The notes below the pieces were generated by a model. That model did not search any database. It saw only the letters and a list, made by a program, of their open reading frames with translations, and was not told the DNA's origin. Positions 1 through 64,000 of a DNA stretch of 64,000 nt are shown here, in pieces. This stretch comes from Brevibacterium sanguinis (GTDB lineage: Bacteria; Actinomycetota; Actinomycetes; Actinomycetales; Brevibacteriaceae): assembly GCF_003315415.1 (NCBI RefSeq), contig NZ_QNSB01000001.1:248001-312000 (forward strand), in the 5' to 3' direction. The position numbers and the translations under genes were made by a program. How positions within the stretch are numbered: position 1 is the stretch's first letter; the number at the start of each line of letters is the position of its first letter.

Positions 1-274
1 CGCCCTTGGAGAAGTCGACGAGAATGACGCGCAGGCCGTTGAACGCATGGAAGGCGATCGCGGCGACGAGCGCGATCTCACCGATGGCCATGAAGGGGGT
101 CTTGTAGGTTCCGATCACGGCGTTGTAGGCCTCGGGCGAGACGCGGACGAGGGCAGTATCGAGCACGTGGACCAACAGGAAGAAGAAGATGCCGACGCCG
201 GTGACGCGATGCGCGACCCAGGACCACATTCCTTCGTTTCCTCGGTACAGAGTGCCCGTAGACGCTTTGGCCAC
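1..274 (-). CDS. sdhC: Succinate dehydrogenase cytochrome b556 subunit (5' part; gene leaves the window)
   Basis: Membrane anchor of succinate dehydrogenase (complex II), which passes electrons from the flavoprotein and iron-sulfur subunits to menaquinone. Only the first 91 codons are here; the rest lies left of base 1. The protein starts with a soluble stretch and then SWVAHRVTGVGIFFFLLVHV, the H-R-x-T-G signature at the start of the first membrane helix. A second helix ends in FHAFNGLRVILVDF, typical of the second helix with its conserved histidine. The start is a GTG at 274-272, preceded by GGAGG seven bases upstream on the minus strand. The neighbouring order (manC, M20 amidohydrolase, BMP lipoprotein, add) is one I recall beside sdh operons in Micrococcales, so sdhDAB probably follow to the left. 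Family assignment is from the visible motifs. Confidence 0.9.
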   Translation of the reverse strand, partial: MAKASTGTLYRGNEGMWSWVAHRVTGVGIFFFLLVHVLDTALVRVSPEAYNAVIGTYKTPFMAIGEIALVAAIAFHAFNGLRVILVDFSKG

Positions 275-460
275 GGAGCATCCTCCATCTTGGATTAATC
301 GACTGTGTACATCCAAAAACTACGCTCAACGCCGCCTGCTTGCCAGTCGGAGCCCCGCCCGGCGTGGAGGATCACACTCTACTTCCTGGAAGTTCCCTCA
401 AAACCGGTGACCGGCGTCGTGTCCGTTTTCAATTACCGCATGGTGATGTTCTCTAAATGA

Positions 461-480
461 GGGTGGGGTTCTCCCCACCC
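461..480. other. Short perfect hairpin upstream of manC
   Basis: GGGTGGGG (461-468) pairs with CCCCACCC (473-480) around a four-base loop. It lies between the divergently transcribed sdhC and manC genes and has no T-tract, so it is not a convincing terminator. It could be a leader structure or chance in GC-rich DNA. The rest of 275-535 holds the sdhC ribosome binding site and no gene I can support. Confidence 0.35.
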
Positions 481-535
481 CGACACGGCGGAGGGCATCG
501 GAGGGACAGTGCCCGACCTTTGAGACACTGAGGGG

Positions 536-1645
536 GTGAACAGTCACTTCCACGCAATCATCCCCGCCGGCGGTTCCGGAACCCGGCTCTGGCCGCTCTC
601 GCGCAAAGCGACCCCGAAGTTCCTCCACGACGTGCTCGGCACCGGCAGGAGCCTGCTCCAGTCGACGTGGGACCGCGTCGCTCCCATCGTCGGCGACGAC
701 AGGGTGTGGGTGGTGACGGGGGAGAGCCACCGCGACCAGGTCGCCGAGCAGCTGCCGGGTCTGTCCGCGGAGAAGATCCTCGCCGAGCCCTCGCCCAAGG
801 ATTCGGCCGCGGCCATCGGACTGGCGACGATGCTCATCGCCCGTGAGGACCCCGAGGCGATCGTCGGGTCGTTCTCCGCCGACCACTCGATCACCAACGT
901 CGACGAGTTCCGAGCCGTCATCGACCAGGCGTGCGCGGCCGCCGCCACCGGCGACATCGTCACGGTCGGGATCATGCCCAGCCATCCCGCCACCGCCTAC
1001 GGCTACATCGAGACCGGTGCCCTGCTCGGACTCCCCGGGGCGCCGAGCGCCCGCCGCGCGAGGGCATTCGCCGAGAAGCCGGAGGCGAGCACCGCCCGCC
1101 GCTACGTCGACTCCGGGCGCTACCGGTGGAATGCGGGCATGTTCATCGCGCAGGCCACGGCGCTGCTCGAGATCCTCGAGCACGAGGACCCGACCCTGCA
1201 CTCCGGGCTGAGCGCGATCGCCGAGGCGTGGGGGACGGCCCGGCAGCAGACCGTGCTCGCCGAGGTGTGGCCGGGCCTGGAGAAGCGGGCCATCGACTAC
1301 GTCGTCGCCGAACCCGCCGCTGCCGCCGGCCGGGTGATCGTCATCCCCGGAGACTTCGGCTGGGACGACGTCGGCGACTTCGACTCCGTGGCCCGGCTGC
1401 GCCAGCCGGTGCCCGGCGAGCCGCGCGGAGTGATCTCGATCGGCGGGTCCTGCGACATCGTCGAGGTCGACGCGTCGGGGGTCGTGTTCTCCGAGCAGCC
1501 CCGCACCGTCGCGATCGTCGGCCTCGAGGACCTCGTCGTCGTCGACACCGAGGACGTCCTCCTCATCACCTCCCGCTCGCACGCCCAGGACGTGAAGAAG
1601 GCGGTGTCCGCCGCCGGGGAGCGGGGGCTCGAGGACCTGCTCTGA
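536..1645 (+). CDS. manC: Mannose-1-phosphate guanylyltransferase
   Basis: Makes GDP-mannose from mannose 1-phosphate and GTP in the cytoplasm, feeding mannosylated glycolipids and cell-wall glycans. The 369-residue protein has the nucleotidyltransferase signature near its N-terminus (IIPAGGSGTRLWPLSR, residues 8-23), followed by KFL for the sugar phosphate. It also has FSADHSI, GYIETG, FAEKP and RYRWNAGMF, all characteristic of ManC/ManB-type enzymes. It is the short single-domain form, without the C-terminal isomerase domain of bifunctional AlgA/ManC proteins. The start is GTG at 536. GACACT sits six bases before it, one base off the TANNNT box seen before other leaderless genes here, so a leaderless transcript is possible. 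A purine run abuts the start but is too close to be a good ribosome binding site. Confidence 0.92.
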   Translation: MNSHFHAIIPAGGSGTRLWPLSRKATPKFLHDVLGTGRSLLQSTWDRVAPIVGDDRVWVVTGESHRDQVAEQLPGLSAEKILAEPSPKDSAAAIGLATMLIAREDPEAIVGSFSADHSITNVDEFRAVIDQACAAAATGDIVTVGIMPSHPATAYGYIETGALLGLPGAPSARRARAFAEKPEASTARRYVDSGRYRWNAGMFIAQATALLEILEHEDPTLHSGLSAIAEAWGTARQQTVLAEVWPGLEKRAIDYVVAEPAAAAGRVIVIPGDFGWDDVGDFDSVARLRQPVPGEPRGVISIGGSCDIVEVDASGVVFSEQPRTVAIVGLEDLVVVDTEDVLLITSRSHAQDVKKAVSAAGERGLEDLL

Positions 1646-1736
1646 ACAGGCCCGGGGCGGCCCGGGACTGCGCCTGTATGTCGAAATTGGTCGCGGAATG
1701 CACTCCGATGACGTTGAATGTCTAGCATGGCAGTCA

Positions 1737-2966
1737 ATGTTCCTCGACCCCGCAGCGCTCCCGCAGGGAGATGCACTCCCTGAAGGACCCGACGTGATCA
1801 GCTCCCGCATCGCTGACATCGAGGCGGAACTCATCGAGTTCCGCCGCGATATCCATGCCCACCCCGAGCTGTCGTTCCAGGAGTTCGCGACCACCGACAA
1901 GATCGTCGCCCGGCTCGAGGCGGCCGGTCTGACCCCGCAGCGGCTCGAGGGCACGGGCCTCGTCTGCGAGGTCGGGTCCGGGCCGTTGGCCCTTGCGCTG
2001 CGCGCGGACATCGACGCCCTCCCCGTCGACGACCTCATCGACGAGGAGTTCAGGTCGACGGTGCCCGGGGTCGCCCACGCCTGCGGCCACGACGTCCACC
2101 TGACGGCGCTGATGGGCGCCGGCATCGCCCTGCAGCGCATCCACACCTCCACCCCCGGCGGCCTCGGCGCCAGGGTGCGCCTGATCTTCCAGCCGGCGGA
2201 GGAGGTCACCCCCGGCGGAGCCCTGCGCGTCATCGCCCAGGGCGTCCTCGACGATGTCCCCGAGGTCTACGCCCTCCACTGCGACCCCAACGTCGACGTC
2301 GGGAAGGTGGGGTCGCGCATCGGCGCGATCACCGCCGCCGGCGACACCCTCATCATCCGGCTCAGCGGCCATGGCGGGCACACCTCCCGCCCGCACCTCA
2401 CCGAGGATCTCGTCTACGCCCTGGCCAAGCTCGCCACCGACCTGCCGTCGACGCTCGGCCGCCTCATCGACCCGCGGCACGCGATCTCCCTCGTGTGGGG
2501 AGAGATCGGCTCCGGCCATGCCGCCAACGTCGTCCCCAGTGAGGGGATCCTCCGGGGCACCCTGCGCTGCCTCGACGTGGCCGGCTGGAATCAGGTCGCC
2601 GAGGTGCTGCCCGGGCTCGTCGAGAGGATCGCCGGTCCTTACGGGGTCGAGGTCGACCTCGAGCATCGGCGCGGAGTGCCCCCGGTCGTCAACACGGAGG
2701 AGCAGGTCACCCTCATCGAATCTGCCGTGCGCGGCGAGCTCGGGGAGAACGCGGTGCAGCTGACCCCGCAGTCCATGGGCGGGGAGGACTTCGCGTGGTA
2801 CCTCACCCACTGCCCGGGTGCTCTCGTGCGGGTCGGCACCCGGACCCCCGGCGGAACGACCTACGACATCCACCAGGGCGACCTCCTCGTCGACGAGTCG
2901 AGCGTGGGGGTGGCGGCGCGGATCTACGCCGCGACGGCGCTCAAGGCGATCGACGCCAGGCGCTGA
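1737..2966 (+). CDS. M20 family metal-dependent amidohydrolase (N-acyl amino acid or hippurate hydrolase type)
   Basis: Cytoplasmic M20D peptidase-fold hydrolase that cleaves an amide or peptide bond; the substrate is not fixed by sequence. From ATG 1737 it is 409 residues, normal for the family. Visible motifs are RRDIHAHPELSFQE near the start, LRADIDALPV (first metal aspartate), ACGHDVHLTALMGAG (Cys-Gly-His), FQPAEEVTPGG (the catalytic Glu and metal Glu pair), ALHCDP, and GGEDFAWYL near the end. An upstream in-frame ATG at 1698 would add 13 residues unlike the family. TAGCAT lies just upstream of 1737, so the transcript probably begins a base or two before the start. It follows manC by about 90 bases. 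It could be an aminobenzoyl-glutamate, indole-acetyl or N-acetyl-diaminopimelate type hydrolase. Confidence 0.88.
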   Translation: MFLDPAALPQGDALPEGPDVISSRIADIEAELIEFRRDIHAHPELSFQEFATTDKIVARLEAAGLTPQRLEGTGLVCEVGSGPLALALRADIDALPVDDLIDEEFRSTVPGVAHACGHDVHLTALMGAGIALQRIHTSTPGGLGARVRLIFQPAEEVTPGGALRVIAQGVLDDVPEVYALHCDPNVDVGKVGSRIGAITAAGDTLIIRLSGHGGHTSRPHLTEDLVYALAKLATDLPSTLGRLIDPRHAISLVWGEIGSGHAANVVPSEGILRGTLRCLDVAGWNQVAEVLPGLVERIAGPYGVEVDLEHRRGVPPVVNTEEQVTLIESAVRGELGENAVQLTPQSMGGEDFAWYLTHCPGALVRVGTRTPGGTTYDIHQGDLLVDESSVGVAARIYAATALKAIDARR

Positions 2967-2990
2967 TCGCCGCTCGACGCCGAGGTGGGC

Positions 2991-3044
2991 GTGTGCTCGG
3001 TCTGGTCGTGGGTGTGCTCGGCGTCGCGGCGGGCGTGTGCTCGG
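2991..3044 (+). repeat. Three direct repeats of GTGTGCTCGG
   Basis: GTGTGCTCGG occurs at 2991-3000, 3012-3021 and 3035-3044, 21 and 23 bases apart, about two helical turns. All copies lie between the amidohydrolase and the BMP lipoprotein gene, 40-90 bases upstream of the lipoprotein's -10 box at 3084-3089. The spacing would suit a row of regulator sites on one DNA face. No regulator can be named. Confidence 0.6.
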
Positions 3045-3096
3045 GCCGGGTCCGGCGTGGACCCCGGACTCAGGCTGAGCCGATACCCTTGAGACC

Positions 3097-4239
3097 ATGA
3101 GAGCGAAGGGCCTGAACGCGACACTGATCGCCGCACTCGCAGCCTTCGGCCTCCTCGCCTCGACCGGCTGTTCCGTGACGACACCGGAACCCGTCGAGGA
3201 GCCCACGCCCGGATGCCTGATCTCGGCCCCGGCCGGATTCGACGACCACTCGGCCGGCGCCCTGACCCTGGCCGAGACCCAACGGGCGCGCGCGGCAGGC
3301 ATCTTCTCGTCCACCTCGAGCCAGCGGGTCAGCGATGGATCGACCACCTCGGCGGCACTGGAGCGGATGAGCGATCAGGGCTGCGCGCTGACGATGGTCA
3401 TCGGCCCGGGGGGATCCGACGAACTGCGCCACCATGCCGAGGACCAGCCCGAGGATCTCTTCCTCGGGATCGCCAGCGGGCGCGACGACTATCCCGACAA
3501 CGTGCTGAGCATGGACTTCGACCTCATACCGGCGGCCTTCATCGCCGGGTACACGGCGGCCACGGCCAGCGAGACCGGCGAGGTCGCCGCCCTCGTCTCC
3601 CAGGGGTTCCCGCAGGCGGAGGACCTCCTTGACGCCTTCGACGCGGGAGTCGAGCTGCACAACAGGGAACAGGAGGACGAGGACGCCGAGGACGTCGCCT
3701 CCTACCGGGAGTCGCGGATCGCCGGTCGGACCGTGCCCGACACCGAGCGCGGCGGCCGTGAGTTCTTCGACACGGCCGTCGACACAGATGTCGACGTCGT
3801 CGTCCCCTTCGGTTCCGCGGCATCGGTGGGCGTGGTCACCTCTGCCACCGAGGCGCACACCGAGGCGAGCACCGCCGGACTCGACTCCGAGGAGGAGCCC
3901 ATCCTGCCGAAGGTCATCTGGTACGGCACCTCCGGGGAGTTCAGCGATGCGGTCATCGCGACGATCACTCCCAACGTCCGCCGGGGTCTGCGCGCGATGT
4001 TCCCGCAATGGCCGCAGAGCCGCAATCCCGACGAGGTGGCCGAACCCGTCGACACGCAGCCGGTGGACATCGGCGGTTTCCTCGTCGCCGAACGCCACTA
4101 CGAGGGCACGATCTCGAACGGAGGGGTGGGGATCACGGCCGAGGACGGCTTCCTCTCCCGGGTCTCCGACGCCGGTCGCAACATCGCCGATCTGCGCGAG
4201 CGGATCAAGAGCGGCGCCATCGACCCGCAGGAGTCCTAG
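3097..4239 (+). CDS. BMP-family lipoprotein (purine nucleoside-binding type)
   Basis: Probable substrate-binding lipoprotein of the basic membrane protein (PF02608) family, whose characterised members bind nucleosides for ABC import. The 380-residue product has a lipoprotein signal peptide ending in LASTGC, so Cys25 is the likely lipidated residue on the outer face of the membrane. Fold-typical segments include FLGIASGRDDYPDNVLSMDF and AAFIAGYTAATAS. Acidic insertions (residues about 185-205 and 265-275) are unusual. The next gene is adenosine deaminase, which supports a nucleoside role, but no ABC transporter genes are adjacent. TACCCT sits seven bases before the ATG with no ribosome binding site, so the mRNA is likely leaderless. 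Three upstream direct repeats may regulate it. The family call rests on weak overall similarity. Confidence 0.68.
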   Translation: MRAKGLNATLIAALAAFGLLASTGCSVTTPEPVEEPTPGCLISAPAGFDDHSAGALTLAETQRARAAGIFSSTSSQRVSDGSTTSAALERMSDQGCALTMVIGPGGSDELRHHAEDQPEDLFLGIASGRDDYPDNVLSMDFDLIPAAFIAGYTAATASETGEVAALVSQGFPQAEDLLDAFDAGVELHNREQEDEDAEDVASYRESRIAGRTVPDTERGGREFFDTAVDTDVDVVVPFGSAASVGVVTSATEAHTEASTAGLDSEEEPILPKVIWYGTSGEFSDAVIATITPNVRRGLRAMFPQWPQSRNPDEVAEPVDTQPVDIGGFLVAERHYEGTISNGGVGITAEDGFLSRVSDAGRNIADLRERIKSGAIDPQES

Positions 4240-4288
4240 GAGTCGCGGCCTCGCGGAGGCGGGGGCGCTGATCCGATAGGCTGGCGGG

Positions 4289-5395
4289 GTGTTGAATAAT
4301 CCCGCCGGAGTCGCAGCAGACGACCCCATCCTGCAGTTGCCCAAGGTCTCCCTCCACGATCACCTCGACGGCGGTCTGCGACCTGCCACGATGATCGAAC
4401 TCGCCGATGCGATCGGCCACGAGCTTCCCGCCACCGAGCCCGAGGCGCTCGGGAAGTGGTTCAGCGATTCGGCGAACTCCGGTGACCTCGTCCGCTACCT
4501 CGAGACGTTCTCCCACACGGTGGCCCTCATGCAGAACCGCGAGGGACTCGTGCGCGTGGCGAGGGAATGGGTGCTCGACCAGGTCGCCGACGGCGTCTTC
4601 TACGCCGAGGCGCGGTGGGCGCCCGAGCAGCACCTCGAGGGCGGACTCGAACTCGACGAGGTCGTCGACGCGGTCCAGGAAGGACTCGAGGCCGGGGTCG
4701 CCGAGGCCTCGGCGGCGGGGAAGTACATCCGGGTCGGCCAGCTCATCACGGCGATGCGGCAGGCGGACAATTCGCTCGCGATCGCCGAGCTCGCGATCCG
4801 GCACCGGGAGAAGGGCGCGGACTCCGGGGTCGTCGGCTTCGACATCGCCGGACCCGAGAACGGCTTCCCGCCCTCGGCGCACCTCTCGGCCTTCAACGCC
4901 CTCCACCAGGCCTTCGTCCCCGTGACCATCCACGCCGGCGAGGCCGCCGGCCGGGACTCCATCCACGAGGCCGTGACCATCTGCCATGCCCAGCGCATCG
5001 GCCACGGCGCACGGATCGTCGAGGACATGGACATCGTCGACGGCCAGGGACAGCTGGGCCGGCTCGCCGCCTGGGTCCTCGACCAGCAGATCCCGCTCGA
5101 GCTGTGCCCGAGCTCCAACCTCCAGACCGACATCGGCGGCACGATCGCCGACCATCCGATCACGGGTCTCAAGGACCTCGGCTTCGCGGTCACCATCAAT
5201 CCCGACAACCGGCTGATGTCGGGGACCTCGGTCAGCCGCGAGATGCGTCTGCTCGTCGACGAGGCGGGCTGGACCCAGACCGACCTCGAATGGGCGACCG
5301 TCAACGCCGTCACCGCCGCCTTCCTGCCACTGGACGTGCGCGAACGGATGCTCGACGAGATCCTCATCCCCGGTTTCGCCCGGGTCACCGTGTGA
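4289..5395 (+). CDS. add: Adenosine deaminase
   Basis: Hydrolyses adenosine and deoxyadenosine to inosine and deoxyinosine in purine salvage. The 368-residue protein has all zinc and catalytic motifs: LHDHLDGGL (two zinc histidines) near the start, HAGEAAGRDSI (zinc His and catalytic Glu region), RIGHGARI, and LELCPSSNLQT followed by TINPDNRLMSGTS (zinc Asp in the NPDN segment). The GTG start at 4289 is preceded by TAGGCT (4277-4282) and exactly six bases, with no Shine-Dalgarno sequence, indicating a leaderless transcript. The BMP lipoprotein upstream may supply nucleosides. The small membrane-protein gene begins immediately downstream and may be translationally coupled. Confidence 0.95.
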   Translation: MLNNPAGVAADDPILQLPKVSLHDHLDGGLRPATMIELADAIGHELPATEPEALGKWFSDSANSGDLVRYLETFSHTVALMQNREGLVRVAREWVLDQVADGVFYAEARWAPEQHLEGGLELDEVVDAVQEGLEAGVAEASAAGKYIRVGQLITAMRQADNSLAIAELAIRHREKGADSGVVGFDIAGPENGFPPSAHLSAFNALHQAFVPVTIHAGEAAGRDSIHEAVTICHAQRIGHGARIVEDMDIVDGQGQLGRLAAWVLDQQIPLELCPSSNLQTDIGGTIADHPITGLKDLGFAVTINPDNRLMSGTSVSREMRLLVDEAGWTQTDLEWATVNAVTAAFLPLDVRERMLDEILIPGFARVTV

Positions 5396-5409
5396 TCCAG
5401 GTGCATGAG

Positions 5410-5847
5410 ATGAGTGCGAGAAGTGCGAACGGGGAGCCGAGTCGGGGCGGGGGCGCGGGCGGCGCAGACGTGCGCGCACCCCGGGCGATGCTCCTCGTCG
5501 TCGTCGTCCTCGGCCTCCAGGCGGCCGGATTGGTGGCGGCCGCGGCGACCTTCGTCGTCACCGCCTTCACTGCCGGAGGCCTCGCCGGTTCGCTGCTCGG
5601 TCTGGCGGTGATGTTCCTCATCTTCGCCGCGGGCATCGCCGCAGCCGCCCGGGGCTCCTGGCGGCTGCACCGGTGGGCCCGCCCGGCGGCGATCGCATTC
5701 GAGCTCCTCGTCATCCTCTTCGGGATCAACGTCCTCGGCGGAGCCCCCTGGTTGGGGATCGCCGCGATCGCCTCGGCCGTGGCTGTGATCATCGGCTACT
5801 TCCTGCCGCCCGTCGTCGCCGCCTACAACCGGGCGCTCGCGGACTAG
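5410..5847 (+). CDS. Small hypothetical membrane protein, four helices
   Basis: I do not recognise a named family. The product is about 145 residues: a hydrophilic Gly/Arg-rich N-terminus of about 20 residues, then four hydrophobic helices, with a short Ala/Leu/Asp tail. The chosen ATG at 5410 has AGGTG six bases upstream. In-frame GTG codons at 5392 (overlapping the add stop as GTGTGA) and 5401 are alternatives. The position right after add suggests co-transcription. Codon use matches the neighbours. It may be a small integral membrane protein of no enzymatic role. Confidence 0.7.
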   Translation: MSARSANGEPSRGGGAGGADVRAPRAMLLVVVVLGLQAAGLVAAAATFVVTAFTAGGLAGSLLGLAVMFLIFAAGIAAAARGSWRLHRWARPAAIAFELLVILFGINVLGGAPWLGIAAIASAVAVIIGYFLPPVVAAYNRALAD

Positions 5848-5865
5848 ACCGGCCGAGGCCCCTGC

Positions 5866-6573
5866 TCAGCCGAGGTGCTCGGCGCAGGCCTCGGTGAGGA
5901 AGTCCCCCGCGACACCGCCGTCCTGATTGAGGCTGATGGCCGTCATCTGAATGCCCCACCAGACCTTCGGTGAACCGCCCCAGGCCTGCCGGAACTCCTC
6001 CCGCTTGCTCGGGTCGGCGGCGAGGTCGTCGGCGGCCAGCGAGATCCTCTCCTGGGCGTCCTCGGCGGTGCAGCGGGTCTCGTCATCGGGGCTCTGCGGT
6101 TCGAGCTCCGGGATGTCCTCGGAGTCGACTGTCGTCAGCCGGTAGGCCGAACCGCCGACCTCCTCGACCTCGAACGTGCCGTGGACGAGCAGGAACGGCG
6201 CCTGCTCGCGATCGACGTTCTGCGCATCGACGGTCACGCTCACGCTGTCCGGGGTGTCGGCGGTGACGGTGACCTCGCCCGATTCGGGCAGATCGGGGTT
6301 GCCGGCATGGATCCACACCTTGAGGTACGCCTCCGACTTCCCGGCCGCCTCGGCGAGGCCCTTCCACAGGGGATCGACGTCCTTCCCGCCTCCCGGGGAG
6401 GAGTCGACGATCGACACCTTTGGGGCGCTGGCCGGGGTCTCGATCGGCGTGATCTCCTCGGGGCTCAGCGATGGCCGGGGTGCGGGTCGGGTGTCTCCCG
6501 AGGTGGGGACGCAGGCGGTGGTCGTGGCCAGCACTGCGGCAGCGGACAGGAGGGCAAGTGAGCGAATGCGCAT
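5866..6573 (-). CDS. Hypothetical secreted lipoprotein
   Basis: The 235-residue product begins with a signal peptide ending in ATTTAC (lipobox; Cys21 predicted to be lipidated), then a Pro/Ser/Thr-rich linker and a globular domain. Three further cysteines (DETRCTAED, and the last at residue about 230 in TEACAEHL) could form a disulfide. Conserved-looking features are the repeated Trp (WKGLAEAAG, KVWIHAG, RQAWGGSPKVWWGIQ). I do not recognise the family. The start ATG has GAGGAACC directly upstream. The gene converges on the small membrane-protein gene and its upstream region carries three copies of a 12-base repeat. Confidence 0.72.
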   Translation of the reverse strand: MRIRSLALLSAAAVLATTTACVPTSGDTRPAPRPSLSPEEITPIETPASAPKVSIVDSSPGGGKDVDPLWKGLAEAAGKSEAYLKVWIHAGNPDLPESGEVTVTADTPDSVSVTVDAQNVDREQAPFLLVHGTFEVEEVGGSAYRLTTVDSEDIPELEPQSPDDETRCTAEDAQERISLAADDLAADPSKREEFRQAWGGSPKVWWGIQMTAISLNQDGGVAGDFLTEACAEHLG

Positions 6574-6620
6574 GGTTCCTCGAAGAAGTGGTCGTGGCGG
6601 TGCTTGTCCACCAGCCTAGG

Positions 6621-6757
6621 GTGCGGCGAGGCCAGAGCCCGTGCGGACGCGCTGGGCAGGCTGTGATTGGTCGGCTGCCGCGCTGGATCGACGGCCCGCT
6701 GGGTGCGGCGAGGCACGAAAGGGAGGCTCTGGAACGGACCGCCCCGTGCGGCGAGGC
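6621..6757 (+). repeat. Three direct copies of GTGCGGCGAGGC
   Basis: The 12-mer GTGCGGCGAGGC occurs at 6621-6632, 6703-6714 and 6746-6757, in the 239-base gap between the lipoprotein gene (starting at 6573, minus strand) and the end of the marR gene. No protein-coding reading explains them. They lie 48-185 bases upstream of the lipoprotein start. Confidence 0.6.
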
Positions 6758-6812
6758 ATCCACGAGTCCGGAGACGACGGCCACAACGCTGCGAGGCGCC
6801 GGGGGAGCGGGC

Positions 6813-7307
6813 TCAGTCGGCGTCGGCGTCGAATCCTGTCGAGAGCACTCGCAGGAGGGAGGCGAGTTTGCGCTGCTGGGCGGGAGTGAGATCGCCGAGG
6901 ATCTCCTGCTCGCGTTCGAGCAGCTCGGCGAGCGCATTGTCGACCGTGACGCGCCCGGACTCCGTCAGGCGCACGAGCACGCCTCGGCGGTCGTCCGGGT
7001 CGGGCAGACGTTCGACCCAGCCGGCGGCGACGAGCCGGTCGATGCGGTTCGTCATCGTCCCGCTCGTCACCAGCGTCTCCTGGAGCAGACTGGAGGGGGA
7101 GAGCTGGTAGGGCTCACCCGAGCGACGCAGGGCCGAGAGCACGTCGAAGGCCCAGACCTCGATGCCGTAGTCGGTGAAGCTCGCCCTCCGGGCCAGATCC
7201 AGCTGCCGGGAGAGCCTGGTCACCCGGGACAGGATCTCCATCGGCGAGACATCGAGATCCGGGCGCTCGTGGCGCCACGCCGCAACGATCCGATCGACCT
7301 CATCCAT
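6813..7307 (-). CDS. MarR-family transcriptional regulator
   Basis: Dimeric winged-helix regulator of 164 residues. The DNA-binding region spans roughly residues 50-115: helix-turn-helix around SPSSLLQETLVTSGTMTNRIDRLVAAGWVER (residues about 68-99), followed by the wing with the MarR hallmark D-x-R (PDPDDRRGVLVRLTESG). N- and C-terminal helices are the dimer interface. Start ATG is at 7307-7305. TAAAAT (7314-7319 on the minus strand) lies six bases upstream, giving a leaderless promoter, and a TCAAGA/TCTTGA palindrome overlaps the promoter, so autoregulation is likely. The gene is divergent from sucCD. The ligand is unknown; no cysteine-based OhrR sensing motif is seen. Confidence 0.9.
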   Translation of the reverse strand: MDEVDRIVAAWRHERPDLDVSPMEILSRVTRLSRQLDLARRASFTDYGIEVWAFDVLSALRRSGEPYQLSPSSLLQETLVTSGTMTNRIDRLVAAGWVERLPDPDDRRGVLVRLTESGRVTVDNALAELLEREQEILGDLTPAQQRKLASLLRVLSTGFDADAD

Positions 7308-7313
7308 GATCCG

Positions 7314-7340
7314 ATTTTACGTCCACATCAAGAATCTTGA
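7314..7340 (-). promoter_or_regulatory. marR leaderless promoter with MarR operator palindrome
   Basis: TAAAAT (minus strand, 7314-7319) is six bases from the marR start. TCAAGA-A-TCTTGA at 7328-7340 is a perfect 6-bp inverted repeat around one base, of the TTGA/TCAA type commonly bound by MarR proteins, and lies between the -10 and the expected -35. It also sits upstream of sucC, whose start is 156 bases to the right. Confidence 0.65.
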
Positions 7341-7495
7341 CCACAAAGATACTTCTTCACGAGAGATTGGCAACTCTCATGGCCTGCAGGTTTGGAGACA
7401 CGGGTGCGGATGGGAATAAAGTGGGGACTGGTTGTTGCATCCGTCAACGCAGCTGCGGGGCCAGAAGGGTCCGCAGAAGAAACGAAGGAAGACAC

Positions 7496-8665
7496 GTGGA
7501 TCTTTTCGAGTATCAAGCACGTGACCTGTTCGAGAAGCACGGAGTGCCCGTGCTCAAGGCCAAGGTCGCCACGACACCAGAAGAAGCGAAGAAGGCAGCC
7601 GAAGAGCTCGGCGGCGGCACCGTCGTCGTCAAGTCCCAGGTGAAGATCGGCGGCCGTGGCAAGGCCGGCGGTGTCAAGGTCGCGAAGAACCCCGACGAGG
7701 CCCAGGCCCGTGCGGAAGAGATCCTCGGCCTCGACATCAAGGGCCACATCACGGAGAAGGTGATGATCGCCGAAGGTGCGGACATCGCCGAAGAGTACTA
7801 CTTCTCGGTCCTCCTCGACCGCTCCAACCGCACCTACCTCGCCATGTGCTCGAAGGAAGGCGGAATGGACATCGAGCAGCTGGCCGAAGAGCGCCCCGAG
7901 GCGCTCGGCAAGGTCCCGGTCAGCGCGATCGACGGCATCGATGCCGCCAAGGCCGAGGAGATCGCCGCCGCCGCCGGCTTCGATGCCGAGACCGCCGCCA
8001 AGATCGCCCCCGTGCTGACCACGCTGTGGACCGTCTTCGAGAAGGAAGACGCCACCCTTGTCGAGGTCAACCCGCTCGTCAAGACCGGTGCCGGTGAGAT
8101 CATCGCCCTCGACGGCAAGGTCTCCCTCGACGACAACGCCGACTTCCGTCAGCCCGAGCACGCCGACCTCGTCGACATCAGTGCCGAGGATCCGCTCGAG
8201 CTCAAGGCCAAGAAGCTCGACCTCAACTACGTCAAGCTCGACGGCCAGGTCGGGATCATCGGCAACGGCGCGGGTCTCGTCATGTCGACCCTCGACGTCG
8301 TCGCCTATGCCGGGGAGAACCACGGCGGAGTCAAGCCCGCCAACTTCCTCGACATCGGAGGCGGCGCGTCCGCCGAGGTGATGGCCAACGGCCTCGATGT
8401 CATCCTCGGCGACGAACAGGTCGAAAGCGTCTTCGTCAACGTCTTCGGCGGCATCACCGCGTGCGACGCGGTCGCCAACGGCATCGTCAAGGCGCTCGAG
8501 ATCCTCGGTGACTCGGCCACGAAGCCCCTCGTCGTCCGCCTCGACGGCAACAACGTCGACGAAGGCCGCAAGATCCTGGCAGATGCCAACCACCCCCTCG
8601 TCACCCTGACCGACACCATGGACGGTGGAGCCGACAAGGCCGCCGAACTGGCTGCTGCCAAGTAA
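7496..8665 (+). CDS. sucC: Succinyl-CoA synthetase beta subunit (ADP-forming)
   Basis: With SucD forms the TCA-cycle enzyme that converts succinyl-CoA plus ADP (or GDP) and phosphate to succinate plus NTP. The 389-residue length from GTG 7496 is standard. ATP-grasp features are visible: [20 protein letters not shown] at the N-terminal nucleotide-binding region, [40 protein letters not shown] (metal-binding), and [18 protein letters not shown] and NVDEGRKIL at the C-terminal subunit-interface domain. AAGGAAG lies five bases upstream of the GTG. Longer in-frame extension to 7337 does not resemble the family. A -10-like AATAAA (about 7415) may be the promoter. sucD follows after 18 bases. Confidence 0.97.
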
Positions 8666-8683
8666 GGAAAGGTCTTTACACCC

Positions 8684-9580
8684 ATGTCTATCTTCCTGAA
8701 TTCCGATTCGAAGATCATCGTCCAGGGCATCACCGGTGGCGAGGGCACCAAGCACACCGCGCGGATGCTCGCGGCGGGATCGAACGTCGTCGGCGGCGTC
8801 AACGCTCGCAAGGCGGGCACCACCGTGAAGCACGCTGACAAGGACGGCAACGAGCTCGAACTCCCCGTGTTCGCCTCCGTCTCCGAGGCGATGGAGGCCA
8901 CCGGGGCCGACGTCTCGGTGGCATTCGTGCCCCCGGCCTTCTCCAAGGACGCCGCGATCGAGGCCATCGATGCGAAGATCGGTCTCCTCGTCATCATCAC
9001 CGAGGGCATTCCCGTTCAGGACTCGGCCGAGGTCTGGGCCCGTGCTCAGGCGGCCGGCAATGCGACCCGCATCATCGGCCCGAACTGCCCCGGCATCATC
9101 TCCCCGGAGCAGTCCCTGGCCGGCATCATCCCGGCGAACATCACGAAGAAGGGCAAGCTCGGCCTCGTCTCGAAGTCGGGCACCCTGACCTACCAGATGA
9201 TGTACGAGCTGCGTGACCTCGGCTTCTCCACCGCGATCGGCATCGGCGGTGACCCGGTCATCGGCACCACCCACATCGACGCCCTCGAGGCCTTCGAGAA
9301 GGACCCCGAGACGGAGGCGATCGTCATGATCGGCGAGATCGGCGGCGACGCCGAGGAGCGGGCCGCGGCCTACATCAAGGAGAACGTGACGAAGCCTGTC
9401 GTCGGCTACGTCGCCGGCTTCACCGCTCCCGAGGGCAAGACCATGGGCCATGCCGGCGCCATCGTCTCCGGCTCCTCGGGCACCGCGCAGGCGAAGAAGG
9501 AGGCCCTCGAAGCCGCCGGCGTCAAGGTCGGCAAGACCCCGACCGAGACCGCCCAGCTCATGCGCGAGCTCCTCGCCTGA
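8684..9580 (+). CDS. sucD: Succinyl-CoA synthetase alpha subunit
   Basis: CoA-binding and phosphohistidine-carrying subunit of succinyl-CoA synthetase. The 298-residue protein has the Rossmann CoA site near the start ([18 protein letters not shown]), [43 protein letters not shown], and the phosphorylated histidine in [20 protein letters not shown] near residue 247. It is co-transcribed with sucC. A strong 13-bp hairpin at 9661-9692 ends the operon. Confidence 0.97.
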
Positions 9581-9660
9581 GATCTGCAGCCGTGCCGGCA
9601 TGCGCCGGCGCCAGGACTGCCGCCGGATCCCGTGGGACCTGCGCCTGATCGAATCGCTTC

Positions 9661-9692
9661 GACGGCCCCGAGCACTTCCGCTCGGGGCCGTC
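9661..9692. terminator. Bidirectional hairpin between sucD and the pucR-type gene
   Basis: GACGGCCCCGAGC (9661-9673) and GCTCGGGGCCGTC (9680-9692) form a perfect 13-bp stem with a six-base loop, between two convergent genes. There is no T-run, as is usual in high-GC actinobacteria. Confidence 0.8.
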
Positions 9693-9716
9693 GTCGTACC
9701 GCAACGGCGGCACTGC

Positions 9717-11297
9717 TCAACCGGCCCGGATCGCCAACTGGATCTCGGTGAGCAGGCGATCGCGCGGATCGCTGAGGTCGAGGCCCGTGAGTTTCTGTGC
9801 TCGCCCGAGTCGATACCTCAACGAGTTCGGGTGCACGGACAGCGAACGTGCCGCCTCCCGCAGTCCGCCGCCCGCGACGAGGAACGCGCGCAGGCTGTCG
9901 ACGAACGCGGAACCATGGTCCCTGTCGTGGGCGGCGAGGAGGTCGAGGCGGGGATCCCGCAGCTGGGCGTGCGCGGCAATCAGATCGAGAGTCTCCCTCA
10001 ACAGCACGGATGTGCGAGATTCCGACAGGGTCGAGACCCGCCGGGAGGTGTCGTCGACGGCATCGAGGACCCGGTCGACCTCGTGCCGTGCCGCGCGAAC
10101 CCTGCTGATCCCGGGTACGGGGGCGGCCAGGGCGGCGTGCAGGCGACCGCCGTCGAGAGCAGGGCGGGATTCGAGTCGGACGAGCATCTGCTCGAGCCAA
10201 TCGGTGATGACACCGGAGGGCCCCGGTGCTGGGAGCAGGACGTACGCGCGGGAGTCGAGCAGAGCAGTGACCGCGCCGGCGGCGTAGGCTCTGACATGGA
10301 GTTCGAGAAGCGAGAACACCGCGCCCAGGGCATCGTCGTCGGCGGATGCGATTCCGATGAGAGCCAGATCGGACTCGACGGGAATCGCGAAGTAGCCAGC
10401 GGCGATCTCACTGCCGACCTCACTGTGGGCGGAAAAGAGCCCGCGGATCATCCTGCCCTCGGTCGTGTGCACGACGGTGCTGCGCTGGAGCATCCCCGCG
10501 GCGCTCGCCGCTGCGCCGAGGACGACCTCCTCGGCTCCGGACGGGAACTCCTCGGCGCCCTCCTGCACCCAGATCGACCCCAGCAGCATGCCGGTGGGGC
10601 TGTGGATTCCGGCGACGAGGCGCCGCTTCATCCCCAGGGGATCGGCAGCCGGTACGTCGATCACCTGATCGGGGACGCGCAGGGAGGACATCACCCCCGT
10701 CTCCCTGAGCCAGGCCATCGAGTCCGGAGGAGCCTCCCGGCCGAGGATCGCGCGGGTGCGCAGTTCGTCGGCGCCCTTGCCCGACGACGAGTACGCGAGC
10801 ACCCTCTGGTGCTCGGCATCCTCGATCGTGACCAGCCCACCCGTTCCCTCGGCGATCACCTCGGCCAGGTCGAAGAGGTCGGTCGCCGAGGCGGAGCTCG
10901 CCTCCGCGCGCCCGCTCTCGCGTTCGAGCCGGTTCTGCAGCTGGGAGAACACGATCTCCCAGCGGGCGCGCGCATCGATGACGATGAGGAGGACTCGCCG
11001 GGCCTCGCACTGGTCCCGCAGGGCAGCGGTGACGGAGGCCGGCTTGATCACGAGTCCGGCTGGTGCTCGGGACCGCAGTGACAGAGCCGTGAGCCAGCAG
11101 CCGATGGATTCGGGAGAGGCTCCCGCGACGAGGACGAGGTCGGTGGCCCCGACCGGAGATCGCTCCGTGAGCTCGTCGGCACCGAGGATGGTCACGGAAT
11201 CGATGAGAACGTCGTCGGCCCATTCGGGCGGCGGCAGGTGCTCCGGCACCCGCGTCGATTCCAGACATGTCAGCACCTCGGTGAGTCCCAACGACAT
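9717..11297 (-). CDS. PucR-family transcriptional regulator
   Basis: A 526-residue regulator. The C-terminus carries the PucR helix-turn-helix (HTH_30): FLVAGGGLREAARSLSVHPNSLRYRLGR, then TGLDLSDPRDRLLTEIQLAI, which I recognise with confidence. The central region (about 150-350) is a GAF/CdaR-like sensory part and the N-terminus resembles the PucR ligand domain. Such proteins usually activate purine, amino-acid or nitrogen catabolic genes next door. It is divergent from a brnQ-type, FAD-oxidoreductase and ornithine-cyclodeaminase operon, its most likely target. The start is ATG 11297, with GGGGGTG just upstream; an in-frame ATG seven codons earlier is less likely. Inverted half-sites ATTCGATC/GATCGAAT flank the shared promoter region. 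Confidence 0.85.
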   Translation of the reverse strand: MSLGLTEVLTCLESTRVPEHLPPPEWADDVLIDSVTILGADELTERSPVGATDLVLVAGASPESIGCWLTALSLRSRAPAGLVIKPASVTAALRDQCEARRVLLIVIDARARWEIVFSQLQNRLERESGRAEASSASATDLFDLAEVIAEGTGGLVTIEDAEHQRVLAYSSSGKGADELRTRAILGREAPPDSMAWLRETGVMSSLRVPDQVIDVPAADPLGMKRRLVAGIHSPTGMLLGSIWVQEGAEEFPSGAEEVVLGAAASAAGMLQRSTVVHTTEGRMIRGLFSAHSEVGSEIAAGYFAIPVESDLALIGIASADDDALGAVFSLLELHVRAYAAGAVTALLDSRAYVLLPAPGPSGVITDWLEQMLVRLESRPALDGGRLHAALAAPVPGISRVRAARHEVDRVLDAVDDTSRRVSTLSESRTSVLLRETLDLIAAHAQLRDPRLDLLAAHDRDHGSAFVDSLRAFLVAGGGLREAARSLSVHPNSLRYRLGRAQKLTGLDLSDPRDRLLTEIQLAIRAG

Positions 11298-11316
11298 GCG
11301 ACACCCCCATCCCTTC

Positions 11317-11390
11317 ATTCGATCGTACCAATATTCGCGCTGAGTTTTGGATTGATGTGCGAAGTGTCCGGGGGTGGGGAGTGATCGAAT
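11317..11390. promoter_or_regulatory. Separated inverted repeat in the pucR/brnQ divergent promoter region
   Basis: ATTCGATC (11317-11324) and its exact complement GATCGAAT (11383-11390) are separated by 58 bases in the gap between the divergent regulator and transporter genes. This is a candidate pair of regulator half-sites; binding is inferred only. Confidence 0.4.
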
Positions 11391-11424
11391 AAGGGGAGTC
11401 CACCCATTTCAACGAGGAGATGAC

Positions 11425-11481
11425 ATGAACGAGAAGTCCGCACGCAGTGGTCAGCCGACGACGTCGGGATGCCGGCGATGA
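11425..11481 (+). CDS. Possible 18-residue leader ORF overlapping brnQ (ATGA)
   Basis: ATG 11425 has the best ribosome binding site in this gap (GAGGAG, about six bases upstream). It opens an 18-codon frame whose TGA (11479-11481) overlaps the brnQ ATG at 11478 as ATGA. The peptide starts MNEKSARSGQPTTSG. It may be a leader peptide coupled to brnQ. Alternatively, a one- or two-base indel near 11460 has split what used to be the N-terminus of the carrier. Confidence 0.45.
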   Translation: MNEKSARSGQPTTSGCRR

Positions 11482-12842
11482 GCGGGGGCGAACGGCTGTC
11501 GAAGGGCAAGGTCTTCGCGCTCGGGCTCCTGCTCTTCGCGATGTTCCTCGGCGCGGGGAACACGATCTTCGCGCCGATGGTCGGCCAGGGGGCGGGCGAG
11601 GACATGTGGCTGCCCATGTCGGGCTTCCTCATCACCGGTGTCGGGCTCGTGCTCCTGGCGATCATCGCGCTGTCGATGTGCGGCGGGGACGTCGAGGTCC
11701 TCGCCTCCCGGGTCTCGTCGAAGTTCTCCGCGGTCTTCTGCCTCCTGCTCTTCCTCGCACTCGGCCCGCTCTACGTCATCCCGCGGACCACCTCGGTGGT
11801 CTACGAGATCACGGTCAAGCCGAGCCTGAGCGCGGACCTGGCCGCCGGGCCCTGGGCCCTGCTCGTCTTCTCGCTCGTCTTCACCGTCCTCAGCGTGTGG
11901 CTGTCGCTGAATCCGAGCAAACTCGTCGACCGGATCGGCAAGGCGATCACCCCGGTGTTCACCATCCTGCTCGCCATCATCGTCATCCGGTCCCTGATCG
12001 CACCGATGGGTGACCCGCAGCCGGCGGTCGCCCCCTACACGGAGCATCCGTTCTTCCTCGGCTTCACCGACGGCTACGGGACCATGGACGCCCTGGCCGC
12101 CCTCGTCTTCGCGGCGGTCTTCATCCAGTCGATCCGAGGCCTCGGAGTGACGTCGAAGCGGGGCATCGCCATGACCTTCCTCAAGGCCGGCCTCATCACC
12201 GTGGTCGGACTCGCCCTGCTGCACATCAGCCTGGCGTGGATCGGTGCCTCGAGCGTCGAGGCGATCGGGCGTCCCGACAACGGCGGAGAGCTCCTGGCCG
12301 AGGCCTCGCGGCAGCTCCTCGGCTATCCGGGAGTGCTGATGATCGGCGGCGTCATCCTGCTCACGGGGCTGACGACGAACGTCGCCTGCATCACCTGCGT
12401 GGCCGACTACTTGGCCAAGAAGTTCCCGAAGCTCGGCTACCGCGGGTGGATGCTCCTCGTCGCAGGGGTGGGCTTCGTCTTCGCGAACTTCGGTCTGACT
12501 CTGGTGCTCTCCACGGCCCTGCCCGTCCTCTACCTCCTCTACCCGGTGGGAATGACGCTCATCGTGCTCGCGCTGTGCGACAGGCTCTTCGGCGGATACC
12601 GCGCGGTCTACGTCGGAGCGATCGTCGGCGCCACCGCGATCGCGATCATCGACGCGCTCAAGGCGGCGGGCGTCGCCGTCGACCAGCTGGACTCCTGGTT
12701 CTCCTTCATTCCCTTCTTCTCAGCAGGCGCGGGGTGGGTCGTGCCCGCCGTCCTCGGCGGCCTCATCGGCTTCATCGTCGCCACCACGGGCAGGCACCCC
12801 CACCCGGACCGCGCATCGGAACTCACGGAAGCGAGATCATGA
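11478..12842 (+). CDS. brnQ: Branched-chain amino acid carrier (LIVCS/BrnQ family)
   Basis: Cation-coupled importer of branched-chain or related amino acids in the cytoplasmic membrane. About 454 residues with around twelve hydrophobic helices. The family signature FLGAGNTIFAPMVGQGAG is in the first helix, and PRTTSVVYEI and LTGLTTNVACITCVADYL are further conserved regions. The ATG at 11478 overlaps the stop of an 18-codon upstream frame; ATG 11469 is an alternative start with no better ribosome binding site. It overlaps the next gene by ATGA at 12839-12842, so the three genes form a translationally coupled operon. The actual substrate may be a D- or cyclic amino acid, given the neighbours. 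Confidence 0.85.
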   Translation: MSGGERLSKGKVFALGLLLFAMFLGAGNTIFAPMVGQGAGEDMWLPMSGFLITGVGLVLLAIIALSMCGGDVEVLASRVSSKFSAVFCLLLFLALGPLYVIPRTTSVVYEITVKPSLSADLAAGPWALLVFSLVFTVLSVWLSLNPSKLVDRIGKAITPVFTILLAIIVIRSLIAPMGDPQPAVAPYTEHPFFLGFTDGYGTMDALAALVFAAVFIQSIRGLGVTSKRGIAMTFLKAGLITVVGLALLHISLAWIGASSVEAIGRPDNGGELLAEASRQLLGYPGVLMIGGVILLTGLTTNVACITCVADYLAKKFPKLGYRGWMLLVAGVGFVFANFGLTLVLSTALPVLYLLYPVGMTLIVLALCDRLFGGYRAVYVGAIVGATAIAIIDALKAAGVAVDQLDSWFSFIPFFSAGAGWVVPAVLGGLIGFIVATTGRHPHPDRASELTEARS

Positions 12843-14086
12843 CACGAACCTCAGCAATCGTCCTCGGAGGCGGCGCCATCGGCCTGGCCAGCGCCTACCA
12901 TCTGCGCAGGGACGGGTGGGACGTCACCCTCGTCGACGCCCACGCCCCCGGTGACAAGGCCTCGGGCCACAACGCGGGCTGGGTCATCCCAAGCATGTCG
13001 GTGCCGGTGACCGCGCCCGGAGTCATCCCCCAGGCGCTGAAGTGGATGAGCCGTCGGGACGGTCCCGTCTACGTCTCGCCGAGCTGGCGACCCGAGTTCC
13101 TCGGGTTCATGGCGAGGATGGCGGCGTCGTGCACCGAGCGGCGCTATGTCGAGGGATCGAAGACGCTGGCCGCGATGAGCGCGACCGCACTGTCGAGCAT
13201 CGACGACCTGCGCGCCGAGGGCGTCGAGTTCGAGATGCACGACGATCCGCTGACCATGCTCTTCACGGACCAGGAGAAGCTGCACCATCGCATCGAGGAA
13301 CTTCGCCTCATCGAGTCCGAACTGACCGGGTTCTCCTGGCGGGAGATGGATCCGGGGGAGCTGGGCGCACTTGCACCCGCCGTCACCTCCGATGTCGTCG
13401 CCGCCATCGAGTCGAAGGGCGATCGGTCTCTGGACCCCCGGTCGTTCGTGCTCGGCCTCGCCGAGGCGTGCGCCCGGGAGGGCGTCGACCTCAGGTACGG
13501 GAACACGGCCGCCCTGGTCCCCGCCGATGCCGGTCGGGCGCGCGTCGTCGTGGGCCGCGAGGTGCTCGAGGCCGACAAGGTCGTCGTCGCCGCCGGCGCC
13601 TGGACGAACGAGGTCCTCAGGCCGCTGGGCGAGAAGGTCGCCGTGCAGGCCGGGAAGGGCTACGGCTACGATCTGCCGCGCACCGCGGACGCGCCGACGG
13701 GTCCGATCTACCTCGCCGAGGGGAAGGTGGCCATCACCCCTCTCGAGAGCATGGTCAGGGTGTCGGGGACGATGGGATTCGGCGGACTCGACGAATCCAT
13801 CGACACCGTCCGTGCCGGAGGGATGATCAGTTCACTGCACAGGTACTTCGCGAACTGGCCTGCCGAGCAGTCGGTGCCGAGCCCCTGGACGGGACTGCGT
13901 CCCATGACACCCGACGGCGTGCCCGTCATCGGCGCACTGCCCGCCCACCCTCACGTCATCGTCGCCTCCGGCCATGTCATGCTCGGCATCAGCCTCGCCT
14001 CGGTGACGGGACGGCTCGTCACCGACCTGGCGGGCGGACGCGCCGCCGGCGACCTCTTCGACCGGCTCTCCCCGCAGCGTTTCTGA
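12839..14086 (+). CDS. FAD-dependent D-amino acid dehydrogenase/oxidase-like protein
   Basis: Flavoprotein of the DAO/DadA superfamily, 415 residues, expected to oxidise an amino acid to an imino acid. The dinucleotide-binding motif is at the N-terminus (VLGGGAIGLASAYHLRR, residues 8-24), followed by DKASGHNAGWVIPS (FAD contact, as in DadA). The C-terminal FAD-binding region has SPWTGLRPMTPDGVPVIGALP and ASGHVMLGISLASVTGRL. The GLRPMTPDG element fits DadA-like D-amino acid or proline dehydrogenases. The ATG overlaps the brnQ stop. With the ornithine cyclodeaminase-like gene 30 bases downstream it could oxidise a D-amino acid to an imine that the partner reduces to the L-form. Exact substrate unknown. 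Confidence 0.85.
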   Translation: MTRTSAIVLGGGAIGLASAYHLRRDGWDVTLVDAHAPGDKASGHNAGWVIPSMSVPVTAPGVIPQALKWMSRRDGPVYVSPSWRPEFLGFMARMAASCTERRYVEGSKTLAAMSATALSSIDDLRAEGVEFEMHDDPLTMLFTDQEKLHHRIEELRLIESELTGFSWREMDPGELGALAPAVTSDVVAAIESKGDRSLDPRSFVLGLAEACAREGVDLRYGNTAALVPADAGRARVVVGREVLEADKVVVAAGAWTNEVLRPLGEKVAVQAGKGYGYDLPRTADAPTGPIYLAEGKVAITPLESMVRVSGTMGFGGLDESIDTVRAGGMISSLHRYFANWPAEQSVPSPWTGLRPMTPDGVPVIGALPAHPHVIVASGHVMLGISLASVTGRLVTDLAGGRAAGDLFDRLSPQRF

Positions 14087-14116
14087 CCACCCACCTCCGA
14101 GACAAGGACTCGCCAC

Positions 14117-15055
14117 ATGACCGTTCCCGTCCACTCCGCTCCTCTGCCGTTCGTCACCGCCGACGAGGTCCGGCGGCGGATCTCCGTCGACACCGCGCGT
14201 GAGCTCATCGCCGCCCAGCTGAGGGCGGGATTCGACCCCGCCGATGACCCGCACCGCATCCCGATCGATGCCGGAAGCGGCCACCTGCTCCTCATGCCCT
14301 CGGTGCTCGGTCAGTGGGTGGGCGTGAAGATCGCCTCCGTCGCCCCGGGCAATCCCGACCGGGGACTGCCGAGGATCCAGGCCACCTACATGCTCATGGA
14401 CGCCGACACGCTGACGCCGCGGCTGCTCGTCGACGGCTCCGCGCTCACCGAGCTGCGCACGCCGGCCACCTCCGCCGTCGCCTGCGACCGGCTGGCCGCC
14501 GAGGACGCGAGGACGCTCGTCGTCTTCGGCACCGGCCCGCAGGCGATCGAGCATGTCGTCGCACTCGACGCGATCCGCGACCTCGCTGAGATCCGGATCA
14601 TCGGCCGCAGTCGCGGGCGGCTCACCTCGGCGCTCGAGATACTCTCGGCTCGCGGGATCACCGCGGAAGAAGGGCGCGTCGAGGACGTTCCCGACGCGGA
14701 CATCGTCGTGTGCGCCACCTCGGCGAGCCGGCCCCTCTTCGACGCCTCGCTCGTCAGCGTCGGCACCTGCGTCATCGCGATGGGCTCCCATGAGCCCGAC
14801 CTCCGAGAGCTGCCGGGCGCACTGCTGTCCGGTGCTCAGGTCGTCGTCGAAGACCGGGCGGCGGCGATGCGCGAAGCCGGAGACATCGTGCTCGCCGTCG
14901 ACGAGGGCCACCTGAGCGTCGAGGACCTCGTCCCGCTCGCCGACCTCGTCCGGGGGCGGGCCGCCCGGGACCCGCAGCGCGTGAATGTCTTCAAGGGCAC
15001 CGGGATGTCGTGGCAGGACCTCGCGGTCGCCTCGGGGCTGATGACGCACTCCTGA
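14117..15055 (+). CDS. Ornithine cyclodeaminase / mu-crystallin family protein
   Basis: NAD(P)-dependent enzyme of 312 residues. Members include ornithine cyclodeaminase, ketimine reductase, delta1-pyrroline-2-carboxylate reductase and alanine dehydrogenase. Visible features are LLMPSVLGQWVGVKIASVAPGN, the signature LTELRTPATSAVACDRLA, the Rossmann loop VVFGTGPQA (G-x-G-x-x-A), and ADIVVCATSASRPLFDA. Together with the upstream DadA-like oxidase, a role in reducing a cyclic imine (for example delta1-pyrroline-2-carboxylate to L-proline) is attractive; true ornithine cyclodeaminase activity is less likely. Last gene of the operon; a 14-bp imperfect hairpin follows. Confidence 0.85.
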   Translation: MTVPVHSAPLPFVTADEVRRRISVDTARELIAAQLRAGFDPADDPHRIPIDAGSGHLLLMPSVLGQWVGVKIASVAPGNPDRGLPRIQATYMLMDADTLTPRLLVDGSALTELRTPATSAVACDRLAAEDARTLVVFGTGPQAIEHVVALDAIRDLAEIRIIGRSRGRLTSALEILSARGITAEEGRVEDVPDADIVVCATSASRPLFDASLVSVGTCVIAMGSHEPDLRELPGALLSGAQVVVEDRAAAMREAGDIVLAVDEGHLSVEDLVPLADLVRGRAARDPQRVNVFKGTGMSWQDLAVASGLMTHS

Positions 15056-15063
15056 GCGTCCTC

Positions 15064-15097
15064 CCACCGCGGGCGGTGAGGCGACCGCCCCGGGTGG
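15064..15097 (+). terminator. Terminator of the brnQ operon
   Basis: CCACCGCGGGCGGT (15064-15077) pairs with ACCGCCCCGGGTGG (15084-15097) with two mismatches and a six-base loop, immediately after the operon's last stop codon. Confidence 0.65.
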
Positions 15098-15169
15098 CAG
15101 AGACTCCGCACCGTGGGCCGACTACCCTGGGAGGCAGAGACCAGCACAGCCCGAGGAGGAGCCCATCCC

Positions 15170-16237
15170 GTGACCCCGATCAGCACCGACCCCCAGGACC
15201 ACCCCCGCAACTTCGGCTCCGACAACTGGGCCGGCGCCCACCGGCAGGTCATCGACGCGATCGTCGCCGCCAACGTCGGGCACACGCCCGGCTACGGCGG
15301 CGATCCCTGGACGGCGCGCTTCGAGGAGGTCGTGCGGGAGCACTTCGGGCCCGACGCCCGGGCGTTCCCGGTGTTCAACGGCACCGGCGCCAATGTGCTC
15401 GGACTCCAGGCGGCGCTTCCGCGGTGGGCCGCCGTGATCACCGCGGCCAGCGCCCACATCAACTACGACGAGACCGGTGCCCCGGAGAAGGTCGGCGGGC
15501 TGAAGATCATCGGCGCACCGACCGCGGACGGGAAGCTCGATCGGGAGTCGATCGAGGCCGCGATCCTCGGCCGCGGCAGCGAGCACAACGCCCAGCCCCT
15601 GGCCGTGTCGCTGTCCCAGTCGACGGAATGGGGCACGACCTACCGCCCAGAGGAGATCAGGGAGATCGCCGAGACCGCGCACCGGCTCGGGATGATCCTC
15701 CACGTCGACGGCTCCCGGTTGGGCAATGCCGCGGCGTTCCTCGGCACCGATCTCGCCGCGCTGACGACCGAGGCAGGCGTCGACATCCTCAGCCTCGGCG
15801 GGACGAAGAACGGACTGCTGGGCGCCGAGGCGGTCGTCGTCCTCGACCCGGACATCGGGGAGGGGATGAGGTTCCTGCGGAAGATGAACCTGCAGCTGTC
15901 GTCGAAGATGCGCTTCCTCTCCGCGCAGCTCAACGCCCTGTACGAGGGGGACCTGTGGCGGACCTCGGCGGAGCACGCGAATGCGATGGCGCGACGACTC
16001 GGAGACGGTCTCGCCGAGGCGATCGCCGCGGGCCGTGCCCCCGGGGTCGCGCTCGTCCAGGAGATCGAGTCGAACGTCGTCTTCGCCCACCTGCCGCCCG
16101 AGGTGGCGGCGCGGGCGCGGGAGAGCTTCGCCTTCGCGCCATGGCCCCTGGGTGAGAACATCGCGCGCTTCATGTGCGCCTTCGACACCACCGAGGAGGA
16201 TGTCGACGCGCTCGTCGCCGTGATCGCGGGGGAGTGA
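15170..16237 (+). CDS. Low-specificity threonine aldolase family protein
   Basis: PLP-dependent aldolase that splits L-threonine or allo-threonine (and other beta-hydroxy amino acids) to glycine and an aldehyde. The 355-residue product has NFGSDNWAGAHRQVIDAI at the N-terminus, YGGDPWTARFEEVVREHFG, FNGTGANVLGL, ILHVDGSRLGNAA (the Asp that contacts the PLP ring nitrogen) and SLGGTKNG, whose lysine should carry PLP. The start is the GTG at 15170, with GGAGGAG eight bases upstream; an upstream ATG at 15113 adds residues unlike the family. TACCCT just upstream of 15113 may be the promoter. Weak hairpin after the stop. Confidence 0.88.
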   Translation: MTPISTDPQDHPRNFGSDNWAGAHRQVIDAIVAANVGHTPGYGGDPWTARFEEVVREHFGPDARAFPVFNGTGANVLGLQAALPRWAAVITAASAHINYDETGAPEKVGGLKIIGAPTADGKLDRESIEAAILGRGSEHNAQPLAVSLSQSTEWGTTYRPEEIREIAETAHRLGMILHVDGSRLGNAAAFLGTDLAALTTEAGVDILSLGGTKNGLLGAEAVVVLDPDIGEGMRFLRKMNLQLSSKMRFLSAQLNALYEGDLWRTSAEHANAMARRLGDGLAEAIAAGRAPGVALVQEIESNVVFAHLPPEVAARARESFAFAPWPLGENIARFMCAFDTTEEDVDALVAVIAGE

Positions 16238-16262
16238 GGCGGCGATGACCGTCGTCGCCGCC
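16238..16262 (+). terminator. Weak terminator-like hairpin after the aldolase gene
   Basis: GGCGGCGA (16238-16245) and TCGCCGCC (16255-16262) form a perfect 8-bp stem with a nine-base loop, starting at the base after the stop codon. Confidence 0.5.
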
Positions 16263-16416
16263 GGAGCCGCATTGCCGACCATTGTGCGCAGCAGCCGTCC
16301 CGCCCAGTGTCGGCACTACAGGCGAATCCGGCGTCTTGGTATGGTGAAGCAGCCCACAATCCGTTCGGGCACTTTCCGACGCCACCGAGGCGTCCATCGG
16401 ATTCAAGGATGAATAC

Positions 16417-17208
16417 ATGCAGAAAGCCTTCACGCCCGCGCTCCTCGTTCTCCTGGTGGTGATCACAGGATTCGCCGCCTGGGCTCTCAACTCCGGTCCC
16501 ACCTCGGCGGCCGCCGAAGAGGAATCATCCGACTGCGATGTCGAGAAGTACGAGATGGGCCTCAAATGGCAGCAGCAGAGCGCCGAGGCGCGCGCCCTGC
16601 AGGCACAGACCTACGATGTCGCCACGGAGCAGCTCGACGAAGCCGTCGCCGATGTCGGCGAGGGTGAGAACCCGGCCATCATCACCGACCTCGATGAGAC
16701 GGTGATCGACAATTCGGAGCTCCTGGCTCGGGACCTCGCCGAATGCCACGATTACAGCACGTGGGACACCTGGGGAGACTGGGAGCGCCATGGTGAGCCG
16801 ACGCTGATTCCCGGGGCACTGGAGTTCTTCGAGCACGCCGACGAGCTCGGAGTCGACATCTTCTACATCTCCGACCGCACCGACGAGAACAAGGCCGCGA
16901 CCCTGGAGACTCTCAAGGCGCTCAGACTGCCGCAGGTCACCGAGGAGAGCGTAAAGCTTCTCGGCCCTCCGAAGGAGGAGCGTCGGGCGGCCGTTGAAGC
17001 CGATCACACCGTGCTCATGCAGCTCGGCGACACTCTCCACGATTTCGACAGCGCCTTCGCCGACGCGCCGCTGAAGAAGCAGAGGCAGCTGGTCGAGAAG
17101 AACCGGGAAAAGTTCGGCAGCGAGTGGATCATCCTGCCCAATCCGACCTACGGCGACTGGAGCGAAGCCGACCTCAAGGAGTGGGACGAGCCGCTCGTCA
17201 CCGACTGA
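16417..17208 (+). CDS. Secreted HAD-superfamily acid phosphatase / 5'-nucleotidase (e(P4)-like)
   Basis: Exported phosphatase of 263 residues that probably removes phosphate from nucleotides or other phosphomonoesters outside the cell. It has an N-terminal hydrophobic signal segment (residues 7-25) and then the HAD motifs: IITDLDETVIDNS (motif I, both Asp present), YISDRTDENK (motif II Ser), PPKEERR (motif III Lys), and QLGDTLHDFDSAF (motif IV Asp). YEMGLKWQQQSAEARALQAQ is typical of the e(P4)/class B-like family. No lipobox cysteine follows the signal, so the mature protein is more likely secreted or held by its signal anchor than lipidated. The ATG at 16417 has AAGGAT upstream. Confidence 0.85.
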   Translation: MQKAFTPALLVLLVVITGFAAWALNSGPTSAAAEEESSDCDVEKYEMGLKWQQQSAEARALQAQTYDVATEQLDEAVADVGEGENPAIITDLDETVIDNSELLARDLAECHDYSTWDTWGDWERHGEPTLIPGALEFFEHADELGVDIFYISDRTDENKAATLETLKALRLPQVTEESVKLLGPPKEERRAAVEADHTVLMQLGDTLHDFDSAFADAPLKKQRQLVEKNREKFGSEWIILPNPTYGDWSEADLKEWDEPLVTD

Positions 17209-17225
17209 CGTGCGGGCGCGCTGTC

Positions 17226-17627
17226 CTACTGCTTCGTCGCCTTGACGGAGACGACGGGCACCTCGGCCTCGAGGATGATCCGCTGGGCCGTCGACCCCAT
17301 GATGAGCTTGCCGACAGGGGAGCGGCGGCGGGAGCCGATGACGATCATGCGGGTGTCCGCGGTCGCCTCGGCGAGGGCGAGCAGCTCTTCGACCGGGTCG
17401 TTGCCACGCAGGAACTGGAGGATCTCGTGGGAGATCCCGGAGGACTTGAGCGTCTGCGTGAGCTCCTCCATGTCCGAGTTCGTCGCCACTCCCCTCTCGT
17501 CAGGAGTCTCCCCGATGCCGGCGTTGAGGACGATGAGGGTGTCATCGAACGCCCTGGCCTGCTCGATGCCGAAATCGACTGCCGCTCTGCCTTCGGGGGA
17601 CGGGGAATAGCCGACGAGAATTGTCAT
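17226..17627 (-). CDS. Universal stress protein (UspA family)
   Basis: Single-domain Usp of 133 residues in the cytoplasm. It starts TILVGYSPSPEGRAAVDFGIEQA (beta1 and the first helix), has MIVIGSRRRSPVGKLIMGST near residue 105, close to the G-2x-G-9x-G-S/T nucleotide-binding pattern (the second glycine is replaced), and ends in EVPVVSVK. Ligand binding therefore cannot be assumed. The start has AGGAGAGATC before ATG 17627. It converges on the HAD phosphatase gene and is divergent from the methyltransferase gene. Confidence 0.9.
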   Translation of the reverse strand: MTILVGYSPSPEGRAAVDFGIEQARAFDDTLIVLNAGIGETPDERGVATNSDMEELTQTLKSSGISHEILQFLRGNDPVEELLALAEATADTRMIVIGSRRRSPVGKLIMGSTAQRIILEAEVPVVSVKATKQ

Positions 17628-17720
17628 GATCTCTCCTGTGCGTCAGTGGGCGAACTCCACTCAATTAGTAGCACACCTGCGCCCCGCGCACGGGCGAGCC
17701 CGTCGCACTAGACTGTGCGG

Positions 17721-18974
17721 ATGCCCGCCACTCTGCTCGCCCCCGATTCCGCCGCCGCCGACCACGTCCGAGACCTGCTCGCAGCGCGTCTCGGCTCCAC
17801 CGCGATCCCGGGCATCGCACCGGCACGGTTCCTTGCCGAGTACGTGCTCGGTCGCCGAGACGGCGAGCTCGACATCTCCGGTCGCCCGGCCGACGGGCAG
17901 TTCATCCCCGAGGCGCTCGCCGCCCTCCCGCGGGACATCGTCCTCGTCGACGACCCGCAGGGCGTGCAGGCCCGAGTCCTCGCCGGACTCGCGACCCTGC
18001 ACACGTACAACGACAGGATCGACGAGGCCCGGACCGTGGCCCAGGCGGCGCCCGAGGCCGAGGTCATCGACGACCTGGCCGGCCTGAAGGCTCCGCGGTC
18101 GAGCGGGGAGACGTGGGCCGTCGTCAATGCGCCGAAGGCGGTGAGCGCTCTCGCCGAGGTGCTCGCCCGTCTCCAGCCCCATGTGTCGGTCCTCGTCGTC
18201 ATCGGCCGCAGCGACGCGATGAGCCGCGCCGTCAACAAGGAGCTGGCCCGCGGGTTCGCCCGGGTCGACGTCTCACCCGGAGCCGGCAAGCACCGCCTGA
18301 TCATCGGCAGCAGACCGCTGTCCTCACCGAGCCTGGCCGAGTTACCCGCCCACGGCGTCATCGACCATCCGTCGGTCGGACCGCTGCAGGTGCGGGCGCA
18401 CGGCGCCTGCTTCTCGGGAGTGAAGAACGACGAAGGGTCGGCGCTCCTCCTCGACGTCCTGGCCGCGGAGGCGAACGCAGTGGCCGTGGGCGGCGCGGAT
18501 CCTCACCCGACCGCTGGTTTGCGGAGGCGCTCGGTTCTCGACCTCGGCTGCGGCAACGGGTGGCTGCTCACCGCGGCGATGCGCGTGACACAGGCGGCGT
18601 CCGGGCTCGGAGTCGACGTCTCCAGGGCGGCGGTCGCCTCGGCGAGGGCAACCGCCGAGGCGAATGGGACCGACGTCGACTTCCGCCTCATCGATGCGGC
18701 CGCCGACCCCGCGGAGGCCGACGCGGTGATCGACGGCGTGTTCGATCTCATCCTGCTCAACCCGCCCTTCCACCACGGCACGGCGATCGAATCCGACACC
18801 GCGGCGGCGATGATGCGCGCGGCCGCCCGGTATCTGGCTCCCGGCGGGGAGGTGCTCACGGTGTTCAATTCGCATCTGCGCTACCGCGAGCGCCTCGAGA
18901 GGCTCATCGGACCCAGCAGGCAGGCGGAACGGAACGCGAAGTTCACCGTCATCGCGAGCCGGACGGCCGATTGA
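17721..18974 (+). CDS. Class I SAM-dependent methyltransferase, RlmG/RsmC-like
   Basis: Probable rRNA (guanine-N2) methyltransferase, 417 residues. It has the two-domain layout of RsmC/RlmG: an N-terminal degenerate methyltransferase-like domain and a C-terminal catalytic domain with VLDLGCGNGWLLTAA (SAM motif I, around residue 270) and LILLNPPFHHG, whose NPPF motif marks enzymes that methylate exocyclic amino groups. Further typical segments are HGACFSGVKNDEGSALLLD and EVLTVFNSHLRYR. TAGACT (17709-17714) is six bases before ATG 17721, giving a leaderless mRNA. Whether it modifies 16S or 23S RNA cannot be told. Confidence 0.82.
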   Translation: MPATLLAPDSAAADHVRDLLAARLGSTAIPGIAPARFLAEYVLGRRDGELDISGRPADGQFIPEALAALPRDIVLVDDPQGVQARVLAGLATLHTYNDRIDEARTVAQAAPEAEVIDDLAGLKAPRSSGETWAVVNAPKAVSALAEVLARLQPHVSVLVVIGRSDAMSRAVNKELARGFARVDVSPGAGKHRLIIGSRPLSSPSLAELPAHGVIDHPSVGPLQVRAHGACFSGVKNDEGSALLLDVLAAEANAVAVGGADPHPTAGLRRRSVLDLGCGNGWLLTAAMRVTQAASGLGVDVSRAAVASARATAEANGTDVDFRLIDAAADPAEADAVIDGVFDLILLNPPFHHGTAIESDTAAAMMRAAARYLAPGGEVLTVFNSHLRYRERLERLIGPSRQAERNAKFTVIASRTAD

Positions 18975-18989
18975 GGCCAGCCCGACGCG

Positions 18990-19027
18990 GTCGGCCCGAC
19001 CGCCCGGGAGAGGGCGGTCGGGCCGAC
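18990..19027. terminator. Bidirectional terminator, perfect 16-bp stem
   Basis: GTCGGCCCGACCGCCC (18990-19005) and GGGCGGTCGGGCCGAC (19012-19027) pair perfectly around GGGAGA, between the convergent methyltransferase and membrane-protein genes. Confidence 0.85.
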
Positions 19028-19049
19028 GGTCGAGGAGGGCCGATCGAGC

Positions 19050-20039
19050 TCAGCCGGCGGACTGACGGAGTTCGACGGTCCGGGCAGCGGGCCGCTGACC
19101 CCGCCACGTGTCGATCTGGTCCCAGATGACGACGATCCACACGGCGACGACCGCGACGATCTGCGTGACGTCGACGCCTGAGGGCGACATGAGCTCGGGA
19201 TGGAACACGGTCTGGGTGAGGAGGGCGATGGTGAGGAAGACACCCATGACCACGTCGATGACGCTGCCGGCGATCATGAGCGCTCGCGGTGTCGACCCGC
19301 GGAGGGCCCTGATCGCCTCGACGGCGGCCATGAGCCCGAGCAGGGTCCAGTAGCTGACGATCCACCCGGATCCGAGGCCGGGGTTGACGAACGATCCCCC
19401 ATCGTTGAGATGGCCCGCGTAGAACAGGGTCGTGGGGAGGAACGGCACGATGGCGAGCAGGACGATCATGACGAGGCCCAGGAGGGCCTCGGCGCGGGTC
19501 CGGGCGATGTCCGGATCGGTCGCGCGCAGATCGTCGACGCTCCAGCTCTCGCCTGGCGCGCGGGGAGACCTCGTCTCGGGTCCGGGTCCGCGCTCGCCCA
19601 GGGCGAGGAGGATCGTGACGGCCGCGAAGCACAGGAGCAGGGCGAGGACGGTCTTGCCGATGACCGCACCGATGAGCGATCCGATCTGGACCTCCGGCGT
19701 GGTCAGCGAGTGGGCGACGACGTTGATGAGGAGGGCGGCGACGCCGGTGATCGGCAGGATCGTGCGCATGCACCAGAGGAAGACGGGATAGGACGCGGGT
19801 CCGATGAGGAACTGCGGGGAGTTCGAGTACCGCCCGGCGAGCACGGCGGGATCGCCGAGTTCCTCGAGGACCTCGCGTTCGACCCTCTCGAGCCGTTCCT
19901 TCGGGGGATCCTCCTCGCCGAGGCGAGCGTCGATCATGTCATCGATCGTCGCCCTGATCTCCTCGGCGATGTCGTCGCGGCTGCCCTCGGGGAGTCTGCG
20001 GACGACGGTGGCGATGTAGAGGTCGGTTCGCGCGGTCAT
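19050..20039 (-). CDS. Membrane protein with N-terminal HAAS-like helical domain, partner of PadR
   Basis: The 329-residue product begins TDLYIATVVRRLPEGSRDDIAEEIRATIDDMIDAR, the helical cytoplasmic pattern (HAAS-like) found in membrane proteins encoded with PadR regulators, followed by ELGDPAVLAGRY. Six or so membrane helices follow from residue about 85, with an Arg-rich cytoplasmic loop near residue 150-190. Its ATG overlaps the PadR stop as ATGA, so the pair is co-translated and presumably regulated together. In other bacteria such pairs sense envelope stress or drugs; here the role is unknown. Confidence 0.75.
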   Translation of the reverse strand: MTARTDLYIATVVRRLPEGSRDDIAEEIRATIDDMIDARLGEEDPPKERLERVEREVLEELGDPAVLAGRYSNSPQFLIGPASYPVFLWCMRTILPITGVAALLINVVAHSLTTPEVQIGSLIGAVIGKTVLALLLCFAAVTILLALGERGPGPETRSPRAPGESWSVDDLRATDPDIARTRAEALLGLVMIVLLAIVPFLPTTLFYAGHLNDGGSFVNPGLGSGWIVSYWTLLGLMAAVEAIRALRGSTPRALMIAGSVIDVVMGVFLTIALLTQTVFHPELMSPSGVDVTQIVAVVAVWIVVIWDQIDTWRGQRPAARTVELRQSAG

Positions 20040-20467
20040 CGTGTGCCTTCTTTCCACAGTGTCGTGATGCTGGAGTTGAGCGCCAGCCAATGTGAGTGCA
20101 GACGGTCCGCGACTTCGGCGCCCTTGTCGGTCACGGTGTAGTACTTGCGCGGTCTGGTCTGCTCCGTGTTCCACTCGGCGGTGAGCAGCCCCTGCTTCTC
20201 GAGGCGGCGCAGGAGCGGGTAGAGCGTGTTCGCCTCGGTCGGGATGCCGGCCTCGGTGAGGGTGCTCAGCAGCGAGTACCCGTACTGCGGGCTCCGGCAG
20301 GCGACGAGGCTGGCGAAGACGACGGTGCCGCGCCGTAGCTCCTGTTCGTGCGTCGCGAGTGTCGGATCCTCATCCGCCGGCGGGGCGACGGTCGATGGGA
20401 AGTGGGCCGGGTTCCCGGCTGGGTCGCAGCTGTGGGCGTCGCCGCTCTCCGTCGTGTCATCCTTCAT
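20036..20467 (-). CDS. PadR-family transcriptional regulator
   Basis: Winged-helix repressor of about 143 residues. Typical PadR sequence: LRRGTVVFASLVACRSPQYGYSLLSTL, then NTLYPLLRRLEKQGLLTAEWN and PRKYYTVTDKGAEVADRL. An acidic 40-residue N-terminal extension precedes the fold. ATG 20467 is preferred: its -10 TATAGT is seven bases upstream and there is no ribosome binding site; an in-frame GTG at 20476 lies within the -10 region and would be untranscribed. The promoter spacer is filled by a long palindrome, so it very likely represses itself and the co-translated membrane protein. Confidence 0.9.
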   Translation of the reverse strand: MKDDTTESGDAHSCDPAGNPAHFPSTVAPPADEDPTLATHEQELRRGTVVFASLVACRSPQYGYSLLSTLTEAGIPTEANTLYPLLRRLEKQGLLTAEWNTEQTRPRKYYTVTDKGAEVADRLHSHWLALNSSITTLWKEGTR

Positions 20468-20472
20468 GTCGG

Positions 20473-20503
20473 ACACTATAGTGTGTGATACACACTATGG
20501 CAA
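20473..20503 (-). promoter_or_regulatory. padR promoter with embedded operator
   Basis: On the minus strand TTGCCA (20503-20498), a 17-base spacer and TATAGT (20480-20475) form a good promoter, seven bases from ATG 20467. The spacer is occupied by ATAGTGTGT-GAT-ACACACTAT (positive strand, 20478-20498), a perfect 9-bp inverted repeat, overlapped by a second palindrome ACACTATAGTGT (20473-20484). Repressor binding would block RNA polymerase directly. Confidence 0.85.
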
Positions 20504-20536
20504 GAGACGGTATATCGTGAGTGGACGCCGAACGCC

Positions 20537-20576
20537 ATCGGGCGCCCGGAGCGCTCAGGCTCTCCGGGCGCCCGAT
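20537..20576 (-). terminator. Terminator after the APC permease gene
   Basis: A 15-bp perfect stem (20537-20551 with 20562-20576, core CGGGCGCCCGGAG) around a ten-base loop, 28 bases after the permease stop codon and upstream of the padR promoter. Confidence 0.85.
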
Positions 20577-20603
20577 CGATTCGCGGATCGCCGTCGTGCC
20601 GGG

Positions 20604-21956
20604 CTATTCCTTGAGGTCGAGGGTCGGCGTGGGCCGGCGGAATCCCCGCGTGACGACGGCGAGGTAGGCGATGCCGACGGCCAGCCAGACGAGGCCGATG
20701 ACCAGTGTGCGCGCCGACAGACTCGTCCACAGCCAGACAGTGAGTCCGAATCCGATCCCCGGGAGCACGACGTAGCTGAGGATCGCCGCTGTTCCCCGCC
20801 GGCCGCCGTCGATGACGAAGTGCTTGATCACCGAGAGGTTGACCGCCGAGAACGCGACGAGCGCCCCGAAGCTGATCATCTCGGAGAGGAAAGTGAGGTC
20901 GACGACGACGGCGAGCAGGGAGACGACCCCGACCGCGAGGGTGGCGTTGACCGGGGTGTCGAACCGCTGCGAGAGCCGGCCGAAGAACCCGCGGGGCAGG
21001 ACGCCGTCGCGTCCCATCGCGTAGAGGATGCGCGCGACCGATGCCTGGGAAGTCAGCGCCGACCCGCAGGCGCCCGCGACATAGGCGGCGGTGAAGAAGA
21101 CCGTGAGGAACTGCCCGCCCGCCGCCGCCATGACGTCGAGGGCGGCGGAGTCCACCTCGGCGAAGTCGTTCGAGGGGAACACGATCTGCGAGAGGTAGGA
21201 CAGGGCGATGTAGATGAGTCCGCCGGTGATCGTGGCGATGACGATCGCGCGGGGCACCGACTTCTCGGAGTCCTTGGCCTCCTCCGACAGTGTCGAGATC
21301 GCGTCGAATCCCAGGAACGACAGGCAGAGCACCGCGGCGCCGGCCATCACCGGGGCGAAGCCGTCCGCGGTCCCGTCTCCCGTGAAGGGGGCGGCGAGGT
21401 CGACGTCGCCCATCCCGGTCAGCGTCGCGATGCTCAGGGCGGCGAAAGTGACGATGAAGATCGCCTGGGCCGCGATGATGACGAAGTTCGCGCGGGCCAC
21501 CGAGACGATTCCGATGATGTTGAGGACCGTGACGAGGACGATGGCCGTGACGATGAAGACCCAAGCGGGGATCATCGGGAAGGCTGCTTCGAGGTAGATG
21601 CCGAGGACCAGGTAGTTGATCATCGGCAGGAACAGGTAGTCGAGGAGCAGCGCCCAACCGGCGACGAAGCCGATGGAGGCGCCGAACGTCTTCTGCGTGT
21701 AGGTGTAGGCCGAGCCGGCGAAGGGAAGCTCGTGCGCCATCCGAGCATAGGAGCGGGCCGTGAAGACCATGGCGACGAGGGTCACGACGTAGGCGAGGGG
21801 GACTCGGCCCCCGGAGATCTGCGTGACGATCCCGTAGGTCGTGAACACCGTCAGCGGCACCATGTAGACGAGGCCGAAGAGCACGAGTGAGGGTACGCCG
21901 AGGGCGCGGCGGAGGCTGCCCTCGGAGGCGGTGGGGGTCGGGGCTGCGGACATCAT
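20604..21956 (-). CDS. APC-superfamily amino acid permease
   Basis: Twelve-helix amino acid/polyamine/organocation transporter of 450 residues in the cytoplasmic membrane. Characteristic parts are LVLFGLVYMVPLTVFTTYGI in helix 1, AHELPFAGSAYTYTQKTFG (the substrate-site loop), FLGFDAISTLSEEAKDSEKS (helix 6-7 consensus), and TSQASVARILYAMGRDGVLPRGFF. The substrate is unknown. AAGGAAAGG lies upstream of two adjacent ATGs (21956 and 21953). It follows a shortened amidohydrolase gene by 27 bases and is probably co-transcribed with it under the divergent TetR regulator, suggesting uptake of an amine or amino acid conjugate linked to the hydrolase. Confidence 0.88.
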   Translation of the reverse strand: MMSAAPTPTASEGSLRRALGVPSLVLFGLVYMVPLTVFTTYGIVTQISGGRVPLAYVVTLVAMVFTARSYARMAHELPFAGSAYTYTQKTFGASIGFVAGWALLLDYLFLPMINYLVLGIYLEAAFPMIPAWVFIVTAIVLVTVLNIIGIVSVARANFVIIAAQAIFIVTFAALSIATLTGMGDVDLAAPFTGDGTADGFAPVMAGAAVLCLSFLGFDAISTLSEEAKDSEKSVPRAIVIATITGGLIYIALSYLSQIVFPSNDFAEVDSAALDVMAAAGGQFLTVFFTAAYVAGACGSALTSQASVARILYAMGRDGVLPRGFFGRLSQRFDTPVNATLAVGVVSLLAVVVDLTFLSEMISFGALVAFSAVNLSVIKHFVIDGGRRGTAAILSYVVLPGIGFGLTVWLWTSLSARTLVIGLVWLAVGIAYLAVVTRGFRRPTPTLDLKE

Positions 21957-21983
21957 CGTCCTTTCCTTGTGTGTGGACGGTCC

Positions 21984-22913
21984 CTATGAGTGGACGGCGA
22001 CGCCGCCCAAGTAGGTGGTGCGGATTCTCAGGTCTGCCAGCGCCCAGCCGTGGGACTTCGACGGGTCGGCGTCGAGGTGGACGAGGTCGGCTCTCGCGCC
22101 GGGTCGGATGCGGCCCCAGGGGGCGGGCGTGAGATCGGCGAACGCCTGGTGGGCCACGGTCGCCGTGTAGGCGTCGAGGGCCCGGGCGGTGTCGACGATC
22201 TCCTCCGGAGTCCATCCGCCGTCGGGATCGCCGTCCTCGGTCTGCCGGCTCGTCGCAACGGCGAGCCCTTCGAGCGGGGTGCCCGAGGAGCACGGCCAGT
22301 CGGAGCCGAAGGCGAGCAGTCCGCCGTCGTCGAGGATGGTCCGCATCCGGTACTGCTGCCGTGCGCGTTCCTCGCCGAGGCGCGGCACCGTGAGCACGGT
22401 CATGAGGCCGTCGAGCTGTGCCCACAGCGGCTGCATGTTCGCGATGACCCCGAGGCGTGTGAAGCGTTCAAGGTCGGTCGCCTCGACGAGTTGAGCATGG
22501 GCGATGACCGGCCTGCGATCGCGGGGGCCGTTGGCCTCGATGGCCTGCTCGATCGCGTCGAGAGCCTGCCGCACCGCGGCGTCGCCGATCGCGTGGATGT
22601 GGATCTGGAAGCCCGCCGCGTCGACGGCGCGCACCGCCTCGGCGATGATCTCCTCGACGCTCTCGCACCCGCGGACCTCAGGGCCCTCCGCTTCGAGACC
22701 CCCGAAGATCGGGTGCGCATGGCCGTCGCCGAACGACGGCATGAGGAAGCCGCCCTCGAGATCGACATGATCGACATCGGTCTCTGCCGGCAGGCGTTTC
22801 GCCACGTCATCGGCGCCCACCGCCGCGATGACCCCGTCGACGACGAGCAAAGCGTCGGACGGCCGTCGATCCGCGCCCAGCCAGATCGTGCCGTTGTCGA
22901 AGAGCGTTGCCAC
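21984..22913 (-). CDS. Amidohydrolase (YtcJ/NfdA-like) with a large internal deletion
   Basis: Metal-dependent amidohydrolase superfamily member of the YtcJ type, but only 309 residues where the family is about 530-550. The N-terminus (LFDNGTIWLGADRRPSDALLVV) and metal motif GDGHAHP (His65, His67) are normal, and so are HIHAIGD (His105, His107), VIAHAQL (His139), GSDWP (Asp205) and the C-terminal RPGARADLVHLD. What is missing is the stretch of about 230 residues that normally lies between the first metal motif and HIHAIGD; the join is at about residues 84-100. The frame is intact, so a product could be made, but activity is doubtful. GTG start with GGAGGGA five bases upstream. Divergent from a TetR gene and upstream of the permease. 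Confidence 0.75.
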   Translation of the reverse strand: MATLFDNGTIWLGADRRPSDALLVVDGVIAAVGADDVAKRLPAETDVDHVDLEGGFLMPSFGDGHAHPIFGGLEAEGPEVRGCESVEEIIAEAVRAVDAAGFQIHIHAIGDAAVRQALDAIEQAIEANGPRDRRPVIAHAQLVEATDLERFTRLGVIANMQPLWAQLDGLMTVLTVPRLGEERARQQYRMRTILDDGGLLAFGSDWPCSSGTPLEGLAVATSRQTEDGDPDGGWTPEEIVDTARALDAYTATVAHQAFADLTPAPWGRIRPGARADLVHLDADPSKSHGWALADLRIRTTYLGGVAVHS

Positions 22914-22937
22914 GTATTCCCTCCCGCATCATTGCGT

Positions 22938-22979
22938 ACGAACACTGTTCGTTTCAAAGCCTGAGAGTACGATACTCTC
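22938..22979. promoter_or_regulatory. Two palindromes in the amidohydrolase/TetR divergent region
   Basis: ACGAACA-C-TGTTCGT (22938-22952) and GAGAGTA-CGA-TACTCTC (22963-22979) are perfect 7-bp inverted repeats within a 101-base divergent gap. At least one is a likely operator for the neighbouring TetR regulator; their sequences differ, so two regulators are possible. Confidence 0.6.
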
Positions 22980-23014
22980 TTGATTCACCCAAGGGAAGAG
23001 AAGGACGGCGGCTC

Positions 23015-23635
23015 ATGCGGCTCAATCGTCAGCGCCTGGTCCAGGCGGCCCTCGACCTCGTCGACGAGGAGGGGGCCGAGGCCCTGTCCATGCGCACTCT
23101 CGCCGCCCGCGTCGATCGTCAGGTGTCCTCGCTGTACAACCATGTCTCCGGACGCGGTGAGCTCATCGAGCTCTTGCGCGCCCGGATCGTCGAGGACATC
23201 GACGTCTCGCCGTTCCTGCCGGGCAGCGATCAGCCCTGGGACGAGGCCCTGCAGGCCTGGGCGCGGTCCTACCTGCGGTCGTTCGCAGCCCATCCCAACC
23301 TCATCCGGCTGCTCGCGACGACGTCGATCCGGGACCTGTCGACGTATCGGATGTACGACGTCGTCGTCGCCGGACTCGTCAGGGGAGGCTGGGCGGAGGA
23401 CGAGGTCGTCGCCCTCATGCGGATGGTCGAGGCGTTCGTCCTCGGTGCCGCTCTCGACATCGTCGCCCCCGCCGATCTGCTCGACCAGGAGTCGGTCGAT
23501 CCGACCTTCGGCTCGATCCGTGCGGCACTCGATCCGCGCCACTCAGATCGTTTCGGGGCGGAGGCGGCGTTCGACCTCGGACTCTCGTCCCTCATCGACG
23601 GGCTCAGGCTCCGATTGGACTCCGCCTCCGGTTGA
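23015..23635 (+). CDS. TetR-family transcriptional regulator (TetR_C-type)
   Basis: Repressor of 206 residues. The N-terminal helix-turn-helix reads LNRQRLVQAALDLVDEEGAEALSMRTLAARVDRQVSSLYNHV (residues 2-43), with the LYNHV end typical of the tetracycline-repressor subclass. The C-terminal domain binds an unknown ligand. The ATG at 23015 has GGAAGAGAAGG upstream. It faces the amidohydrolase and permease genes and two palindromes lie between, so it probably controls that transport/hydrolysis pair. The 3' end nearly abuts the convergent kup gene. Confidence 0.87.
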   Translation: MRLNRQRLVQAALDLVDEEGAEALSMRTLAARVDRQVSSLYNHVSGRGELIELLRARIVEDIDVSPFLPGSDQPWDEALQAWARSYLRSFAAHPNLIRLLATTSIRDLSTYRMYDVVVAGLVRGGWAEDEVVALMRMVEAFVLGAALDIVAPADLLDQESVDPTFGSIRAALDPRHSDRFGAEAAFDLGLSSLIDGLRLRLDSASG

Positions 23636-23650
23636 GGCGCGGATTCGCAC

Positions 23651-25594
23651 TCAGACCTGCATTTCCGAGCCGACGACGATCGTGCGATCCGCTGGAAGAT
23701 GGAAGGCTTCGATGCGATCGGTCTGGTTTCGTTCGAGGGAGAGGAAGAGAGCCTGTCGCCAATTGCGCAGACGTGGCGCATGCGCGGGAACGAGGGCGAG
23801 CACCGAGAGGAGATAGATCGCCGCGTCCAAGTCGAACTCGAGCTCTGGAAGTCTGCCGAGCGCCAAGGCGAGGTTGCCGGGAAGGTCGGGGCGATCGGCG
23901 TATCCGACGGTGATCGTCACTCGTGCGATGCCGGCCAGCTTCGCGCTCAGGCCCTCGACGTCAATGCGGTCCTCGGCCCGCACGTGAGGCACGTTCGCGT
24001 GATGGAGCCGAACGATGACGACATGCTCATGGAGGACGTGGAAGCTCCGCACGCATTGCACCATGGCCAACGGGGTGGTGTCGGGGCTGTGGTGGGGGAA
24101 GATCGCGACTCCGGGCCTGCGTCTGGGCGGCGCGCTCCGGATCGAGTCGAGGAACTCATCGAGCGCCCCTTCCGCCGCGCGCCGTTGCGCCCTCACTCGC
24201 TGATCACCGGCGCGCCACGTCGTCATCACGACGAAGACGCCGGCCGCAACGAGCAGCGGAAGCCAGCCGCCGACGACGAGCTTGGTGAGATTGGCGGCGA
24301 AGAGCAGAAGTTCGGCCGCCCCGATGATCGCCGCGTAGGCGACCACCGCCCAGGGGCGCCACCGCCACACAGTGGCCGCGAAGATGAGGAAGACGGCGGA
24401 CTCGAGGGCGAGTGTGCCGGTGACGGCGAGCCCATAGGCAGAGGCCAGCCGGGCCGACGAGGAGAAGACGACCACCAGTGCCATCACGCCCGCACACAGG
24501 ATCCAGTTGATGGCAGGGAGGTAGATCTGTCCCTCTTCCGATTGCGATGTGTGACTGACGCGCAGACGCGGGAGTAGGCCGAGGCGCATTGCCTGACGGG
24601 TGACGGCGAAGGCCCCGGAGATCACCGCCTGCGAGGCGATGATGGTGGCCACGGTGGCGAAGATGATGAGCGGGACGTGGAATGCGGGCGGAGCGAGGTG
24701 GAAGAACGGATCGCCTGCCGTGCCCGGTGCCGTGATGACACCGGCGCCCTGCCCGAGGTACACGATCACCAGGGCAGGCATCGCGATGAAGAGCCACGCG
24801 CGGCGAACGGCGGAAGCGCCGAAGTGACCCATGTCGGCGTAGAGCGCCTCCGCGCCGGTGACCGTCAGCACCACGGCGCCGAGCAGGACGAACGAGGCGA
24901 ACGGCAGTCGGATCATGAGCTCGAGTGCCCAGTGCGGTGACAGGCTGAGGAGGACCTGAGGGTGCTCGATGATCGCCGGGATGCCGAGCAGGGCCAACGT
25001 GAGGAACCAGGCCAGCATGATCGGGCCGAACGCGCGACTGACCCGGCCGGTGCCGAAGGGCTGGATGAGGAAGAGGGCTGCGAGCACGGCAGCGGAGACA
25101 GGCACCACGAGATGGCCGAGGGCGGGAGAGACCACGGACATCCCCTCGATCGCGCTCATCACGGAGATCGCAGGTGTGATGATGGAGTCGCCGTAGAAGA
25201 GTGCGGCGCCGAGCATGCCGAGGATCGTGATGAAGGCGAGCAGCCGACGGTCGGAGATCCGGCGGCGGAGCAGGGCGACCAGGGCGAGGATGCCGCCCTG
25301 CCCTCCGTTGTCGGCGCGTGTGACCACGACGACGTACTTGATCGTCACGATCAGCGTGAGAGTCCAGACCACCAAGGAGATCACGCCGTACACGTTCTCG
25401 AGCGACACGGTGACCGCGTTGTGCTCCATGCTCAACGCCGTTCGCATCGCGTAGAGGGGACTGGTACCGATGTCGCCGAAGACGACGCCGAGACTGCCGA
25501 CGGTCGACATCCACGCCCCTGACCGGTGGCGAGGGTGAGTCGAAGAATCACGGACCACTCGGGTTCCGGACGATCTGGGTGACCTTGAGTCCAT
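23651..25594 (-). CDS. kup: Kup-type potassium uptake protein
   Basis: Proton-coupled potassium importer of the KUP/HAK/KT family. The hallmark GSLGVVFGDIGTSPLYAMR is near the start, with IKYVVVVTRADNGGQGG and GALFYGDSIITPAISVMSAIEG (conserved GDSIITPAIS) and about twelve membrane helices, followed by a cytoplasmic C-terminal domain of about 170 residues beginning near SFHVLHEHVVIV. Start choice is uncertain: ATG 25594 gives 647 residues and follows CACACT by six bases; GTG 25558 (635) and ATG 25510 (619) are alternatives, the last beginning within the first helix. It is convergent with the TetR gene. Confidence 0.9.
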   Translation of the reverse strand: MDSRSPRSSGTRVVRDSSTHPRHRSGAWMSTVGSLGVVFGDIGTSPLYAMRTALSMEHNAVTVSLENVYGVISLVVWTLTLIVTIKYVVVVTRADNGGQGGILALVALLRRRISDRRLLAFITILGMLGAALFYGDSIITPAISVMSAIEGMSVVSPALGHLVVPVSAAVLAALFLIQPFGTGRVSRAFGPIMLAWFLTLALLGIPAIIEHPQVLLSLSPHWALELMIRLPFASFVLLGAVVLTVTGAEALYADMGHFGASAVRRAWLFIAMPALVIVYLGQGAGVITAPGTAGDPFFHLAPPAFHVPLIIFATVATIIASQAVISGAFAVTRQAMRLGLLPRLRVSHTSQSEEGQIYLPAINWILCAGVMALVVVFSSSARLASAYGLAVTGTLALESAVFLIFAATVWRWRPWAVVAYAAIIGAAELLLFAANLTKLVVGGWLPLLVAAGVFVVMTTWRAGDQRVRAQRRAAEGALDEFLDSIRSAPPRRRPGVAIFPHHSPDTTPLAMVQCVRSFHVLHEHVVIVRLHHANVPHVRAEDRIDVEGLSAKLAGIARVTITVGYADRPDLPGNLALALGRLPELEFDLDAAIYLLSVLALVPAHAPRLRNWRQALFLSLERNQTDRIEAFHLPADRTIVVGSEMQV

Positions 25595-25722
25595 GGGACC
25601 AGTGTGCGCGCTGCGGGCCGAATTGAGTGGAGAAGTTATCCGGAGGTGCACAAGGGTTCCGGGCGAACCGCGGAGGCCGGTGAGGCAGCGAACCGCGGCG
25701 TCTGATCCGGAAGCAACCTTGG

Positions 25723-25757
25723 TTGACACCGGGCCGTAAGCAATATAAGTTGACACC
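25723..25757 (+). promoter_or_regulatory. Leaderless promoter overlapped by TTGACACC direct repeats
   Basis: TTGACA (25723-25728), 17 bases, TAAGTT (25746-25751), six bases, ATG 25758: near-ideal sigma-70 promoter with a leaderless start. TTGACACC occurs at 25723-25730 and again at 25750-25757, so one copy covers the -35 and the other the -10 edge and start site. This is a likely autoregulatory operator pair for the encoded HTH protein. Confidence 0.8.
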
Positions 25758-26003
25758 ATGAATGCGACCCAGATCACCGACATCGCCGCGGACACGAGCG
25801 ACCCGCGAGCGGGCCTGCGCGCCATCGCCTCGCTGCGCGCCCTCATCGAACGCCTCGAGCTCGCCCAGGTGGAGGCGGGGCTGCGGGCGGGGATGAGCTG
25901 GCAGAACATCGCCGAGGTGCTCGGCGTCTCGCGCCAGGCCGTGCACAAGAAGTACGCGAAGAGGATCGATCCGACCATTCCCGTTCCGAGGAGACAGCGA
26001 TGA
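25758..26003 (+). CDS. Small helix-turn-helix protein
   Basis: An 81-residue cytoplasmic DNA-binding protein. A central helix (LRAIASLRALIERLELAQVEAG) leads to a clear helix-turn-helix: GMSWQNIAEVLGVSRQAVHKKYAKR (residues 44-68), then a short basic tail. Proteins of this shape, encoded just before a Clp-N domain gene, occur in many actinobacteria. The stop overlaps the next ATG (26000) as ATGA, so the pair is translationally coupled. The start follows the -10 box by six bases (leaderless). It is the obvious candidate to bind the TTGACACC repeats in its own promoter. Confidence 0.85.
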   Translation: MNATQITDIAADTSDPRAGLRAIASLRALIERLELAQVEAGLRAGMSWQNIAEVLGVSRQAVHKKYAKRIDPTIPVPRRQR

Positions 26004-26989
26004 GCAGATTCACGGATGCGGCGGCCACGTCGCACACACTGTCGGTCACGGCGATGGAGGAGGCCTCCCGGCTCGGGCAGCGCACCGCTGACATCGACCA
26101 CCTGTTCCTCGCGCTCGTCGTCAGCGAACAGATCGCCGGGCAGGTGCTGCGCAGCTTCGGGATCACGCTCGATGCGGCAAGGCGGGCGGTGGCAGCTCAG
26201 CATTCCGAGCAGCTGGCGTCATTGGGGATCAGCGCCGAGGTGCGCGAGGAGGGGCGGATCGTCTTCCATGAGACGGACGGCTACGAATGGGGCCCGCGTC
26301 CCCTGGAGATCATCAGACGGGCGGGTCAGGGTGGCAGGCGCGGCGATGCCGCCGCCGTCCTGCGGGATCTCGTGGTCGAGCCGAGCGGCATGATCGAAGC
26401 CGTGCTCGACCGCCTCGGCGTCGCACCGGCAGCCGTGATCCGGCGCCTCGACGAGGCTGAACGCTCGTCCTCGGCCTCGACGCGGTACGCATTCGAGCCG
26501 GGCACCCTGTCCGCTGTCTCCGAGAGCTTCGCTCCGGCGGATGTCGACCAGGTGTGGAGCCTGCTCAGCGACGTCTCGCGGCTGCCGGAGTGGGAGCCGA
26601 ACATCGGACGTGTCGAGGGCGGCGGCTCGCAGTTGCGCGTAGGCCAGACCCGGGAGGGGCGATCGCGCACGGAGCGTCCGGACGGCAAGGAGTCGAGAGT
26701 CGCCTCGAAGTACCGGGCCCAGCGGATCGAGCTCGTGGCCAGGGAGGATCGGCACCTCGTCGAGTGGAGATTCACCTACCCCGAGGCACCGAAGTCGAAT
26801 GCGCGACGCATCAGGATCGAGCTCGAGCCTGCGGCAGGTGGGACGACTCTGCGCATTCTGCTGGCCTGGGAGCGCACATCCGGCTCGAGCCGGCCGGTGC
26901 GCCGGTGGATTCTGCGACCATTCCACCGCTTCGTGCTCTGGCTGCAGCTCTCCCAGATCTCCGGGGGAATCAGCCGAGCGTTCCGCTGA
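26000..26989 (+). CDS. Clp-N domain / SRPBCC (START-like) fusion protein
   Basis: A 329-residue protein with two parts. Residues about 5-150 match the Clp protease N-terminal repeat domain (TAMEEASRLGQRTADIDHLFLALVVSE, then LRDLVVEPSGMIEAVLDRLGV), without any AAA+ ATPase. Residues about 170-310 look like a SRPBCC/polyketide-cyclase domain (ESFAPADVDQVWSLLSDVSRLPEWEPNIGRVE, WRFTYPEAPKSNARRIRIEL), a hydrophobic-ligand-binding fold. The fusion suggests that ligand sensing or membrane-lipid binding is joined to a Clp-like adaptor surface. Encoded with a coupled HTH protein, it may modulate that regulator. The exact role is unknown and no signal peptide is present. Confidence 0.75.
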   Translation: MSRFTDAAATSHTLSVTAMEEASRLGQRTADIDHLFLALVVSEQIAGQVLRSFGITLDAARRAVAAQHSEQLASLGISAEVREEGRIVFHETDGYEWGPRPLEIIRRAGQGGRRGDAAAVLRDLVVEPSGMIEAVLDRLGVAPAAVIRRLDEAERSSSASTRYAFEPGTLSAVSESFAPADVDQVWSLLSDVSRLPEWEPNIGRVEGGGSQLRVGQTREGRSRTERPDGKESRVASKYRAQRIELVAREDRHLVEWRFTYPEAPKSNARRIRIELEPAAGGTTLRILLAWERTSGSSRPVRRWILRPFHRFVLWLQLSQISGGISRAFR

Positions 26990-27023
26990 TGCCTCGCACT
27001 AGTGCGACATCGTAGAGGACAAT

Positions 27024-27059
27024 ATGTCCGGGCCGGTACTTCCGTGCTGACCCGGACAT
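27024..27059. terminator. Weak hairpin between the Clp-N gene and the BCCT gene
   Basis: ATGTCCGGG (27024-27032) pairs with CCCGGACAT (27051-27059), with an 18-base loop, between convergent genes. The rest of the 202-base gap shows no gene. Confidence 0.45.
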
Positions 27060-27191
27060 CGATCTCGTCGAGCTGCCGGGGAACCGGTTGTACGACGACA
27101 CCCCGGCATTTGGGCCACAGTGCCGTTCCGGTGGCCGCAGCAGTGCCTGTCGACAGACGCGGTTCGAGGTGCGCTGCTCGAGCGCACGTAC

Positions 27192-28877
27192 TCAGCTGTT
27201 CGGCGTCGGCGCCTCGTGCAGATCGGCGCGACGCACGACTCGCAGCTCCTCGAAGTCGTGGTCTTCGCGCAGGGTCTTCACGATGCTGACACCGAGGAGT
27301 GCCACGATGATGGCGAAGGGCAGGGCCGAGAGCATTGCCGCTTGCTGCAGGGCGGCGAGCCCACCGGCGAAGAACAGCACGATCGCGGTCGTCCCGGTCA
27401 GTCCGCCCCAGACGGTGAGCACCCAGCGGCTCGGCTCGAGTGTGCCACGAGAGGTGAGCATGCTGAGCACGAAGGTGTTCGCGTCGGCACCCGAGACGAA
27501 GTAGAGCACCACGAGAACGATCGCGATGACCGACGTGAGGCTGACCAGGGGCAGATGATCCAGGGTTTCGAAGAATGCCGAGTTGATGTTCTCCGCTGTG
27601 GCCTGTCCGATCTCTCCACCGGTGTTCATGTCGATGTTGATCGCGGTTCCGCCCATGACGGTGAACCAGGCGAAGAAGACGAGGCTCGGCACGCCCATGA
27701 CACCGAGGACGAACTGGCGAACAGTGCGGCCACGGGAGATTTTGGCCAGGAACACTCCGACGAAGGCACCCCAGCTCAGCCACCAGGCCATCATGAAGTA
27801 GGTCCAGTACTGGTACCACTCGACGTCTCCGGAGAGCAGCGGAGTGAGGAGGCTCGTCGTGAAGAAATCGTTGATGTAGAGGCCGGTCGACCGGAAGAAG
27901 AGGTTTCCGATGAAGGCCGTCGGACCCATCACCAGGACGAACAGTCCGAGGAATATCGACAGGACGGCAGTCGTCTGGCTGAGGATCTTGATCCCGCGGT
28001 TCACCCCGGTGAGTGCCGAGAGGGTGAACACCACGGTGATGCCGAGGATGATGATGATCTGCACGAAGAGCTCGTTCGGAATGCCGAAGACGCGGTTGAG
28101 TCCCTCGGAGATCTGAGACGCGCCCAGGCCCAGGGAGGTCGTGGTGCCGAACAAGGTCGCGACAACTGCCATGATGTCGACGACCTGACCGACCCAGCCG
28201 TCCATCACCTTCCCGAAGAGCGGCCGCAGCATCGGCGAGATCAGACCGGTGTTTCCGCGCTTGTGGGTCGAATAGGCGATCGCGAGTCCGAACACGCCGA
28301 AGACCGCCCACGCGTGCGGTCCCCAGTCGAAGTAGGAGAACTGGAGTGCCCGCACCGCCGCCTGGGTGGTGCCGGGCTCAGCCAGCCCATGGGGCGGGGC
28401 CGCGAAATGGGAGATCGGCTCGGCCACGCCGTAGCTGATGAGCCCGATCCCCATGACAGCGGAGAGGATCATGGCCAGCCACGCCCAGGTGCTGTACTCC
28501 GGCCGATCGTCCTCGGCGCCCAGGCGGATCCTGCCGAACCGGCTGAAGCCGAGATACACGAGGAGGCCGATGCACCCGAGGGTGACGACGAGGTACGACC
28601 AGCCCAGGCTTCCGGAGACCCAGTTCATGGCGGAGGTCATCGTGGCGGCCATCGACTCCGGAGCGATCGCACCCCAAGCGGTGAAGGCGATGACGCCGAG
28701 GACCGAGATCCAGAAGACCCTGCCGGGTCGATGCCGCAGGGCGTAGGCGCGCGCCATCGCCGGTGATGGACCGGAGTCAGGAACCAATCCCGTTCCGGGC
28801 AGGTCCGGGCGGCTGTGTGCACTGGCATCCTCGAGCGAGGCATTGCCCTCGGACGTCCGTCTGGGTTGATCGTTCAC
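27192..28877 (-). CDS. BCCT-family transporter (betaine/carnitine/choline type)
   Basis: Membrane importer of quaternary ammonium or betaine-like compounds, 561 residues with about twelve helices. The family signature helix with its tryptophan cluster is present (WTYFMMAWWLSWGAFVGVFL), as are TAWGAIAPESM, the FDWGPHAWAVFG segment of helix 4 and LVYLGFSRFG. The start is GTG 28877, preceded by GGAG six bases upstream; a GTG four codons earlier is possible. It lies 58 bases after the flavin-reductase fusion gene on the same strand and is presumably in one operon with it, divergent from the catabolic operon. That makes it the likely importer of the pathway's substrate, hinting at a zwitterionic N-methylated compound. 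Osmoprotectant uptake is the alternative. Confidence 0.85.
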   Translation of the reverse strand: MNDQPRRTSEGNASLEDASAHSRPDLPGTGLVPDSGPSPAMARAYALRHRPGRVFWISVLGVIAFTAWGAIAPESMAATMTSAMNWVSGSLGWSYLVVTLGCIGLLVYLGFSRFGRIRLGAEDDRPEYSTWAWLAMILSAVMGIGLISYGVAEPISHFAAPPHGLAEPGTTQAAVRALQFSYFDWGPHAWAVFGVFGLAIAYSTHKRGNTGLISPMLRPLFGKVMDGWVGQVVDIMAVVATLFGTTTSLGLGASQISEGLNRVFGIPNELFVQIIIILGITVVFTLSALTGVNRGIKILSQTTAVLSIFLGLFVLVMGPTAFIGNLFFRSTGLYINDFFTTSLLTPLLSGDVEWYQYWTYFMMAWWLSWGAFVGVFLAKISRGRTVRQFVLGVMGVPSLVFFAWFTVMGGTAINIDMNTGGEIGQATAENINSAFFETLDHLPLVSLTSVIAIVLVVLYFVSGADANTFVLSMLTSRGTLEPSRWVLTVWGGLTGTTAIVLFFAGGLAALQQAAMLSALPFAIIVALLGVSIVKTLREDHDFEELRVVRRADLHEAPTPNS

Positions 28878-28935
28878 GGCGATCTCCACTTCATTGTGAA
28901 TCGGGTTGGGGTTCGTGATGTCGGGGTTCGCGGTT

Positions 28936-29913
28936 TCAGTCGAGAGGCCGAAGGTCTTCGCTGTCGAAGAACTTTCCGGCCTTGTAGATCATCGGCTCGT
29001 CCTCGGACGCTTCCGCGCTGCAGACCCGACCGATGAACACCGTGTGCGTGAGCGCCTGGAAGCGTTCCTTGATCTCGACTTCGATCGAGGCGGCAGAGCC
29101 GTCGATGAGGGGCGAACCGTGCTGTCCCGAGTGCCAGTCGAGATCCGCGAACTTGTCGGCAGCCTTCGACGCGAACGTGCCGATGGTTCCCCGCTGGTTC
29201 CTGCTCATGATGTTGATCCCCATGTGCGTCGAACGGAACAGTGCGGGGTAGGTCGACGAGGTCTTCTGCACGCAGACGAGGACCAGGGGAGGATCGAGCG
29301 AGACAGAGTTGTACGAGTTGACCGCGAGACCGCGGGGCCGCCCGTCCTCATCGAGGGTGGTCACCACTGTGACGCCGGTGATGAACTGACGATTGAAGGC
29401 CTTGAGTGCCTCGGTGGACGGGGTGCCGGAGAGGTCGTCGGTGAGCACCTCGCCCTCGTACGTTTCGAAGGCCGACGACAGGGACTTGAGGCCGAGGTCG
29501 GCGAGGAGCGCGGACGCATCCCACGTGACCTCTTCCCGGCAGATGAGGGGTCCATCGAATGTGATCAGGTTGGAACCGTGGGTCGTCACCGACTGACCGG
29601 TCGGCGGCACGTCGTTGAGCGGCTGGGTGAACGTGCCGGTCGAATGCCAGTAGATCGACCCCTGATCGCCCTCGATGAGGATGCGGTCGATCGTCGTGGT
29701 CAGGTCCGGGAAGGCTGCCCGGATCTCGCTGATCTCGTTCTTCGCCGCCGAGATGTCCATCTGTCGACCCGAGTTGGAGGAGACGCGGGCGTAGTCGTCG
29801 GTGACCAGAGCGTCGAGGGCGTCGGTCTCGCCGAGGTCCCACGCCTGCTGCCAAGCGTCGACGATGGTCTTCTTGATGTGGTCCTGTGGGCTGATTCGCG
29901 ATTTCTGTTGCAT
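28936..29913 (-). CDS. NTF2/SnoaL-like domain fused to an FMN reductase
   Basis: A 325-residue fusion. Residues about 10-145 resemble the NTF2-like SnoaL/ester-cyclase fold (HIKKTIVDAWQQAWDLGE, IRAAFPDLTTTIDRILIEGD, VTTHGSNLITFDG). Residues about 165-320 are a flavin reductase of two-component monooxygenases (FNRQFITGVTVVTT, PRGLAVNSYNSVSLDPPLVLV, IMSRNQRG, HTVFIGRV). The reductase would supply reduced FMN to the luciferase-like oxygenase encoded at 34443. The start ATG 29913 is seven bases after TATGCT, with TTGACG 18 bases farther up, so the mRNA is leaderless. The fusion of an NTF2 domain to the reductase is unusual and might tie flavin supply to a pathway intermediate. Confidence 0.82.
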   Translation of the reverse strand: MQQKSRISPQDHIKKTIVDAWQQAWDLGETDALDALVTDDYARVSSNSGRQMDISAAKNEISEIRAAFPDLTTTIDRILIEGDQGSIYWHSTGTFTQPLNDVPPTGQSVTTHGSNLITFDGPLICREEVTWDASALLADLGLKSLSSAFETYEGEVLTDDLSGTPSTEALKAFNRQFITGVTVVTTLDEDGRPRGLAVNSYNSVSLDPPLVLVCVQKTSSTYPALFRSTHMGINIMSRNQRGTIGTFASKAADKFADLDWHSGQHGSPLIDGSAASIEVEIKERFQALTHTVFIGRVCSAEASEDEPMIYKAGKFFDSEDLRPLD

Positions 29914-29920
29914 ACCAGAG

Positions 29921-29950
29921 AGCATAGAAGCGTGTTCTGGGATACGTCAA
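29921..29950 (-). promoter_or_regulatory. Promoter of the flavin reductase-BCCT operon
   Basis: Minus strand: TTGACG (29950-29945), 18-base spacer, TATGCT (29926-29921), then seven bases to ATG 29913. CCAGA and TCTGG half-sites flank the -10 (29915-29919 and 29935-29939). Confidence 0.75.
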
Positions 29951-29993
29951 GAGGTGCAGATGATCCCGGAAAATCAAGCGTTGAGAGAATCTG

Positions 29994-30036
29994 TTGACAG
30001 ATCTTGATGCATGCAAGTAATCTTCTTGTATGCAAG
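29994..30036 (+). promoter_or_regulatory. gntR operon promoter and CTTG/CAAG operators
   Basis: TTGACA (29994-29999), 18 bases, TAATCT (30018-30023), six bases, ATG 30030: strong leaderless promoter. CTTGATGCATGCAAG (30003-30017) fills most of the spacer and CTTGTATGCAAG (30025-30036) covers the start codon; both are CTTG/CAAG palindromes, suiting repression by the encoded GntR protein. Confidence 0.8.
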
Positions 30037-30710
30037 AAAACTCTCGAATCGCGGGGAAAACCGGCGAGTCGTTCCTTGACCAGGTCCGGGCCCGCATCCT
30101 CAGCGACGGCTATGCGCCAGGGGACATGATCCCCGAAACCGCGCTCGCCGAATCCTTCGGCGTCAGCCGAACTCCGATCCGCGAGGTGTTCAAGCAGCTG
30201 CAGCTGGAGGGGTTGGTCGAGATCCGGCCCCGAGTCGGCACCTTCGTCCGTCAGCCCACCCGCCGTGAGATCATCGAGCTCTTCCAGCTCAAGGAGTCCC
30301 TCGAAGGCCTCGCCGCAGGACTCATGGCCAGACGGGGGGACATCCCCGAACTCGGCGACCTCGCGACGAATGTCGAAGACTCGATCTCCGCGGCGAAACT
30401 GGGCGACACCGAAGGCTATGCCGTGCTGGTCCACGAGTTCCATTGGACGCTCATGCGGGGCGCGGACAACGACAAGCTCTCCGAAGCCTACGAACGGCTC
30501 ATGCATCAGCTGGCCTACCACCGCATCGTCGTCCAGGCGGTCAGTCGGCCGGGACGCCTCGTCCGCTCGGCTCAGGAGCACGAGGCGGTGTTCACTGCGA
30601 TCCGGGAGAAGGACTGGTTCGGGGCAGAGGCAGCCATGCGTGAGCACGTCAACGCCTCGAGCAGGGCCGCACTGTCCACCCGACCCGCCACCGAGTCCTC
30701 GGAGAAGTGA
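30030..30710 (+). CDS. GntR-family regulator (FadR/FCD subfamily)
   Basis: A 226-residue regulator with an N-terminal winged helix (FLDQVRARILSDGYAPGDMIPETALAESFGVSRTPIREVFKQLQLEGLVEIRPRVGTFVR, residues about 15-75) and a C-terminal helical FCD ligand domain (ELFQLKESLEGLAAGLMARRG, LVHEFHWTLMRGADN, QEHEAVFTAIREKDWFGAEAAMREHV) with the metal-site histidines typical of FCD proteins. It is the first gene of the catabolic operon; a leaderless promoter and two CTTG/CAAG palindromes precede it, so autoregulation with release by a pathway intermediate is likely. The next gene starts four bases after the stop. Confidence 0.9.
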   Translation: MQENSRIAGKTGESFLDQVRARILSDGYAPGDMIPETALAESFGVSRTPIREVFKQLQLEGLVEIRPRVGTFVRQPTRREIIELFQLKESLEGLAAGLMARRGDIPELGDLATNVEDSISAAKLGDTEGYAVLVHEFHWTLMRGADNDKLSEAYERLMHQLAYHRIVVQAVSRPGRLVRSAQEHEAVFTAIREKDWFGAEAAMREHVNASSRAALSTRPATESSEK

Positions 30711-30714
30711 TCAG

Positions 30715-31389
30715 ATGACCACAGCAGCAGGAACACAGTCCACCGACCACGAGCTGAATCAGCGGCCGAGCAGCTTCGAAGAGCTTGCCCGTCGCCTCGG
30801 CGTTCGCACCGTCACGGTGCATGTCGACGAGATCCTCAGCGAGTCCGGCGAATCGCTGGACCGTCCGCTGAGACAGGCAGCCGCAGTGGCGGTCCTCGCC
30901 AATCCCTGGCAGGGCACCGGCCCCGACCACGACCTGAGCCCCGCGGCCGTCGAGATCGCCCCGGTTCTCGCCAAGGTGCTCACCGATCGACTGCTCGCCG
31001 CATTGGGCCCCGCCGGCGAGATCGAGGCATTCGGGAAGGCCGCCCTGGTCGGCACGAACGGGGAGCTCGAGCACGCGGGAGCGCTCATCCACACGCCGTA
31101 CTTCGGCAACATCATGAGGGAGATGCTCGAAGGGTCGTCCGTTCTCTGCTTCGCAGACGGCCGGACCGGCCCCTCTGCAACCGTCCGGGTGCCCATGTGG
31201 CACAAGACCCACGCGACCTCCCGAGATCACTATCAGAGCCTCGAAGTCCACACCCCCGACGCTCCGCGCGCCGATGAGATCTGCGTGATCGCAGCGGCAT
31301 CGACCGGACCGCGGCCGTTCCCCCGAATCGGAGACCGGTCGACGGACGGGACAGTCACCACGGAAATCCTGAAAGGACTCATCAAATGA
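30715..31389 (+). CDS. AA_synth / DUF1185 family protein, copy 1
   Basis: A 224-residue protein of the family annotated as amino acid synthesis protein (PF06684), whose biochemical function I do not know. Recognised by the shared pattern HVDEILSESGE, AAVAVLANPWQG, EAFGKAALVGTNGELEHAGALIHTPYFG and DAPRADEICVIAAASTGPRP. It has about 35 extra N-terminal residues relative to copy 2. GGAGAAG overlaps the gntR stop and serves as its ribosome binding site. The stop overlaps the next ATG as ATGA. Being the first two enzymatic genes of the operon, the pair probably forms a heteromer or processes an early intermediate. It could be a hydrolase or a lyase. Confidence 0.8.
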   Translation: MTTAAGTQSTDHELNQRPSSFEELARRLGVRTVTVHVDEILSESGESLDRPLRQAAAVAVLANPWQGTGPDHDLSPAAVEIAPVLAKVLTDRLLAALGPAGEIEAFGKAALVGTNGELEHAGALIHTPYFGNIMREMLEGSSVLCFADGRTGPSATVRVPMWHKTHATSRDHYQSLEVHTPDAPRADEICVIAAASTGPRPFPRIGDRSTDGTVTTEILKGLIK

Positions 31390-31937
31390 ACGTTCGCAAG
31401 ATCACGACAGTCGTCGAAGAAGTGCTCCGCGAAGGCGGCAGGGACACGGATCCCGTCATCACCGTGGCCGCAGTGGCCGCCGTGATCGAGAATCCCTGGC
31501 ACGGACAGGACTTCGTCGAGGACCTCGGGCCCGGCATCGACGCGACAGCGAGCGACGTCGGAGCACTCCTGGCCCCGCGCGTGATGGAAGCGCTCGGCGG
31601 AAGCCTGGAGGCCTATGGCAAGGCGGCCATCGTCGGCGTCGACGGCGAGATCGAACACGGGTCGGCACTCATCCACACACTGAAATTCGGCAATCATTTC
31701 CGCGATGCCGCCTCGGCGAGCACCCTGCTCCCGGCGGTGGAGAAGCGCGGGCCGGCAGGAGTGGTCTTCGACATCCCGCTCAAGCACTACACCGATGCCA
31801 CCATTCGCTCGCATCACCAGACCTTCGAATGGCGCATCTCCGATGCGCCGCACGCCGACGAGATCGTCATCGCCCTGGCCGGAGCCACGGGAGGCCGGCC
31901 ACAGCAGCGCCTGGCGCCGCTGTCAGCCGACCAGTAA
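31386..31937 (+). CDS. AA_synth / DUF1185 family protein, copy 2
   Basis: A 183-residue paralogue of the preceding gene: VRKITTVVEEVLREGGR, VAAVIENPWHGQDFVEDL, EAYGKAAIVGVDGEIEHGSALIHTLKFGNHF, VVFDIPLKHYTDA, RSHHQTFEWRISDAPHADEIVIALAGATGGRP. The match to copy 1 covers the whole fold, showing a tandem duplication and divergence. Its ATG overlaps the copy 1 stop, so equal production of the two is expected, in keeping with a mixed oligomer. No signal peptide or membrane segment. The pathway step is unknown. Confidence 0.82.
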   Translation: MNVRKITTVVEEVLREGGRDTDPVITVAAVAAVIENPWHGQDFVEDLGPGIDATASDVGALLAPRVMEALGGSLEAYGKAAIVGVDGEIEHGSALIHTLKFGNHFRDAASASTLLPAVEKRGPAGVVFDIPLKHYTDATIRSHHQTFEWRISDAPHADEIVIALAGATGGRPQQRLAPLSADQ

Positions 31938-31951
31938 GGCAGCGGCCGACG

Positions 31952-32734
31952 ATGACTGCACAGGAGCAACTGTCGCCGGCGGTCGTGCTGCTGCACGGGG
32001 TGGGTCTGGACCGCACGGTGTGGGCACGGGTGGAGGCGCTGCTCGACAGGGAGGTCGTCGCGCTCGATCTGCCGGGGCACGGCCGGCAGCCCCGGCTGAC
32101 ACGGACGACCTCATTGACTGAGATGGCCGAGGATGTGATCGCGCGCCTTCCGGCCGGACCCGTGCACCTCGTGGGCTTCTCGCTCGGGTCGTTGATCGCT
32201 CAGCAAATCGCCGCCGACCTGCCCGGCCGAGTGCGCAGCCTCGGTTGCGTGAGTTCGGTGTGCGCTCGCACCGAGGCGGAGACCGCAGCGGTGCGCTCCC
32301 GTCTCGAGAAGGCCCGGGCGAACTTCGGCGAGAGCATGGAAATCGCACTCGACCGCTGGTTTCCCGACGACGACGAGGGCAGGACGCAGGGCAGGCGTGC
32401 AGCCGAATCCGCGGCGGCTCTCCGGGACGAGACGCGTCCGGTCCTCCTCGCCAACGACATCGACTCCTATCTCTTCGCCTATGCCGTCTTCGCCCAGGGC
32501 GACCGGGAGATCGAACCACGGTTGAGGGAGATAGCGGTGCCGACTCTGGCGATCACGGGAGAGCTCGACCCGGGGTCGACTCCGGAGATGAGCCGACGCC
32601 TCGGCGAGCGGATCCCTCAGTCACGAGTCGTGATCGTCGATGGAGCGAGGCACATGCTCCCCGTGACCCACCCCGAAACTCTGACCCACCACCTCGACAA
32701 CCTCTTCGACGAGGCAGAAAGGCGTCAATCATGA
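31952..32734 (+). CDS. Alpha/beta-fold hydrolase
   Basis: A 260-residue alpha/beta hydrolase. VVLLHGVGLDRTVWARV gives the oxyanion loop (residues 11-27), LDLPGHGRQPR follows strand 4, and GFSLGS contains the nucleophile Ser77. ITGELDPGSTPE carries the acid and VDGARHMLPVTHPE the catalytic histidine. It resembles the 3-oxoadipate enol-lactonase/RutD group. In the operon it would hydrolyse an amide, ester or lactone produced after ring cleavage. The ATG at 31952 is chosen because the upstream in-frame extension reads as unrelated Arg-rich sequence; the stop overlaps the next ATG as ATGA. Confidence 0.87.
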   Translation: MTAQEQLSPAVVLLHGVGLDRTVWARVEALLDREVVALDLPGHGRQPRLTRTTSLTEMAEDVIARLPAGPVHLVGFSLGSLIAQQIAADLPGRVRSLGCVSSVCARTEAETAAVRSRLEKARANFGESMEIALDRWFPDDDEGRTQGRRAAESAAALRDETRPVLLANDIDSYLFAYAVFAQGDREIEPRLREIAVPTLAITGELDPGSTPEMSRRLGERIPQSRVVIVDGARHMLPVTHPETLTHHLDNLFDEAERRQS

Positions 32735-34212
32735 CCGATCGGCTCGATCACTTCATCGCCGGGGACCACTCCCCGCCCGCGAACGGCGAATACCTGACCA
32801 GCACCAACCCGGCCACACTCGAAACCCTCTACGAGTTCGCGCGGGGCAGCGCGGACGACGTCGCCAAAGCCGTCGACTCCGCACGCCGGACATTCGAGAC
32901 TCGGGAATGGCGGCGCACCACACCCACCCAGCGCGGGCACCTGCTGCGCCGACTCGGTGATCTCATCGGAGAGAACGCCGATGAACTCGCCACCCTCGAG
33001 AGCCAGGACAACGGCAAACTGCTGCGGGAGATGAAGGGCCAGCTGCAGGGACTGCCCGAGTACCTCTACTATTACGGCGGTCTGGCCGACAAGGTGCAGG
33101 GATCCCAGATCCCGACCAATTCCCCCGAGGTCATCAACTTCACGCAGCGCGAACCGCTCGGCGTCGTCGGGGCGATCACCCCGTGGAACTCCCCGCTGAC
33201 TCTGACGATGTCGAAGCTGGCCCCTGCTCTGGCCGCAGGGAACACCCTGGTCATCAAGCCCAGCGAGTACACATCGCGAACAGTGCTGCGGGTCGCCGAA
33301 CTCGCCTACGAAGCCGGCTTCCCCGCCGGTGCTGTCAACGTGGTGACAGGGCTCGGCGCCGAGGCGGGTCAGTCTCTGGTCGATTCGCCTCAGATCGCGA
33401 AGATCTCCTTCACCGGCTCCACTCGCACAGGGGCGGCCATCGCTCGCGCGGTCGCCCCGAGGTTCATCGGATGCACCCTCGAACTTGGAGGGAAGAGCCC
33501 GAACATCGTGTTCGAGGATGCCGACGTGTCGAATGCCGCGATGGGCGTGATCGCCGGGATCTTCGCGGCAGCAGGACAGACTTGCATCGCGGGAAGCCGT
33601 GTGTTCGCGCACCGGCGCATCTATGACGAGCTGCTCGAGAAGGTCACCGAACGAGCGTCGACGATCGTCATCGGCGACCCCATGGCCCCGGAGACCGAAC
33701 TCGGGCCACTGGCCTTCGCCAATCAGCTCGACAAAGTGGAGTCCTACGTCCACCTCGGCGTGGACGAGGGCGGGCGGCTCGCCTACGGAGGACGCCGCCC
33801 CGATGTGGGCCTGCCGGGGTACTTCTTCGAGCCCACGGTCCTCACCGACACCCACAACGAGATGCGGATCTGTCAGGAGGAAATCTTCGGGCCCGTCGCG
33901 GCGATCATGCCCTTCGACACCGAGGACGAGGTGCTGCGCTTGGCCAATGACACGGAGTACGGTCTGGCCGCAGGAGTCTGGACGTCGAACCTGCAGCGTG
34001 CGATGCGGATGTCGCAGCGCTTGGAGGCCGGAACGATCTGGACCAACATGTACCGGGCGATGTCCCCGATGTCGCCGCGCCAGGGGTTCAAGAACTCCGG
34101 AGTCGGCATCGAGCACGGCTTCGAGTCAATGCACGAGTACACGAGGCTGAAGAGCCTGTGGATCAACACGGACGAAGGGCCGCTCGCCGATCCCTTCGTG
34201 CTGGGGAGGTGA
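32731..34212 (+). CDS. NAD(P)-dependent aldehyde dehydrogenase
   Basis: A 493-residue aldehyde dehydrogenase. Key residues seen are PWNSPL (Asn153, transition-state stabilising), FTGSTRTG (nucleotide binding), LELGGKSPN (general base Glu251), AGQTCIAGSR (catalytic Cys285), and QEEIFGPV. It begins four bases within the hydrolase gene (ATGA). Its most likely job is to oxidise an aldehyde from ring opening, such as a semialdehyde, to an acid that enters central metabolism. The exact substrate cannot be read from sequence. Confidence 0.93.
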   Translation: MTDRLDHFIAGDHSPPANGEYLTSTNPATLETLYEFARGSADDVAKAVDSARRTFETREWRRTTPTQRGHLLRRLGDLIGENADELATLESQDNGKLLREMKGQLQGLPEYLYYYGGLADKVQGSQIPTNSPEVINFTQREPLGVVGAITPWNSPLTLTMSKLAPALAAGNTLVIKPSEYTSRTVLRVAELAYEAGFPAGAVNVVTGLGAEAGQSLVDSPQIAKISFTGSTRTGAAIARAVAPRFIGCTLELGGKSPNIVFEDADVSNAAMGVIAGIFAAAGQTCIAGSRVFAHRRIYDELLEKVTERASTIVIGDPMAPETELGPLAFANQLDKVESYVHLGVDEGGRLAYGGRRPDVGLPGYFFEPTVLTDTHNEMRICQEEIFGPVAAIMPFDTEDEVLRLANDTEYGLAAGVWTSNLQRAMRMSQRLEAGTIWTNMYRAMSPMSPRQGFKNSGVGIEHGFESMHEYTRLKSLWINTDEGPLADPFVLGR

Positions 34213-34219
34213 GGGCGCG

Positions 34220-34417
34220 ATGCCGCTGATCGACATCTCCATCGCCCAGGGGCGAAGCCCCGTACAGCTGCGGGCACTCATGGCAGGAGTGCATCGAGTG
34301 GCCGAGGAAACGACCGGAGCCGCTGCGGAGAACATCACGGTGATCGTCCGCGAAGTGGAGAAGGAACTCTGGGCGAGAACCGACACGACCATCGCCGAAC
34401 GCGAAAGCACCAACTGA
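34220..34417 (+). CDS. 4-oxalocrotonate tautomerase family protein
   Basis: A 65-residue tautomerase homologue. The residue after the initiator Met is Pro (PLIDISIAQGRSP), the catalytic N-terminal Pro1 of the family, and Arg11 in mature numbering is present. The C-terminal half has ITVIVREVEKELWA, the usual position of an active-site tryptophan. The family catalyses enol-keto isomerisation or hydrations of unsaturated acids. It starts seven bases after the aldehyde dehydrogenase stop. It may isomerise an unsaturated intermediate in this pathway. Confidence 0.88.
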   Translation: MPLIDISIAQGRSPVQLRALMAGVHRVAEETTGAAAENITVIVREVEKELWARTDTTIAERESTN

Positions 34418-34442
34418 GGAAACTCACGACGGAGGGAGCACT

Positions 34443-35489
34443 ATGCGCTTTTCACTTTTCATCCATATGGAACGCTGGGACGACTCGATCAGCCACGAGC
34501 AGCATTGGCAGAACCTGGTCGAGCTGGTTCAGCTCGCCGAAGCCGGAGGGTTCTCAACGGTGTGGATCGGTGAGCATCATTCCATGGAGTACACCGTTTC
34601 GCCCAGCCCGATGCCGCAGCTGGCGTACCTTGCGGCGAAGACCTCGACGATCCGACTCGGGTCCGGGACGATCATCGCTCCGTTCTGGCACCCCGTGCGC
34701 GCGGCAGGAGAGATCGCACTCCTCGACGTCCTCAGCGGCGGTCGCGCCGAGGTGGGCATCGCCCGCGGGGCATACCAGTTCGAATTCGATCGGCTGATGG
34801 GCGGAATGCCTGCCGCGGACGGCGGCGAGTATCTTCGTGAGCTGGTTCCCGCGGTGCAGAAGCTGCTGCAGGGCGACTACGAGCATGAGGGCAAGCACTG
34901 GCAGTTCCCCGTCTCGACCGCAGTGCCGAAGCCGATTCAGGCTCCGACTCCACCGATCTGGCTGGCCGCGCGGAGCCCGGAGACGCACGATTTCGCTGTC
35001 GCCAACGGCTGCAACGTCCAGGTGACTCCGCTGATGAAGGACGACCGCGAGGTCGAGGACCTGATGAACAAGTTCACGACTGCGGTCGACGCGCATCCGG
35101 AAGTGGAGAAGCGTCCGGAGATCATGGTGCTGCGTCACACCTATCTCCATTCCCCGGACGACCCCGAGGGGTGGAAGGTCGGAGCCGCTGGGATCAACAG
35201 GTTCTACCGCACCTTCTCATCCTGGGCGTTCGGGAAGAAGGCTCCGGTCAACGGCTTCCTCGACCCGACTCCGGAGGAGAAGTTCGCCGACCGCCCCGAG
35301 TTCGAGCTCGAATCGCTGCACAGGAACGCCATGATCGGCACCCCTGCCGAGGTCACCGCACGGATCAGAAGCTACGAGCAGATGGGCTACGACGAATACA
35401 GCTTCTGGTCGGACAACTCGCTGAGCTTCGAGGAGAAGAAGGCGTCCCTGCAGCTGTTCATCGACGAAGTGGTGCCGAACTTCCGCTGA
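34443..35489 (+). CDS. Luciferase-like (LLM) flavin-dependent monooxygenase
   Basis: A 348-residue TIM-barrel monooxygenase that uses reduced FMN from a separate reductase. Typical LLM parts are SLFIHMERWDD at strand 1, AEAGGFSTVWIGEHHSMEY (strand 2-3), RLGSGTIIAPFWHPVRAAGEIALLDVLSGGRAEVGIARG (phosphate-binding region) and PTPPIWLAARSPETHDFAVANG. GGAGGGAG is well placed before ATG 34443. It ends the catabolic operon; the partner reductase is encoded divergently at 28936-29913. The most likely role is oxygenative cleavage of the starting ring or oxidation of an N- or C-substituted substrate. It is the oxygenase of a two-component system; a RutA-type pyrimidine oxygenase is one distant relative. 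Confidence 0.88.
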   Translation: MRFSLFIHMERWDDSISHEQHWQNLVELVQLAEAGGFSTVWIGEHHSMEYTVSPSPMPQLAYLAAKTSTIRLGSGTIIAPFWHPVRAAGEIALLDVLSGGRAEVGIARGAYQFEFDRLMGGMPAADGGEYLRELVPAVQKLLQGDYEHEGKHWQFPVSTAVPKPIQAPTPPIWLAARSPETHDFAVANGCNVQVTPLMKDDREVEDLMNKFTTAVDAHPEVEKRPEIMVLRHTYLHSPDDPEGWKVGAAGINRFYRTFSSWAFGKKAPVNGFLDPTPEEKFADRPEFELESLHRNAMIGTPAEVTARIRSYEQMGYDEYSFWSDNSLSFEEKKASLQLFIDEVVPNFR

Positions 35490-35517
35490 GGCGAGATGCT
35501 GACCGGGCATGCTCGTC

Positions 35518-36021
35518 TCAGCGCCGCACCGGGACGAGAGTGACGTCGCTGAGGACGCCGGAATCCGCGGTCGCAGTCATGAACGTGCAGACCGGTTGGC
35601 GACGCCGGTCGGTGGGAGAGCCGGGATTGAGCAACCGCATGCCGTTCGGAGTCGTCGTGTCCCAGGGGATGTGGCTGTGACCGAACACGAGCACGTCGAC
35701 GTCGTCGAACCGGGCGTCCATGCGCTTCTCACGTCCCTGAGCAGCACCGGTCTCATGGATGACGGCGAACCGGATCCCCTCGATCTCCACCTGGGCGACC
35801 TCGGGCAGCCGGGCTCGCAGTTCGGGCCCGTCGTTGTTGCCGTGGACGCCGATCAGGCGGTGGGAGCGGGTCTCGAGCGCATCGAGAGTCGCCTCGTCGA
35901 CCCAGTCGCCGGCGTGGATGACGACGTCCGCCGCCGCGATCGCTGAACAGACGGGGTCGGGCAATGCCTTCGCCCGCTTCGGCAGGTGAGTGTCGGCGAG
36001 GATCACGAGAGAGGTCGGCAT
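35518..36021 (-). CDS. Metallophosphoesterase, YfcE/MJ0936-type
   Basis: A 167-residue calcineurin-like phosphoesterase with the motif series LADTHLPK (D-x-H), HAGDWVD (G-D), HGNNDG (G-N-N-D), VIHETG and FGHSHIP (G-H-S-H). Small proteins of this type hydrolyse phosphodiesters such as bis-p-nitrophenylphosphate in vitro; the natural substrate is unknown. ATG 36021 gives a normal start; an ATG four codons upstream (36033) is possible and neither has a clear ribosome binding site. It converges on the catabolic operon and is unrelated to it by function. Confidence 0.87.
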   Translation of the reverse strand: MPTSLVILADTHLPKRAKALPDPVCSAIAAADVVIHAGDWVDEATLDALETRSHRLIGVHGNNDGPELRARLPEVAQVEIEGIRFAVIHETGAAQGREKRMDARFDDVDVLVFGHSHIPWDTTTPNGMRLLNPGSPTDRRRQPVCTFMTATADSGVLSDVTLVPVRR

Positions 36022-36267
36022 GTGGCCATTCAACCCGATCGGGACGGCTCGGCGGGCATCCGACCGGGCGGTCGGCTTCGGCAGGCAGGACCCAGGGGAG
36101 GGGAGTCACGGTCCGACCCCAACAGTCACGCCGACACAGTGATCGCGGCCGAAGAATGCACAGGAGCTGCAGAAGTGGCGGACATCTGCACTTCTCAGCA
36201 GCGCCAGCCGCACCGGCTGTGAGGTGCCGCGACATCGTAGGAACGATGTCGCGGCACATCACATTCG

Positions 36268-36349
<82 letters not shown>

Positions 36350-36460
36350 GTGTGCCCCTCACCGCCTGCCGCCCTCGAAGTGAGATCGGGCAGTCGCGGT
36401 GAGCGCCGCACTCCAGGGTAGCAGGATGCGCGAGCGACGCGGAATGCTCGAGCCGAGCGC

Positions 36461-36934
36461 TCAGGCGGCGTCGATGCCGAGCGCCTTGCGCAGACGTCCG
36501 ACATGGCCGGTGGCCTTGACGTTGTACTGCGCGAGTTCGACCGTGCCCTCGGCATCGACGACGACAGTCGAGCGGATGACGCCCTGGACGACCTTGCCGT
36601 AGTTCTTCTTCTCCCCGAAGGCACCCCACTCGTCCATCATGGCCTTGTCCGGATCCGAGAGCAGGTCGAAGGTCAGCCCCTCCTTCTCGGCGAACGTCTT
36701 CAGCTTCTCCGGCTGATCGGGGGAGACGCCGAGGACGACGAGTCCGGCCGCACTCAGCGCCGACAGGGAGTCCCGGAAGTCGCAGGCCTCTGTCGTGCAG
36801 CCGGGAGTCATCGCCGCCGGGTAGAAGTAGACGACGACCCGCTGCCCGCGGTAGTCGCTGAGGCTCACGGACTTCCCGTCCTGGTTGACCAGCGTGAAAT
36901 CGGGTGCGGTGTCGCCGACGGCAAGTCGTGGCAT
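36461..36934 (-). CDS. bcp: Peroxiredoxin, bacterioferritin comigratory protein type
   Basis: Thiol peroxidase of the BCP/PrxQ family, 157 residues, reducing hydrogen peroxide and organic hydroperoxides in the cytoplasm with thioredoxin-like reductants. PAAMTPGCTTEACDFRD contains the peroxidatic Cys46 and a resolving Cys51, the two-cysteine BCP pattern. The N-terminus GDTAPDFTLVNQDGKSVSLSDYRGQRVVVYFYP is typical. ATG 36934 has GAAGGAG five bases upstream; upstream in-frame codons are not family-like. Monocistronic between tRNA-Leu and the 5-oxoproline operon. Confidence 0.94.
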   Translation of the reverse strand: MPRLAVGDTAPDFTLVNQDGKSVSLSDYRGQRVVVYFYPAAMTPGCTTEACDFRDSLSALSAAGLVVLGVSPDQPEKLKTFAEKEGLTFDLLSDPDKAMMDEWGAFGEKKNYGKVVQGVIRSTVVVDAEGTVELAQYNVKATGHVGRLRKALGIDAA

Positions 36935-37041
36935 TGCTTCTCCTTCGTCAGGGTCGAGTCTCGATCGTGAACGGAGACCCATGAGCGGTCGCCGCGTCAC
37001 CCCACCACTCTAATCGTCGGCGCGGACCCGAGCCTGCAGAA

Positions 37042-38790
<1,749 letters not shown>

Positions 38791-38793
38791 GGT

Positions 38794-40497
38794 TCAGCTT
38801 TCGTCGGACATGTCGGCGGAGTCGGGCTCAGGGTCGGGGGAGTGGGACGCGTCAGGATCGGGGGAGTCGGGGCCGAGGACGAATCGCACCCTGGCGCCCG
38901 GGGGCAGCTGGGCGGCGAGATCGGTGTCGTCGACGCCGGCGATGATCGGGTACCCGCCGGTGAGCGGGTGGTCGGGACCGAAGAGGACGGGCTGTCCGTT
39001 GGGAGGCACCTGGAGCGCCCCGGTCACCGCGCCCTCGCTGGGCAGCTCACCGTCGCGGCTGCGCTCGAGCGGCACGTCTCCCTGCAGACGCAGGCCGACC
39101 CGGTCGGACTCGCTCGTCACCGTCCAGGTCTGCTCGAGCAGGGTCGAGATCCCCGCCGAGGTGAACCAGTCGTCACGCGGACCGAGGGTGACCTCGAGCT
39201 CGATCGTCCTCCCGGGTGCCGGGAGCTGAGCATGATGGGCGCGGGCGGGCCCCGGAGCGACGAGGTGCCGCGCCGTCGCGGGCTCGGCGATCGGCAGGGT
39301 GTCGCCCGCCTGCAGCGGGTCGGGTCCGAGGTGGGCGAGGGTGTCGCTCGAGCGGCTCTCGAGCGCCGACTCGACGGCGAGGCCGCCGCGAAACGCCACG
39401 TAGCGGCGCACGCCGGCGCTCGGAGTCCCGAGGTGGAGTTCGTCGCCGGACTCGGTGGCGAAGGGCTCGCCCGGGCGGTGGTGGAACACGGTGCCGTCGG
39501 CTGAGGTGAGGGTGATGGGCCCGGGTGCGCCGGTGACCGCGGCGACCGAGGCGCCCGTAAGGCGCAGGGTCACCGCGCCGCCGTAGCTTTCGAGTCCGGC
39601 CGCGTCGGGATCGTTGCCGACCAGGCGGTTGGCGGTGATGAGCGCTCCGCGGTCGGCGGCACCGGCCTGGGAGACTCCCATCGCGGCGAAGCCCGGGCGT
39701 CCCAGGTCTTCGACGAGGAGCTGCAGGCCCGGCTCGACGACCTCGACGGTGAAACCGCTGCCCGCCATCTCGTCGGAGCGCGCGGACTCGACGGACGCAT
39801 CCGCGCCGCCGTCCGCCGACACCGCTGCCGAATCCCCGGAATCTCGAGTCTCCGCGGACCCCGCGCCCGTCGTTGTGATCGTCTCCCCGACGTCCCGGAA
39901 GGTCACGATCGTTCCCGGCACGAACAGGGCCGGGGGATCGCGGTCGAGGTCCCAGAGCACCGCGTCGGTGTGTCCGATGAGCTGCCATCCTCCCGGTGAG
40001 CTGCGCGGATACACGCCCGTGAATTCCCCGGCCAGGGCCACGGCCCCGACGGGAACGCGCGTGCGCGGCGACGGGCGGCGCGGCACGGAGAAGAGGGGAT
40101 CGTCACCGGCGAGGTACCCGAACCCGGGGGCGAAACCGGCGAACGCCACCCGCCACGTCGCGGCCTGATGGCGGCGCACCACCTCGGCGGGGGAGACGTC
40201 GAGGAGGTCGGCCACCTCGGCGAGGTCCTCCCCGTCATAGGAGACGTCGATCCTGACCTCACGATGGTGCCGGCTGGCATCGGTCCCGTACTCGAGGGAG
40301 CCGATGGCCTCGCGCAGGCGCCTCGCCGAGGTGCGCCGCGGGTCGAAGCGGATGAGCACTGTGCGGGCGGCGGGGATGAGCTCGTCGACACCGGGCGGGG
40401 TGGACGCCTCGAGCGCGGCGTGCAGTCGCATCGTCTCGGCGAGGTCGTCGCATTCGACGAGGAGGTCGCGGCGGGAGGCGGGGCGGAACCTGGTCAC
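38794..40497 (-). CDS. 5-oxoprolinase subunits B and C, fused (PxpB-PxpC)
   Basis: A 567-residue fusion of the two KipI/KipA-like subunits that with PxpA form ATP-dependent 5-oxoprolinase. Residues about 10-205 match PxpB ([49 protein letters not shown]). A Ser/Asp-rich linker at about 205-250 joins residues about 250-540 matching PxpC ([47 protein letters not shown]). The GTG start at 40497 overlaps the preceding gene's stop (GTGA). A short Asp/Ser/Pro-rich tail follows. Fused pxpBC occurs in many actinobacteria. Confidence 0.9.
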
Positions 40498-41288
40498 TGA
40501 CGGTACTTCGCTTCCGGGGCGTCGGTGATGAACATGCGTCCGGGGGAGTGGGTGATCGCGAACGGGATCCCCGACTTCTCAATCGCGGCCTGCGGAGTGA
40601 CGCCGCAGGCCCAGAACACGGGCACGTCGCCGTCGTGGATGTCGGGGGCGTCCCCGAAGTCCGGGGAGCCGAGGTCGGTGATGCCGATCTGCTCGGGGGC
40701 GCCGATGTGGACGGGACCGCCGTGGACGGCGGGGTACCTGTCGGTCACCCGCACCGCCTGGGCGACCTGATGGGCGGGGACGGGGCGCAGGGAGACGACG
40801 AGGTCCCCGGAGATCCTCCCGGCGTCCGCGCACGGCAGATCGGTGAGGTACATCGGCACATTGCGTCCGGCGTCCTGGTGGCGGATCGGGATTCCCGCCC
40901 GCCGCAGACCCGATTCGAACGTGAAGCTGCAGCCGATGAGAAACGAGACGAGGTCCTCCCGCCACACATCCGTGGCGTCGGTGACCTCCTCGACGAGCTG
41001 ACCGTCCTCCCACAACCGGTAGCCCGGGATGTCGGTGCGGATGTCGCTGCCCTCGGCGAGCGCGGATTCCCAGTCTCCGGCTTCGATGACGTCGAGGACG
41101 GGGCAGGGCTTGGGGTTGCGCTGGGCGAACAGGAGCATGTCGTACGCCCACTCCTCGGGCACGGCGATGAGGTTGGCCTGCACGACCCCCGGTGCCATGC
41201 CGGACGTCGGTCCGGTGAATCCGGCGCGGATGCGCTCGCGGGCCTGCCCGCCCACGATCGCGGCCGTGACGAAGTCGTCGGTGCTCAC
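40494..41288 (-). CDS. D-glutamate cyclase-like protein (DUF1445/YcsI family)
   Basis: A 264-residue protein of the DUF1445/UPF0317 family. Recognised by [80 protein letters not shown] and [19 protein letters not shown]. Mammalian relatives convert D-glutamate to 5-oxo-D-proline. Sitting between pxpA and pxpBC it would link D-glutamate or a related compound to 5-oxoproline breakdown. It starts with GTG 41288, overlapping the pxpA stop, and its own stop overlaps the pxpBC start. Confidence 0.87.
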
Positions 41289-42124
41289 GCCGGGCTCCCG
41301 GACACGGTGCCGTCGGAGCTGCCGCCGGGCGCGCTCTCGGCGAAGGGGCTTCCGACGGCCGGGCTCCCGGCGAAGGGCGCGATCGTCACTCCTGCCTCCT
41401 CGAGACGGCTGCGGGCGGCGCGCGCCATGGCGATCGAGCCCTCGCTGTCCCCGTGGAAGCAGATCGACTGGGCCTCGACCGTGACGACGGAGCCGTCGAC
41501 GGCGGTGATCCGGCCGGTCTCGACGAGGCGCAGCACGCGCTCGGCGACGGCATCGGGGTCATGGAGGACCGCGCCCTCCTCCGTGCGGGAGACGAGTGAG
41601 CCGTCGGGGTTGTAGGCCCGGTCGGCGAAGGCCTCGGCGGCGACGGCGAGGCCGGCCGCCTCGGCGACGCGGTTGGACACGCTGCCGGCGAGACCGAGGA
41701 AGACGAGGCCGGGATCGATGGCCTTGATCGCGTCGACGACGACTTTCGCCTGCGCCTCGTCATGGACGATGCGGTTGTAGAGACCGCCGTGGGGTTTGAC
41801 GTAGGCGACCTCTCCGCCCACAGCCGTGGTCAGCCCGATCAGCGCCCCGATCTGGTATTCGACCTGAGCCTGGAGGGTGGCGGCGGGAACGTCCATGGGG
41901 CGGCGTCCGAAGCCCTCGTAGTCGTCGTAGCCGGGGTGAGCGCCGATGACGACGCCGGAGCGGGTGGCGGCGGCCACGGTGGCGCGGATGCCCTCGGGAT
42001 TGCCGGCATGGAACCCGCACGAGACGTTCGCACTGGTGACCAGCCCGAGCATGGCCTCGTCGTCACTGACGACGCGGTCGGGAACGTTCTCTCCGAGGTC
42101 CGAGTTGAGATCGATGGTTGTCAT
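41285..42124 (-). CDS. pxpA: 5-oxoprolinase subunit A (LamB/YcsF family)
   Basis: A 279-residue PxpA subunit of ATP-dependent 5-oxoprolinase, which opens 5-oxoproline to L-glutamate. [15 protein letters not shown] at the N-terminus, [40 protein letters not shown], and [15 protein letters not shown] are all characteristic. The C-terminal about 20 residues (Gly/Ser/Ala-rich) are extra. Its ATG at 42124 overlaps the stop of the NRAMP-like gene, and the frame of the broken 5' half of that gene runs into it without a stop. Confidence 0.92.
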
Positions 42125-43372
42125 GAATGTCCTCCGATTCCGATCATGGCGAAGATGGGTCCGATCGACTGCACGCCCATGTACCACGTGAGCAATGTCG
42201 CCAGGGTACCGATGATGAGCAGCCACGTGGGATAGGCGTCCGTATTGAGGAGCCGGGGCCTGAACCATCCGATGTACATGAAGACGGTGAGGCCGATGGG
42301 CAGGATGAGCCCGTTGAAGCCGCCGACGAACACGAGCAGGGTCGCGGGCGTCGTGCCGAGCAGGAGGTAGGCGACGAGTGAGACGACGATGAAGGCGACC
42401 GTGGCGATCTGCAGCGGCCATCCGCCGGCGAGTCGCTGCGAGAACGAGGAGAGGAACGTCGCCGAGGTGTAGGCCGCCCCGATCACCGAGCTCAGCGCCG
42501 CCGCCCAGAAGATCGCGCCGAAGATCCGCATCCCCGCCTCTCCGAGGACGGCGGCGAAAGCCTGACCTGCGGGATTGGCGGACTGACCGGCCAGATCGAG
42601 GGTGATGCCGGAGGCCACGACACCGAGGATCGCGAGGAACAGGATGTAGCGCATGAGCCCGGTGACGAGGATGCCCGTGAGCGCCGAGCGCATGACGCTG
42701 GGGGGCGGCCGCGGGACCGACGTTGCCGGAGTCGAGGTAGCGGTGGGCGCCCGAGTACGTGATGTAGCCGCCCACGGTCCCGCCGACGATCGTCGTGATC
42801 GTCGCGAAGTCGATGGTGTCGGGGACGACGGTCTGGCGCAGGGCCTCGCCGACGGGCGGCTGGGAGACGATGGCGACGATCGTGGTGAGGACGATCATCC
42901 CGACGCCGAGGATCATGACGACGATGTCGACGACCTTCCCGGCGCGCTTGAAGAGGAAGATCGCGATCGCGAGCACACCGGTGACGAGTCCGCCGAGCTT
43001 CGGATCGAGCCCGAGGAGGGCGTTGAGCCCCAGGCCGCCACCGGCGATGTTGCCGATGTTGAAGGCGAGGCCGCCGACGACGATGAGCACGGCGAGGAGG
43101 ATCCCCGAGCCGGGGACCGCGGACGAGGCGAGCGCCTGCGCCCTCTTGCCCGAGGAGGTGACCATCCGCCAGATGTTGAGCTGGATGGCGATGTCGATGA
43201 GGATCGAGACGAGGATCGCGAAGGCGAACGCCGCACCGAGCTGTGCCGTGAAGGTCGCCGTCTGCGTGATGAAGCCGGGACCGATCGCCGAGGTGGCCAT
43301 GAGGAAGATGGCCCCGACGATCGCGCTGCGGCTGACCTTCTCGGTCAGAGTCGCCGGGTTGGACTGGTCCAT
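42121..43372 (-). pseudogene. NRAMP-family transporter broken by a frameshift in a run of six G
   Basis: An NRAMP-like secondary transporter of about 416 residues if repaired. From ATG 43372 (GGAG six bases upstream) the first frame reads [20 protein letters not shown] and runs to [13 protein letters not shown]. After that the family sequence continues only in another frame: [22 protein letters not shown], through helix after helix, to the TGA at 42121-42123. The change of frame coincides with GGGGGG at 42700-42705 on the + strand; five bases there would restore one open frame. It lies in a pxp operon, where such transporters are common. It could be a real pseudogene, a phase-variable tract, or a sequencing error. 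Both halves keep normal codon use, which argues for a recent or technical event. Confidence 0.85.
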
Positions 43373-43443
43373 GGGAACTCCAATGATCCGGATGTGGTCA
43401 CCGCGCTGTGGGGATCCTCGCGACGAGCGGACTGTCATCCAGG

Positions 43444-44316
43444 CTACGCGCGATGACCCGGCGCGGCCAGACCATGGCGACCGGCTCGACCCTGGTACTC
43501 CGCCACGCTCGGCGGCGACCAGGCCTCGAGCACCTCTGCGGGCAGTGAGCAGACCTCGACTCCGAGCGGATGGCAGTGCTCGAGCTGCTCCTCCGTGCTC
43601 GCGGCGTCCGGGCCCCACATGTGGACCGAGAGATCGCCGCCCGGGCAGGTCGACAGGGCGCACAGGAGGTCCACCTCGGCGAAGAACTCGAAGGAGTCCC
43701 CGGGCCGGGCCGGGCACGAGTCCATGAAGTACTCGCGCCTGTCGTTGAGTCCGGCGAACTGGAAGACGTTGAGGACATCGTGGACGTCGAGCTCGGTGAG
43801 CCCGTGGGGGAGGATCGCCCGAGTGAGGTTCGAGTGGCAGTGGTAGTCGAAGTCATAGCCGGCGAGCATGCGGTTGACGTACGGGTCGCAGCGGGTGCCG
43901 AGAAGGTCATGGATCACCTCGGCGTCCGGATGGTCGGCCAGCGAGTCCGCGACGACGGTGGCGAGGGGGCGGAGGTAGGGCAGGGTCGACCAGAAGCGGT
44001 CGTAGGTCGTCATCGATGCCCGCTGCAGCTGCCGGGTCCGCGCGGCCCAGAACCTCTCGCGCGGATTGTGGAGGTTCCACATGTTGAGGTCGCCGACCTG
44101 CGGGCCCTCCACCGAGAGGATCCGCACGAGGGACCCGGCCGGCACCTCCCACGCGCGGGCGGACCGGAGGGGGATCTCGAAGCTCTCAACCACGGTCCGC
44201 TCAGCGGCGGCGATGCGATCGTAGAGGGATGTGTCCGGGTCGAGGGGGCCTCCCGGCAGGGACTGGTAGGCGGCGGGCTGCGTGTAGCTGCGGGGTCCGG
44301 TGGGCTCGGCGGTCAT
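43444..44316 (-). CDS. DUF1989 (urea carboxylase-associated) family protein
   Basis: A 290-residue protein of the urea-carboxylase/urea-amidolyase-associated family. Recognised by the segments [86 protein letters not shown] and [49 protein letters not shown]. Members often lie beside urea carboxylase or pxp genes and their catalysis is not known to me. ATG 44316 is 46 bases after the TetR gene, and 71 bases before the NRAMP gene, so it likely leads the operon. Confidence 0.85.
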
Positions 44317-44362
44317 CGTCGTGCTCCGATCTGTCGACGGGGTGGTCACGGTGGACGGGCGG

Positions 44363-45043
44363 TCACTGGTTCGGGACAGGTGGTCGGTCGGTCGACGCGT
44401 AGGCGCGGAGGAACGCGCCGACACCCTGGTCGATGATCCGGTCGAGGTCGCCGGGGGAGACGGGGGAGACTGCGCCGGTGAACATGGCCCGGTTGACGGG
44501 GATCCACAGCAGCAGTCCGACGAAGTGCTCGGCGGCGAGATCGGGATCGTCGATCGTCAATTGCCCGCCGGCGGAGAGCTCGGCGAAGCGCTGGGACAAG
44601 GTGGCGAGGACGCGTTCGAAGCCGTTCTCGTACCACGAGGCGCCGAGCTCGGGGAAGCGCTCGGCCGTCGCGATGACGACCCGGCGCAGGCGGAGGGTGT
44701 CGGGGTCGAGGACGGCCTCGGCGAATCGACGGGCGAGCGCGCGCAGCGCGGCAGGCAGGTCCTCGGGATCGCGGAGCCTCTCGGCGACGTGGTCGACGAG
44801 GTGGTCGATCTGCGCCGTCGTCTCGAGGATGATCCGGGAGAAGAGCTCGTCCTTGTTCGCGAAGTGCTTGTACACCGTCTGCTTGGACACTCGTGCCGCC
44901 GAGGCGACGTCGTCCATGCTCGTGCCCGCGTACCCGCGCTGGAGGAACAGCTCGGTCGCCGCGTCCTGGATCGCAATCCGGTTCCCGATCGATCGTGCAC
45001 TCGACAGAGCCACTGCCATCCCTTCCCGCACCCGCCCATTCAC
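44363..45043 (-). CDS. TetR-family transcriptional regulator
   Basis: A repressor of about 226 residues. The helix-turn-helix spans NRIAIQDAATELFLQRGYAGTSMDDVASAARVSKQTVYKHFANKDELFSRII. The C-terminal domain (about 150 residues) is a typical TetR ligand domain. The start GTG 45043 has GAGGG six bases upstream; ATG 45019 and GTG 45070 are alternatives. It is first in the pxp/DUF1989 operon, so it likely controls that operon, perhaps in response to 5-oxoproline or a related compound. A dyad ACTGG-ACTGC-CCAGT lies at 45069-45083 near its start. Confidence 0.85.
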   Translation of the reverse strand: MNGRVREGMAVALSSARSIGNRIAIQDAATELFLQRGYAGTSMDDVASAARVSKQTVYKHFANKDELFSRIILETTAQIDHLVDHVAERLRDPEDLPAALRALARRFAEAVLDPDTLRLRRVVIATAERFPELGASWYENGFERVLATLSQRFAELSAGGQLTIDDPDLAAEHFVGLLLWIPVNRAMFTGAVSPVSPGDLDRIIDQGVGAFLRAYASTDRPPVPNQ

Positions 45044-45068
45044 GGGCCGCCCTCGATCGCCGCTCGAC

Positions 45069-45083
45069 ACTGGACTGCCCAGT
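45069..45083. promoter_or_regulatory. Candidate TetR operator dyad
   Basis: ACTGG-ACTGC-CCAGT, 5-bp arms with a five-base spacer, 26 bases upstream of the TetR start. Short, so it is weak evidence. Confidence 0.35.
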
Positions 45084-45178
45084 ACCGAGGGGTTAGAGTA
45101 ACACGAGACGGGTACTATACGGTCCAGTTCTCACGGAGCGGGTGCGGGGGAAGCGGACCGAGAGGGGACTGGACCATC

Positions 45179-45526
45179 ATGCGCAATCCGGAGATCGACG
45201 CCTTCGCCAAGGCGAGGCTGAGCCCAGAGCATCGCGAGCACCTCGAGCGCATCAGGAAGCTCATGGCCGACCACGCGCCGGAGGCCGACGAGGTCATCAG
45301 CAGCGGATCGCCGGCCTGGCGCGGCGCGAAGATCCTCGCCATCATCAGCCCGAGCAAGACGCACCTGACCTTCGCCTTCGAGCGCGGTGCGTCATTCACC
45401 GATCGCCACGGACTCCTGCAGGGGGAGGGGAAGCGGACCCGGCACGTGAAGATCAGGACGTGGACTCCCGAGCTCGACGAGGCGCTGCCCGACTACATCG
45501 CGCAGGCGGTCGATGCCGACGGATGA
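45179..45526 (+). CDS. DUF1801 domain protein
   Basis: A 115-residue cytoplasmic protein with the DUF1801 pattern: ERIRKLMADHAPEADEVISSGSPAWRGAKILAIISPSKTHLTFAFERGASF and a C-terminal RHVKIRTW segment. This small alpha/beta fold is related to the frataxin-like YdhG group; its function is unknown. The ATG 45179 follows GAGGGG. TACTAT (about 45112-45117) may be its -10. A strong terminator hairpin follows. Confidence 0.85.
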   Translation: MRNPEIDAFAKARLSPEHREHLERIRKLMADHAPEADEVISSGSPAWRGAKILAIISPSKTHLTFAFERGASFTDRHGLLQGEGKRTRHVKIRTWTPELDEALPDYIAQAVDADG

Positions 45527-45549
45527 GGGCCGGGGCTGAATGAATGCGA

Positions 45550-45584
45550 AGAACCGCCGATCGGATCATCCGATCGGCGGTTCT
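45550..45584. terminator. Bidirectional terminator, perfect 16-bp stem
   Basis: Stem 45550-45565 with 45569-45584 (core ACCGCCGATCGGA) and loop TCA. It is followed by TGG and lies between the DUF1801 gene and the convergent tRNA-Lys gene. Confidence 0.9.
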
Positions 45585-45593
45585 GGTTCGCTG

Positions 45594-45666
<73 letters not shown>

Positions 45667-45703
45667 GTTCCTCGCTGCCCAGTTCCCTGCGCAACGAGAA
45701 TTA

Positions 45704-45733
45704 ATACTACTCAGGTCGATCCGCGTCTGGCAA
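45704..45733 (-). promoter_or_regulatory. tRNA-Lys promoter
   Basis: Minus strand: TTGCCA (45733-45728), 18-base spacer, TAGTAT (45709-45704), with the tRNA starting 37 bases downstream at 45666. Confidence 0.75.
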
Positions 45734-45814
45734 ACCGAATCCGGCCCGCCGGGGATTTTGTGACCAAGGTCGCACGTCGTTCCAGGTCAGCCCGTCTGCA
45801 AGACGATCACGAGC

Positions 45815-46135
45815 TCACAGATACATGCCCGCGCTCGACTGCTCGGCGGGCTCGGCGATGGCGTGGACGTCGCGCTCTCTCAGCAGCACGTAGGCCTGTC
45901 CCTCGAGCTCCACCTCGGCGAGGTCCTCCGGGTCGTAGAGGACGGTGTCGCCGAGGTTCGCCTGCCGCACATGGGGTCCCGCGGCGACGACCCTGCCCCA
46001 CACGAGGCGCTTGCCCATCGCGGCGGTCGCCGGGATGACGATGCCGGCCGAGGACTTGCGCTCACCCGCCTCCGGACCGGGATCGAGGAGGATCCGATCG
46101 TGGAGCATCCGGATGGGAAGTGCGGCATCAGCCAC
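45815..46135 (-). CDS. GroES-like co-chaperonin protein
   Basis: A 106-residue protein of the chaperonin-10 fold: PIRMLHDRILLDPGPEAGERKSSAGIVIPATA (the N-terminal strand and roof-loop region with the mobile segment shortened), RVVAAGPHVRQANLGDTVLYDPEDLAEVELEGQAYVLLRERDVHAI. It differs from usual GroES: several canonical residues are replaced and there is an acidic insert. No groEL is adjacent. GTG start at 46135, overlapping the preceding gene's stop by eight bases. A stand-alone GroES-like protein could cap an alternative chaperonin or have another use. Confidence 0.8.
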   Translation of the reverse strand: MADAALPIRMLHDRILLDPGPEAGERKSSAGIVIPATAAMGKRLVWGRVVAAGPHVRQANLGDTVLYDPEDLAEVELEGQAYVLLRERDVHAIAEPAEQSSAGMYL

Positions 46136-46415
46136 GCGAGTTCCTTCCGCCCAACCCGACGATCAGTGCGGCGACGCCGAGGACTGTGCCGGCGGCCAGG
46201 GCGATCGTCTCGGTCTTGGGCTGTCCGTCCTCGGTGACGACGGTCGACTTCGCCCGATCGACCGCGCGGGAGACGAGGACCTTCGGGTGGATGCGGCCGA
46301 CCAGTTCGTCGATGTTCTCGGCGATGCGCTCTTCGCGCAGGCGGATCGACTCCGCGAGTTGGGCAGGGGTTGCGTTGTCCACGGTCACATCTGAGGTGTA
46401 GACGTTGTCAGTCAT
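46128..46415 (-). CDS. DUF3618 membrane protein
   Basis: A 95-residue small protein of the DUF3618 family: ATPAQLAESIRLREERIAENIDELVGRIHPK is the typical amphipathic N-terminal half and TETIALAAGTVLGVAALIVGLGG one C-terminal membrane helix, ending in a basic tail. Such proteins are usually encoded beside other cell-envelope or stress genes with a DUF883-like look. ATG 46415 is chosen; GGAGG lies further upstream than ideal. The stop overlaps the GroES-like gene. Confidence 0.8.
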   Translation of the reverse strand: MTDNVYTSDVTVDNATPAQLAESIRLREERIAENIDELVGRIHPKVLVSRAVDRAKSTVVTEDGQPKTETIALAAGTVLGVAALIVGLGGRNSRG

Positions 46416-46571
46416 CGGATCGTCGCCTCCGGGTCGAATGCTCTCTCGCACGTGGCAGGGAGCCACAGTGCCTCGGCGTCAAGCTTAGCCGTTGGATTCT
46501 CCGGCTGTCAGATATCGCGGCTGGTGGGACGAAATGTCGTGTTCGGCGGCGGTCGGCTGAACCGGCCGTGT

Positions 46572-48074
46572 TCAGTTCTGGCGGCCGCGGCGCCCGACGA
46601 GGAAGAGGATGAACCCGACGGCGGCCATGCCGAACGCGGCGAGGACGAAGACCGGCCACGAGCTGACGATCGTCGAGACGATCGATTCGCCGAACGATGT
46701 CGACGGAGACGTGTTGGCCCGCGGTGCGGGCTGATCGCCGCCGGTGATGAGGTCGGTGTCATCGGTCGGCATCGTCGCGTCGGGATTCACGGGGACCGGG
46801 TCGGAGTAGTCGGGGGGAGGTGAGGAGTCTCCGCCCGCCGGGACCCAGTCGCCGCCGACGTCGCTGGGGATCGCGCTGCGCGGATCGGCGGCGCCGTTCC
46901 CCGTCGCGGGATCGGGGACCGCGCGGCCCCCGTCATCGGCGCGGTCCGAGCCGGCCGGGTCGCTGCCGCCCGCATCGGTTCCCTCCGCGTCCTCGGTGCC
47001 GTTCTCGGATCCGTCCTCGGAACCTCGTTCCGCCGCCGAGGAGGAGTCGGCGGTGCCGGCCTCCGCTTCCTTCGGGTCCTGCGCGCCCTCGGCCTGGCCG
47101 TCCACGGTCGTGGTCCCGCCCGAGGCGTCGTCGGACGACGATGCGCTGTCCGCGGAGCTCGTCCCATCCGCCGTGGTCGTGCCGTCGGTGTTCGCGGCGT
47201 CGGAGGAGCCGGATGATGTCGAGGTCCCGGTGTCGGAGGTGGATCCGGAATCGCTCGATCCGGAGTCGGAGGTCGAGCTGTTCGAATCGTTCGATCCGCC
47301 CGAGGTGGATGCAGATCCGTCGTCGGCATTGGAGTCCGAGGTGGAATCGGAGCCGGATTCCGATCCCTCGTACGGGCGTCCGCTGACGGTGATGTTCTCG
47401 CCGTCAGAGGTGAAGTTCCATTCGGGATCGGACGTGAAGCCCTCGAACTTCATCGGCGTCGACCTGTTCGCGGCATCGACGACATAACCGGACGAGTCGA
47501 GGGAATAGGACGTGGGCGCGGCGGCTGAGGTATCCACCGAATGCCCGCTGTCGTCGGTCTCGGCCGAGGAGTGGTTCTGTGCAGGCACGCTCACCCGCTG
47601 TTTCGGCGGGCCTTCGAAGACCTGGTTGACCCAACTCTTCGGGACATCGGTCAACCGGAGCGTCTTGTCGTCGTCGTTCCACTCGGCCCGCAGCGGCGCA
47701 TCGGTGGGCTCAGGTTGGCAGTCCCGGTCGATCGTGACATCGCAATCCGGATTCGCGCCCGGATCGGAGGCCTCGGCATCGCTCGTTCCCGCCTCGGCGG
47801 AGCCGCCGGAATCCGAGGACGATGTCGATGTGCCGGAGTCGGTCGAGGACCCGGCCGATGTGCGCGGATCCGAGGACTCGCCCTCCGCACCGGACCCCGA
47901 TGACGCATCACTGCCGGCGGTCGCATCGGCCGATGCCTCGATGGGAGTGCGAAGCCCCGTCTCGTCGAGAACGGCGTGGGCGGGAGCTGTCGTGCCTGTC
48001 AGGGCGAGGACCAGGAAGGCAAGGGCGGTGCCGAGTGCGGCCGCGGAGCGGCTGAACTCACGGGTCGTTGGCAC
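46572..48074 (-). CDS. Secreted Ser/Thr/Asp-rich surface protein with C-terminal membrane anchor
   Basis: A 500-residue exported protein. Signal peptide: SRSAAALGTALAFLVLALTGTTAPAHA (cleavage after Ala-His-Ala, residue about 33). A short folded region of about residues 110-240 contains two cysteine-bearing segments (NPDCDVTIDRDCQPEP) and small conserved-looking runs such as EWNDDDKTLRLTDVPKSWVNQVF. The remainder is a low-complexity stalk of Ser, Thr, Asp and Gly (about 60-110 and 250-440). The C-terminus has a helix IVSSWPVFVLAAFGMAAVGFILFLV and RRGRQN, a classic membrane anchor. There is no LPXTG. I do not recognise a family. GTG start with AAGGAA five bases upstream. Confidence 0.8.
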   Translation of the reverse strand: MPTTREFSRSAAALGTALAFLVLALTGTTAPAHAVLDETGLRTPIEASADATAGSDASSGSGAEGESSDPRTSAGSSTDSGTSTSSSDSGGSAEAGTSDAEASDPGANPDCDVTIDRDCQPEPTDAPLRAEWNDDDKTLRLTDVPKSWVNQVFEGPPKQRVSVPAQNHSSAETDDSGHSVDTSAAAPTSYSLDSSGYVVDAANRSTPMKFEGFTSDPEWNFTSDGENITVSGRPYEGSESGSDSTSDSNADDGSASTSGGSNDSNSSTSDSGSSDSGSTSDTGTSTSSGSSDAANTDGTTTADGTSSADSASSSDDASGGTTTVDGQAEGAQDPKEAEAGTADSSSAAERGSEDGSENGTEDAEGTDAGGSDPAGSDRADDGGRAVPDPATGNGAADPRSAIPSDVGGDWVPAGGDSSPPPDYSDPVPVNPDATMPTDDTDLITGGDQPAPRANTSPSTSFGESIVSTIVSSWPVFVLAAFGMAAVGFILFLVGRRGRQN

Positions 48075-48182
48075 GGTATTCCTTCGCTGGGGACTCCGGT
48101 CGTCGAGCTGTCGGGGGGGCACTGACACAGAAGCTCGCGGCCACCATCATAGTGGCATCGAAGGAGGCGAGAAAGTCAAGCC

Positions 48183-49883
48183 CTACTCGCCGGGCGCGTT
48201 GGTCTTCTTCTCGTATGCGCGGATCGTCGAGTCCGGACCATCGACGATCGCACTGCTTCCCGCGTCGGTCAGCGCGAGCAGCCGGGCGTAGGTGCGGTAG
48301 GCGTTGTTGCCCGCGAGCAGGCACGAGGCATCGGTGCCGATGGTGCACGGGACGATGGTCCCCCGGGGCTCCGACAGGTGGATGTCCTTGCGGGAGGTGT
48401 CCATGAGCAGCAGCCCGGACCTCATGTCGAACAGGTATGGACCGATGTAGGCGCGCTCACCGCCCTGGCCCCGGACCCACGACATCTCACCGACCATGTC
48501 GGTCGTCGTCGTCACCGTCGAGAGGATGGCGCCGTCCTCGAGCGAGTGGACGACGAGCTGGATCCGGTGCCCGCTGTTCGTCGACGCGCCCTGCTCGCCC
48601 CAGAGCGTGATGACCTTTCCGTGACCCGCGGAGATCCACTTGATGATCTGGAGATCGTCGGCCGGCACTTCGAGGCTGATGTCGCGCTCGTCGCCGGTCC
48701 TGATGTTCGTCGCGCGGACCGGTCCGTCGTAGTCGGCGCTGAAGAGCTCGTCGTTCTCGACGGCCATCGGGGTCATTCCGGTCTCCGGCACCGGGATGTC
48801 GATGAGTCCGTCGGTGCCGAAGGTCGAGAGCCAGTTGCCCGACTTCACCAGCACGCTGGTGCCCGCCGAGGAGATGCGGGCATTGTCCGGGAGCCGATAG
48901 TTGGTCGGGGTGCTCTCCCCGTCGAACAGCGCCTCGGCCGAATTGCCGACCTGCCACAGCAGGGCCGGTCTGCCGTCGATGAGCGTGTCGACGGCGAAGG
49001 TCGGGGGTTGGCTCACCCGACCCGAGTAGCGGACGTCGCCCGTCTCCGGGTCGAGGACCTCGAGCTTCTCGTCGTCGACGACGAGGACGCCGCGATCCGA
49101 TGCCGTCACCGAAGCGGATCCGGGCACCTTCGCCTCCCACTTCGGAGTCGATTCGAAGCTGGGAACGACGTCGTCGGTGTCGGTCACGGTGATGTCGGAG
49201 CCCGGGTTGATCTGCTCGTCGGTGCTGATCGACTGCGGTGCCTCCGCCGACTGGCTGGGCACGATGTTGGGGATGACGAAGGCGCCGATCATGAGGATGG
49301 CCAGTCCGATGAGCACCAGACCCGGCACCGTGATCTTCTTCAGCCGCAGCGGTCGGCGGCTCCTCTCGGTCCTCTTCTGCCGGCGTGAGCGCTGGGGCGC
49401 GGGGGCGGTGACCGCGACGGGTCCGGAGAACGGCGTGCCCTGCGGGTAGTCCTCGCCGCCGGATCCCGCCTCGGCGGAATCGGCAGTCACAAGACTCTGC
49501 GGTCCGGAGCGGGGAGCGGGGTCGACCCGCGCCGAGGTGGACGTGTCCTCAGGGACGTCGGCGCGGTCCGTCGCGGGTCGGGTGCGGGTCTGCGTGACGG
49601 TCCGTGAGGCCGGCGCCGCGGCGGAGTCGCTCGCCTCGGCGGTGGCGCGATCGGGGGTGGGGGAGTCGGCGGGCGCGGGGGCGACCCGTCCGGTCTCGTC
49701 GACGAGGACCTCGACGGTCCTGCCGGCTTCGTCAATGGTCACGGGGACGGGAGTCGCGGTCTCGCGGGCGTAGTCGCCCAGATAGGACAGTGCCTGACCG
49801 GTGTCGGAATAGCGACTCGTCGCCCCGTTGAGGGACAGATAGGTGAACCCGTCGGTGGAGACGGAGATCAGCGCACGAGCCAT
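48183..49883 (-). CDS. Hypothetical single-pass membrane protein with large extracellular domain
   Basis: A 566-residue protein. The first about 70 residues form an unusual cytoplasmic domain (LISVSTDGFTYLSLNGATSRY, ALSYLGDYARETATPVPVTIDE, VEVLVDETGRV), then a disordered Ala/Thr/Pro/Asp-rich segment to about 165, a basic stretch (RSRRQKRTERSRRPLRLKK), one membrane helix (GLVLIGLAILMIGAFVIPNIV, about 187-207), and a long extracellular region of about 350 residues with repeated short strands that could be a beta-propeller (LEVLDPETGDVRYSGRV, ILSTVTTTTDMVGEMSWVRG). No family is recognised. Start ATG 49883 has AAGGAA upstream. The next gene encodes the acidic surface protein in the same direction after 108 bases; together they may form an envelope complex. 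Confidence 0.72.
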   Translation of the reverse strand: MARALISVSTDGFTYLSLNGATSRYSDTGQALSYLGDYARETATPVPVTIDEAGRTVEVLVDETGRVAPAPADSPTPDRATAEASDSAAAPASRTVTQTRTRPATDRADVPEDTSTSARVDPAPRSGPQSLVTADSAEAGSGGEDYPQGTPFSGPVAVTAPAPQRSRRQKRTERSRRPLRLKKITVPGLVLIGLAILMIGAFVIPNIVPSQSAEAPQSISTDEQINPGSDITVTDTDDVVPSFESTPKWEAKVPGSASVTASDRGVLVVDDEKLEVLDPETGDVRYSGRVSQPPTFAVDTLIDGRPALLWQVGNSAEALFDGESTPTNYRLPDNARISSAGTSVLVKSGNWLSTFGTDGLIDIPVPETGMTPMAVENDELFSADYDGPVRATNIRTGDERDISLEVPADDLQIIKWISAGHGKVITLWGEQGASTNSGHRIQLVVHSLEDGAILSTVTTTTDMVGEMSWVRGQGGERAYIGPYLFDMRSGLLLMDTSRKDIHLSEPRGTIVPCTIGTDASCLLAGNNAYRTYARLLALTDAGSSAIVDGPDSTIRAYEKKTNAPGE

Positions 49884-50042
49884 GTACTGGATTCCTTGAA
49901 CGGTTCTCGACGAAGATGACGGCTCAATACTAGTGAACCCGACAGTGGCCTCCTACCGATTCGCCGAAACCGTTATACACCGCGACTGAATCGTTGCATC
50001 GGAGGAGATCTTCGTCTCATTCCGCTCGGCGGACGTTCTGCG

Positions 50043-50072
50043 TTTGCCCGGTCGCCACCCGGTGGCTATGAT
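50043..50072 (+). promoter_or_regulatory. tRNA-His promoter
   Basis: TTTGCC (50043-50048), 18 bases, TATGAT (50067-50072), 36 bases before the tRNA. A short hairpin TGCGCC-TGA-GGCGCA (50086-50100) lies in the 5' leader. Confidence 0.7.
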
Positions 50073-50108
50073 GTATCTTGCTGTCTGCGCCTGAGGCGCA
50101 GGGCATGT

Positions 50109-50182
50109 GGTGGGTATAGCTCAGCTGGTAGAGCGCCGCGTTGTGGTCGCGGATGTCGCGGGTTCAAGTCCCGTTACTCACC
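50109..50182 (+). tRNA. tRNA-His (anticodon GUG)
   Basis: 74 nt including G-1: GGTGGGTATAGCTCAGCTGG at the 5' end with acceptor pairing to TACTCAC, anticodon loop GTTGTGGTC with GTG, T arm GCGGGTTCAAGTCCCGT, and discriminator C73, as expected for tRNA-His. CCA is not encoded. Confidence 0.96.
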
Positions 50183-50189
50183 CCGAATG

Positions 50190-50233
50190 GGAAGCCCCGA
50201 GAGCCGTGCGAAATCACAGCTCTCGGGGCTTCC
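50190..50233 (+). terminator. tRNA-His terminator
   Basis: GGAAGCCCCGAGAGC (50190-50204) and GCTCTCGGGGCTTCC (50219-50233) form a perfect 15-bp stem with a 14-base loop, eight bases after the tRNA. Confidence 0.88.
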
Positions 50234-50240
50234 GGCTTAA

Positions 50241-50340
50241 GTCGATGCCCTGTTGCCGCAGCTGGTCGCCGCCCGCGGATTCGAGGACGCCGAGGACATC
50301 GCCAAAGTCATGCACTACCGTCTCGCCCGCTGCCTCACAC
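50241..50340 (+). pseudogene. Short protein fragment, possibly relaxase-derived
   Basis: Reading from 50241 in one frame gives VDALLPQLVAARGFEDAEDI followed by AKVMHYRLARCLT, a coding-like stretch with no start or remaining body. The wording resembles a stretch I associate with actinobacterial conjugative relaxase/helicase proteins, but that is from memory and weak. It runs up to about the truncated end of the transposase fragment, which suggests that the two came together by insertion or recombination. Confidence 0.4.
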
Positions 50341-50770
50341 CCATACGAGCCGCTGCGCGCAAGCGGTCGATCGTGGCGGGACTCATCATCAGCAGTTCCC
50401 GCCGCACCGCCGTGGTGTAGCGGCCTTCACCGACGGTCAACTCGCCATGGGCTTCGAGGAGGTCAAGCAAGATCCGCATCGACACGGCCAGGTACTTGCC
50501 ACACTGGCCACCGGAGATCGCCCACACACGTTGGAGGATCTTCATCGCATCGTAGGAGTACTTCCGAGCCCGGGGCTTACGGTCCCGGTGCGCGACTTGC
50601 CTGCCCGGTCCTGGCGGATGCTTCGCGGCTTGGGTCAATCGCCGTCGAGCATTGTCGCGACTCCACCCGGTCACGGCCACGACCTCGTCGAGCACAGCGC
50701 CTTTGGTCTTCTTCGCCGCTTTCTTGTACACCTTGGCGTACTTCGTGGTGATCTCTGCTCGTGTCGCCAT
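50315..50770 (-). pseudogene. Truncated transposase (integrase-type IS), N-terminal part only
   Basis: From ATG 50770 the frame reads MATRAEITTKYAKVYKKAAK, followed by VVAVTGWSRDNARRRLTQAAKHPPGPGRQV and ISGGQCGKYLAVSMRILLDLLEAHGEL, the N-terminal domain of a common actinobacterial IS transposase. After LMMSPATIDRLRAAA the similarity ends near 50340, before any DDE catalytic core, and a stop follows. Around 151 residues remain of a protein normally about 400. No terminal inverted repeats can be paired. It shows an old IS insertion near tRNA-His that has decayed. Confidence 0.8.
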
Positions 50771-50942
50771 CGACAGTTCACTCCCCATAGCTTCCGAGGG
50801 TCCACCATTTCGCGGGCGAATATAAGTGATGCAGCGAGGGTGGCTCGCGGGCTGTTTGGTTGAGTCTGACCGGAACGCTTGTCTCCGTCAGCTCGTTTGA
50901 GTACAGTTGTACTAGCAAAGTGGAGCGAAATGAGGAAGTGCC
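50771..50942. other. Intergenic stretch between the transposase remnant and a membrane-protein gene
   Basis: Likely contains the outer end of the decayed IS (its inverted repeat cannot be matched to another copy). The right part holds the promoter region of the next gene with an AGTACA/TGTACT palindrome. I see no coding sequence in it. Confidence 0.6.
50900..50913. promoter_or_regulatory. Palindrome upstream of the membrane protein-TetR pair
   Basis: AGTACA-GT-TGTACT, a perfect 6-bp inverted repeat, 30 bases before the ATG at 50943 and near a TACTAG -10-like box. Likely operator of the TetR gene that follows. Confidence 0.55.
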
Positions 50943-51497
50943 ATGGTTCTGGCCGCGATCCTGATCTGTGAGATCGCGTTCTGGGTGGCTGTACTCGCTG
51001 GGCTCGCGGCACGGTATCTCCTGCGTCGTCCCCGGCTCGGTGCGGGGCTGCTGATCCTTGCCCCCGTCATCGACCTGATCCTGCTTGCGCTGGTCGCCGT
51101 GGATCTGGTCGGTGGCGGGACTGCATCGTGGCAGCACGGCCTGGCTGCGATCTATGTCGGCATCTCGATCGCCTACGGCAAGCGCATGGTCGCTTGGGCG
51201 GATACTCGATTCCAGCATCGATTCGCCGGTGGTCCCGCCCCTGAGCAGCTCACGGGCGCACGCTACACGGCCAAATGCTGGCGCGACGTGCTCCTCACCG
51301 GTCTGGCAGCTGTCATCGCCGCCGCGATTCTCGGCGGGATCATACTCCTTGTCGACGATGCGGAGCGCACCTTCGCCCTCGCGGAGTACTTCGGCGTACT
51401 CGGCATCATTTTCGTCATCGACTTCATCTGGGCGCTCGGCTATACCATCTGGCCCAAGAAGCCCGTCGACGCCGCACAGAGCAACTCGTCCGGCTGA
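50943..51497 (+). CDS. Hypothetical membrane protein paired with TetR regulator
   Basis: A 184-residue protein with about five helices (residues 3-25, 35-55, 65-80, 113-135, 145-165) and a short central cytoplasmic loop (KRMVAWADTRFQHRFAGGP). I recall similar proteins encoded next to TetR regulators in actinobacteria and firmicutes, with unknown function. GAGGAAG five bases before the ATG. The TetR gene follows after five bases, so one transcript is expected. Confidence 0.75.
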   Translation: MVLAAILICEIAFWVAVLAGLAARYLLRRPRLGAGLLILAPVIDLILLALVAVDLVGGGTASWQHGLAAIYVGISIAYGKRMVAWADTRFQHRFAGGPAPEQLTGARYTAKCWRDVLLTGLAAVIAAAILGGIILLVDDAERTFALAEYFGVLGIIFVIDFIWALGYTIWPKKPVDAAQSNSSG

Positions 51498-51502
51498 GTG
51501 CA

Positions 51503-52114
51503 ATGCCGAAGAAGATCGATGTCGACGCACGCACCGCCGAGATCGCGGCGGCGGCTCTACGGGTCCTCCAGCGTGATGGTCTTGCGGGCCTGTCAGTGCG
51601 CGGTGTCGCGGCAGAGGCGGGAATCGCCGCTGCCTCCCTGCGGCGGGCATTCCCCACTCAGCACCGGCTTCGAGAGTACTGCTTCGAGCTCATCGAGGAG
51701 CGCGTCACGGCCCGGGTCGCCTCTCTCGACCTCACCGGCCGCGCACTGGCCGACGCATTGCTCGCACAACTGCTGCCCTTGGATGAGGAGCGGCGCATGG
51801 AACTGCTCGCGCAAGTGCAGCTCGGGGTCCTTTCACTGACGGACAGGGATCTTCGCCCGGCTGCGTCCAGGCTCAATGCAGCGGTCCACCGAGCATGCCG
51901 CGTCGCGATCGACATCCTTGCAGACGCGGGCCAGTTCGACAGCAGCCGCGATCCTGAGTATGAAGCGCAGAGGCTGCGCGCGGTGCTCGACGGAATCGCC
52001 ATGCAAGGTCTATGGGCCGGCGACCTGAATGGTTCGCGGCGAATGCTCGGTCTGCTCGGCCGTCACCTCGATGAACTCACCAGGCCAGAACTCTCTCGCG
52101 GAAGCAATGACTGA
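51503..52114 (+). CDS. TetR-family transcriptional regulator
   Basis: A 203-residue protein. The helix-turn-helix is ARTAEIAAAALRVLQRDGLAGLSVRGVAAEAGIAAASLRRAFPTQHRL (residues 9-56), with a C-terminal helical ligand domain. ATG 51503 is right after the membrane-protein gene; the upstream in-frame part is in another gene's sequence. It likely controls the membrane protein via the AGTACA/TGTACT palindrome. A serine hydrolase gene follows after 18 bases. Confidence 0.85.
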   Translation: MPKKIDVDARTAEIAAAALRVLQRDGLAGLSVRGVAAEAGIAAASLRRAFPTQHRLREYCFELIEERVTARVASLDLTGRALADALLAQLLPLDEERRMELLAQVQLGVLSLTDRDLRPAASRLNAAVHRACRVAIDILADAGQFDSSRDPEYEAQRLRAVLDGIAMQGLWAGDLNGSRRMLGLLGRHLDELTRPELSRGSND

Positions 52115-52132
52115 TCCGAGGGAAGGAAATGG

Positions 52133-53224
52133 GTGCCGATGATGTCGATACGCACCGCCGCGTCGATACTGGTCCTGTCGCTCCTGGTGTTGCCCGGGTG
52201 CGGTTCGTCGGGTCCGGAGACCATCGACGAGTTCATCGACGAGACAGCACCGAGCGGTTCTCGGGGTGTGGTCGCCGTCGCTGACGGCGAGAGCCTTGTG
52301 CACTGCGACGGATGGGGGACTCCCGATGGGAACCTCGGGACCGCGCTCGACTGTGACACTGTCGTCGACGTGATGTCGATGACGAAGCAGTTCACTGCTG
52401 CTGCGATACTCAAGCTGCAGATGCTCGGAATGCTCGAAGTCAGCGACTCGATCGGGGATTACCTGGGCCCAGTGCCCGACGACAAGCATGCGATCACCAT
52501 TGAGCACCTGCTCACCCACACTTCAGGCTTCGTCGATCAGCTCGGCCACGACTACGATCCGATGGTCCGCGACGAGCTTGTCTCCGCTGCAATGGCGTCG
52601 ACGCTGGGGGCTGAGCCCGGCAGCGTCTATGCCTACTCGAATCTGGGATACAGCCTCCTCGCCGCGATCGTCGAGATCGCTTCGGGGACCGATTTCGAGG
52701 ACTTCCTCAGATGGCATCTATTCATGCCCGCGGGAATGTCGTCGACAGGGTACCGGCTGCCGGACTGGGACAAGCTCGAGGTTGCCGTCGAATACGATCG
52801 GCACGGGCGCTCCCAGGGCACCCCGCTCGACCATGAGTGGGCCGACGACGGACCATGGTGGAACCTGCGGGGAAACGGTGGGCTCCTATCCACCGCTGAG
52901 GACATGTATCGGTGGCACCTGGCGCTGCGCGGCGATGGCATTCTCGGTCCGACGGCAAAATCCGCGCTGTTCAAGCCGCGCGTCCGAGAGGAACCGCACG
53001 AGACCCACTATGGCTTCGGATGGGTCATCACCGACTTTGACGGGCGACCGTCAGCCTGGCATAACGGAGGCAACACTCGGTCGTACGGTGAACTGCTACG
53101 TACGATTGACGGTGAGGCGATGGTCTTCTGGGTCGCGACTCAGGCTGTCAGCGACGAGGGGCAATGGGACATGGGGGAACTCGGCGCAGGCCTGACCGAC
53201 GGCATCCTGTCGAGGCTGCCGTGA
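52133..53224 (+). CDS. Serine hydrolase lipoprotein (beta-lactamase / class C PBP fold)
   Basis: An exported penicillin-binding-protein-like serine hydrolase of 363 residues. A lipoprotein signal ends in VLPGC (Cys23). Catalytic motifs are SMTK (Ser82 and Lys85), YSN in VYAYSNLGYS, and HNGG near the C-terminus (the KTG-equivalent). Typical segments LLTHTSGF and WNLRGNGGLLSTAEDMYRWH are present. Members act as esterases, D-aminopeptidases or carboxypeptidases on the cell surface. The GTG start at 52133 has AAGGA five bases upstream; ATGs at 52139 and 52142 are alternatives. It follows the TetR gene closely. Confidence 0.88.
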   Translation: MPMMSIRTAASILVLSLLVLPGCGSSGPETIDEFIDETAPSGSRGVVAVADGESLVHCDGWGTPDGNLGTALDCDTVVDVMSMTKQFTAAAILKLQMLGMLEVSDSIGDYLGPVPDDKHAITIEHLLTHTSGFVDQLGHDYDPMVRDELVSAAMASTLGAEPGSVYAYSNLGYSLLAAIVEIASGTDFEDFLRWHLFMPAGMSSTGYRLPDWDKLEVAVEYDRHGRSQGTPLDHEWADDGPWWNLRGNGGLLSTAEDMYRWHLALRGDGILGPTAKSALFKPRVREEPHETHYGFGWVITDFDGRPSAWHNGGNTRSYGELLRTIDGEAMVFWVATQAVSDEGQWDMGELGAGLTDGILSRLP

Positions 53225-53312
53225 TCCGGTCGGGCGAGCCCGACTCCCCGCCGGGCCCGCCTGTTGTTGCCGGTGCTTTCGCTTCACCGCGATCCCGTCA
53301 CGAAGGGACCCC

Positions 53313-54140
53313 ATGAACCTCGACCTCACCGTCGTCGGCAGCATCAATGCCGACATCACCGCACTCGTCGATCGTCTGCCCACCGCCGGTGAGACCGTCG
53401 GCGGCGGGAGGCTCGTCCACAGCGCCGGTGGCAAGGGGGCGAACCAGGCGGCCGCGGCCGCCCGCCTCGGCGCGCGCACCCGGATGATCGGGGCTGTCGG
53501 ATCCGACGCGACCGGTCGCGAGATGACCGGAGCGCTCGCGGCCGCGGGGGTCGACATCAGCTGCGTCGAGGTCGTCGACGACGAGACGGGAACCGCCCTC
53601 ATCATGGTCGATGCCCAGGGCGAGAACCTCATCGCCGTGTGCGAGGGGGCGAACGCCCGGGTGGGCATCGACGGCATCGAGTTCGGGGAGCACGAGACCG
53701 TGCTCACCCAGCTCGAGATCTCCCTCGACCTCGTCGCCGAACTCGCGCGGAAGGTCCGCGGGTACTTCGTCGTCAACGCCGCGCCCGCGCTCACCCTCCC
53801 CGCCGAGGTGGTCGACCGGGCCGACCTCGTCATCGTCAACGAGACCGAGTACGAGCTGCTCGACCAGCTGCGGAGTGCGCGCCGCGTCGCGGTCACCTAC
53901 GGCGCCTCGGGGTCGGCGCTGTTCGACCACGGTGAGCGGGTGGCGTTCGCCCCGGCCCTGCCGACGACACCGGTGAGCACCGTCGGTGCCGGCGACGCGT
54001 TCTGCGCGGCGCTGACGATCGGCCTGCGCTCCGGGCTGGCTCCCTCCCACGCCCTGCGGGCGGCCAATGCCGTCGGAGCCGCCGCCGTTCGCGACCCCGC
54101 GGCCCAGCCGTCGTTCGAGCCCCTCGACGCCTACCTCTGA
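53313..54140 (+). CDS. rbsK: PfkB-family carbohydrate kinase, ribokinase
   Basis: A 275-residue ribokinase: phosphorylates D-ribose at O5 with ATP. N-terminal VVGSINADITALVDRLPTAGETV, GGKGANQAAAAARLGA (PfkB signature 1 area) and C-terminal TVGAGDAFCAALTIGL (signature 2, catalytic Asp in GAGDAF). It is slightly shorter than typical (about 300). GAAGGGA precedes the ATG. No rbs transporter is adjacent. Other small-sugar kinases of the family are possible but the motifs favour RbsK. Confidence 0.85.
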   Translation: MNLDLTVVGSINADITALVDRLPTAGETVGGGRLVHSAGGKGANQAAAAARLGARTRMIGAVGSDATGREMTGALAAAGVDISCVEVVDDETGTALIMVDAQGENLIAVCEGANARVGIDGIEFGEHETVLTQLEISLDLVAELARKVRGYFVVNAAPALTLPAEVVDRADLVIVNETEYELLDQLRSARRVAVTYGASGSALFDHGERVAFAPALPTTPVSTVGAGDAFCAALTIGLRSGLAPSHALRAANAVGAAAVRDPAAQPSFEPLDAYL

Positions 54141-54180
54141 TCTCGGGCGACGCCTGCGCCGAGACGCTCGGCAGGTCGAT

Positions 54181-54987
54181 TCAGTCGATCCGGCCGATGG
54201 GCTCGCGCTTCTCGGCCTGGAACTGGTCCTCGGCGCGGCCGCGGGCCCAGTAGGCCGAGATCGACAGCGACTCCCGCGGCACCTCGTGGTCCTTGAGGAC
54301 CCGGCGCACGGCCTTCATCGTCTCGCGCTCGCCATGGGCGAACACCTGCGGCATGCCCTGCGGCCAGTCGAGGGAGCCCAGGGCCCTGAGCAGCTCGGCG
54401 TCGTCGTCGACCCACCGGACGGTGAGGCCGGCGGGAACGGCCGGGAGGACGCGGTCCTCCTCGTGCTCGACGGCGGCGATGAGGACGCCCTCGGCGCCTG
54501 CGGGCATCGCCTCGAGCGCCGATGACACGGCCGGGATCGCGGTGTGGTCGGCGATGAGCAGATGCCAGGCGGCGTCCGGTGCGGGAGTGTACTTGCCCCC
54601 GGCCCCGCTCATCGTCAGCACGTCGCCCGGACGGGCCGAACGCGCCCAGGGACCGGCGATCCCCTCGTCGCCGTGGACGACGAAGTCGATCGTCACGGTC
54701 CTCGCCTCTTCGTCGACGCCGCGCAGGGTGTAGGTGCGGTTGCGCGGCAGCTTCTCGGGCGCCGTCTCCCGCAGGTGCGCGAGGTCATAGGGCGGGACGA
54801 GTCCGTGGGCGGGATCGGCGAAGAGGATCTTCACGTACTTGTCGGTGTGCTCGTTGAGCGTCAGCGCGGAGAACCCCTCGCCGCCGGCCGTGATGCGGAT
54901 GAGGTTCGGGGTGATCTCGTCGACCGCGGTGACGGTGAGGACGGCCTGAGGGCGAGGTGGTCGCACGGGTGCAGGGGAGGAGGTCAC
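54181..54987 (-). CDS. Siderophore-interacting protein (NAD(P)H-dependent ferric-siderophore reductase)
   Basis: A 268-residue flavoprotein of the SIP/FAD_binding_9 family that reduces ferric siderophores to release iron. RNRTYTLRGVD carries the R-x-Y-S/T FAD motif, FVVHGDEGIAGPWARSARPGD binds the isoalloxazine, and the C-terminal SIP domain has DHTAIPAVSSALEAMP, HGERETMKAVRRVL and SAYWARGRAEDQFQAEKRE (the WARG element typical of SIP). GTG 54987 with AAAGG six bases upstream. A weak DtxR-like palindrome lies at 55041-55059. Iron-limitation control is likely. Confidence 0.9.
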   Translation of the reverse strand: MTSSPAPVRPPRPQAVLTVTAVDEITPNLIRITAGGEGFSALTLNEHTDKYVKILFADPAHGLVPPYDLAHLRETAPEKLPRNRTYTLRGVDEEARTVTIDFVVHGDEGIAGPWARSARPGDVLTMSGAGGKYTPAPDAAWHLLIADHTAIPAVSSALEAMPAGAEGVLIAAVEHEEDRVLPAVPAGLTVRWVDDDAELLRALGSLDWPQGMPQVFAHGERETMKAVRRVLKDHEVPRESLSISAYWARGRAEDQFQAEKREPIGRID

Positions 54988-55040
54988 AGAAGGCCTTTCG
55001 ACGGTCGATCCTCGCGGGGAGGGAGAGCCAGGGGCTGGAC

Positions 55041-55059
55041 TGAGGTGCACCTTACCAAA
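55041..55059. promoter_or_regulatory. Possible DtxR/IdeR-like box
   Basis: On the minus strand TTTGGTAAGGTGCACCTCA matches the classical 19-base DtxR consensus at about 12 positions, and contains the perfect palindrome AGGTGCACCT. It is 54 bases upstream of the SIP start. The match is imperfect. Confidence 0.4.
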
Positions 55060-55063
55060 CGGA

Positions 55064-56383
55064 TCAGCGGATCGGGGCTGCGACCGCGTTCCTGATCCGC
55101 TTGAGCCCCTTGAGGTGCCGGAGGGAGTCGATGCGCTCGAGGCCCGGCAGCGGCGAGTCCGGGCCCGCGCAGGCGAGCAGGTTCTCGGGGTCCATGAGCA
55201 TGACGCGCACCCCATCGCCCTCCATCCGGGCCAGTGCCTCGGTGAAGAGCCTGCGGGCGACATCGTTGATCGAGTACACGCGGCGGAGGTCGAGGATGAA
55301 CACGGTCGTCGATGATTCCGGCGCATCCATCGTCCGCAGGACGTTCTCGGCGCCGCTCCACTGGATCAGCCCCTGGAGGCTGCAGATGCGCACCATCTCC
55401 CCGTCCTCGTCGACGAACCGGCGATCGCGGCGGATGATCGACCGCGCCGGTTCGGGAGCCTCCATGATGTGCAGGCCCATGTCGTCCGAGAGGGTGCGGA
55501 AGATCCTCGTTCCGCGCACGCTCGACCCGTGCCCGTCGAGTCGGGGCGAGTACGCGGCGATGCCGACCTGGCCGGGCAGGACCCCGAAGACACCGCCGGA
55601 GACGCCGCTCTTCGCGGGCACGCCGACCTCGGTCATCCAGTCGCCGGCGACGTCGTACATCCCGCACGTCATCATCACCCCGAGCACCTGCCGGTTGACC
55701 CGTGGGGACAGGACCCGGTGGCCGGTGCGCGGGTTGATCCCGCCTCCGGCCAGGGTCGCGGCCATGAGGGCGAGATCGGCGACGGTGACGAGGATCGAGC
55801 ACTGGTCGATGTAGCCGTTGACCGCTTCGTCGGGATCGTCGGCGACGATGTCGTAGGAGCGGAGCATGTTGGCGATCGCCACGTTGCGGTAGGCGCCGGC
55901 GCGTTCGCTCTCGGCCACCGACGCGTCGATGCGCAGGTCGCGGCCGGCGAACTCCGAGAGCCCGGCGCGGACGATCTCGGCGCGCTCGGCCGCCGAGGCG
56001 CCGCGCGGGCCCAGCAGGGCGTGGACCGCGATGGCGCCGGCGTTGATCATCGGGTTGAGCGGTTTGCCGGAGGCCTTGTCGAGCGAGAGTTCGTTGAAGG
56101 CCTCACCCGTGGGTTCGACCCCGACGGTGTCGAGGACCGCCGGGAGCCCGAGCCGTTCGAGCGCCATCCCGTAGACGAACGGCTTCGACATCGACTGGAT
56201 GGAGAACGCGAACTCCGAATCCCCGGACGTGTACTCGACCCCGTCGAGGGTGGAGATAGCGATCGCGAGCTTCTCCGGATCCGCCGAGGCGAGCGCCGGG
56301 ATGTAGTCGGCGTTGGCCCCCGACCGGTCGGGCCGGTGCTTGTCGAGGATCTCGTCGAGGTAGTCGGGGATGGGTGAGCGCAT
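55064..56383 (-). CDS. glsA: Glutaminase A fused to a STAS domain
   Basis: A 439-residue cytoplasmic enzyme. The glutaminase core (residues 1-310) has SIQSMSKPFVYGMAL with the catalytic Ser64 and Lys67 (S-x-x-K), NPMINAGAIAVHALL, YRNVAIANMLRSY and GVPAKSGVSGGV. The C-terminal about 100 residues form a STAS domain (VRICSLQGLIQWSGAENVLR, TTVFILDLRRVYSINDVARRLF). It hydrolyses glutamine to glutamate and ammonia. TAGACT (56390-56395) is six bases before ATG 56383: leaderless. Confidence 0.93.
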   Translation of the reverse strand: MRSPIPDYLDEILDKHRPDRSGANADYIPALASADPEKLAIAISTLDGVEYTSGDSEFAFSIQSMSKPFVYGMALERLGLPAVLDTVGVEPTGEAFNELSLDKASGKPLNPMINAGAIAVHALLGPRGASAAERAEIVRAGLSEFAGRDLRIDASVAESERAGAYRNVAIANMLRSYDIVADDPDEAVNGYIDQCSILVTVADLALMAATLAGGGINPRTGHRVLSPRVNRQVLGVMMTCGMYDVAGDWMTEVGVPAKSGVSGGVFGVLPGQVGIAAYSPRLDGHGSSVRGTRIFRTLSDDMGLHIMEAPEPARSIIRRDRRFVDEDGEMVRICSLQGLIQWSGAENVLRTMDAPESSTTVFILDLRRVYSINDVARRLFTEALARMEGDGVRVMLMDPENLLACAGPDSPLPGLERIDSLRHLKGLKRIRNAVAAPIR

Positions 56384-56439
56384 GGGCCCAGTCTAGGGGC
56401 GGCGGTGCCGCTCGCCCCGGACCGGATCCACGCGCGTGG

Positions 56440-56748
56440 TCAGCGCGAGCGAGGTTCGTCGGGGTCGCCTCGGCGGTCGCGGTCGACGTCCCCGAGGCGA
56501 TCGCCGGAGGAGCGCGGGTCGGTGCCTCGGGCTCCGGGTCCGTCGGTGCCGACCGCGCGGTCGGCGGCGTCGCGGGCCTTGGCGATCCGATCGGTGTGCT
56601 TGCCCTTCGTCAGGGAATCGGCTGCCGAGGCGGCCTTGTCGAGGATCGAATCGCTGAACTTCTCGGCCTTCTCGGAGTTGAGCTTCTCCCGGACCTTCGG
56701 GTCGTTGGCGAGCTTCCTGGCCTTGTTGAGGTACTTGTCGAATGACAT
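56440..56748 (-). CDS. Antitoxin-like protein of the Rv0909/MT0933 family
   Basis: A 102-residue protein: FDKYLNKARKLANDPKVREKLNSEKAEKFSDSILDKAASAADSLTKGKHTDRIAKARDAADRAVG is the helical MT0933_antitox pattern. The last about 35 residues are Arg/Asp/Gly-rich and disordered. In mycobacteria the relative is a putative antitoxin; here no adjacent toxin gene is seen, so a toxin-antitoxin role is not supported. GAAGGG precedes the ATG. Confidence 0.78.
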   Translation of the reverse strand: MSFDKYLNKARKLANDPKVREKLNSEKAEKFSDSILDKAASAADSLTKGKHTDRIAKARDAADRAVGTDGPGARGTDPRSSGDRLGDVDRDRRGDPDEPRSR

Positions 56749-56830
56749 GGCGGGCCCTTCGTCGGTGCTGGCTGAGACACCGGTGATTCTACGGAGCGAA
56801 CCTGTGTCGGTGCTGGTGGGAGCGTGGCAA

Positions 56831-58072
56831 TCAGCCGAGCGAGGAGTCGAGGCGTAGGACGGTGTTGAGGAGGACCGAGATGCCGGGGAGGATGTCGGTG
56901 AGTTCGGTGAACTCCTCCGGGCAGTGGCTGCGACCGTCGTGGGACGGAACGAAGATCATACCGGCCTGCGTCTTGGCGGCGATGATCCCCGCATCATGAC
57001 CGGCTCCGGAGAACATCGTCGCCCGGGAGTACCCGAGTTCGTCGGTCACTTCAGCGATCGTCGCGGTGATCGGCTCGTGCAGGGGAACGGGGGCGTCGTC
57101 GGTCGTCCACTCCATCTCCACGTGCACGCCGCGTCGCGATGCCTCCTGCGCGGCCGCCGCGGTGAGCCGGCGCTCGGCCTCCTGCAGCCAGGACCCGTCG
57201 GGTCCGCGGAACTCGCCCTCGACGGCGGCGCGCGCGGTGACGACGTTGACGGCTTCGGGGGTGAAGGCGATCTGGCCTGACGTGCCGCGGGTGTTCGCGC
57301 CCGACTCAGCGATCGCCTCGACCGCGAGGACCGTGCCCGCGGCCGCGCATCCGGCGTCCGCCCGGGCGTCCATCGGGGTGGTTCCCGCATGGTCCTGCCT
57401 GCCGGTGAATAGGGCGCGGAAGTGATTGATGCCGGTGATCGTCTCCACGACGCCGATCTGACGGTCCATCCGTTCGAGCTCTGGACCCTGCTCGATGTGG
57501 AGTTCGAGGTACGCGCTGACCGTGGAGAAGTCGTACTGCGCGCGGAGGAACTCCTCGGGGTCGATGTCGGACTCGGGCAGCGCCTGAGCCAGGGTCCGCC
57601 CGTGGATGTCGGTGGCGGCGAGTGTCGAGCGGTCGACGAGGCCGGTCATCGCCCGCGATCCGACGCAGAAGAAGCCGAAGTCATTGGGTTCCTCGTTGAA
57701 GAACACGACGACGACGAGGTCGTGGTCGAGGCGGATGTCGTTCTCCCGCAGCAGGCGGACGACCTCGATGGCGCCGAGGACTCCCGTGATGCCGTCGTAG
57801 CGACCGCCGCCGTCGACGGTGTCGGTGTGCGAGCCGAGCATGATCTGTCTGCCGCCGAGGCGACCGGGCAGCACGCCGATGACGTTCCCGGCGCCGTCGA
57901 TGCGGGTGGTCAGTCCGGCCTGCTCCATGAGCGAGCGTGCGTACTGACGACCGGCGACGTCGACCTCGCTCAGCGCGCGGCGGGTCCACCCCGGCCGGTC
58001 GCTGTCGACGAGGGTGGCCAGTTCGGTGAGGTCGGAGTGGAAGCGATCGGCCTCCGGGGTGATCGTGTTCAT
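56831..58072 (-). CDS. M20 family amidase (N-carbamoyl-L-amino acid / allantoate amidohydrolase type)
   Basis: A 413-residue zinc/manganese amidohydrolase of the hydantoinase/carbamoylase subgroup. It has IMLGSHTDTVDGGGRYDGITGVLGAIEV (metal His and Asp), VVFFNEEPNDFGFFCVGSRAM (catalytic Glu pair), LELHIEQGPELE (metal His), RQDHAGTTPMDARADA (dimer-domain contact), and FSGAGHDAGIIAAKT with FVPSHDGRSHCPEEFT at the C-terminus. Such enzymes cleave N-carbamoyl amino acids, allantoate or ureidoglycine. Start ATG 58072, GAAAGG upstream. No neighbouring purine or hydantoin genes tell which. Confidence 0.9.
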   Translation of the reverse strand: MNTITPEADRFHSDLTELATLVDSDRPGWTRRALSEVDVAGRQYARSLMEQAGLTTRIDGAGNVIGVLPGRLGGRQIMLGSHTDTVDGGGRYDGITGVLGAIEVVRLLRENDIRLDHDLVVVVFFNEEPNDFGFFCVGSRAMTGLVDRSTLAATDIHGRTLAQALPESDIDPEEFLRAQYDFSTVSAYLELHIEQGPELERMDRQIGVVETITGINHFRALFTGRQDHAGTTPMDARADAGCAAAGTVLAVEAIAESGANTRGTSGQIAFTPEAVNVVTARAAVEGEFRGPDGSWLQEAERRLTAAAAQEASRRGVHVEMEWTTDDAPVPLHEPITATIAEVTDELGYSRATMFSGAGHDAGIIAAKTQAGMIFVPSHDGRSHCPEEFTELTDILPGISVLLNTVLRLDSSLG

Positions 58073-58170
58073 CGTCGAACCTTTCGCGGTAGAGGGGGCG
58101 GACGTCGGTGCCGGAACGATGGCCGGTGTCGTTGCGGGTCGTCGGTCTCGGCGCGGCGATCAGTGCGGCT

Positions 58171-59670
58171 TCAGGAGCTGAGACCACCGCTGAGTCGGGA
58201 GTGGAACCGCTCGGTGTGCTCGTTCATGCCGATGAGCTCGACCGACTTCCCGTATTGATCGTACTTCGTCACGATCGCGTCGAGGGCCGCCACCGTCGAG
58301 GCGTCCCAGACGTGCGATCCGCTCATGTCGATGATCACCCGATCCGGGTCGTGCGAGTACTCGAACTGGGTGGTCAGATCATTGCTCGAGGCGAAGAACA
58401 GTTCCCCGGCCACGGTGTAGCCCACGCTCGCCCCGTCCTCGGCGAGCCTGCGCTCGACGGTGACGAAGTGGGCGACCCGGCGGACGAAGAGGACGCTGGC
58501 GACGAACACGCCGATGACGACGCCGATGGCGAGATTGTGGGTCGCGACGACCACGGCGACGGTGGCGAGCATGACGAAGGTCTCGCTCTTGGGCATCATC
58601 CGCAGCGTCGACGGTGAGATCGAATGCCAGTCGAAGGTGCCGACGGAGACCATGATCATCACGGCGACGAGGGCGGCCATCGGGATGGCGCCGACGAGGT
58701 CGCCGAGGACCACGACGAGGATGAGCAGGAAGGCGCCGGCGAGGAACGTTGAGATCCGGGTGCGGGCGCCGGAGGCCTTGACGTTGATCATCGTCTGACC
58801 GATCATCGCGCAGCCGCCCATCCCGCCGAGGAGTCCCGAGGCCACGTTGGCCACACCCTGGCCCCAGCTCTCCCGGGTCTTGTCCGAACGGGTGTCGGTG
58901 ACCTCGTCGACGAGCTTCGCCGTCATCAGTGACTCCATCAGGCCGACGAGGGCCATCGCCAGAGAGTAGGGGGCGATGGTTCGCAGCGTCTCCCAGGTCA
59001 GCGGGACCTGGGGGATGAACAGCTCGGGCAGGCTGCGGGGCAGTTCACCCTGGTCGGCGACGGTGGGGACGGTGATCGCGAAGACCACGACGGCGACCGT
59101 GACGATGAGGATGGCGACCAGGGGCGCCGGAACGACCTTCGTGATCCTGGGCATGAGGACCATGACGACGAGTCCGGCCGCGACCAGCGGGTAGACCATC
59201 CAGGGCACGCCGATGAGCTGCGGCAGCTGGGCGGAGAAGATGAGGATCGCCAGCGAGTTGACGAACCCGACCATGACGCTGCGGGGGATGAAGCGCATGA
59301 GCTTCGCGACGCCGCAGACGGCGAGGAGGATCTGGAGCACTCCCGCCAGCATCACGGTGGCGATGAAGTGGTCGAGCCCGTGGTTCCTGGCCACCGGGGC
59401 GATGACGAGGGCCACGGCACCCGTGGCGGCCGTGATCATCGCCGGTCGGCCCCCGACGACGGCGATCGTCACCGCCATGACGAAGGAGGAGAACAGGCCG
59501 AGCTTGGGATCGACGCCGGCGATGATCGAGAACGAGATCGCCTCGGGGATGAGGGCGAGGGCGACGACGAGGCCGGCGAGGATCTCACGGGTGAGGAGGC
59601 GGGGGTTCCGCAGCGCGGTGAGCACGGTCGGTTCGGGGCGGGCCCTGTCGTCGATGGGCGGTGCGGACAT
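58171..59670 (-). CDS. SulP-family anion transporter with STAS domain
   Basis: A 499-residue transporter with around eleven or twelve helices (residues about 25-395) and a C-terminal STAS domain (VGYTVAGELFFASSNDLTTQFEY, VIIDMSGSHVWDASTVAALD). Typical parts: LVVALALIPEAISFSIIAGVDPKLGL near the start and GMGGCAMIGQTMINVKASGARTRIS. Substrates of this family include sulfate, bicarbonate and other anions; the actual one is unknown. GAGGAAG precedes the ATG. Confidence 0.9.
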   Translation of the reverse strand: MSAPPIDDRARPEPTVLTALRNPRLLTREILAGLVVALALIPEAISFSIIAGVDPKLGLFSSFVMAVTIAVVGGRPAMITAATGAVALVIAPVARNHGLDHFIATVMLAGVLQILLAVCGVAKLMRFIPRSVMVGFVNSLAILIFSAQLPQLIGVPWMVYPLVAAGLVVMVLMPRITKVVPAPLVAILIVTVAVVVFAITVPTVADQGELPRSLPELFIPQVPLTWETLRTIAPYSLAMALVGLMESLMTAKLVDEVTDTRSDKTRESWGQGVANVASGLLGGMGGCAMIGQTMINVKASGARTRISTFLAGAFLLILVVVLGDLVGAIPMAALVAVMIMVSVGTFDWHSISPSTLRMMPKSETFVMLATVAVVVATHNLAIGVVIGVFVASVLFVRRVAHFVTVERRLAEDGASVGYTVAGELFFASSNDLTTQFEYSHDPDRVIIDMSGSHVWDASTVAALDAIVTKYDQYGKSVELIGMNEHTERFHSRLSGGLSS

Positions 59671-59750
59671 CGGTCTTCCTCGCGGTGGATGGGGCGGAAC
59701 GAGGCTCCACTCTACTGCCCCGACCGCCCGGCCCGGAGCGTGCGATCCCC

Positions 59751-60482
59751 TCAGCCCAGGCTGACTCCGGAGCCGTGGAGGTTGATCCGCAGCCCGTCGT
59801 CCTCGACGGCGATGTCGGTGAGCTCGAGGCCCGCGGGCAGGAAGCCGAGGTCGATCGTGATGTCGGAGATCGCCGAGGTGAGGAAACCGGGCAGGGCGTC
59901 GAGGTCGATCTCGGTGGTGCCCAGCCGGATCGTCGTGGCCGTGACCGTGACCTCCCGCGCCTGCGGCTGCGGGTCGATGCCGACGAGCAGCGGCTGGCCC
60001 AGCAGCGAGCTCTCGAGGTGGAGTCTCCCGTCGACGACGGTGAAGCTCGTTCCCTGCGGCAGGGACGCATGCTCGGCGGCGAGCGACTCGATCGTCGACA
60101 GCGGGATGAGCGCATCGGCCTTGAGGGTCCCGATCGGCCGGGAGGTGTCGACGGGAACGTCATAGAGGCGGGCGTCGACGTCGGCGAACTCCACGCCCTC
60201 GTAGTGCGCCCGGGCGGCATGGACATGGACGGCGTCGAGGCGGCCCGCCGTCAACTGGGTGAGGACGGGGAACCCCTCGACCGAGACATCCGCCTGGCCG
60301 TAGGGCTCGAGCCCCTCGGCGATCCTCCGCTCGGTCACGGTGTCGACGATCCGGTCGGCCGCGATCGCGCCGACGACGAGGGTGAGCACGACGATGACCG
60401 CGGACACGATGAGCTTCCTCCGGCGAGAACCGCGGCGCTCGGTCGACGGATCCGGGTAGCTCAAGGTGTCTGCGGTGCTCAT
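59751..60482 (-). CDS. DUF2993 family lipid-binding-like protein
   Basis: A 243-residue protein with one N-terminal membrane helix (LIVSAVIVVLTLVVGAIAADRIV, residues about 24-46) and an extracellular domain with the DUF2993 pattern (LEPYGQADVSVEGFPVLTQLTAGRLDAVHVHA, LGTTEIDLDALPGF). I place it with the LmeA-like group; mycobacterial LmeA binds lipid and helps lipomannan elongation, but function here is inferred only. ATG 60482; GAGAAT is six bases upstream, close to a leaderless promoter. Confidence 0.8.
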   Translation of the reverse strand: MSTADTLSYPDPSTERRGSRRRKLIVSAVIVVLTLVVGAIAADRIVDTVTERRIAEGLEPYGQADVSVEGFPVLTQLTAGRLDAVHVHAARAHYEGVEFADVDARLYDVPVDTSRPIGTLKADALIPLSTIESLAAEHASLPQGTSFTVVDGRLHLESSLLGQPLLVGIDPQPQAREVTVTATTIRLGTTEIDLDALPGFLTSAISDITIDLGFLPAGLELTDIAVEDDGLRINLHGSGVSLG

Positions 60483-60588
60483 GGCCCCATTCTCGCAGGT
60501 GCCCGGAGGGCGCGCAGGAGCCGCGATCATTCGCGCACATGCCCGCGGACCCTATCCGTCCGGTGCTCTCCGTGAGTAGATTGAGATC

Positions 60589-61503
60589 ATGGTCTCCCAG
60601 CGCACGCTCACGATCAGGACCCTTTCGGCCCGTCTCAACTCCTTCCATTCCCTCGCCTACTTCTCCGACGCCGTGGCCGAGGCATGCGCCCGGGCGGGTG
60701 TCGAGTCGAGGGCGGCCGCGAACATCGCCTCCCGCTCGGCGCCGCTGGGCCCCGTCGGCGCCGGGGTGGTCAGCGCGGCCTTCTGCAACTACTCGCCTGC
60801 GTACATCGCCTCCATCGTTCCCGCGGTGTGGGAGTCCGCGAGCCCGGAGGCCTTGATCGGGGCCCGGTTCGTCGGAGTCTCGGAGCACCTGCGCTCCCTG
60901 TTCGGCGACCGCGACGACATCGCGCTCCTCACGGAGGCCGCGGGAGAGCTCTCGGCGGCCCTGGGGGAGGTCGTCGCGGGCATGGACTTCTCGGGTCGAC
61001 CGCTCGCCGCCGCCACCGCCGAGGCGCTCGCCGGGCACGACCCCGGCACCGCCTTCGAGCGGCTGTGGGACCTGGCGACGGTGGCCCGGGAGTACCGCGG
61101 CGACGGTCATGTGGCGTCCCTCGTCGTCGCCGGGATTCCCGGCATCGAGGCGCTGCTGCTCGACGTCGCGACGGGCGCCTCGTTCCGGCCCCGGGCCGCT
61201 CAGCGCACGCGTGGGCACACCGACGAGGAATGGCACTCGGCTCAGGACAGGCTGGAGGCCGCCGGTCTCATCACGGTCGGCACCGACGATCGCGGTCATG
61301 GTCTGCCGACAATCACCGAGGCGGGGAAGGAGCTGAGGGAGCAGGTAGAGGAGCTGACCGACGCGACCGTGAGACAGGCATGGGAGGGGCTCGACGACGA
61401 GCAGATCGAGAGCCTGCTCCAGCCGAGCCGGGCCCTGATCAAGGTGCTCGGGCAGTCGGGGGTCTTCCCGGCCGGCGTCTTCTCCCCGCGGAGATCCGGC
61501 TGA
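60589..61503 (+). CDS. SCO6745-family protein
   Basis: A 304-residue protein matching the SCO6745 family: TLSARLNSFHSLAYFSDAVAEACARAGVESRAAANIASRSAPLGPVGAGVVSAAFCNYSPAYIASIVPAVWESASP, then a C-terminal region with a winged-helix look (RTRGHTDEEWHSAQDRLEAAGLITV, LPTITEAGKELREQVEELTD), suggesting a MarR-like DNA-binding part. Function unknown. TAGATT (60577-60582) precedes ATG 60589 by six bases: leaderless. Confidence 0.82.
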   Translation: MVSQRTLTIRTLSARLNSFHSLAYFSDAVAEACARAGVESRAAANIASRSAPLGPVGAGVVSAAFCNYSPAYIASIVPAVWESASPEALIGARFVGVSEHLRSLFGDRDDIALLTEAAGELSAALGEVVAGMDFSGRPLAAATAEALAGHDPGTAFERLWDLATVAREYRGDGHVASLVVAGIPGIEALLLDVATGASFRPRAAQRTRGHTDEEWHSAQDRLEAAGLITVGTDDRGHGLPTITEAGKELREQVEELTDATVRQAWEGLDDEQIESLLQPSRALIKVLGQSGVFPAGVFSPRRSG

Positions 61504-61583
61504 GCAGGATCCCGTCTGAGGCGGTGGTCGGCTGAGTCGGTGTCCCGCCGTCGGAGTCCGCGCCGGTGACGCCCGGACCGAGG

Positions 61584-62189
61584 TCAGCGCTGGAAGGAGG
61601 CGACCACCTCGGCGGCGATGGACTTCGCCTGCTCCGAGGTCGGACCGTCGGCGGAGAACACCGCCCGGCGGTAGTACCTGAGTTCGACGATCGAATCGAG
61701 GATGTCGCCGAGGGCACGGTGGCCGCCGAGCTTCTCCGGCGCCTGGAAGTAGGCGCGGGGGAACCACTGCCTGCTCAGCTCCTTGATCGAGGAGACGTCG
61801 ATGATGCGGTAGTGGAGGTGATCGACGAGCTCGGGCATCTGCTTGCTGAGGAAGACCTTGTCGGTGCCGACGGAGTTGCCGGCCAGGGGAGCCTTGCGCG
61901 GTTCGGGCACATGCTTCCTGATGTAGTCGAGGACCGTCGCCTGCGCCTCCTCGACCGAGGTTCCCGAGTCGAGCTCGGTGATGAGTCCGGAGCTCGTGTG
62001 CATCTCGGTGACGAACTCGCTCATCTGCTCGAGCGCCTCGGCAGAGGGCCTGATGACGATGTCGACGCCGTCGTCGACGGGATTGAGCTCGAAGTCGGTG
62101 ACGATCGCCGCCACTTCGAGGAGTTCGTCGGCGGTCTCGTCGAGGCCGGTCATCTCACAGTCGATCCATACGATTCTGTCGTTGCTCAC
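61584..62189 (-). CDS. orn: Oligoribonuclease
   Basis: A 201-residue 3'-5' exoribonuclease that degrades di- to pentaribonucleotides, including pGpG, essential in many bacteria. DEDDh residues: WIDCEMTGLD (Asp9, Glu11), LAGNSVGTDKVFL (motif II), and HRALGDILDSI (His and last Asp). YRIIDVSSIKELSRQWFP is typical. GTG start at 62189 with TAAGGT six bases upstream: leaderless. Confidence 0.96.
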   Translation of the reverse strand: MSNDRIVWIDCEMTGLDETADELLEVAAIVTDFELNPVDDGVDIVIRPSAEALEQMSEFVTEMHTSSGLITELDSGTSVEEAQATVLDYIRKHVPEPRKAPLAGNSVGTDKVFLSKQMPELVDHLHYRIIDVSSIKELSRQWFPRAYFQAPEKLGGHRALGDILDSIVELRYYRRAVFSADGPTSEQAKSIAAEVVASFQR

Positions 62190-62233
62190 CCGTCCACCTT
62201 AAGCCAGGAGCCCGAACCGCCGACACCTGGGCC

Positions 62234-62308
62234 GCTCCCGCCCCGGCACGCAGGCCGCGGTGGACCCGACGACCCGGGCCGCTCCCACCCCGGCGCTCCC
62301 ACCCCGGC
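62234..62308 (+). repeat. GC-rich 14-base repeats
   Basis: GCTCCCACCCCGGC occurs in tandem at 62281-62294 and 62295-62308, and once more with one mismatch at 62234-62247. CTGCCGGC/GCCGGCAG forms a hairpin at 62329-62348. The 282-base gap up to the next start holds nothing else I can support beyond a possible TAAACT -10. Confidence 0.6.
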
Positions 62309-62471
62309 GCTCCGGGCCCGACACCGACCTGCCGGCACCCGCCGGCAGGCGACCGTCGGACAAGCTGAACGGTTGCACAAAGGCGCGGGGGAGGCAGGTG
62401 GCCTAAACTTGGGGTGTTCGAAGCGAGAGCTTGGGACGCCGTGACGTGTCGTTGAGTAGAAGGGTGCGCAG

Positions 62472-64000
62472 GTGCGCTACACGCTTGCTGTGATTCTCAT
62501 GGTGGTGGGCGTCGTCGTCGGAGGCCTCGGAATTCTGCAGAAGACCCTGTGGGCCCCGGAGGAGACGATCACCGCCACGGCACAGATCGACGCGGGGGCT
62601 CCGGCCGTCGTCGTCGACCCGGGGATGCTTAACCTCTACCAGACCCCGGCCACCCTCACCGCCGAAGGCAGCGGCGAGCTGACGATCGCCCATGCCCCGG
62701 CCGAGAACGTCGACGCATGGGTGGGCGAATCCGCCTCGGCGCGGGTCACCGGACTGGCGCCCGAAGGCGGACTGACCGTCAAGGCGCAGGACGGCGAGCC
62801 CTCGGTCCCCGATCCGCGCGGGGCGGACCTGTGGGACGCCGAGGTCACCGGCACGGACCGGGTCAGCCTCGAATGGACCGGGGAGGCGAACCGGACCGGA
62901 TTCCTCATCTCCGGCACCGGGGAGCCCGGCCAGGTGGAGACCGTCACCCTCTCCTGGCCCAACCAGGCCGAGACGCCATGGGCACTTCCCCTCATGATCA
63001 TCGGCGGCGCACTGCTCATCGGAGGACTCGTCATGCTCTTCATCGGCCGGAACACGGCGAAGAAGGAGGCGAACCGCCGCAAGGCGCGACAGGAGCGCCG
63101 CCGCAAGCTCGCCGAGTACGGCTCCGCCTTCGTCATCGTCCCGGTCCTGGCGCTCAGCGCCTGCGGGCCCGAGGAGCTGCCGAAGCCGGAGCCCTCGGCG
63201 GCACCGTCGTCGCCGATGGCCGGCGTCAGCGACGCCCAGGTCCAGCGCATCCTCGACGCCGTCGCCGAGACCGTGAGCGCCGCCGACGCCGAGACCGACA
63301 AGGGGGCACTCGAGTCCCGGGTCACCGGTCCCGCGCTCAAGCAGCGCCAAGCCGCCTACGACGTGAAGAAGAAGGTCGAGAAGCACGAGCTTCCGCCCGC
63401 GATCGCCGCCGACGAGATCGTCCTCAACCACACCGCGGCCACCGACACCTGGCCGCGCATCACGAGCGTCGTCGCCTCCGGAGGGGACAGCACTCAGCTG
63501 CTCGTCTTCTCCCAGGAGTCCCCGCGCGAGAACTACAAGCTGTGGTCGCAGACCCGCCTGGTCCCCGGCACCGAACTGCCCGAACTCCCCGACGCCCGCC
63601 AGGGCGCGCAGCTGCTGGGCCCCGATGCCGAGGGGTTCGCGAAGACCCCTGAGCAGGCCGTGGCGGACTACGCCAAGGCGCTGGGCGGGGGAGCGGACTC
63701 CGCCGAGGCGAAGACCTTCGAGGCCGACGACTTCGCCAAGTCCATCTGGGACAACCAGAAGGAGCAGAAGGAGAGCGCCGAGCGCGGCAAGGCCAAGGTC
63801 GACTACAAGTACACGCCGGGCAAGGAGATCGTCGCCCAGTCGACCGCCGGCGACTCGGCGGTGGTCACGGGCGTGATCGAGGCGGAGTCGACGATCACCC
63901 CTGAGTCGCAGGACGGCCGCACCGGCACCCTCACCCTCCAGACCCCGCAGAAGGAGCTCGTCGGGGAGGACTCGACCTCGAAGGCGGTGACGACCACGAC
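62472..64000 (+). CDS. Large hypothetical membrane protein with an internal lipobox-like segment (3' end outside)
   Basis: At least 509 residues; the gene runs off the window. From GTG 62472 (GAAGGG upstream) it begins with a membrane helix (YTLAVILMVVGVVVGGLGIL, residues 3-22), an extracellular domain of about 150 residues, a second helix (ALPLMIIGGALLIGGLVMLFIG, about 177-198), a very basic cytoplasmic loop (KKEANRRKARQERRRKLA), then a third hydrophobic segment FVIVPVLALSACG followed by a Pro/Ser-rich linker. The last section looks exactly like a lipoprotein signal and linker, though it is inside the protein. The distal part (residues about 255-509) is an extracellular alpha/beta domain. 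I recognise no family. Divergent from orn. Confidence 0.82.
   Translation, partial: MRYTLAVILMVVGVVVGGLGILQKTLWAPEETITATAQIDAGAPAVVVDPGMLNLYQTPATLTAEGSGELTIAHAPAENVDAWVGESASARVTGLAPEGGLTVKAQDGEPSVPDPRGADLWDAEVTGTDRVSLEWTGEANRTGFLISGTGEPGQVETVTLSWPNQAETPWALPLMIIGGALLIGGLVMLFIGRNTAKKEANRRKARQERRRKLAEYGSAFVIVPVLALSACGPEELPKPEPSAAPSSPMAGVSDAQVQRILDAVAETVSAADAETDKGALESRVTGPALKQRQAAYDVKKKVEKHELPPAIAADEIVLNHTAATDTWPRITSVVASGGDSTQLLVFSQESPRENYKLWSQTRLVPGTELPELPDARQGAQLLGPDAEGFAKTPEQAVADYAKALGGGADSAEAKTFEADDFAKSIWDNQKEQKESAERGKAKVDYKYTPGKEIVAQSTAGDSAVVTGVIEAESTITPESQDGRTGTLTLQTPQKELVGEDSTSKAVTTT

Follow-up and report, generated by a model that had tools for sequence, protein, structure and literature searches.

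Introduction

Trigonelline, a betaine of plants, is related to vitamin B3. Its degradation pathway in Acinetobacter was reportedly described by Perchat et al. in 2018, and the mechanism proposed below draws on the tgn chemistry reported there. On the Acinetobacter plasmid NZ_CP094644, where tgnA, tgnB and tgnC are annotated, genes for a GntR regulator, an AA_synth protein, an alpha/beta hydrolase, a reductase, an LLM flavin-dependent oxygenase (LLM) and an aldehyde dehydrogenase (ALDH) are grouped together. According to the accessible part of PMC7913881, TgnF, a DUF1185 homologue acting in the trigonelline pathway, stimulates TgnE-dependent succinate semialdehyde oxidation. Our literature search turned up no trigonelline operon described from an actinobacterium, and one may be in print; in the single annotated actinobacterial record of a block like the one studied here, the genes carry generic names only. 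The present analysis concerns a nine-gene block in a 64,000-nucleotide stretch of Brevibacterium sanguinis DNA (contig NZ_QNSB01000001.1; hereafter the window).

Results

Gene content and layout of the block

ORF coordinates and Pfam searches delineated nine intact ORFs in two divergent operons between positions 27192 and 35489 of the window [Table 1]. Consecutive plus-strand genes either overlap by 4 bp or are separated by gaps of 4-25 bp, a spacer of 46 bp separates the two minus-strand genes, and 104 bp lie between the divergent operons. An earlier note made from the sequence had named these genes and described their operons as tightly packed; all were recovered intact with the stated families matched by Pfam, down to the NTF2-type domain said to be fused to the reductase, which matches Pfam SnoaL with 73 bits. 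What we take to be the catalytic motifs of the hydrolase (GFSLG, Ser77) and of the ALDH (GQTC, Cys285; ELGG, Glu251) are undamaged. NCBIfam equivalogs yielded no gene names because every score fell below its cut-off, be it for the hydrolase, the ALDH, the LLM, the reductase or the tautomerase (53.5 vs 55 and 37.5 vs 56.9 for the latter).

Table 1 Features of the block in the window
Feature	Position	Strand	Evidence or remark
BCCT-family importer	27192..28889	-	Pfam BCCT, 565 bits
SnoaL domain + flavin reductase domain fusion	28936..29925	-	Pfam SnoaL residues 20-144, Flavin_Reduct residues 179-320
Candidate operator TTGTATGCAA	30026..30035		Overlaps GntR start codon
GntR/FCD regulator	30030..30710	+	Pfam GntR and FCD
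AA_synth paralogue 1 (TgnF-like)	30715..31389	+	Pfam, 185 bits
AA_synth paralogue 2 (TgnF-like)	31386..31937	+	Pfam, 201 bits
Alpha/beta hydrolase, presumed TgnD position (N-formyl/enamide hydrolysis)	31952..32734	+	Pfam Abhydrolase_1
Aldehyde dehydrogenase, TgnC-like	32731..34212	+	Pfam Aldedh, 561 bits
4-OT-like tautomerase, added isomerase	34220..34417	+	Pfam Tautomerase, 51.5 bits
LLM flavin-dependent oxygenase, TgnB-like	34443..35489	+	Pfam Bac_luciferase, 202 bits

The block resembles the annotated tgn operon

The trigonelline-type logic put forward in the earlier note was strongly supported by direct comparison with the annotated tgn operon. The LLM of the window shares 49.6% identity with TgnB over 347 amino acids, and the reductase domain fused to SnoaL 41% with TgnA over 140 amino acids, the remaining parts of these last two proteins being different. 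The ALDH is 42% identical to TgnC over 492 amino acids, scoring 402 bits against it vs 303 bits against the succinate semialdehyde dehydrogenase (SSADH) of the same plasmid. Identities are 41% over 61 amino acids to the GntR regulator of the tgn operon and 43% (paralogue 1) and 42% (paralogue 2) to the plasmid's AA_synth. The hydrolase, a tentative TgnD candidate, is just 29% identical to the tgn-operon hydrolase over 241 amino acids, and the plasmid has no gene named tgnD. By eye, the C-terminal extension of TgnA had appeared NUDIX-like; Pfam gives the reductase domain alone, and the assignment was abandoned. The block very probably belongs to the tgn-type family and is likely to be the form that the trigonelline (N-methylnicotinate) degradation system takes in Actinobacteria. 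Trigonelline itself is cautiously favored as its main substrate, and an oxygenase identity of 50% does not fix the substrate.

The LLM superfamily being broad, the block might conceivably encode something unrelated, for instance a pathway built on an oxygenase for alkanesulfonates, sulfones or aldehydes, but this appears most improbable in view of NCBIfam scores far under their cut-offs (35 vs 518 for alkanesulfonate, 41 vs 383 for SfnG) and of an entire gene set that follows tgn. An SSADH (TgnE) gene is absent from the nine-gene block; a candidate encoded elsewhere in the same genome scores 594 bits, against a model cut-off of 646, and is 47% identical to the SSADH of the plasmid. Since some tgn-type stretches are also devoid of an annotated SSADH (e.g. 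L107 and L110), the presence of this gene in the cluster was not made a hard criterion.

The gene set recurs in Actinobacteria

Fifty actinobacterial loci of at least 17 kb each were found with the LLM alone, and matches of at least 30% identity (60% for the ALDH) located within 9.5 kb of the LLM were counted. Both AA_synth proteins, the hydrolase, the reductase and the SnoaL domain recur in 49 of the 50 loci, the GntR regulator in 48, the tautomerase in 41 and the BCCT importer in 40, a grouping that exceeds chance. The SnoaL and reductase halves match separate adjoining ORFs in 11 Mycobacterium and Streptomyces loci. Exceptions consist of a locus with the LLM and ALDH only (L098), another without GntR or transporter (L095), a lone LLM match in a genome without AA_synth (G041), and a locus that keeps the core but gave no match to the tautomerase, SnoaL, reductase or BCCT over the 19 kb examined (G392).

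Oxygenase divergence and a mixed gene set in Pseudomonas

In the LLM tree, which carries a long-branch warning on the TgnB and third-type rows, the actinobacterial clade, with the Pseudomonas LLM inside it, adjoins the proteobacterial TgnB clade. Seventy-six LLM positions do not vary among the actinobacterial, Pseudomonas and TgnB rows, and 54 of these are invariant in a third type of operon as well. Another 17 positions are conserved within both groups yet different, three of them lying near the EHH motif, in the stretch 38-52; the stretches used in this residue comparison were picked from luciferase residues, and they gave no firm indication as to the pocket. A reciprocal LLM swap in a deep actinobacterial locus (G392, L140) was considered and not retained, its placement support (86/64) not being firm.

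These 17 positions, an LLM identity to TgnB of just 50%, and extra isomerases kept in 41/50 (tautomerase) and 49/50 (SnoaL) loci would fit the same pathway logic applied to another N-alkylpyridinium substrate, for instance N-methylisonicotinate (4-carboxy-1-methylpyridinium) or N-methylpyridinium; the tautomerase and SnoaL domain would then be required to handle the isomer in question. We regard this as rather unlikely, given that Pseudomonas uses this LLM type alongside a TgnC-like ALDH and that neither tautomerase nor SnoaL had a match in any of the 20 Pseudomonas LLM loci.

Among 119 Pseudomonas genomes, AA_synth was present in all 64 with an LLM match vs 8 of the 55 without (Fisher p 3.5e-25, kinship ignored; two of the 64, G059 and G062, were chosen beforehand for their LLM). 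In five genomes, AA_synth is part of an AA_synth-hydrolase-ALDH-reductase-GntR operon, and the 20 kb stretch holding it gave no LLM match; in four others, the LLM adjoins this operon. The Pseudomonas ALDH clusters with TgnC (SH-aLRT 91) and its AA_synth with the proteobacterial AA_synth proteins, tgn and third type together (SH-aLRT 94), both values being below 95. In the hydrolase tree, the Pseudomonas, tgn and actinobacterial enzymes form three separate groups whose order is unsettled. With moderate support, Pseudomonas thus appears to couple an LLM of actinobacterial type to a TgnC-like ALDH and an AA_synth of proteobacterial type. A mixed pathway of this kind would imply a shared intermediate, namely the same ring-opened product, and interchangeable oxygenase types would in turn favor trigonelline over a different substrate, without proving it. 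A Pseudomonas neighbor gene tentatively read as a porin was discarded as such, its sequence resembling a polyamine-type binding protein.

Importers and candidate operator

The BCCT protein probably imports the betaine substrate. It passes the cut-off of the general NCBIfam BCCT subfamily (442 vs 408 bits) and stays below that of the glycine-betaine BCCT equivalog (529 vs 650 bits); its best-scoring solved relatives are the trimethylamine transporter and BetP, and the AWWxxW stretch is retained in its alignment to the former. Homarine (N-methylpicolinate) is also a betaine, such that its transport by BCCT is conceivable, but a role of the block in its catabolism is hardly to be expected: the accessible part of PMC8269262 argues that TgnAB action on homarine is unlikely for steric reasons and reports poorer growth of Ruegeria pomeroyi on it than on trigonelline, while the accessible part of PMC13390433 ties homarine catabolism to the N-methylglutamate dehydrogenase Mgd, an enzyme that none of the nine genes of the block encodes.

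Some relatives of the block harbor an NCS1 permease and an isochorismatase-like gene. Over whole loci, an isochorismatase-family gene occurs in 9 of the 11 loci with an NCS1 permease and in none of the 39 without. This association would agree with 1-methylnicotinamide or another amide being the main entry compound and trigonelline an intermediate, a scheme that we consider improbable since the block of the window has a BCCT importer and neither an NCS1 nor an isochorismatase-family gene, since the similarity of the hydrolase to nicotinamidase (32.6 bits vs a cut-off of 174) and biuret amidohydrolase (34.1 vs 370) is weak, and since the hydrolase has no PDB match at E 1e-6. BCCT and NCS1 both lie within 9.5 kb of the LLM in 2/50 loci. 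Over whole loci, 5/50 have both, and their contrast was therefore not taken as strong evidence; mutual exclusion of the two importers was rejected, the contrast weakening over whole loci to p 6.6e-4, or 0.008 without BCCT matches below 45%.

A half-site-like ATGCAAG is found at 30011, near the candidate operator. The motif TTGNNNNCAA is present in 43 of 56 upstream regions vs an average of 3.2 in base-shuffled sequences, the window's own region being incomplete and scored as a miss.

AA_synth pair and tautomerase

The two AA_synth paralogues fall into clades of their own, each of 16 rows (SH-aLRT 100 for AA_synth 1 and 97 for AA_synth 2), and a number of Glu, His, Lys and Arg positions are invariant in both paralogues and the proteobacterial rows. 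AA_synth 2 is related to the solved structures 2qtp (E 1.6e-35) and 3byq (E 4.1e-24). The tautomerase has a Pro at position 2, the N-terminal proline feature of 4-oxalocrotonate tautomerase, and Gly-Arg at positions 11-12 in 52/52 relatives.

Members of the family (PF06684) were also seen in other settings. In Sulfitobacter, one adjoins a gene annotated as 6-hydroxynicotinate reductase, a label without Pfam or NCBIfam match, and in Burkholderia one adjoins a hydrolase, a flavin hydroxylase and an SSADH.

Discussion

The core enzymes of the block are of known kinds, and the block is a variant of the known tgn system, for which the "new catabolic system" of the earlier note was too strong a term. 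What sets it apart is that AA_synth is doubled, that a tautomerase and a SnoaL domain are added, that import relies on a presumed BCCT carrier and that an operator-like motif recurs. Of the departures from tgn listed in the earlier note, the AA_synth duplication, the tautomerase and the SnoaL fusion are real; AA_synth itself is no departure, because the annotated tgn plasmid has an AA_synth gene and TgnF is named as a DUF1185 homologue in PMC7913881. Being matters of helpers and transport, the duplication, tautomerase, fusion and BCCT need not alter the substrate. The related but different substrate that had been proposed thus found no support, AA_synth being part of tgn and the Pseudomonas mix pointing to the same ring-opened product.

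In the mechanism that we propose by analogy with tgn, BCCT would bring the betaine into the cell and the reductase domain fused to SnoaL would provide reduced FMN, with which, together with O2, the LLM would cleave the N-methylpyridinium ring beside the nitrogen with no prior hydroxylation. The resulting N-methylformamido-methylene aldehyde/lactol would be converted by the ALDH to N-methylformamido-methylene succinate, from which the alpha/beta hydrolase would take off formate. The AA_synth pair, possibly assisted by the tautomerase and SnoaL domain, may then accelerate the collapse of the enamine, which would yield succinate semialdehyde along with methylamine and CO2; the semialdehyde would presumably be oxidized to succinate by a dehydrogenase encoded outside the block. 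GntR would govern both operons at TTGTATGCAA-like sites. A more elaborate and doubtful version of this rebuilt trigonelline route holds that two AA_synth/TgnF proteins forming a hetero-oligomer, the tautomerase and SnoaL are dedicated helpers that jointly hydrolyze and decarboxylate the ring-opened enamines to succinate semialdehyde, and that NCS1 and isochorismatase serve 1-methylnicotinamide entry in some hosts. If true, PF06684, with members also in the Sulfitobacter and Burkholderia settings above, would gain a general enzymatic role.

Recognition of the actinobacterial form would make the trait readable in Brevibacterium, Arthrobacter, Streptomyces, Mycobacterium and others. It also raises the questions of what AA_synth, labelled amino acid synthesis, does and why it comes in two copies, whether one betaine is carried by BCCT and NCS1 alike, and whether an oxygenase swap took place in Pseudomonas.

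Comparison with known systems

Both AA_synth proteins of the window belong to the same PF06684/DUF1185 family as structures 2qtp and 3byq; whereas PMC2954203 describes the solved DUF1185 proteins as hexamers of a single protein, the window encodes two paralogues side by side. The third operon type (L108, L109, L111, L131) comprises AA_synth, reductase, ALDH, LLM and hydrolase genes of the same enzyme families as the window, with an LLM 43-45% identical to that of the window in its own clade and an amino-acid-type ABC importer on its three plasmids. The split set of Pseudomonas (L088/L126, L133-L136) has an LLM 66-70% identical to that of the window and, like the window block, AA_synth, hydrolase, ALDH, reductase and GntR in the genome; it differs in having one AA_synth in its operon and in the LLM, reductase and NCS1 permease often lying away from the other genes. 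Unlike the Acinetobacter tgn operon, the window block is divergent in layout, has two AA_synth copies instead of one, a BCCT importer instead of a cytosine-type permease, and a SnoaL-reductase fusion in place of a reductase whose C-terminal extension lacks a Pfam match; its tautomerase and SnoaL domain have no counterpart in the plasmid operon, and its SSADH is missing from the operon. Yet all six gene families of the Acinetobacter operon have homologues in the window block, with identities of 29-50%.

A nine-gene accessory system

The catabolic block consists of nine intact genes arranged as two divergent runs, and the gene families to which the earlier note had assigned them were all confirmed [Table]. 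The host genome measures 3.77 Mb, and the window lies on its contig 1. The nearest named relatives of the LLM oxygenase in the scan of LLM loci were from Brevibacterium. Because the LLM gene was present in just nine of 37 same-genus genomes, the host's own counted, and in 3/246 genomes of a phylum sample (AA_synth, 18/246), the block is an accessory system. In the congener G005, sequences matching window positions 23608 and 35520 are found ~185 bp apart; this genome therefore lacks ~11.9 kb that includes the catabolic block and a gene for a KUP-type K+ transporter.

Coordinates of features in the window and in relatives' loci
Location	Position	Feature	Remark
Window	27192-35489	Catabolic block	BCCT and SnoaL-reductase (-); the other seven genes (+)
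Window	23609-35519	Segment absent from G005
Window	26000-26989	ORF	Combines Clp N-terminal and polyketide-cyclase-type domains
Window	30026	TTGTATGCAA	Overlaps the GntR start codon
Window	36267-36349	tRNA-Leu gene	Downstream of the block
L103, near Arthrobacter plasmid cluster	1881-2830	Genes annotated riboflavin kinase and NUDIX	Perhaps a role in flavin supply
L112, Sulfitobacter	8414-9576	Side-by-side AA_synth pair	Adjoins molybdopterin oxidoreductase and a gene annotated 6-hydroxynicotinate reductase
L113, Mesorhizobium WSM1497	7205-9004	1800-bp gene annotated alpha/beta hydrolase, in place of hydrolase and reductase	Apparent hydrolase/reductase fusion
L115, Burkholderia pyrrocinia	7974-12984	AA_synth adjoining alpha/beta hydrolase, FAD hydroxylase and SSADH	Perhaps another ring-opening pathway

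Conservation and transport in actinobacterial loci

The best 80 of 243 loci in the LLM scan, those named, comprised 60 actinobacterial and 20 Pseudomonas loci. Genes within 9.5 kb of the LLM gene were counted in the 50 actinobacterial loci of at least 17 kb, the ten shorter ones being left out. ALDH was found in all 50, AA_synth 1, AA_synth 2, the hydrolase, the reductase and SnoaL in 49 each, GntR in 48 and the tautomerase in 41. The two halves of the SnoaL-reductase correspond to separate, adjacent ORFs in 11 Mycobacterium and Streptomyces loci; the fused form seen in the window thus represents a lineage trait, and SnoaL is tied to the same pathway. Exceptions were L098, with LLM and ALDH alone; L095, devoid of GntR and of both transporters; and genome G041, whose lone LLM match starts at residue 38 and which has no AA_synth. 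Genome G392 has GntR, both AA_synth, the hydrolase, ALDH and a 51% LLM, and no match for the tautomerase, SnoaL, reductase or BCCT in the stretch read; the helper genes are therefore not universal.

BCCT, NCS1 permease and isochorismatase-like genes were counted in 40, 10 and nine of these 50 loci, respectively. Within 9.5 kb, BCCT occurred alone in 38, NCS1 alone in eight, both in two and neither in two (p = 3.5e-6 without kinship correction); over whole loci, the corresponding counts were 37, 6, 5 and 2 (p = 6.6e-4, or 0.008 with a stricter BCCT threshold, again without kinship correction). At least one of the two carriers was thus present in 48/50 loci, and their mutual exclusion is a loose tendency only. 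The isochorismatase-like gene tracks NCS1 over whole loci (9/11 loci with NCS1, 0/39 without). An NCS1 permease and an isochorismatase-family gene replace or join BCCT in L046, L037, L055, L064, L077, L078 and other loci, and this set is possibly a 1-methylnicotinamide entry module. A substrate accepted by a betaine carrier as well as by a carrier of planar heterocycles would fit a heterocyclic betaine; the window's BCCT scores under the glycine-betaine equivalog cut-off.

A candidate operator

The motif TTGNNNNCAA was present in 43/56 upstream regions, the expectation from 200 base shuffles in which dinucleotides were not kept being 3.2; the window's own upstream region was trimmed and scored as a miss. 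Its conservation may be owed in part to the coding start (Met-Gln), but a second, upstream copy exists in some loci (e.g. L021, L040 and L050).

The AA_synth pair

AA_synth 1 and AA_synth 2 formed separate clades of their own (SH-aLRT 100 and 97; 16 rows each), indicating that the duplication is old and that both copies have been maintained. Several Lys, Glu, His and Arg positions are invariant and kept by both paralogues. In an excerpt of PMC7913881, which cites Perchat 2018, TgnF of A. baylyi, homologous to a DUF1185 protein, is described as stimulating TgnE-dependent succinate semialdehyde oxidation; of that study's own DUF1185 protein, the excerpt states that no such stimulation could be demonstrated. 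AA_synth thus belongs to the known tgn system, and of the difference from tgn that the earlier note had seen in these proteins, only the duplication stands.

A mixed gene set in Pseudomonas

The LLM of the 20 Pseudomonas loci is 69-70% identical to that of the window. Of these loci, 19 also contain a reductase and 14 an NCS1 permease, and none has a match for AA_synth, the window-type hydrolase, SnoaL or the tautomerase. AA_synth was found elsewhere in the genome in all eight of these genomes tested. An AA_synth-hydrolase-ALDH-reductase-GntR operon occurs with no LLM in the stretch in five Pseudomonas genomes (L126, L127, L129, L130 and L132) and adjoins the LLM gene in four others. In a survey of 119 Pseudomonas genomes, including G059 and G062, chosen earlier for their LLM, AA_synth was present in 64/64 genomes with an LLM match versus 8/55 without (p = 3.5e-25, kinship not corrected), the matches including a 43% homologue only (G110), an LLM in two pieces (G145) and a partial one (G112). 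By coordinates, the two genes were less than 1 kb apart in 13 genomes; in the remainder, the distance was greater or they lay on different contigs.

The Pseudomonas LLM falls within the actinobacterial-type clade. In quick trees, the ALDH groups with TgnC (SH-aLRT 91), AA_synth with its proteobacterial counterparts, tgn and third type together (SH-aLRT 94), and the hydrolase stands as a separate group. With moderate support, these trees suggest that an actinobacterial-type oxygenase serves proteobacterial downstream enzymes in Pseudomonas. This combination is our best argument that the actinobacterial-type and TgnB oxygenases would convert the same substrate to the same product.

Substrate and relationship to the tgn system

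Aligning 63 actinobacterial, 20 Pseudomonas and nine TgnB-type LLM rows (one relic row omitted) revealed 76 positions invariant throughout. Between the actinobacterial and TgnB groups, 109 positions were conserved and equal and 17 conserved but different; majority identity was 0.53 around the EHH motif, no higher than the overall 0.54, reaching 0.77 in stretches 70-82 and 170-182. This comparison is compatible with a shared substrate but does not establish one. Judged from sequence, trigonelline would be the most economical reading of the block's substrate.

Plasmid protein searches yielded 343 records with an LLM relative; one of the 60 listed, from an Acinetobacter plasmid, was labelled tgnB and described as flavin-dependent trigonelline monooxygenase oxygenase component. 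Homology also identified a tgn set on S. meliloti pSymA and in Leisingera, with oxygenases sharing 72-73% identity with the annotated TgnB, and annotation identified one on plasmids of Burkholderia, Ruegeria, Pantoea, Mesorhizobium and Rhizobium. A third operon type (L108, L109, L111 and L131) consists of AA_synth, reductase, ALDH, LLM and hydrolase; three plasmids of this type carry an amino-acid-type ABC importer and a distinct LLM clade.

The Acinetobacter plasmid has the order GntR, AA_synth, alpha/beta hydrolase, tgnA, tgnB, tgnC, cytosine permease, hypothetical, SSADH; the block has no SSADH, a candidate gene being present in the host genome. Identity to the plasmid's proteins is 49.6% over 347 aa for the LLM (TgnB), 42.5% over 492 aa for ALDH (TgnC), 41% over 140 aa for the reductase domain (TgnA), 43% and 42% for AA_synth 1 and 2 against the single AA_synth, 41% over 61 aa for GntR, and a weak 29% over 241 aa for the hydrolase. 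The likeness to trigonelline breakdown proposed in the earlier note is borne out by these homologues, and there is good support for placing the block in the tgn-type family; its variant features are the AA_synth pair, the tautomerase, SnoaL, import by BCCT or NCS1, and the recurrent operator-like motif.
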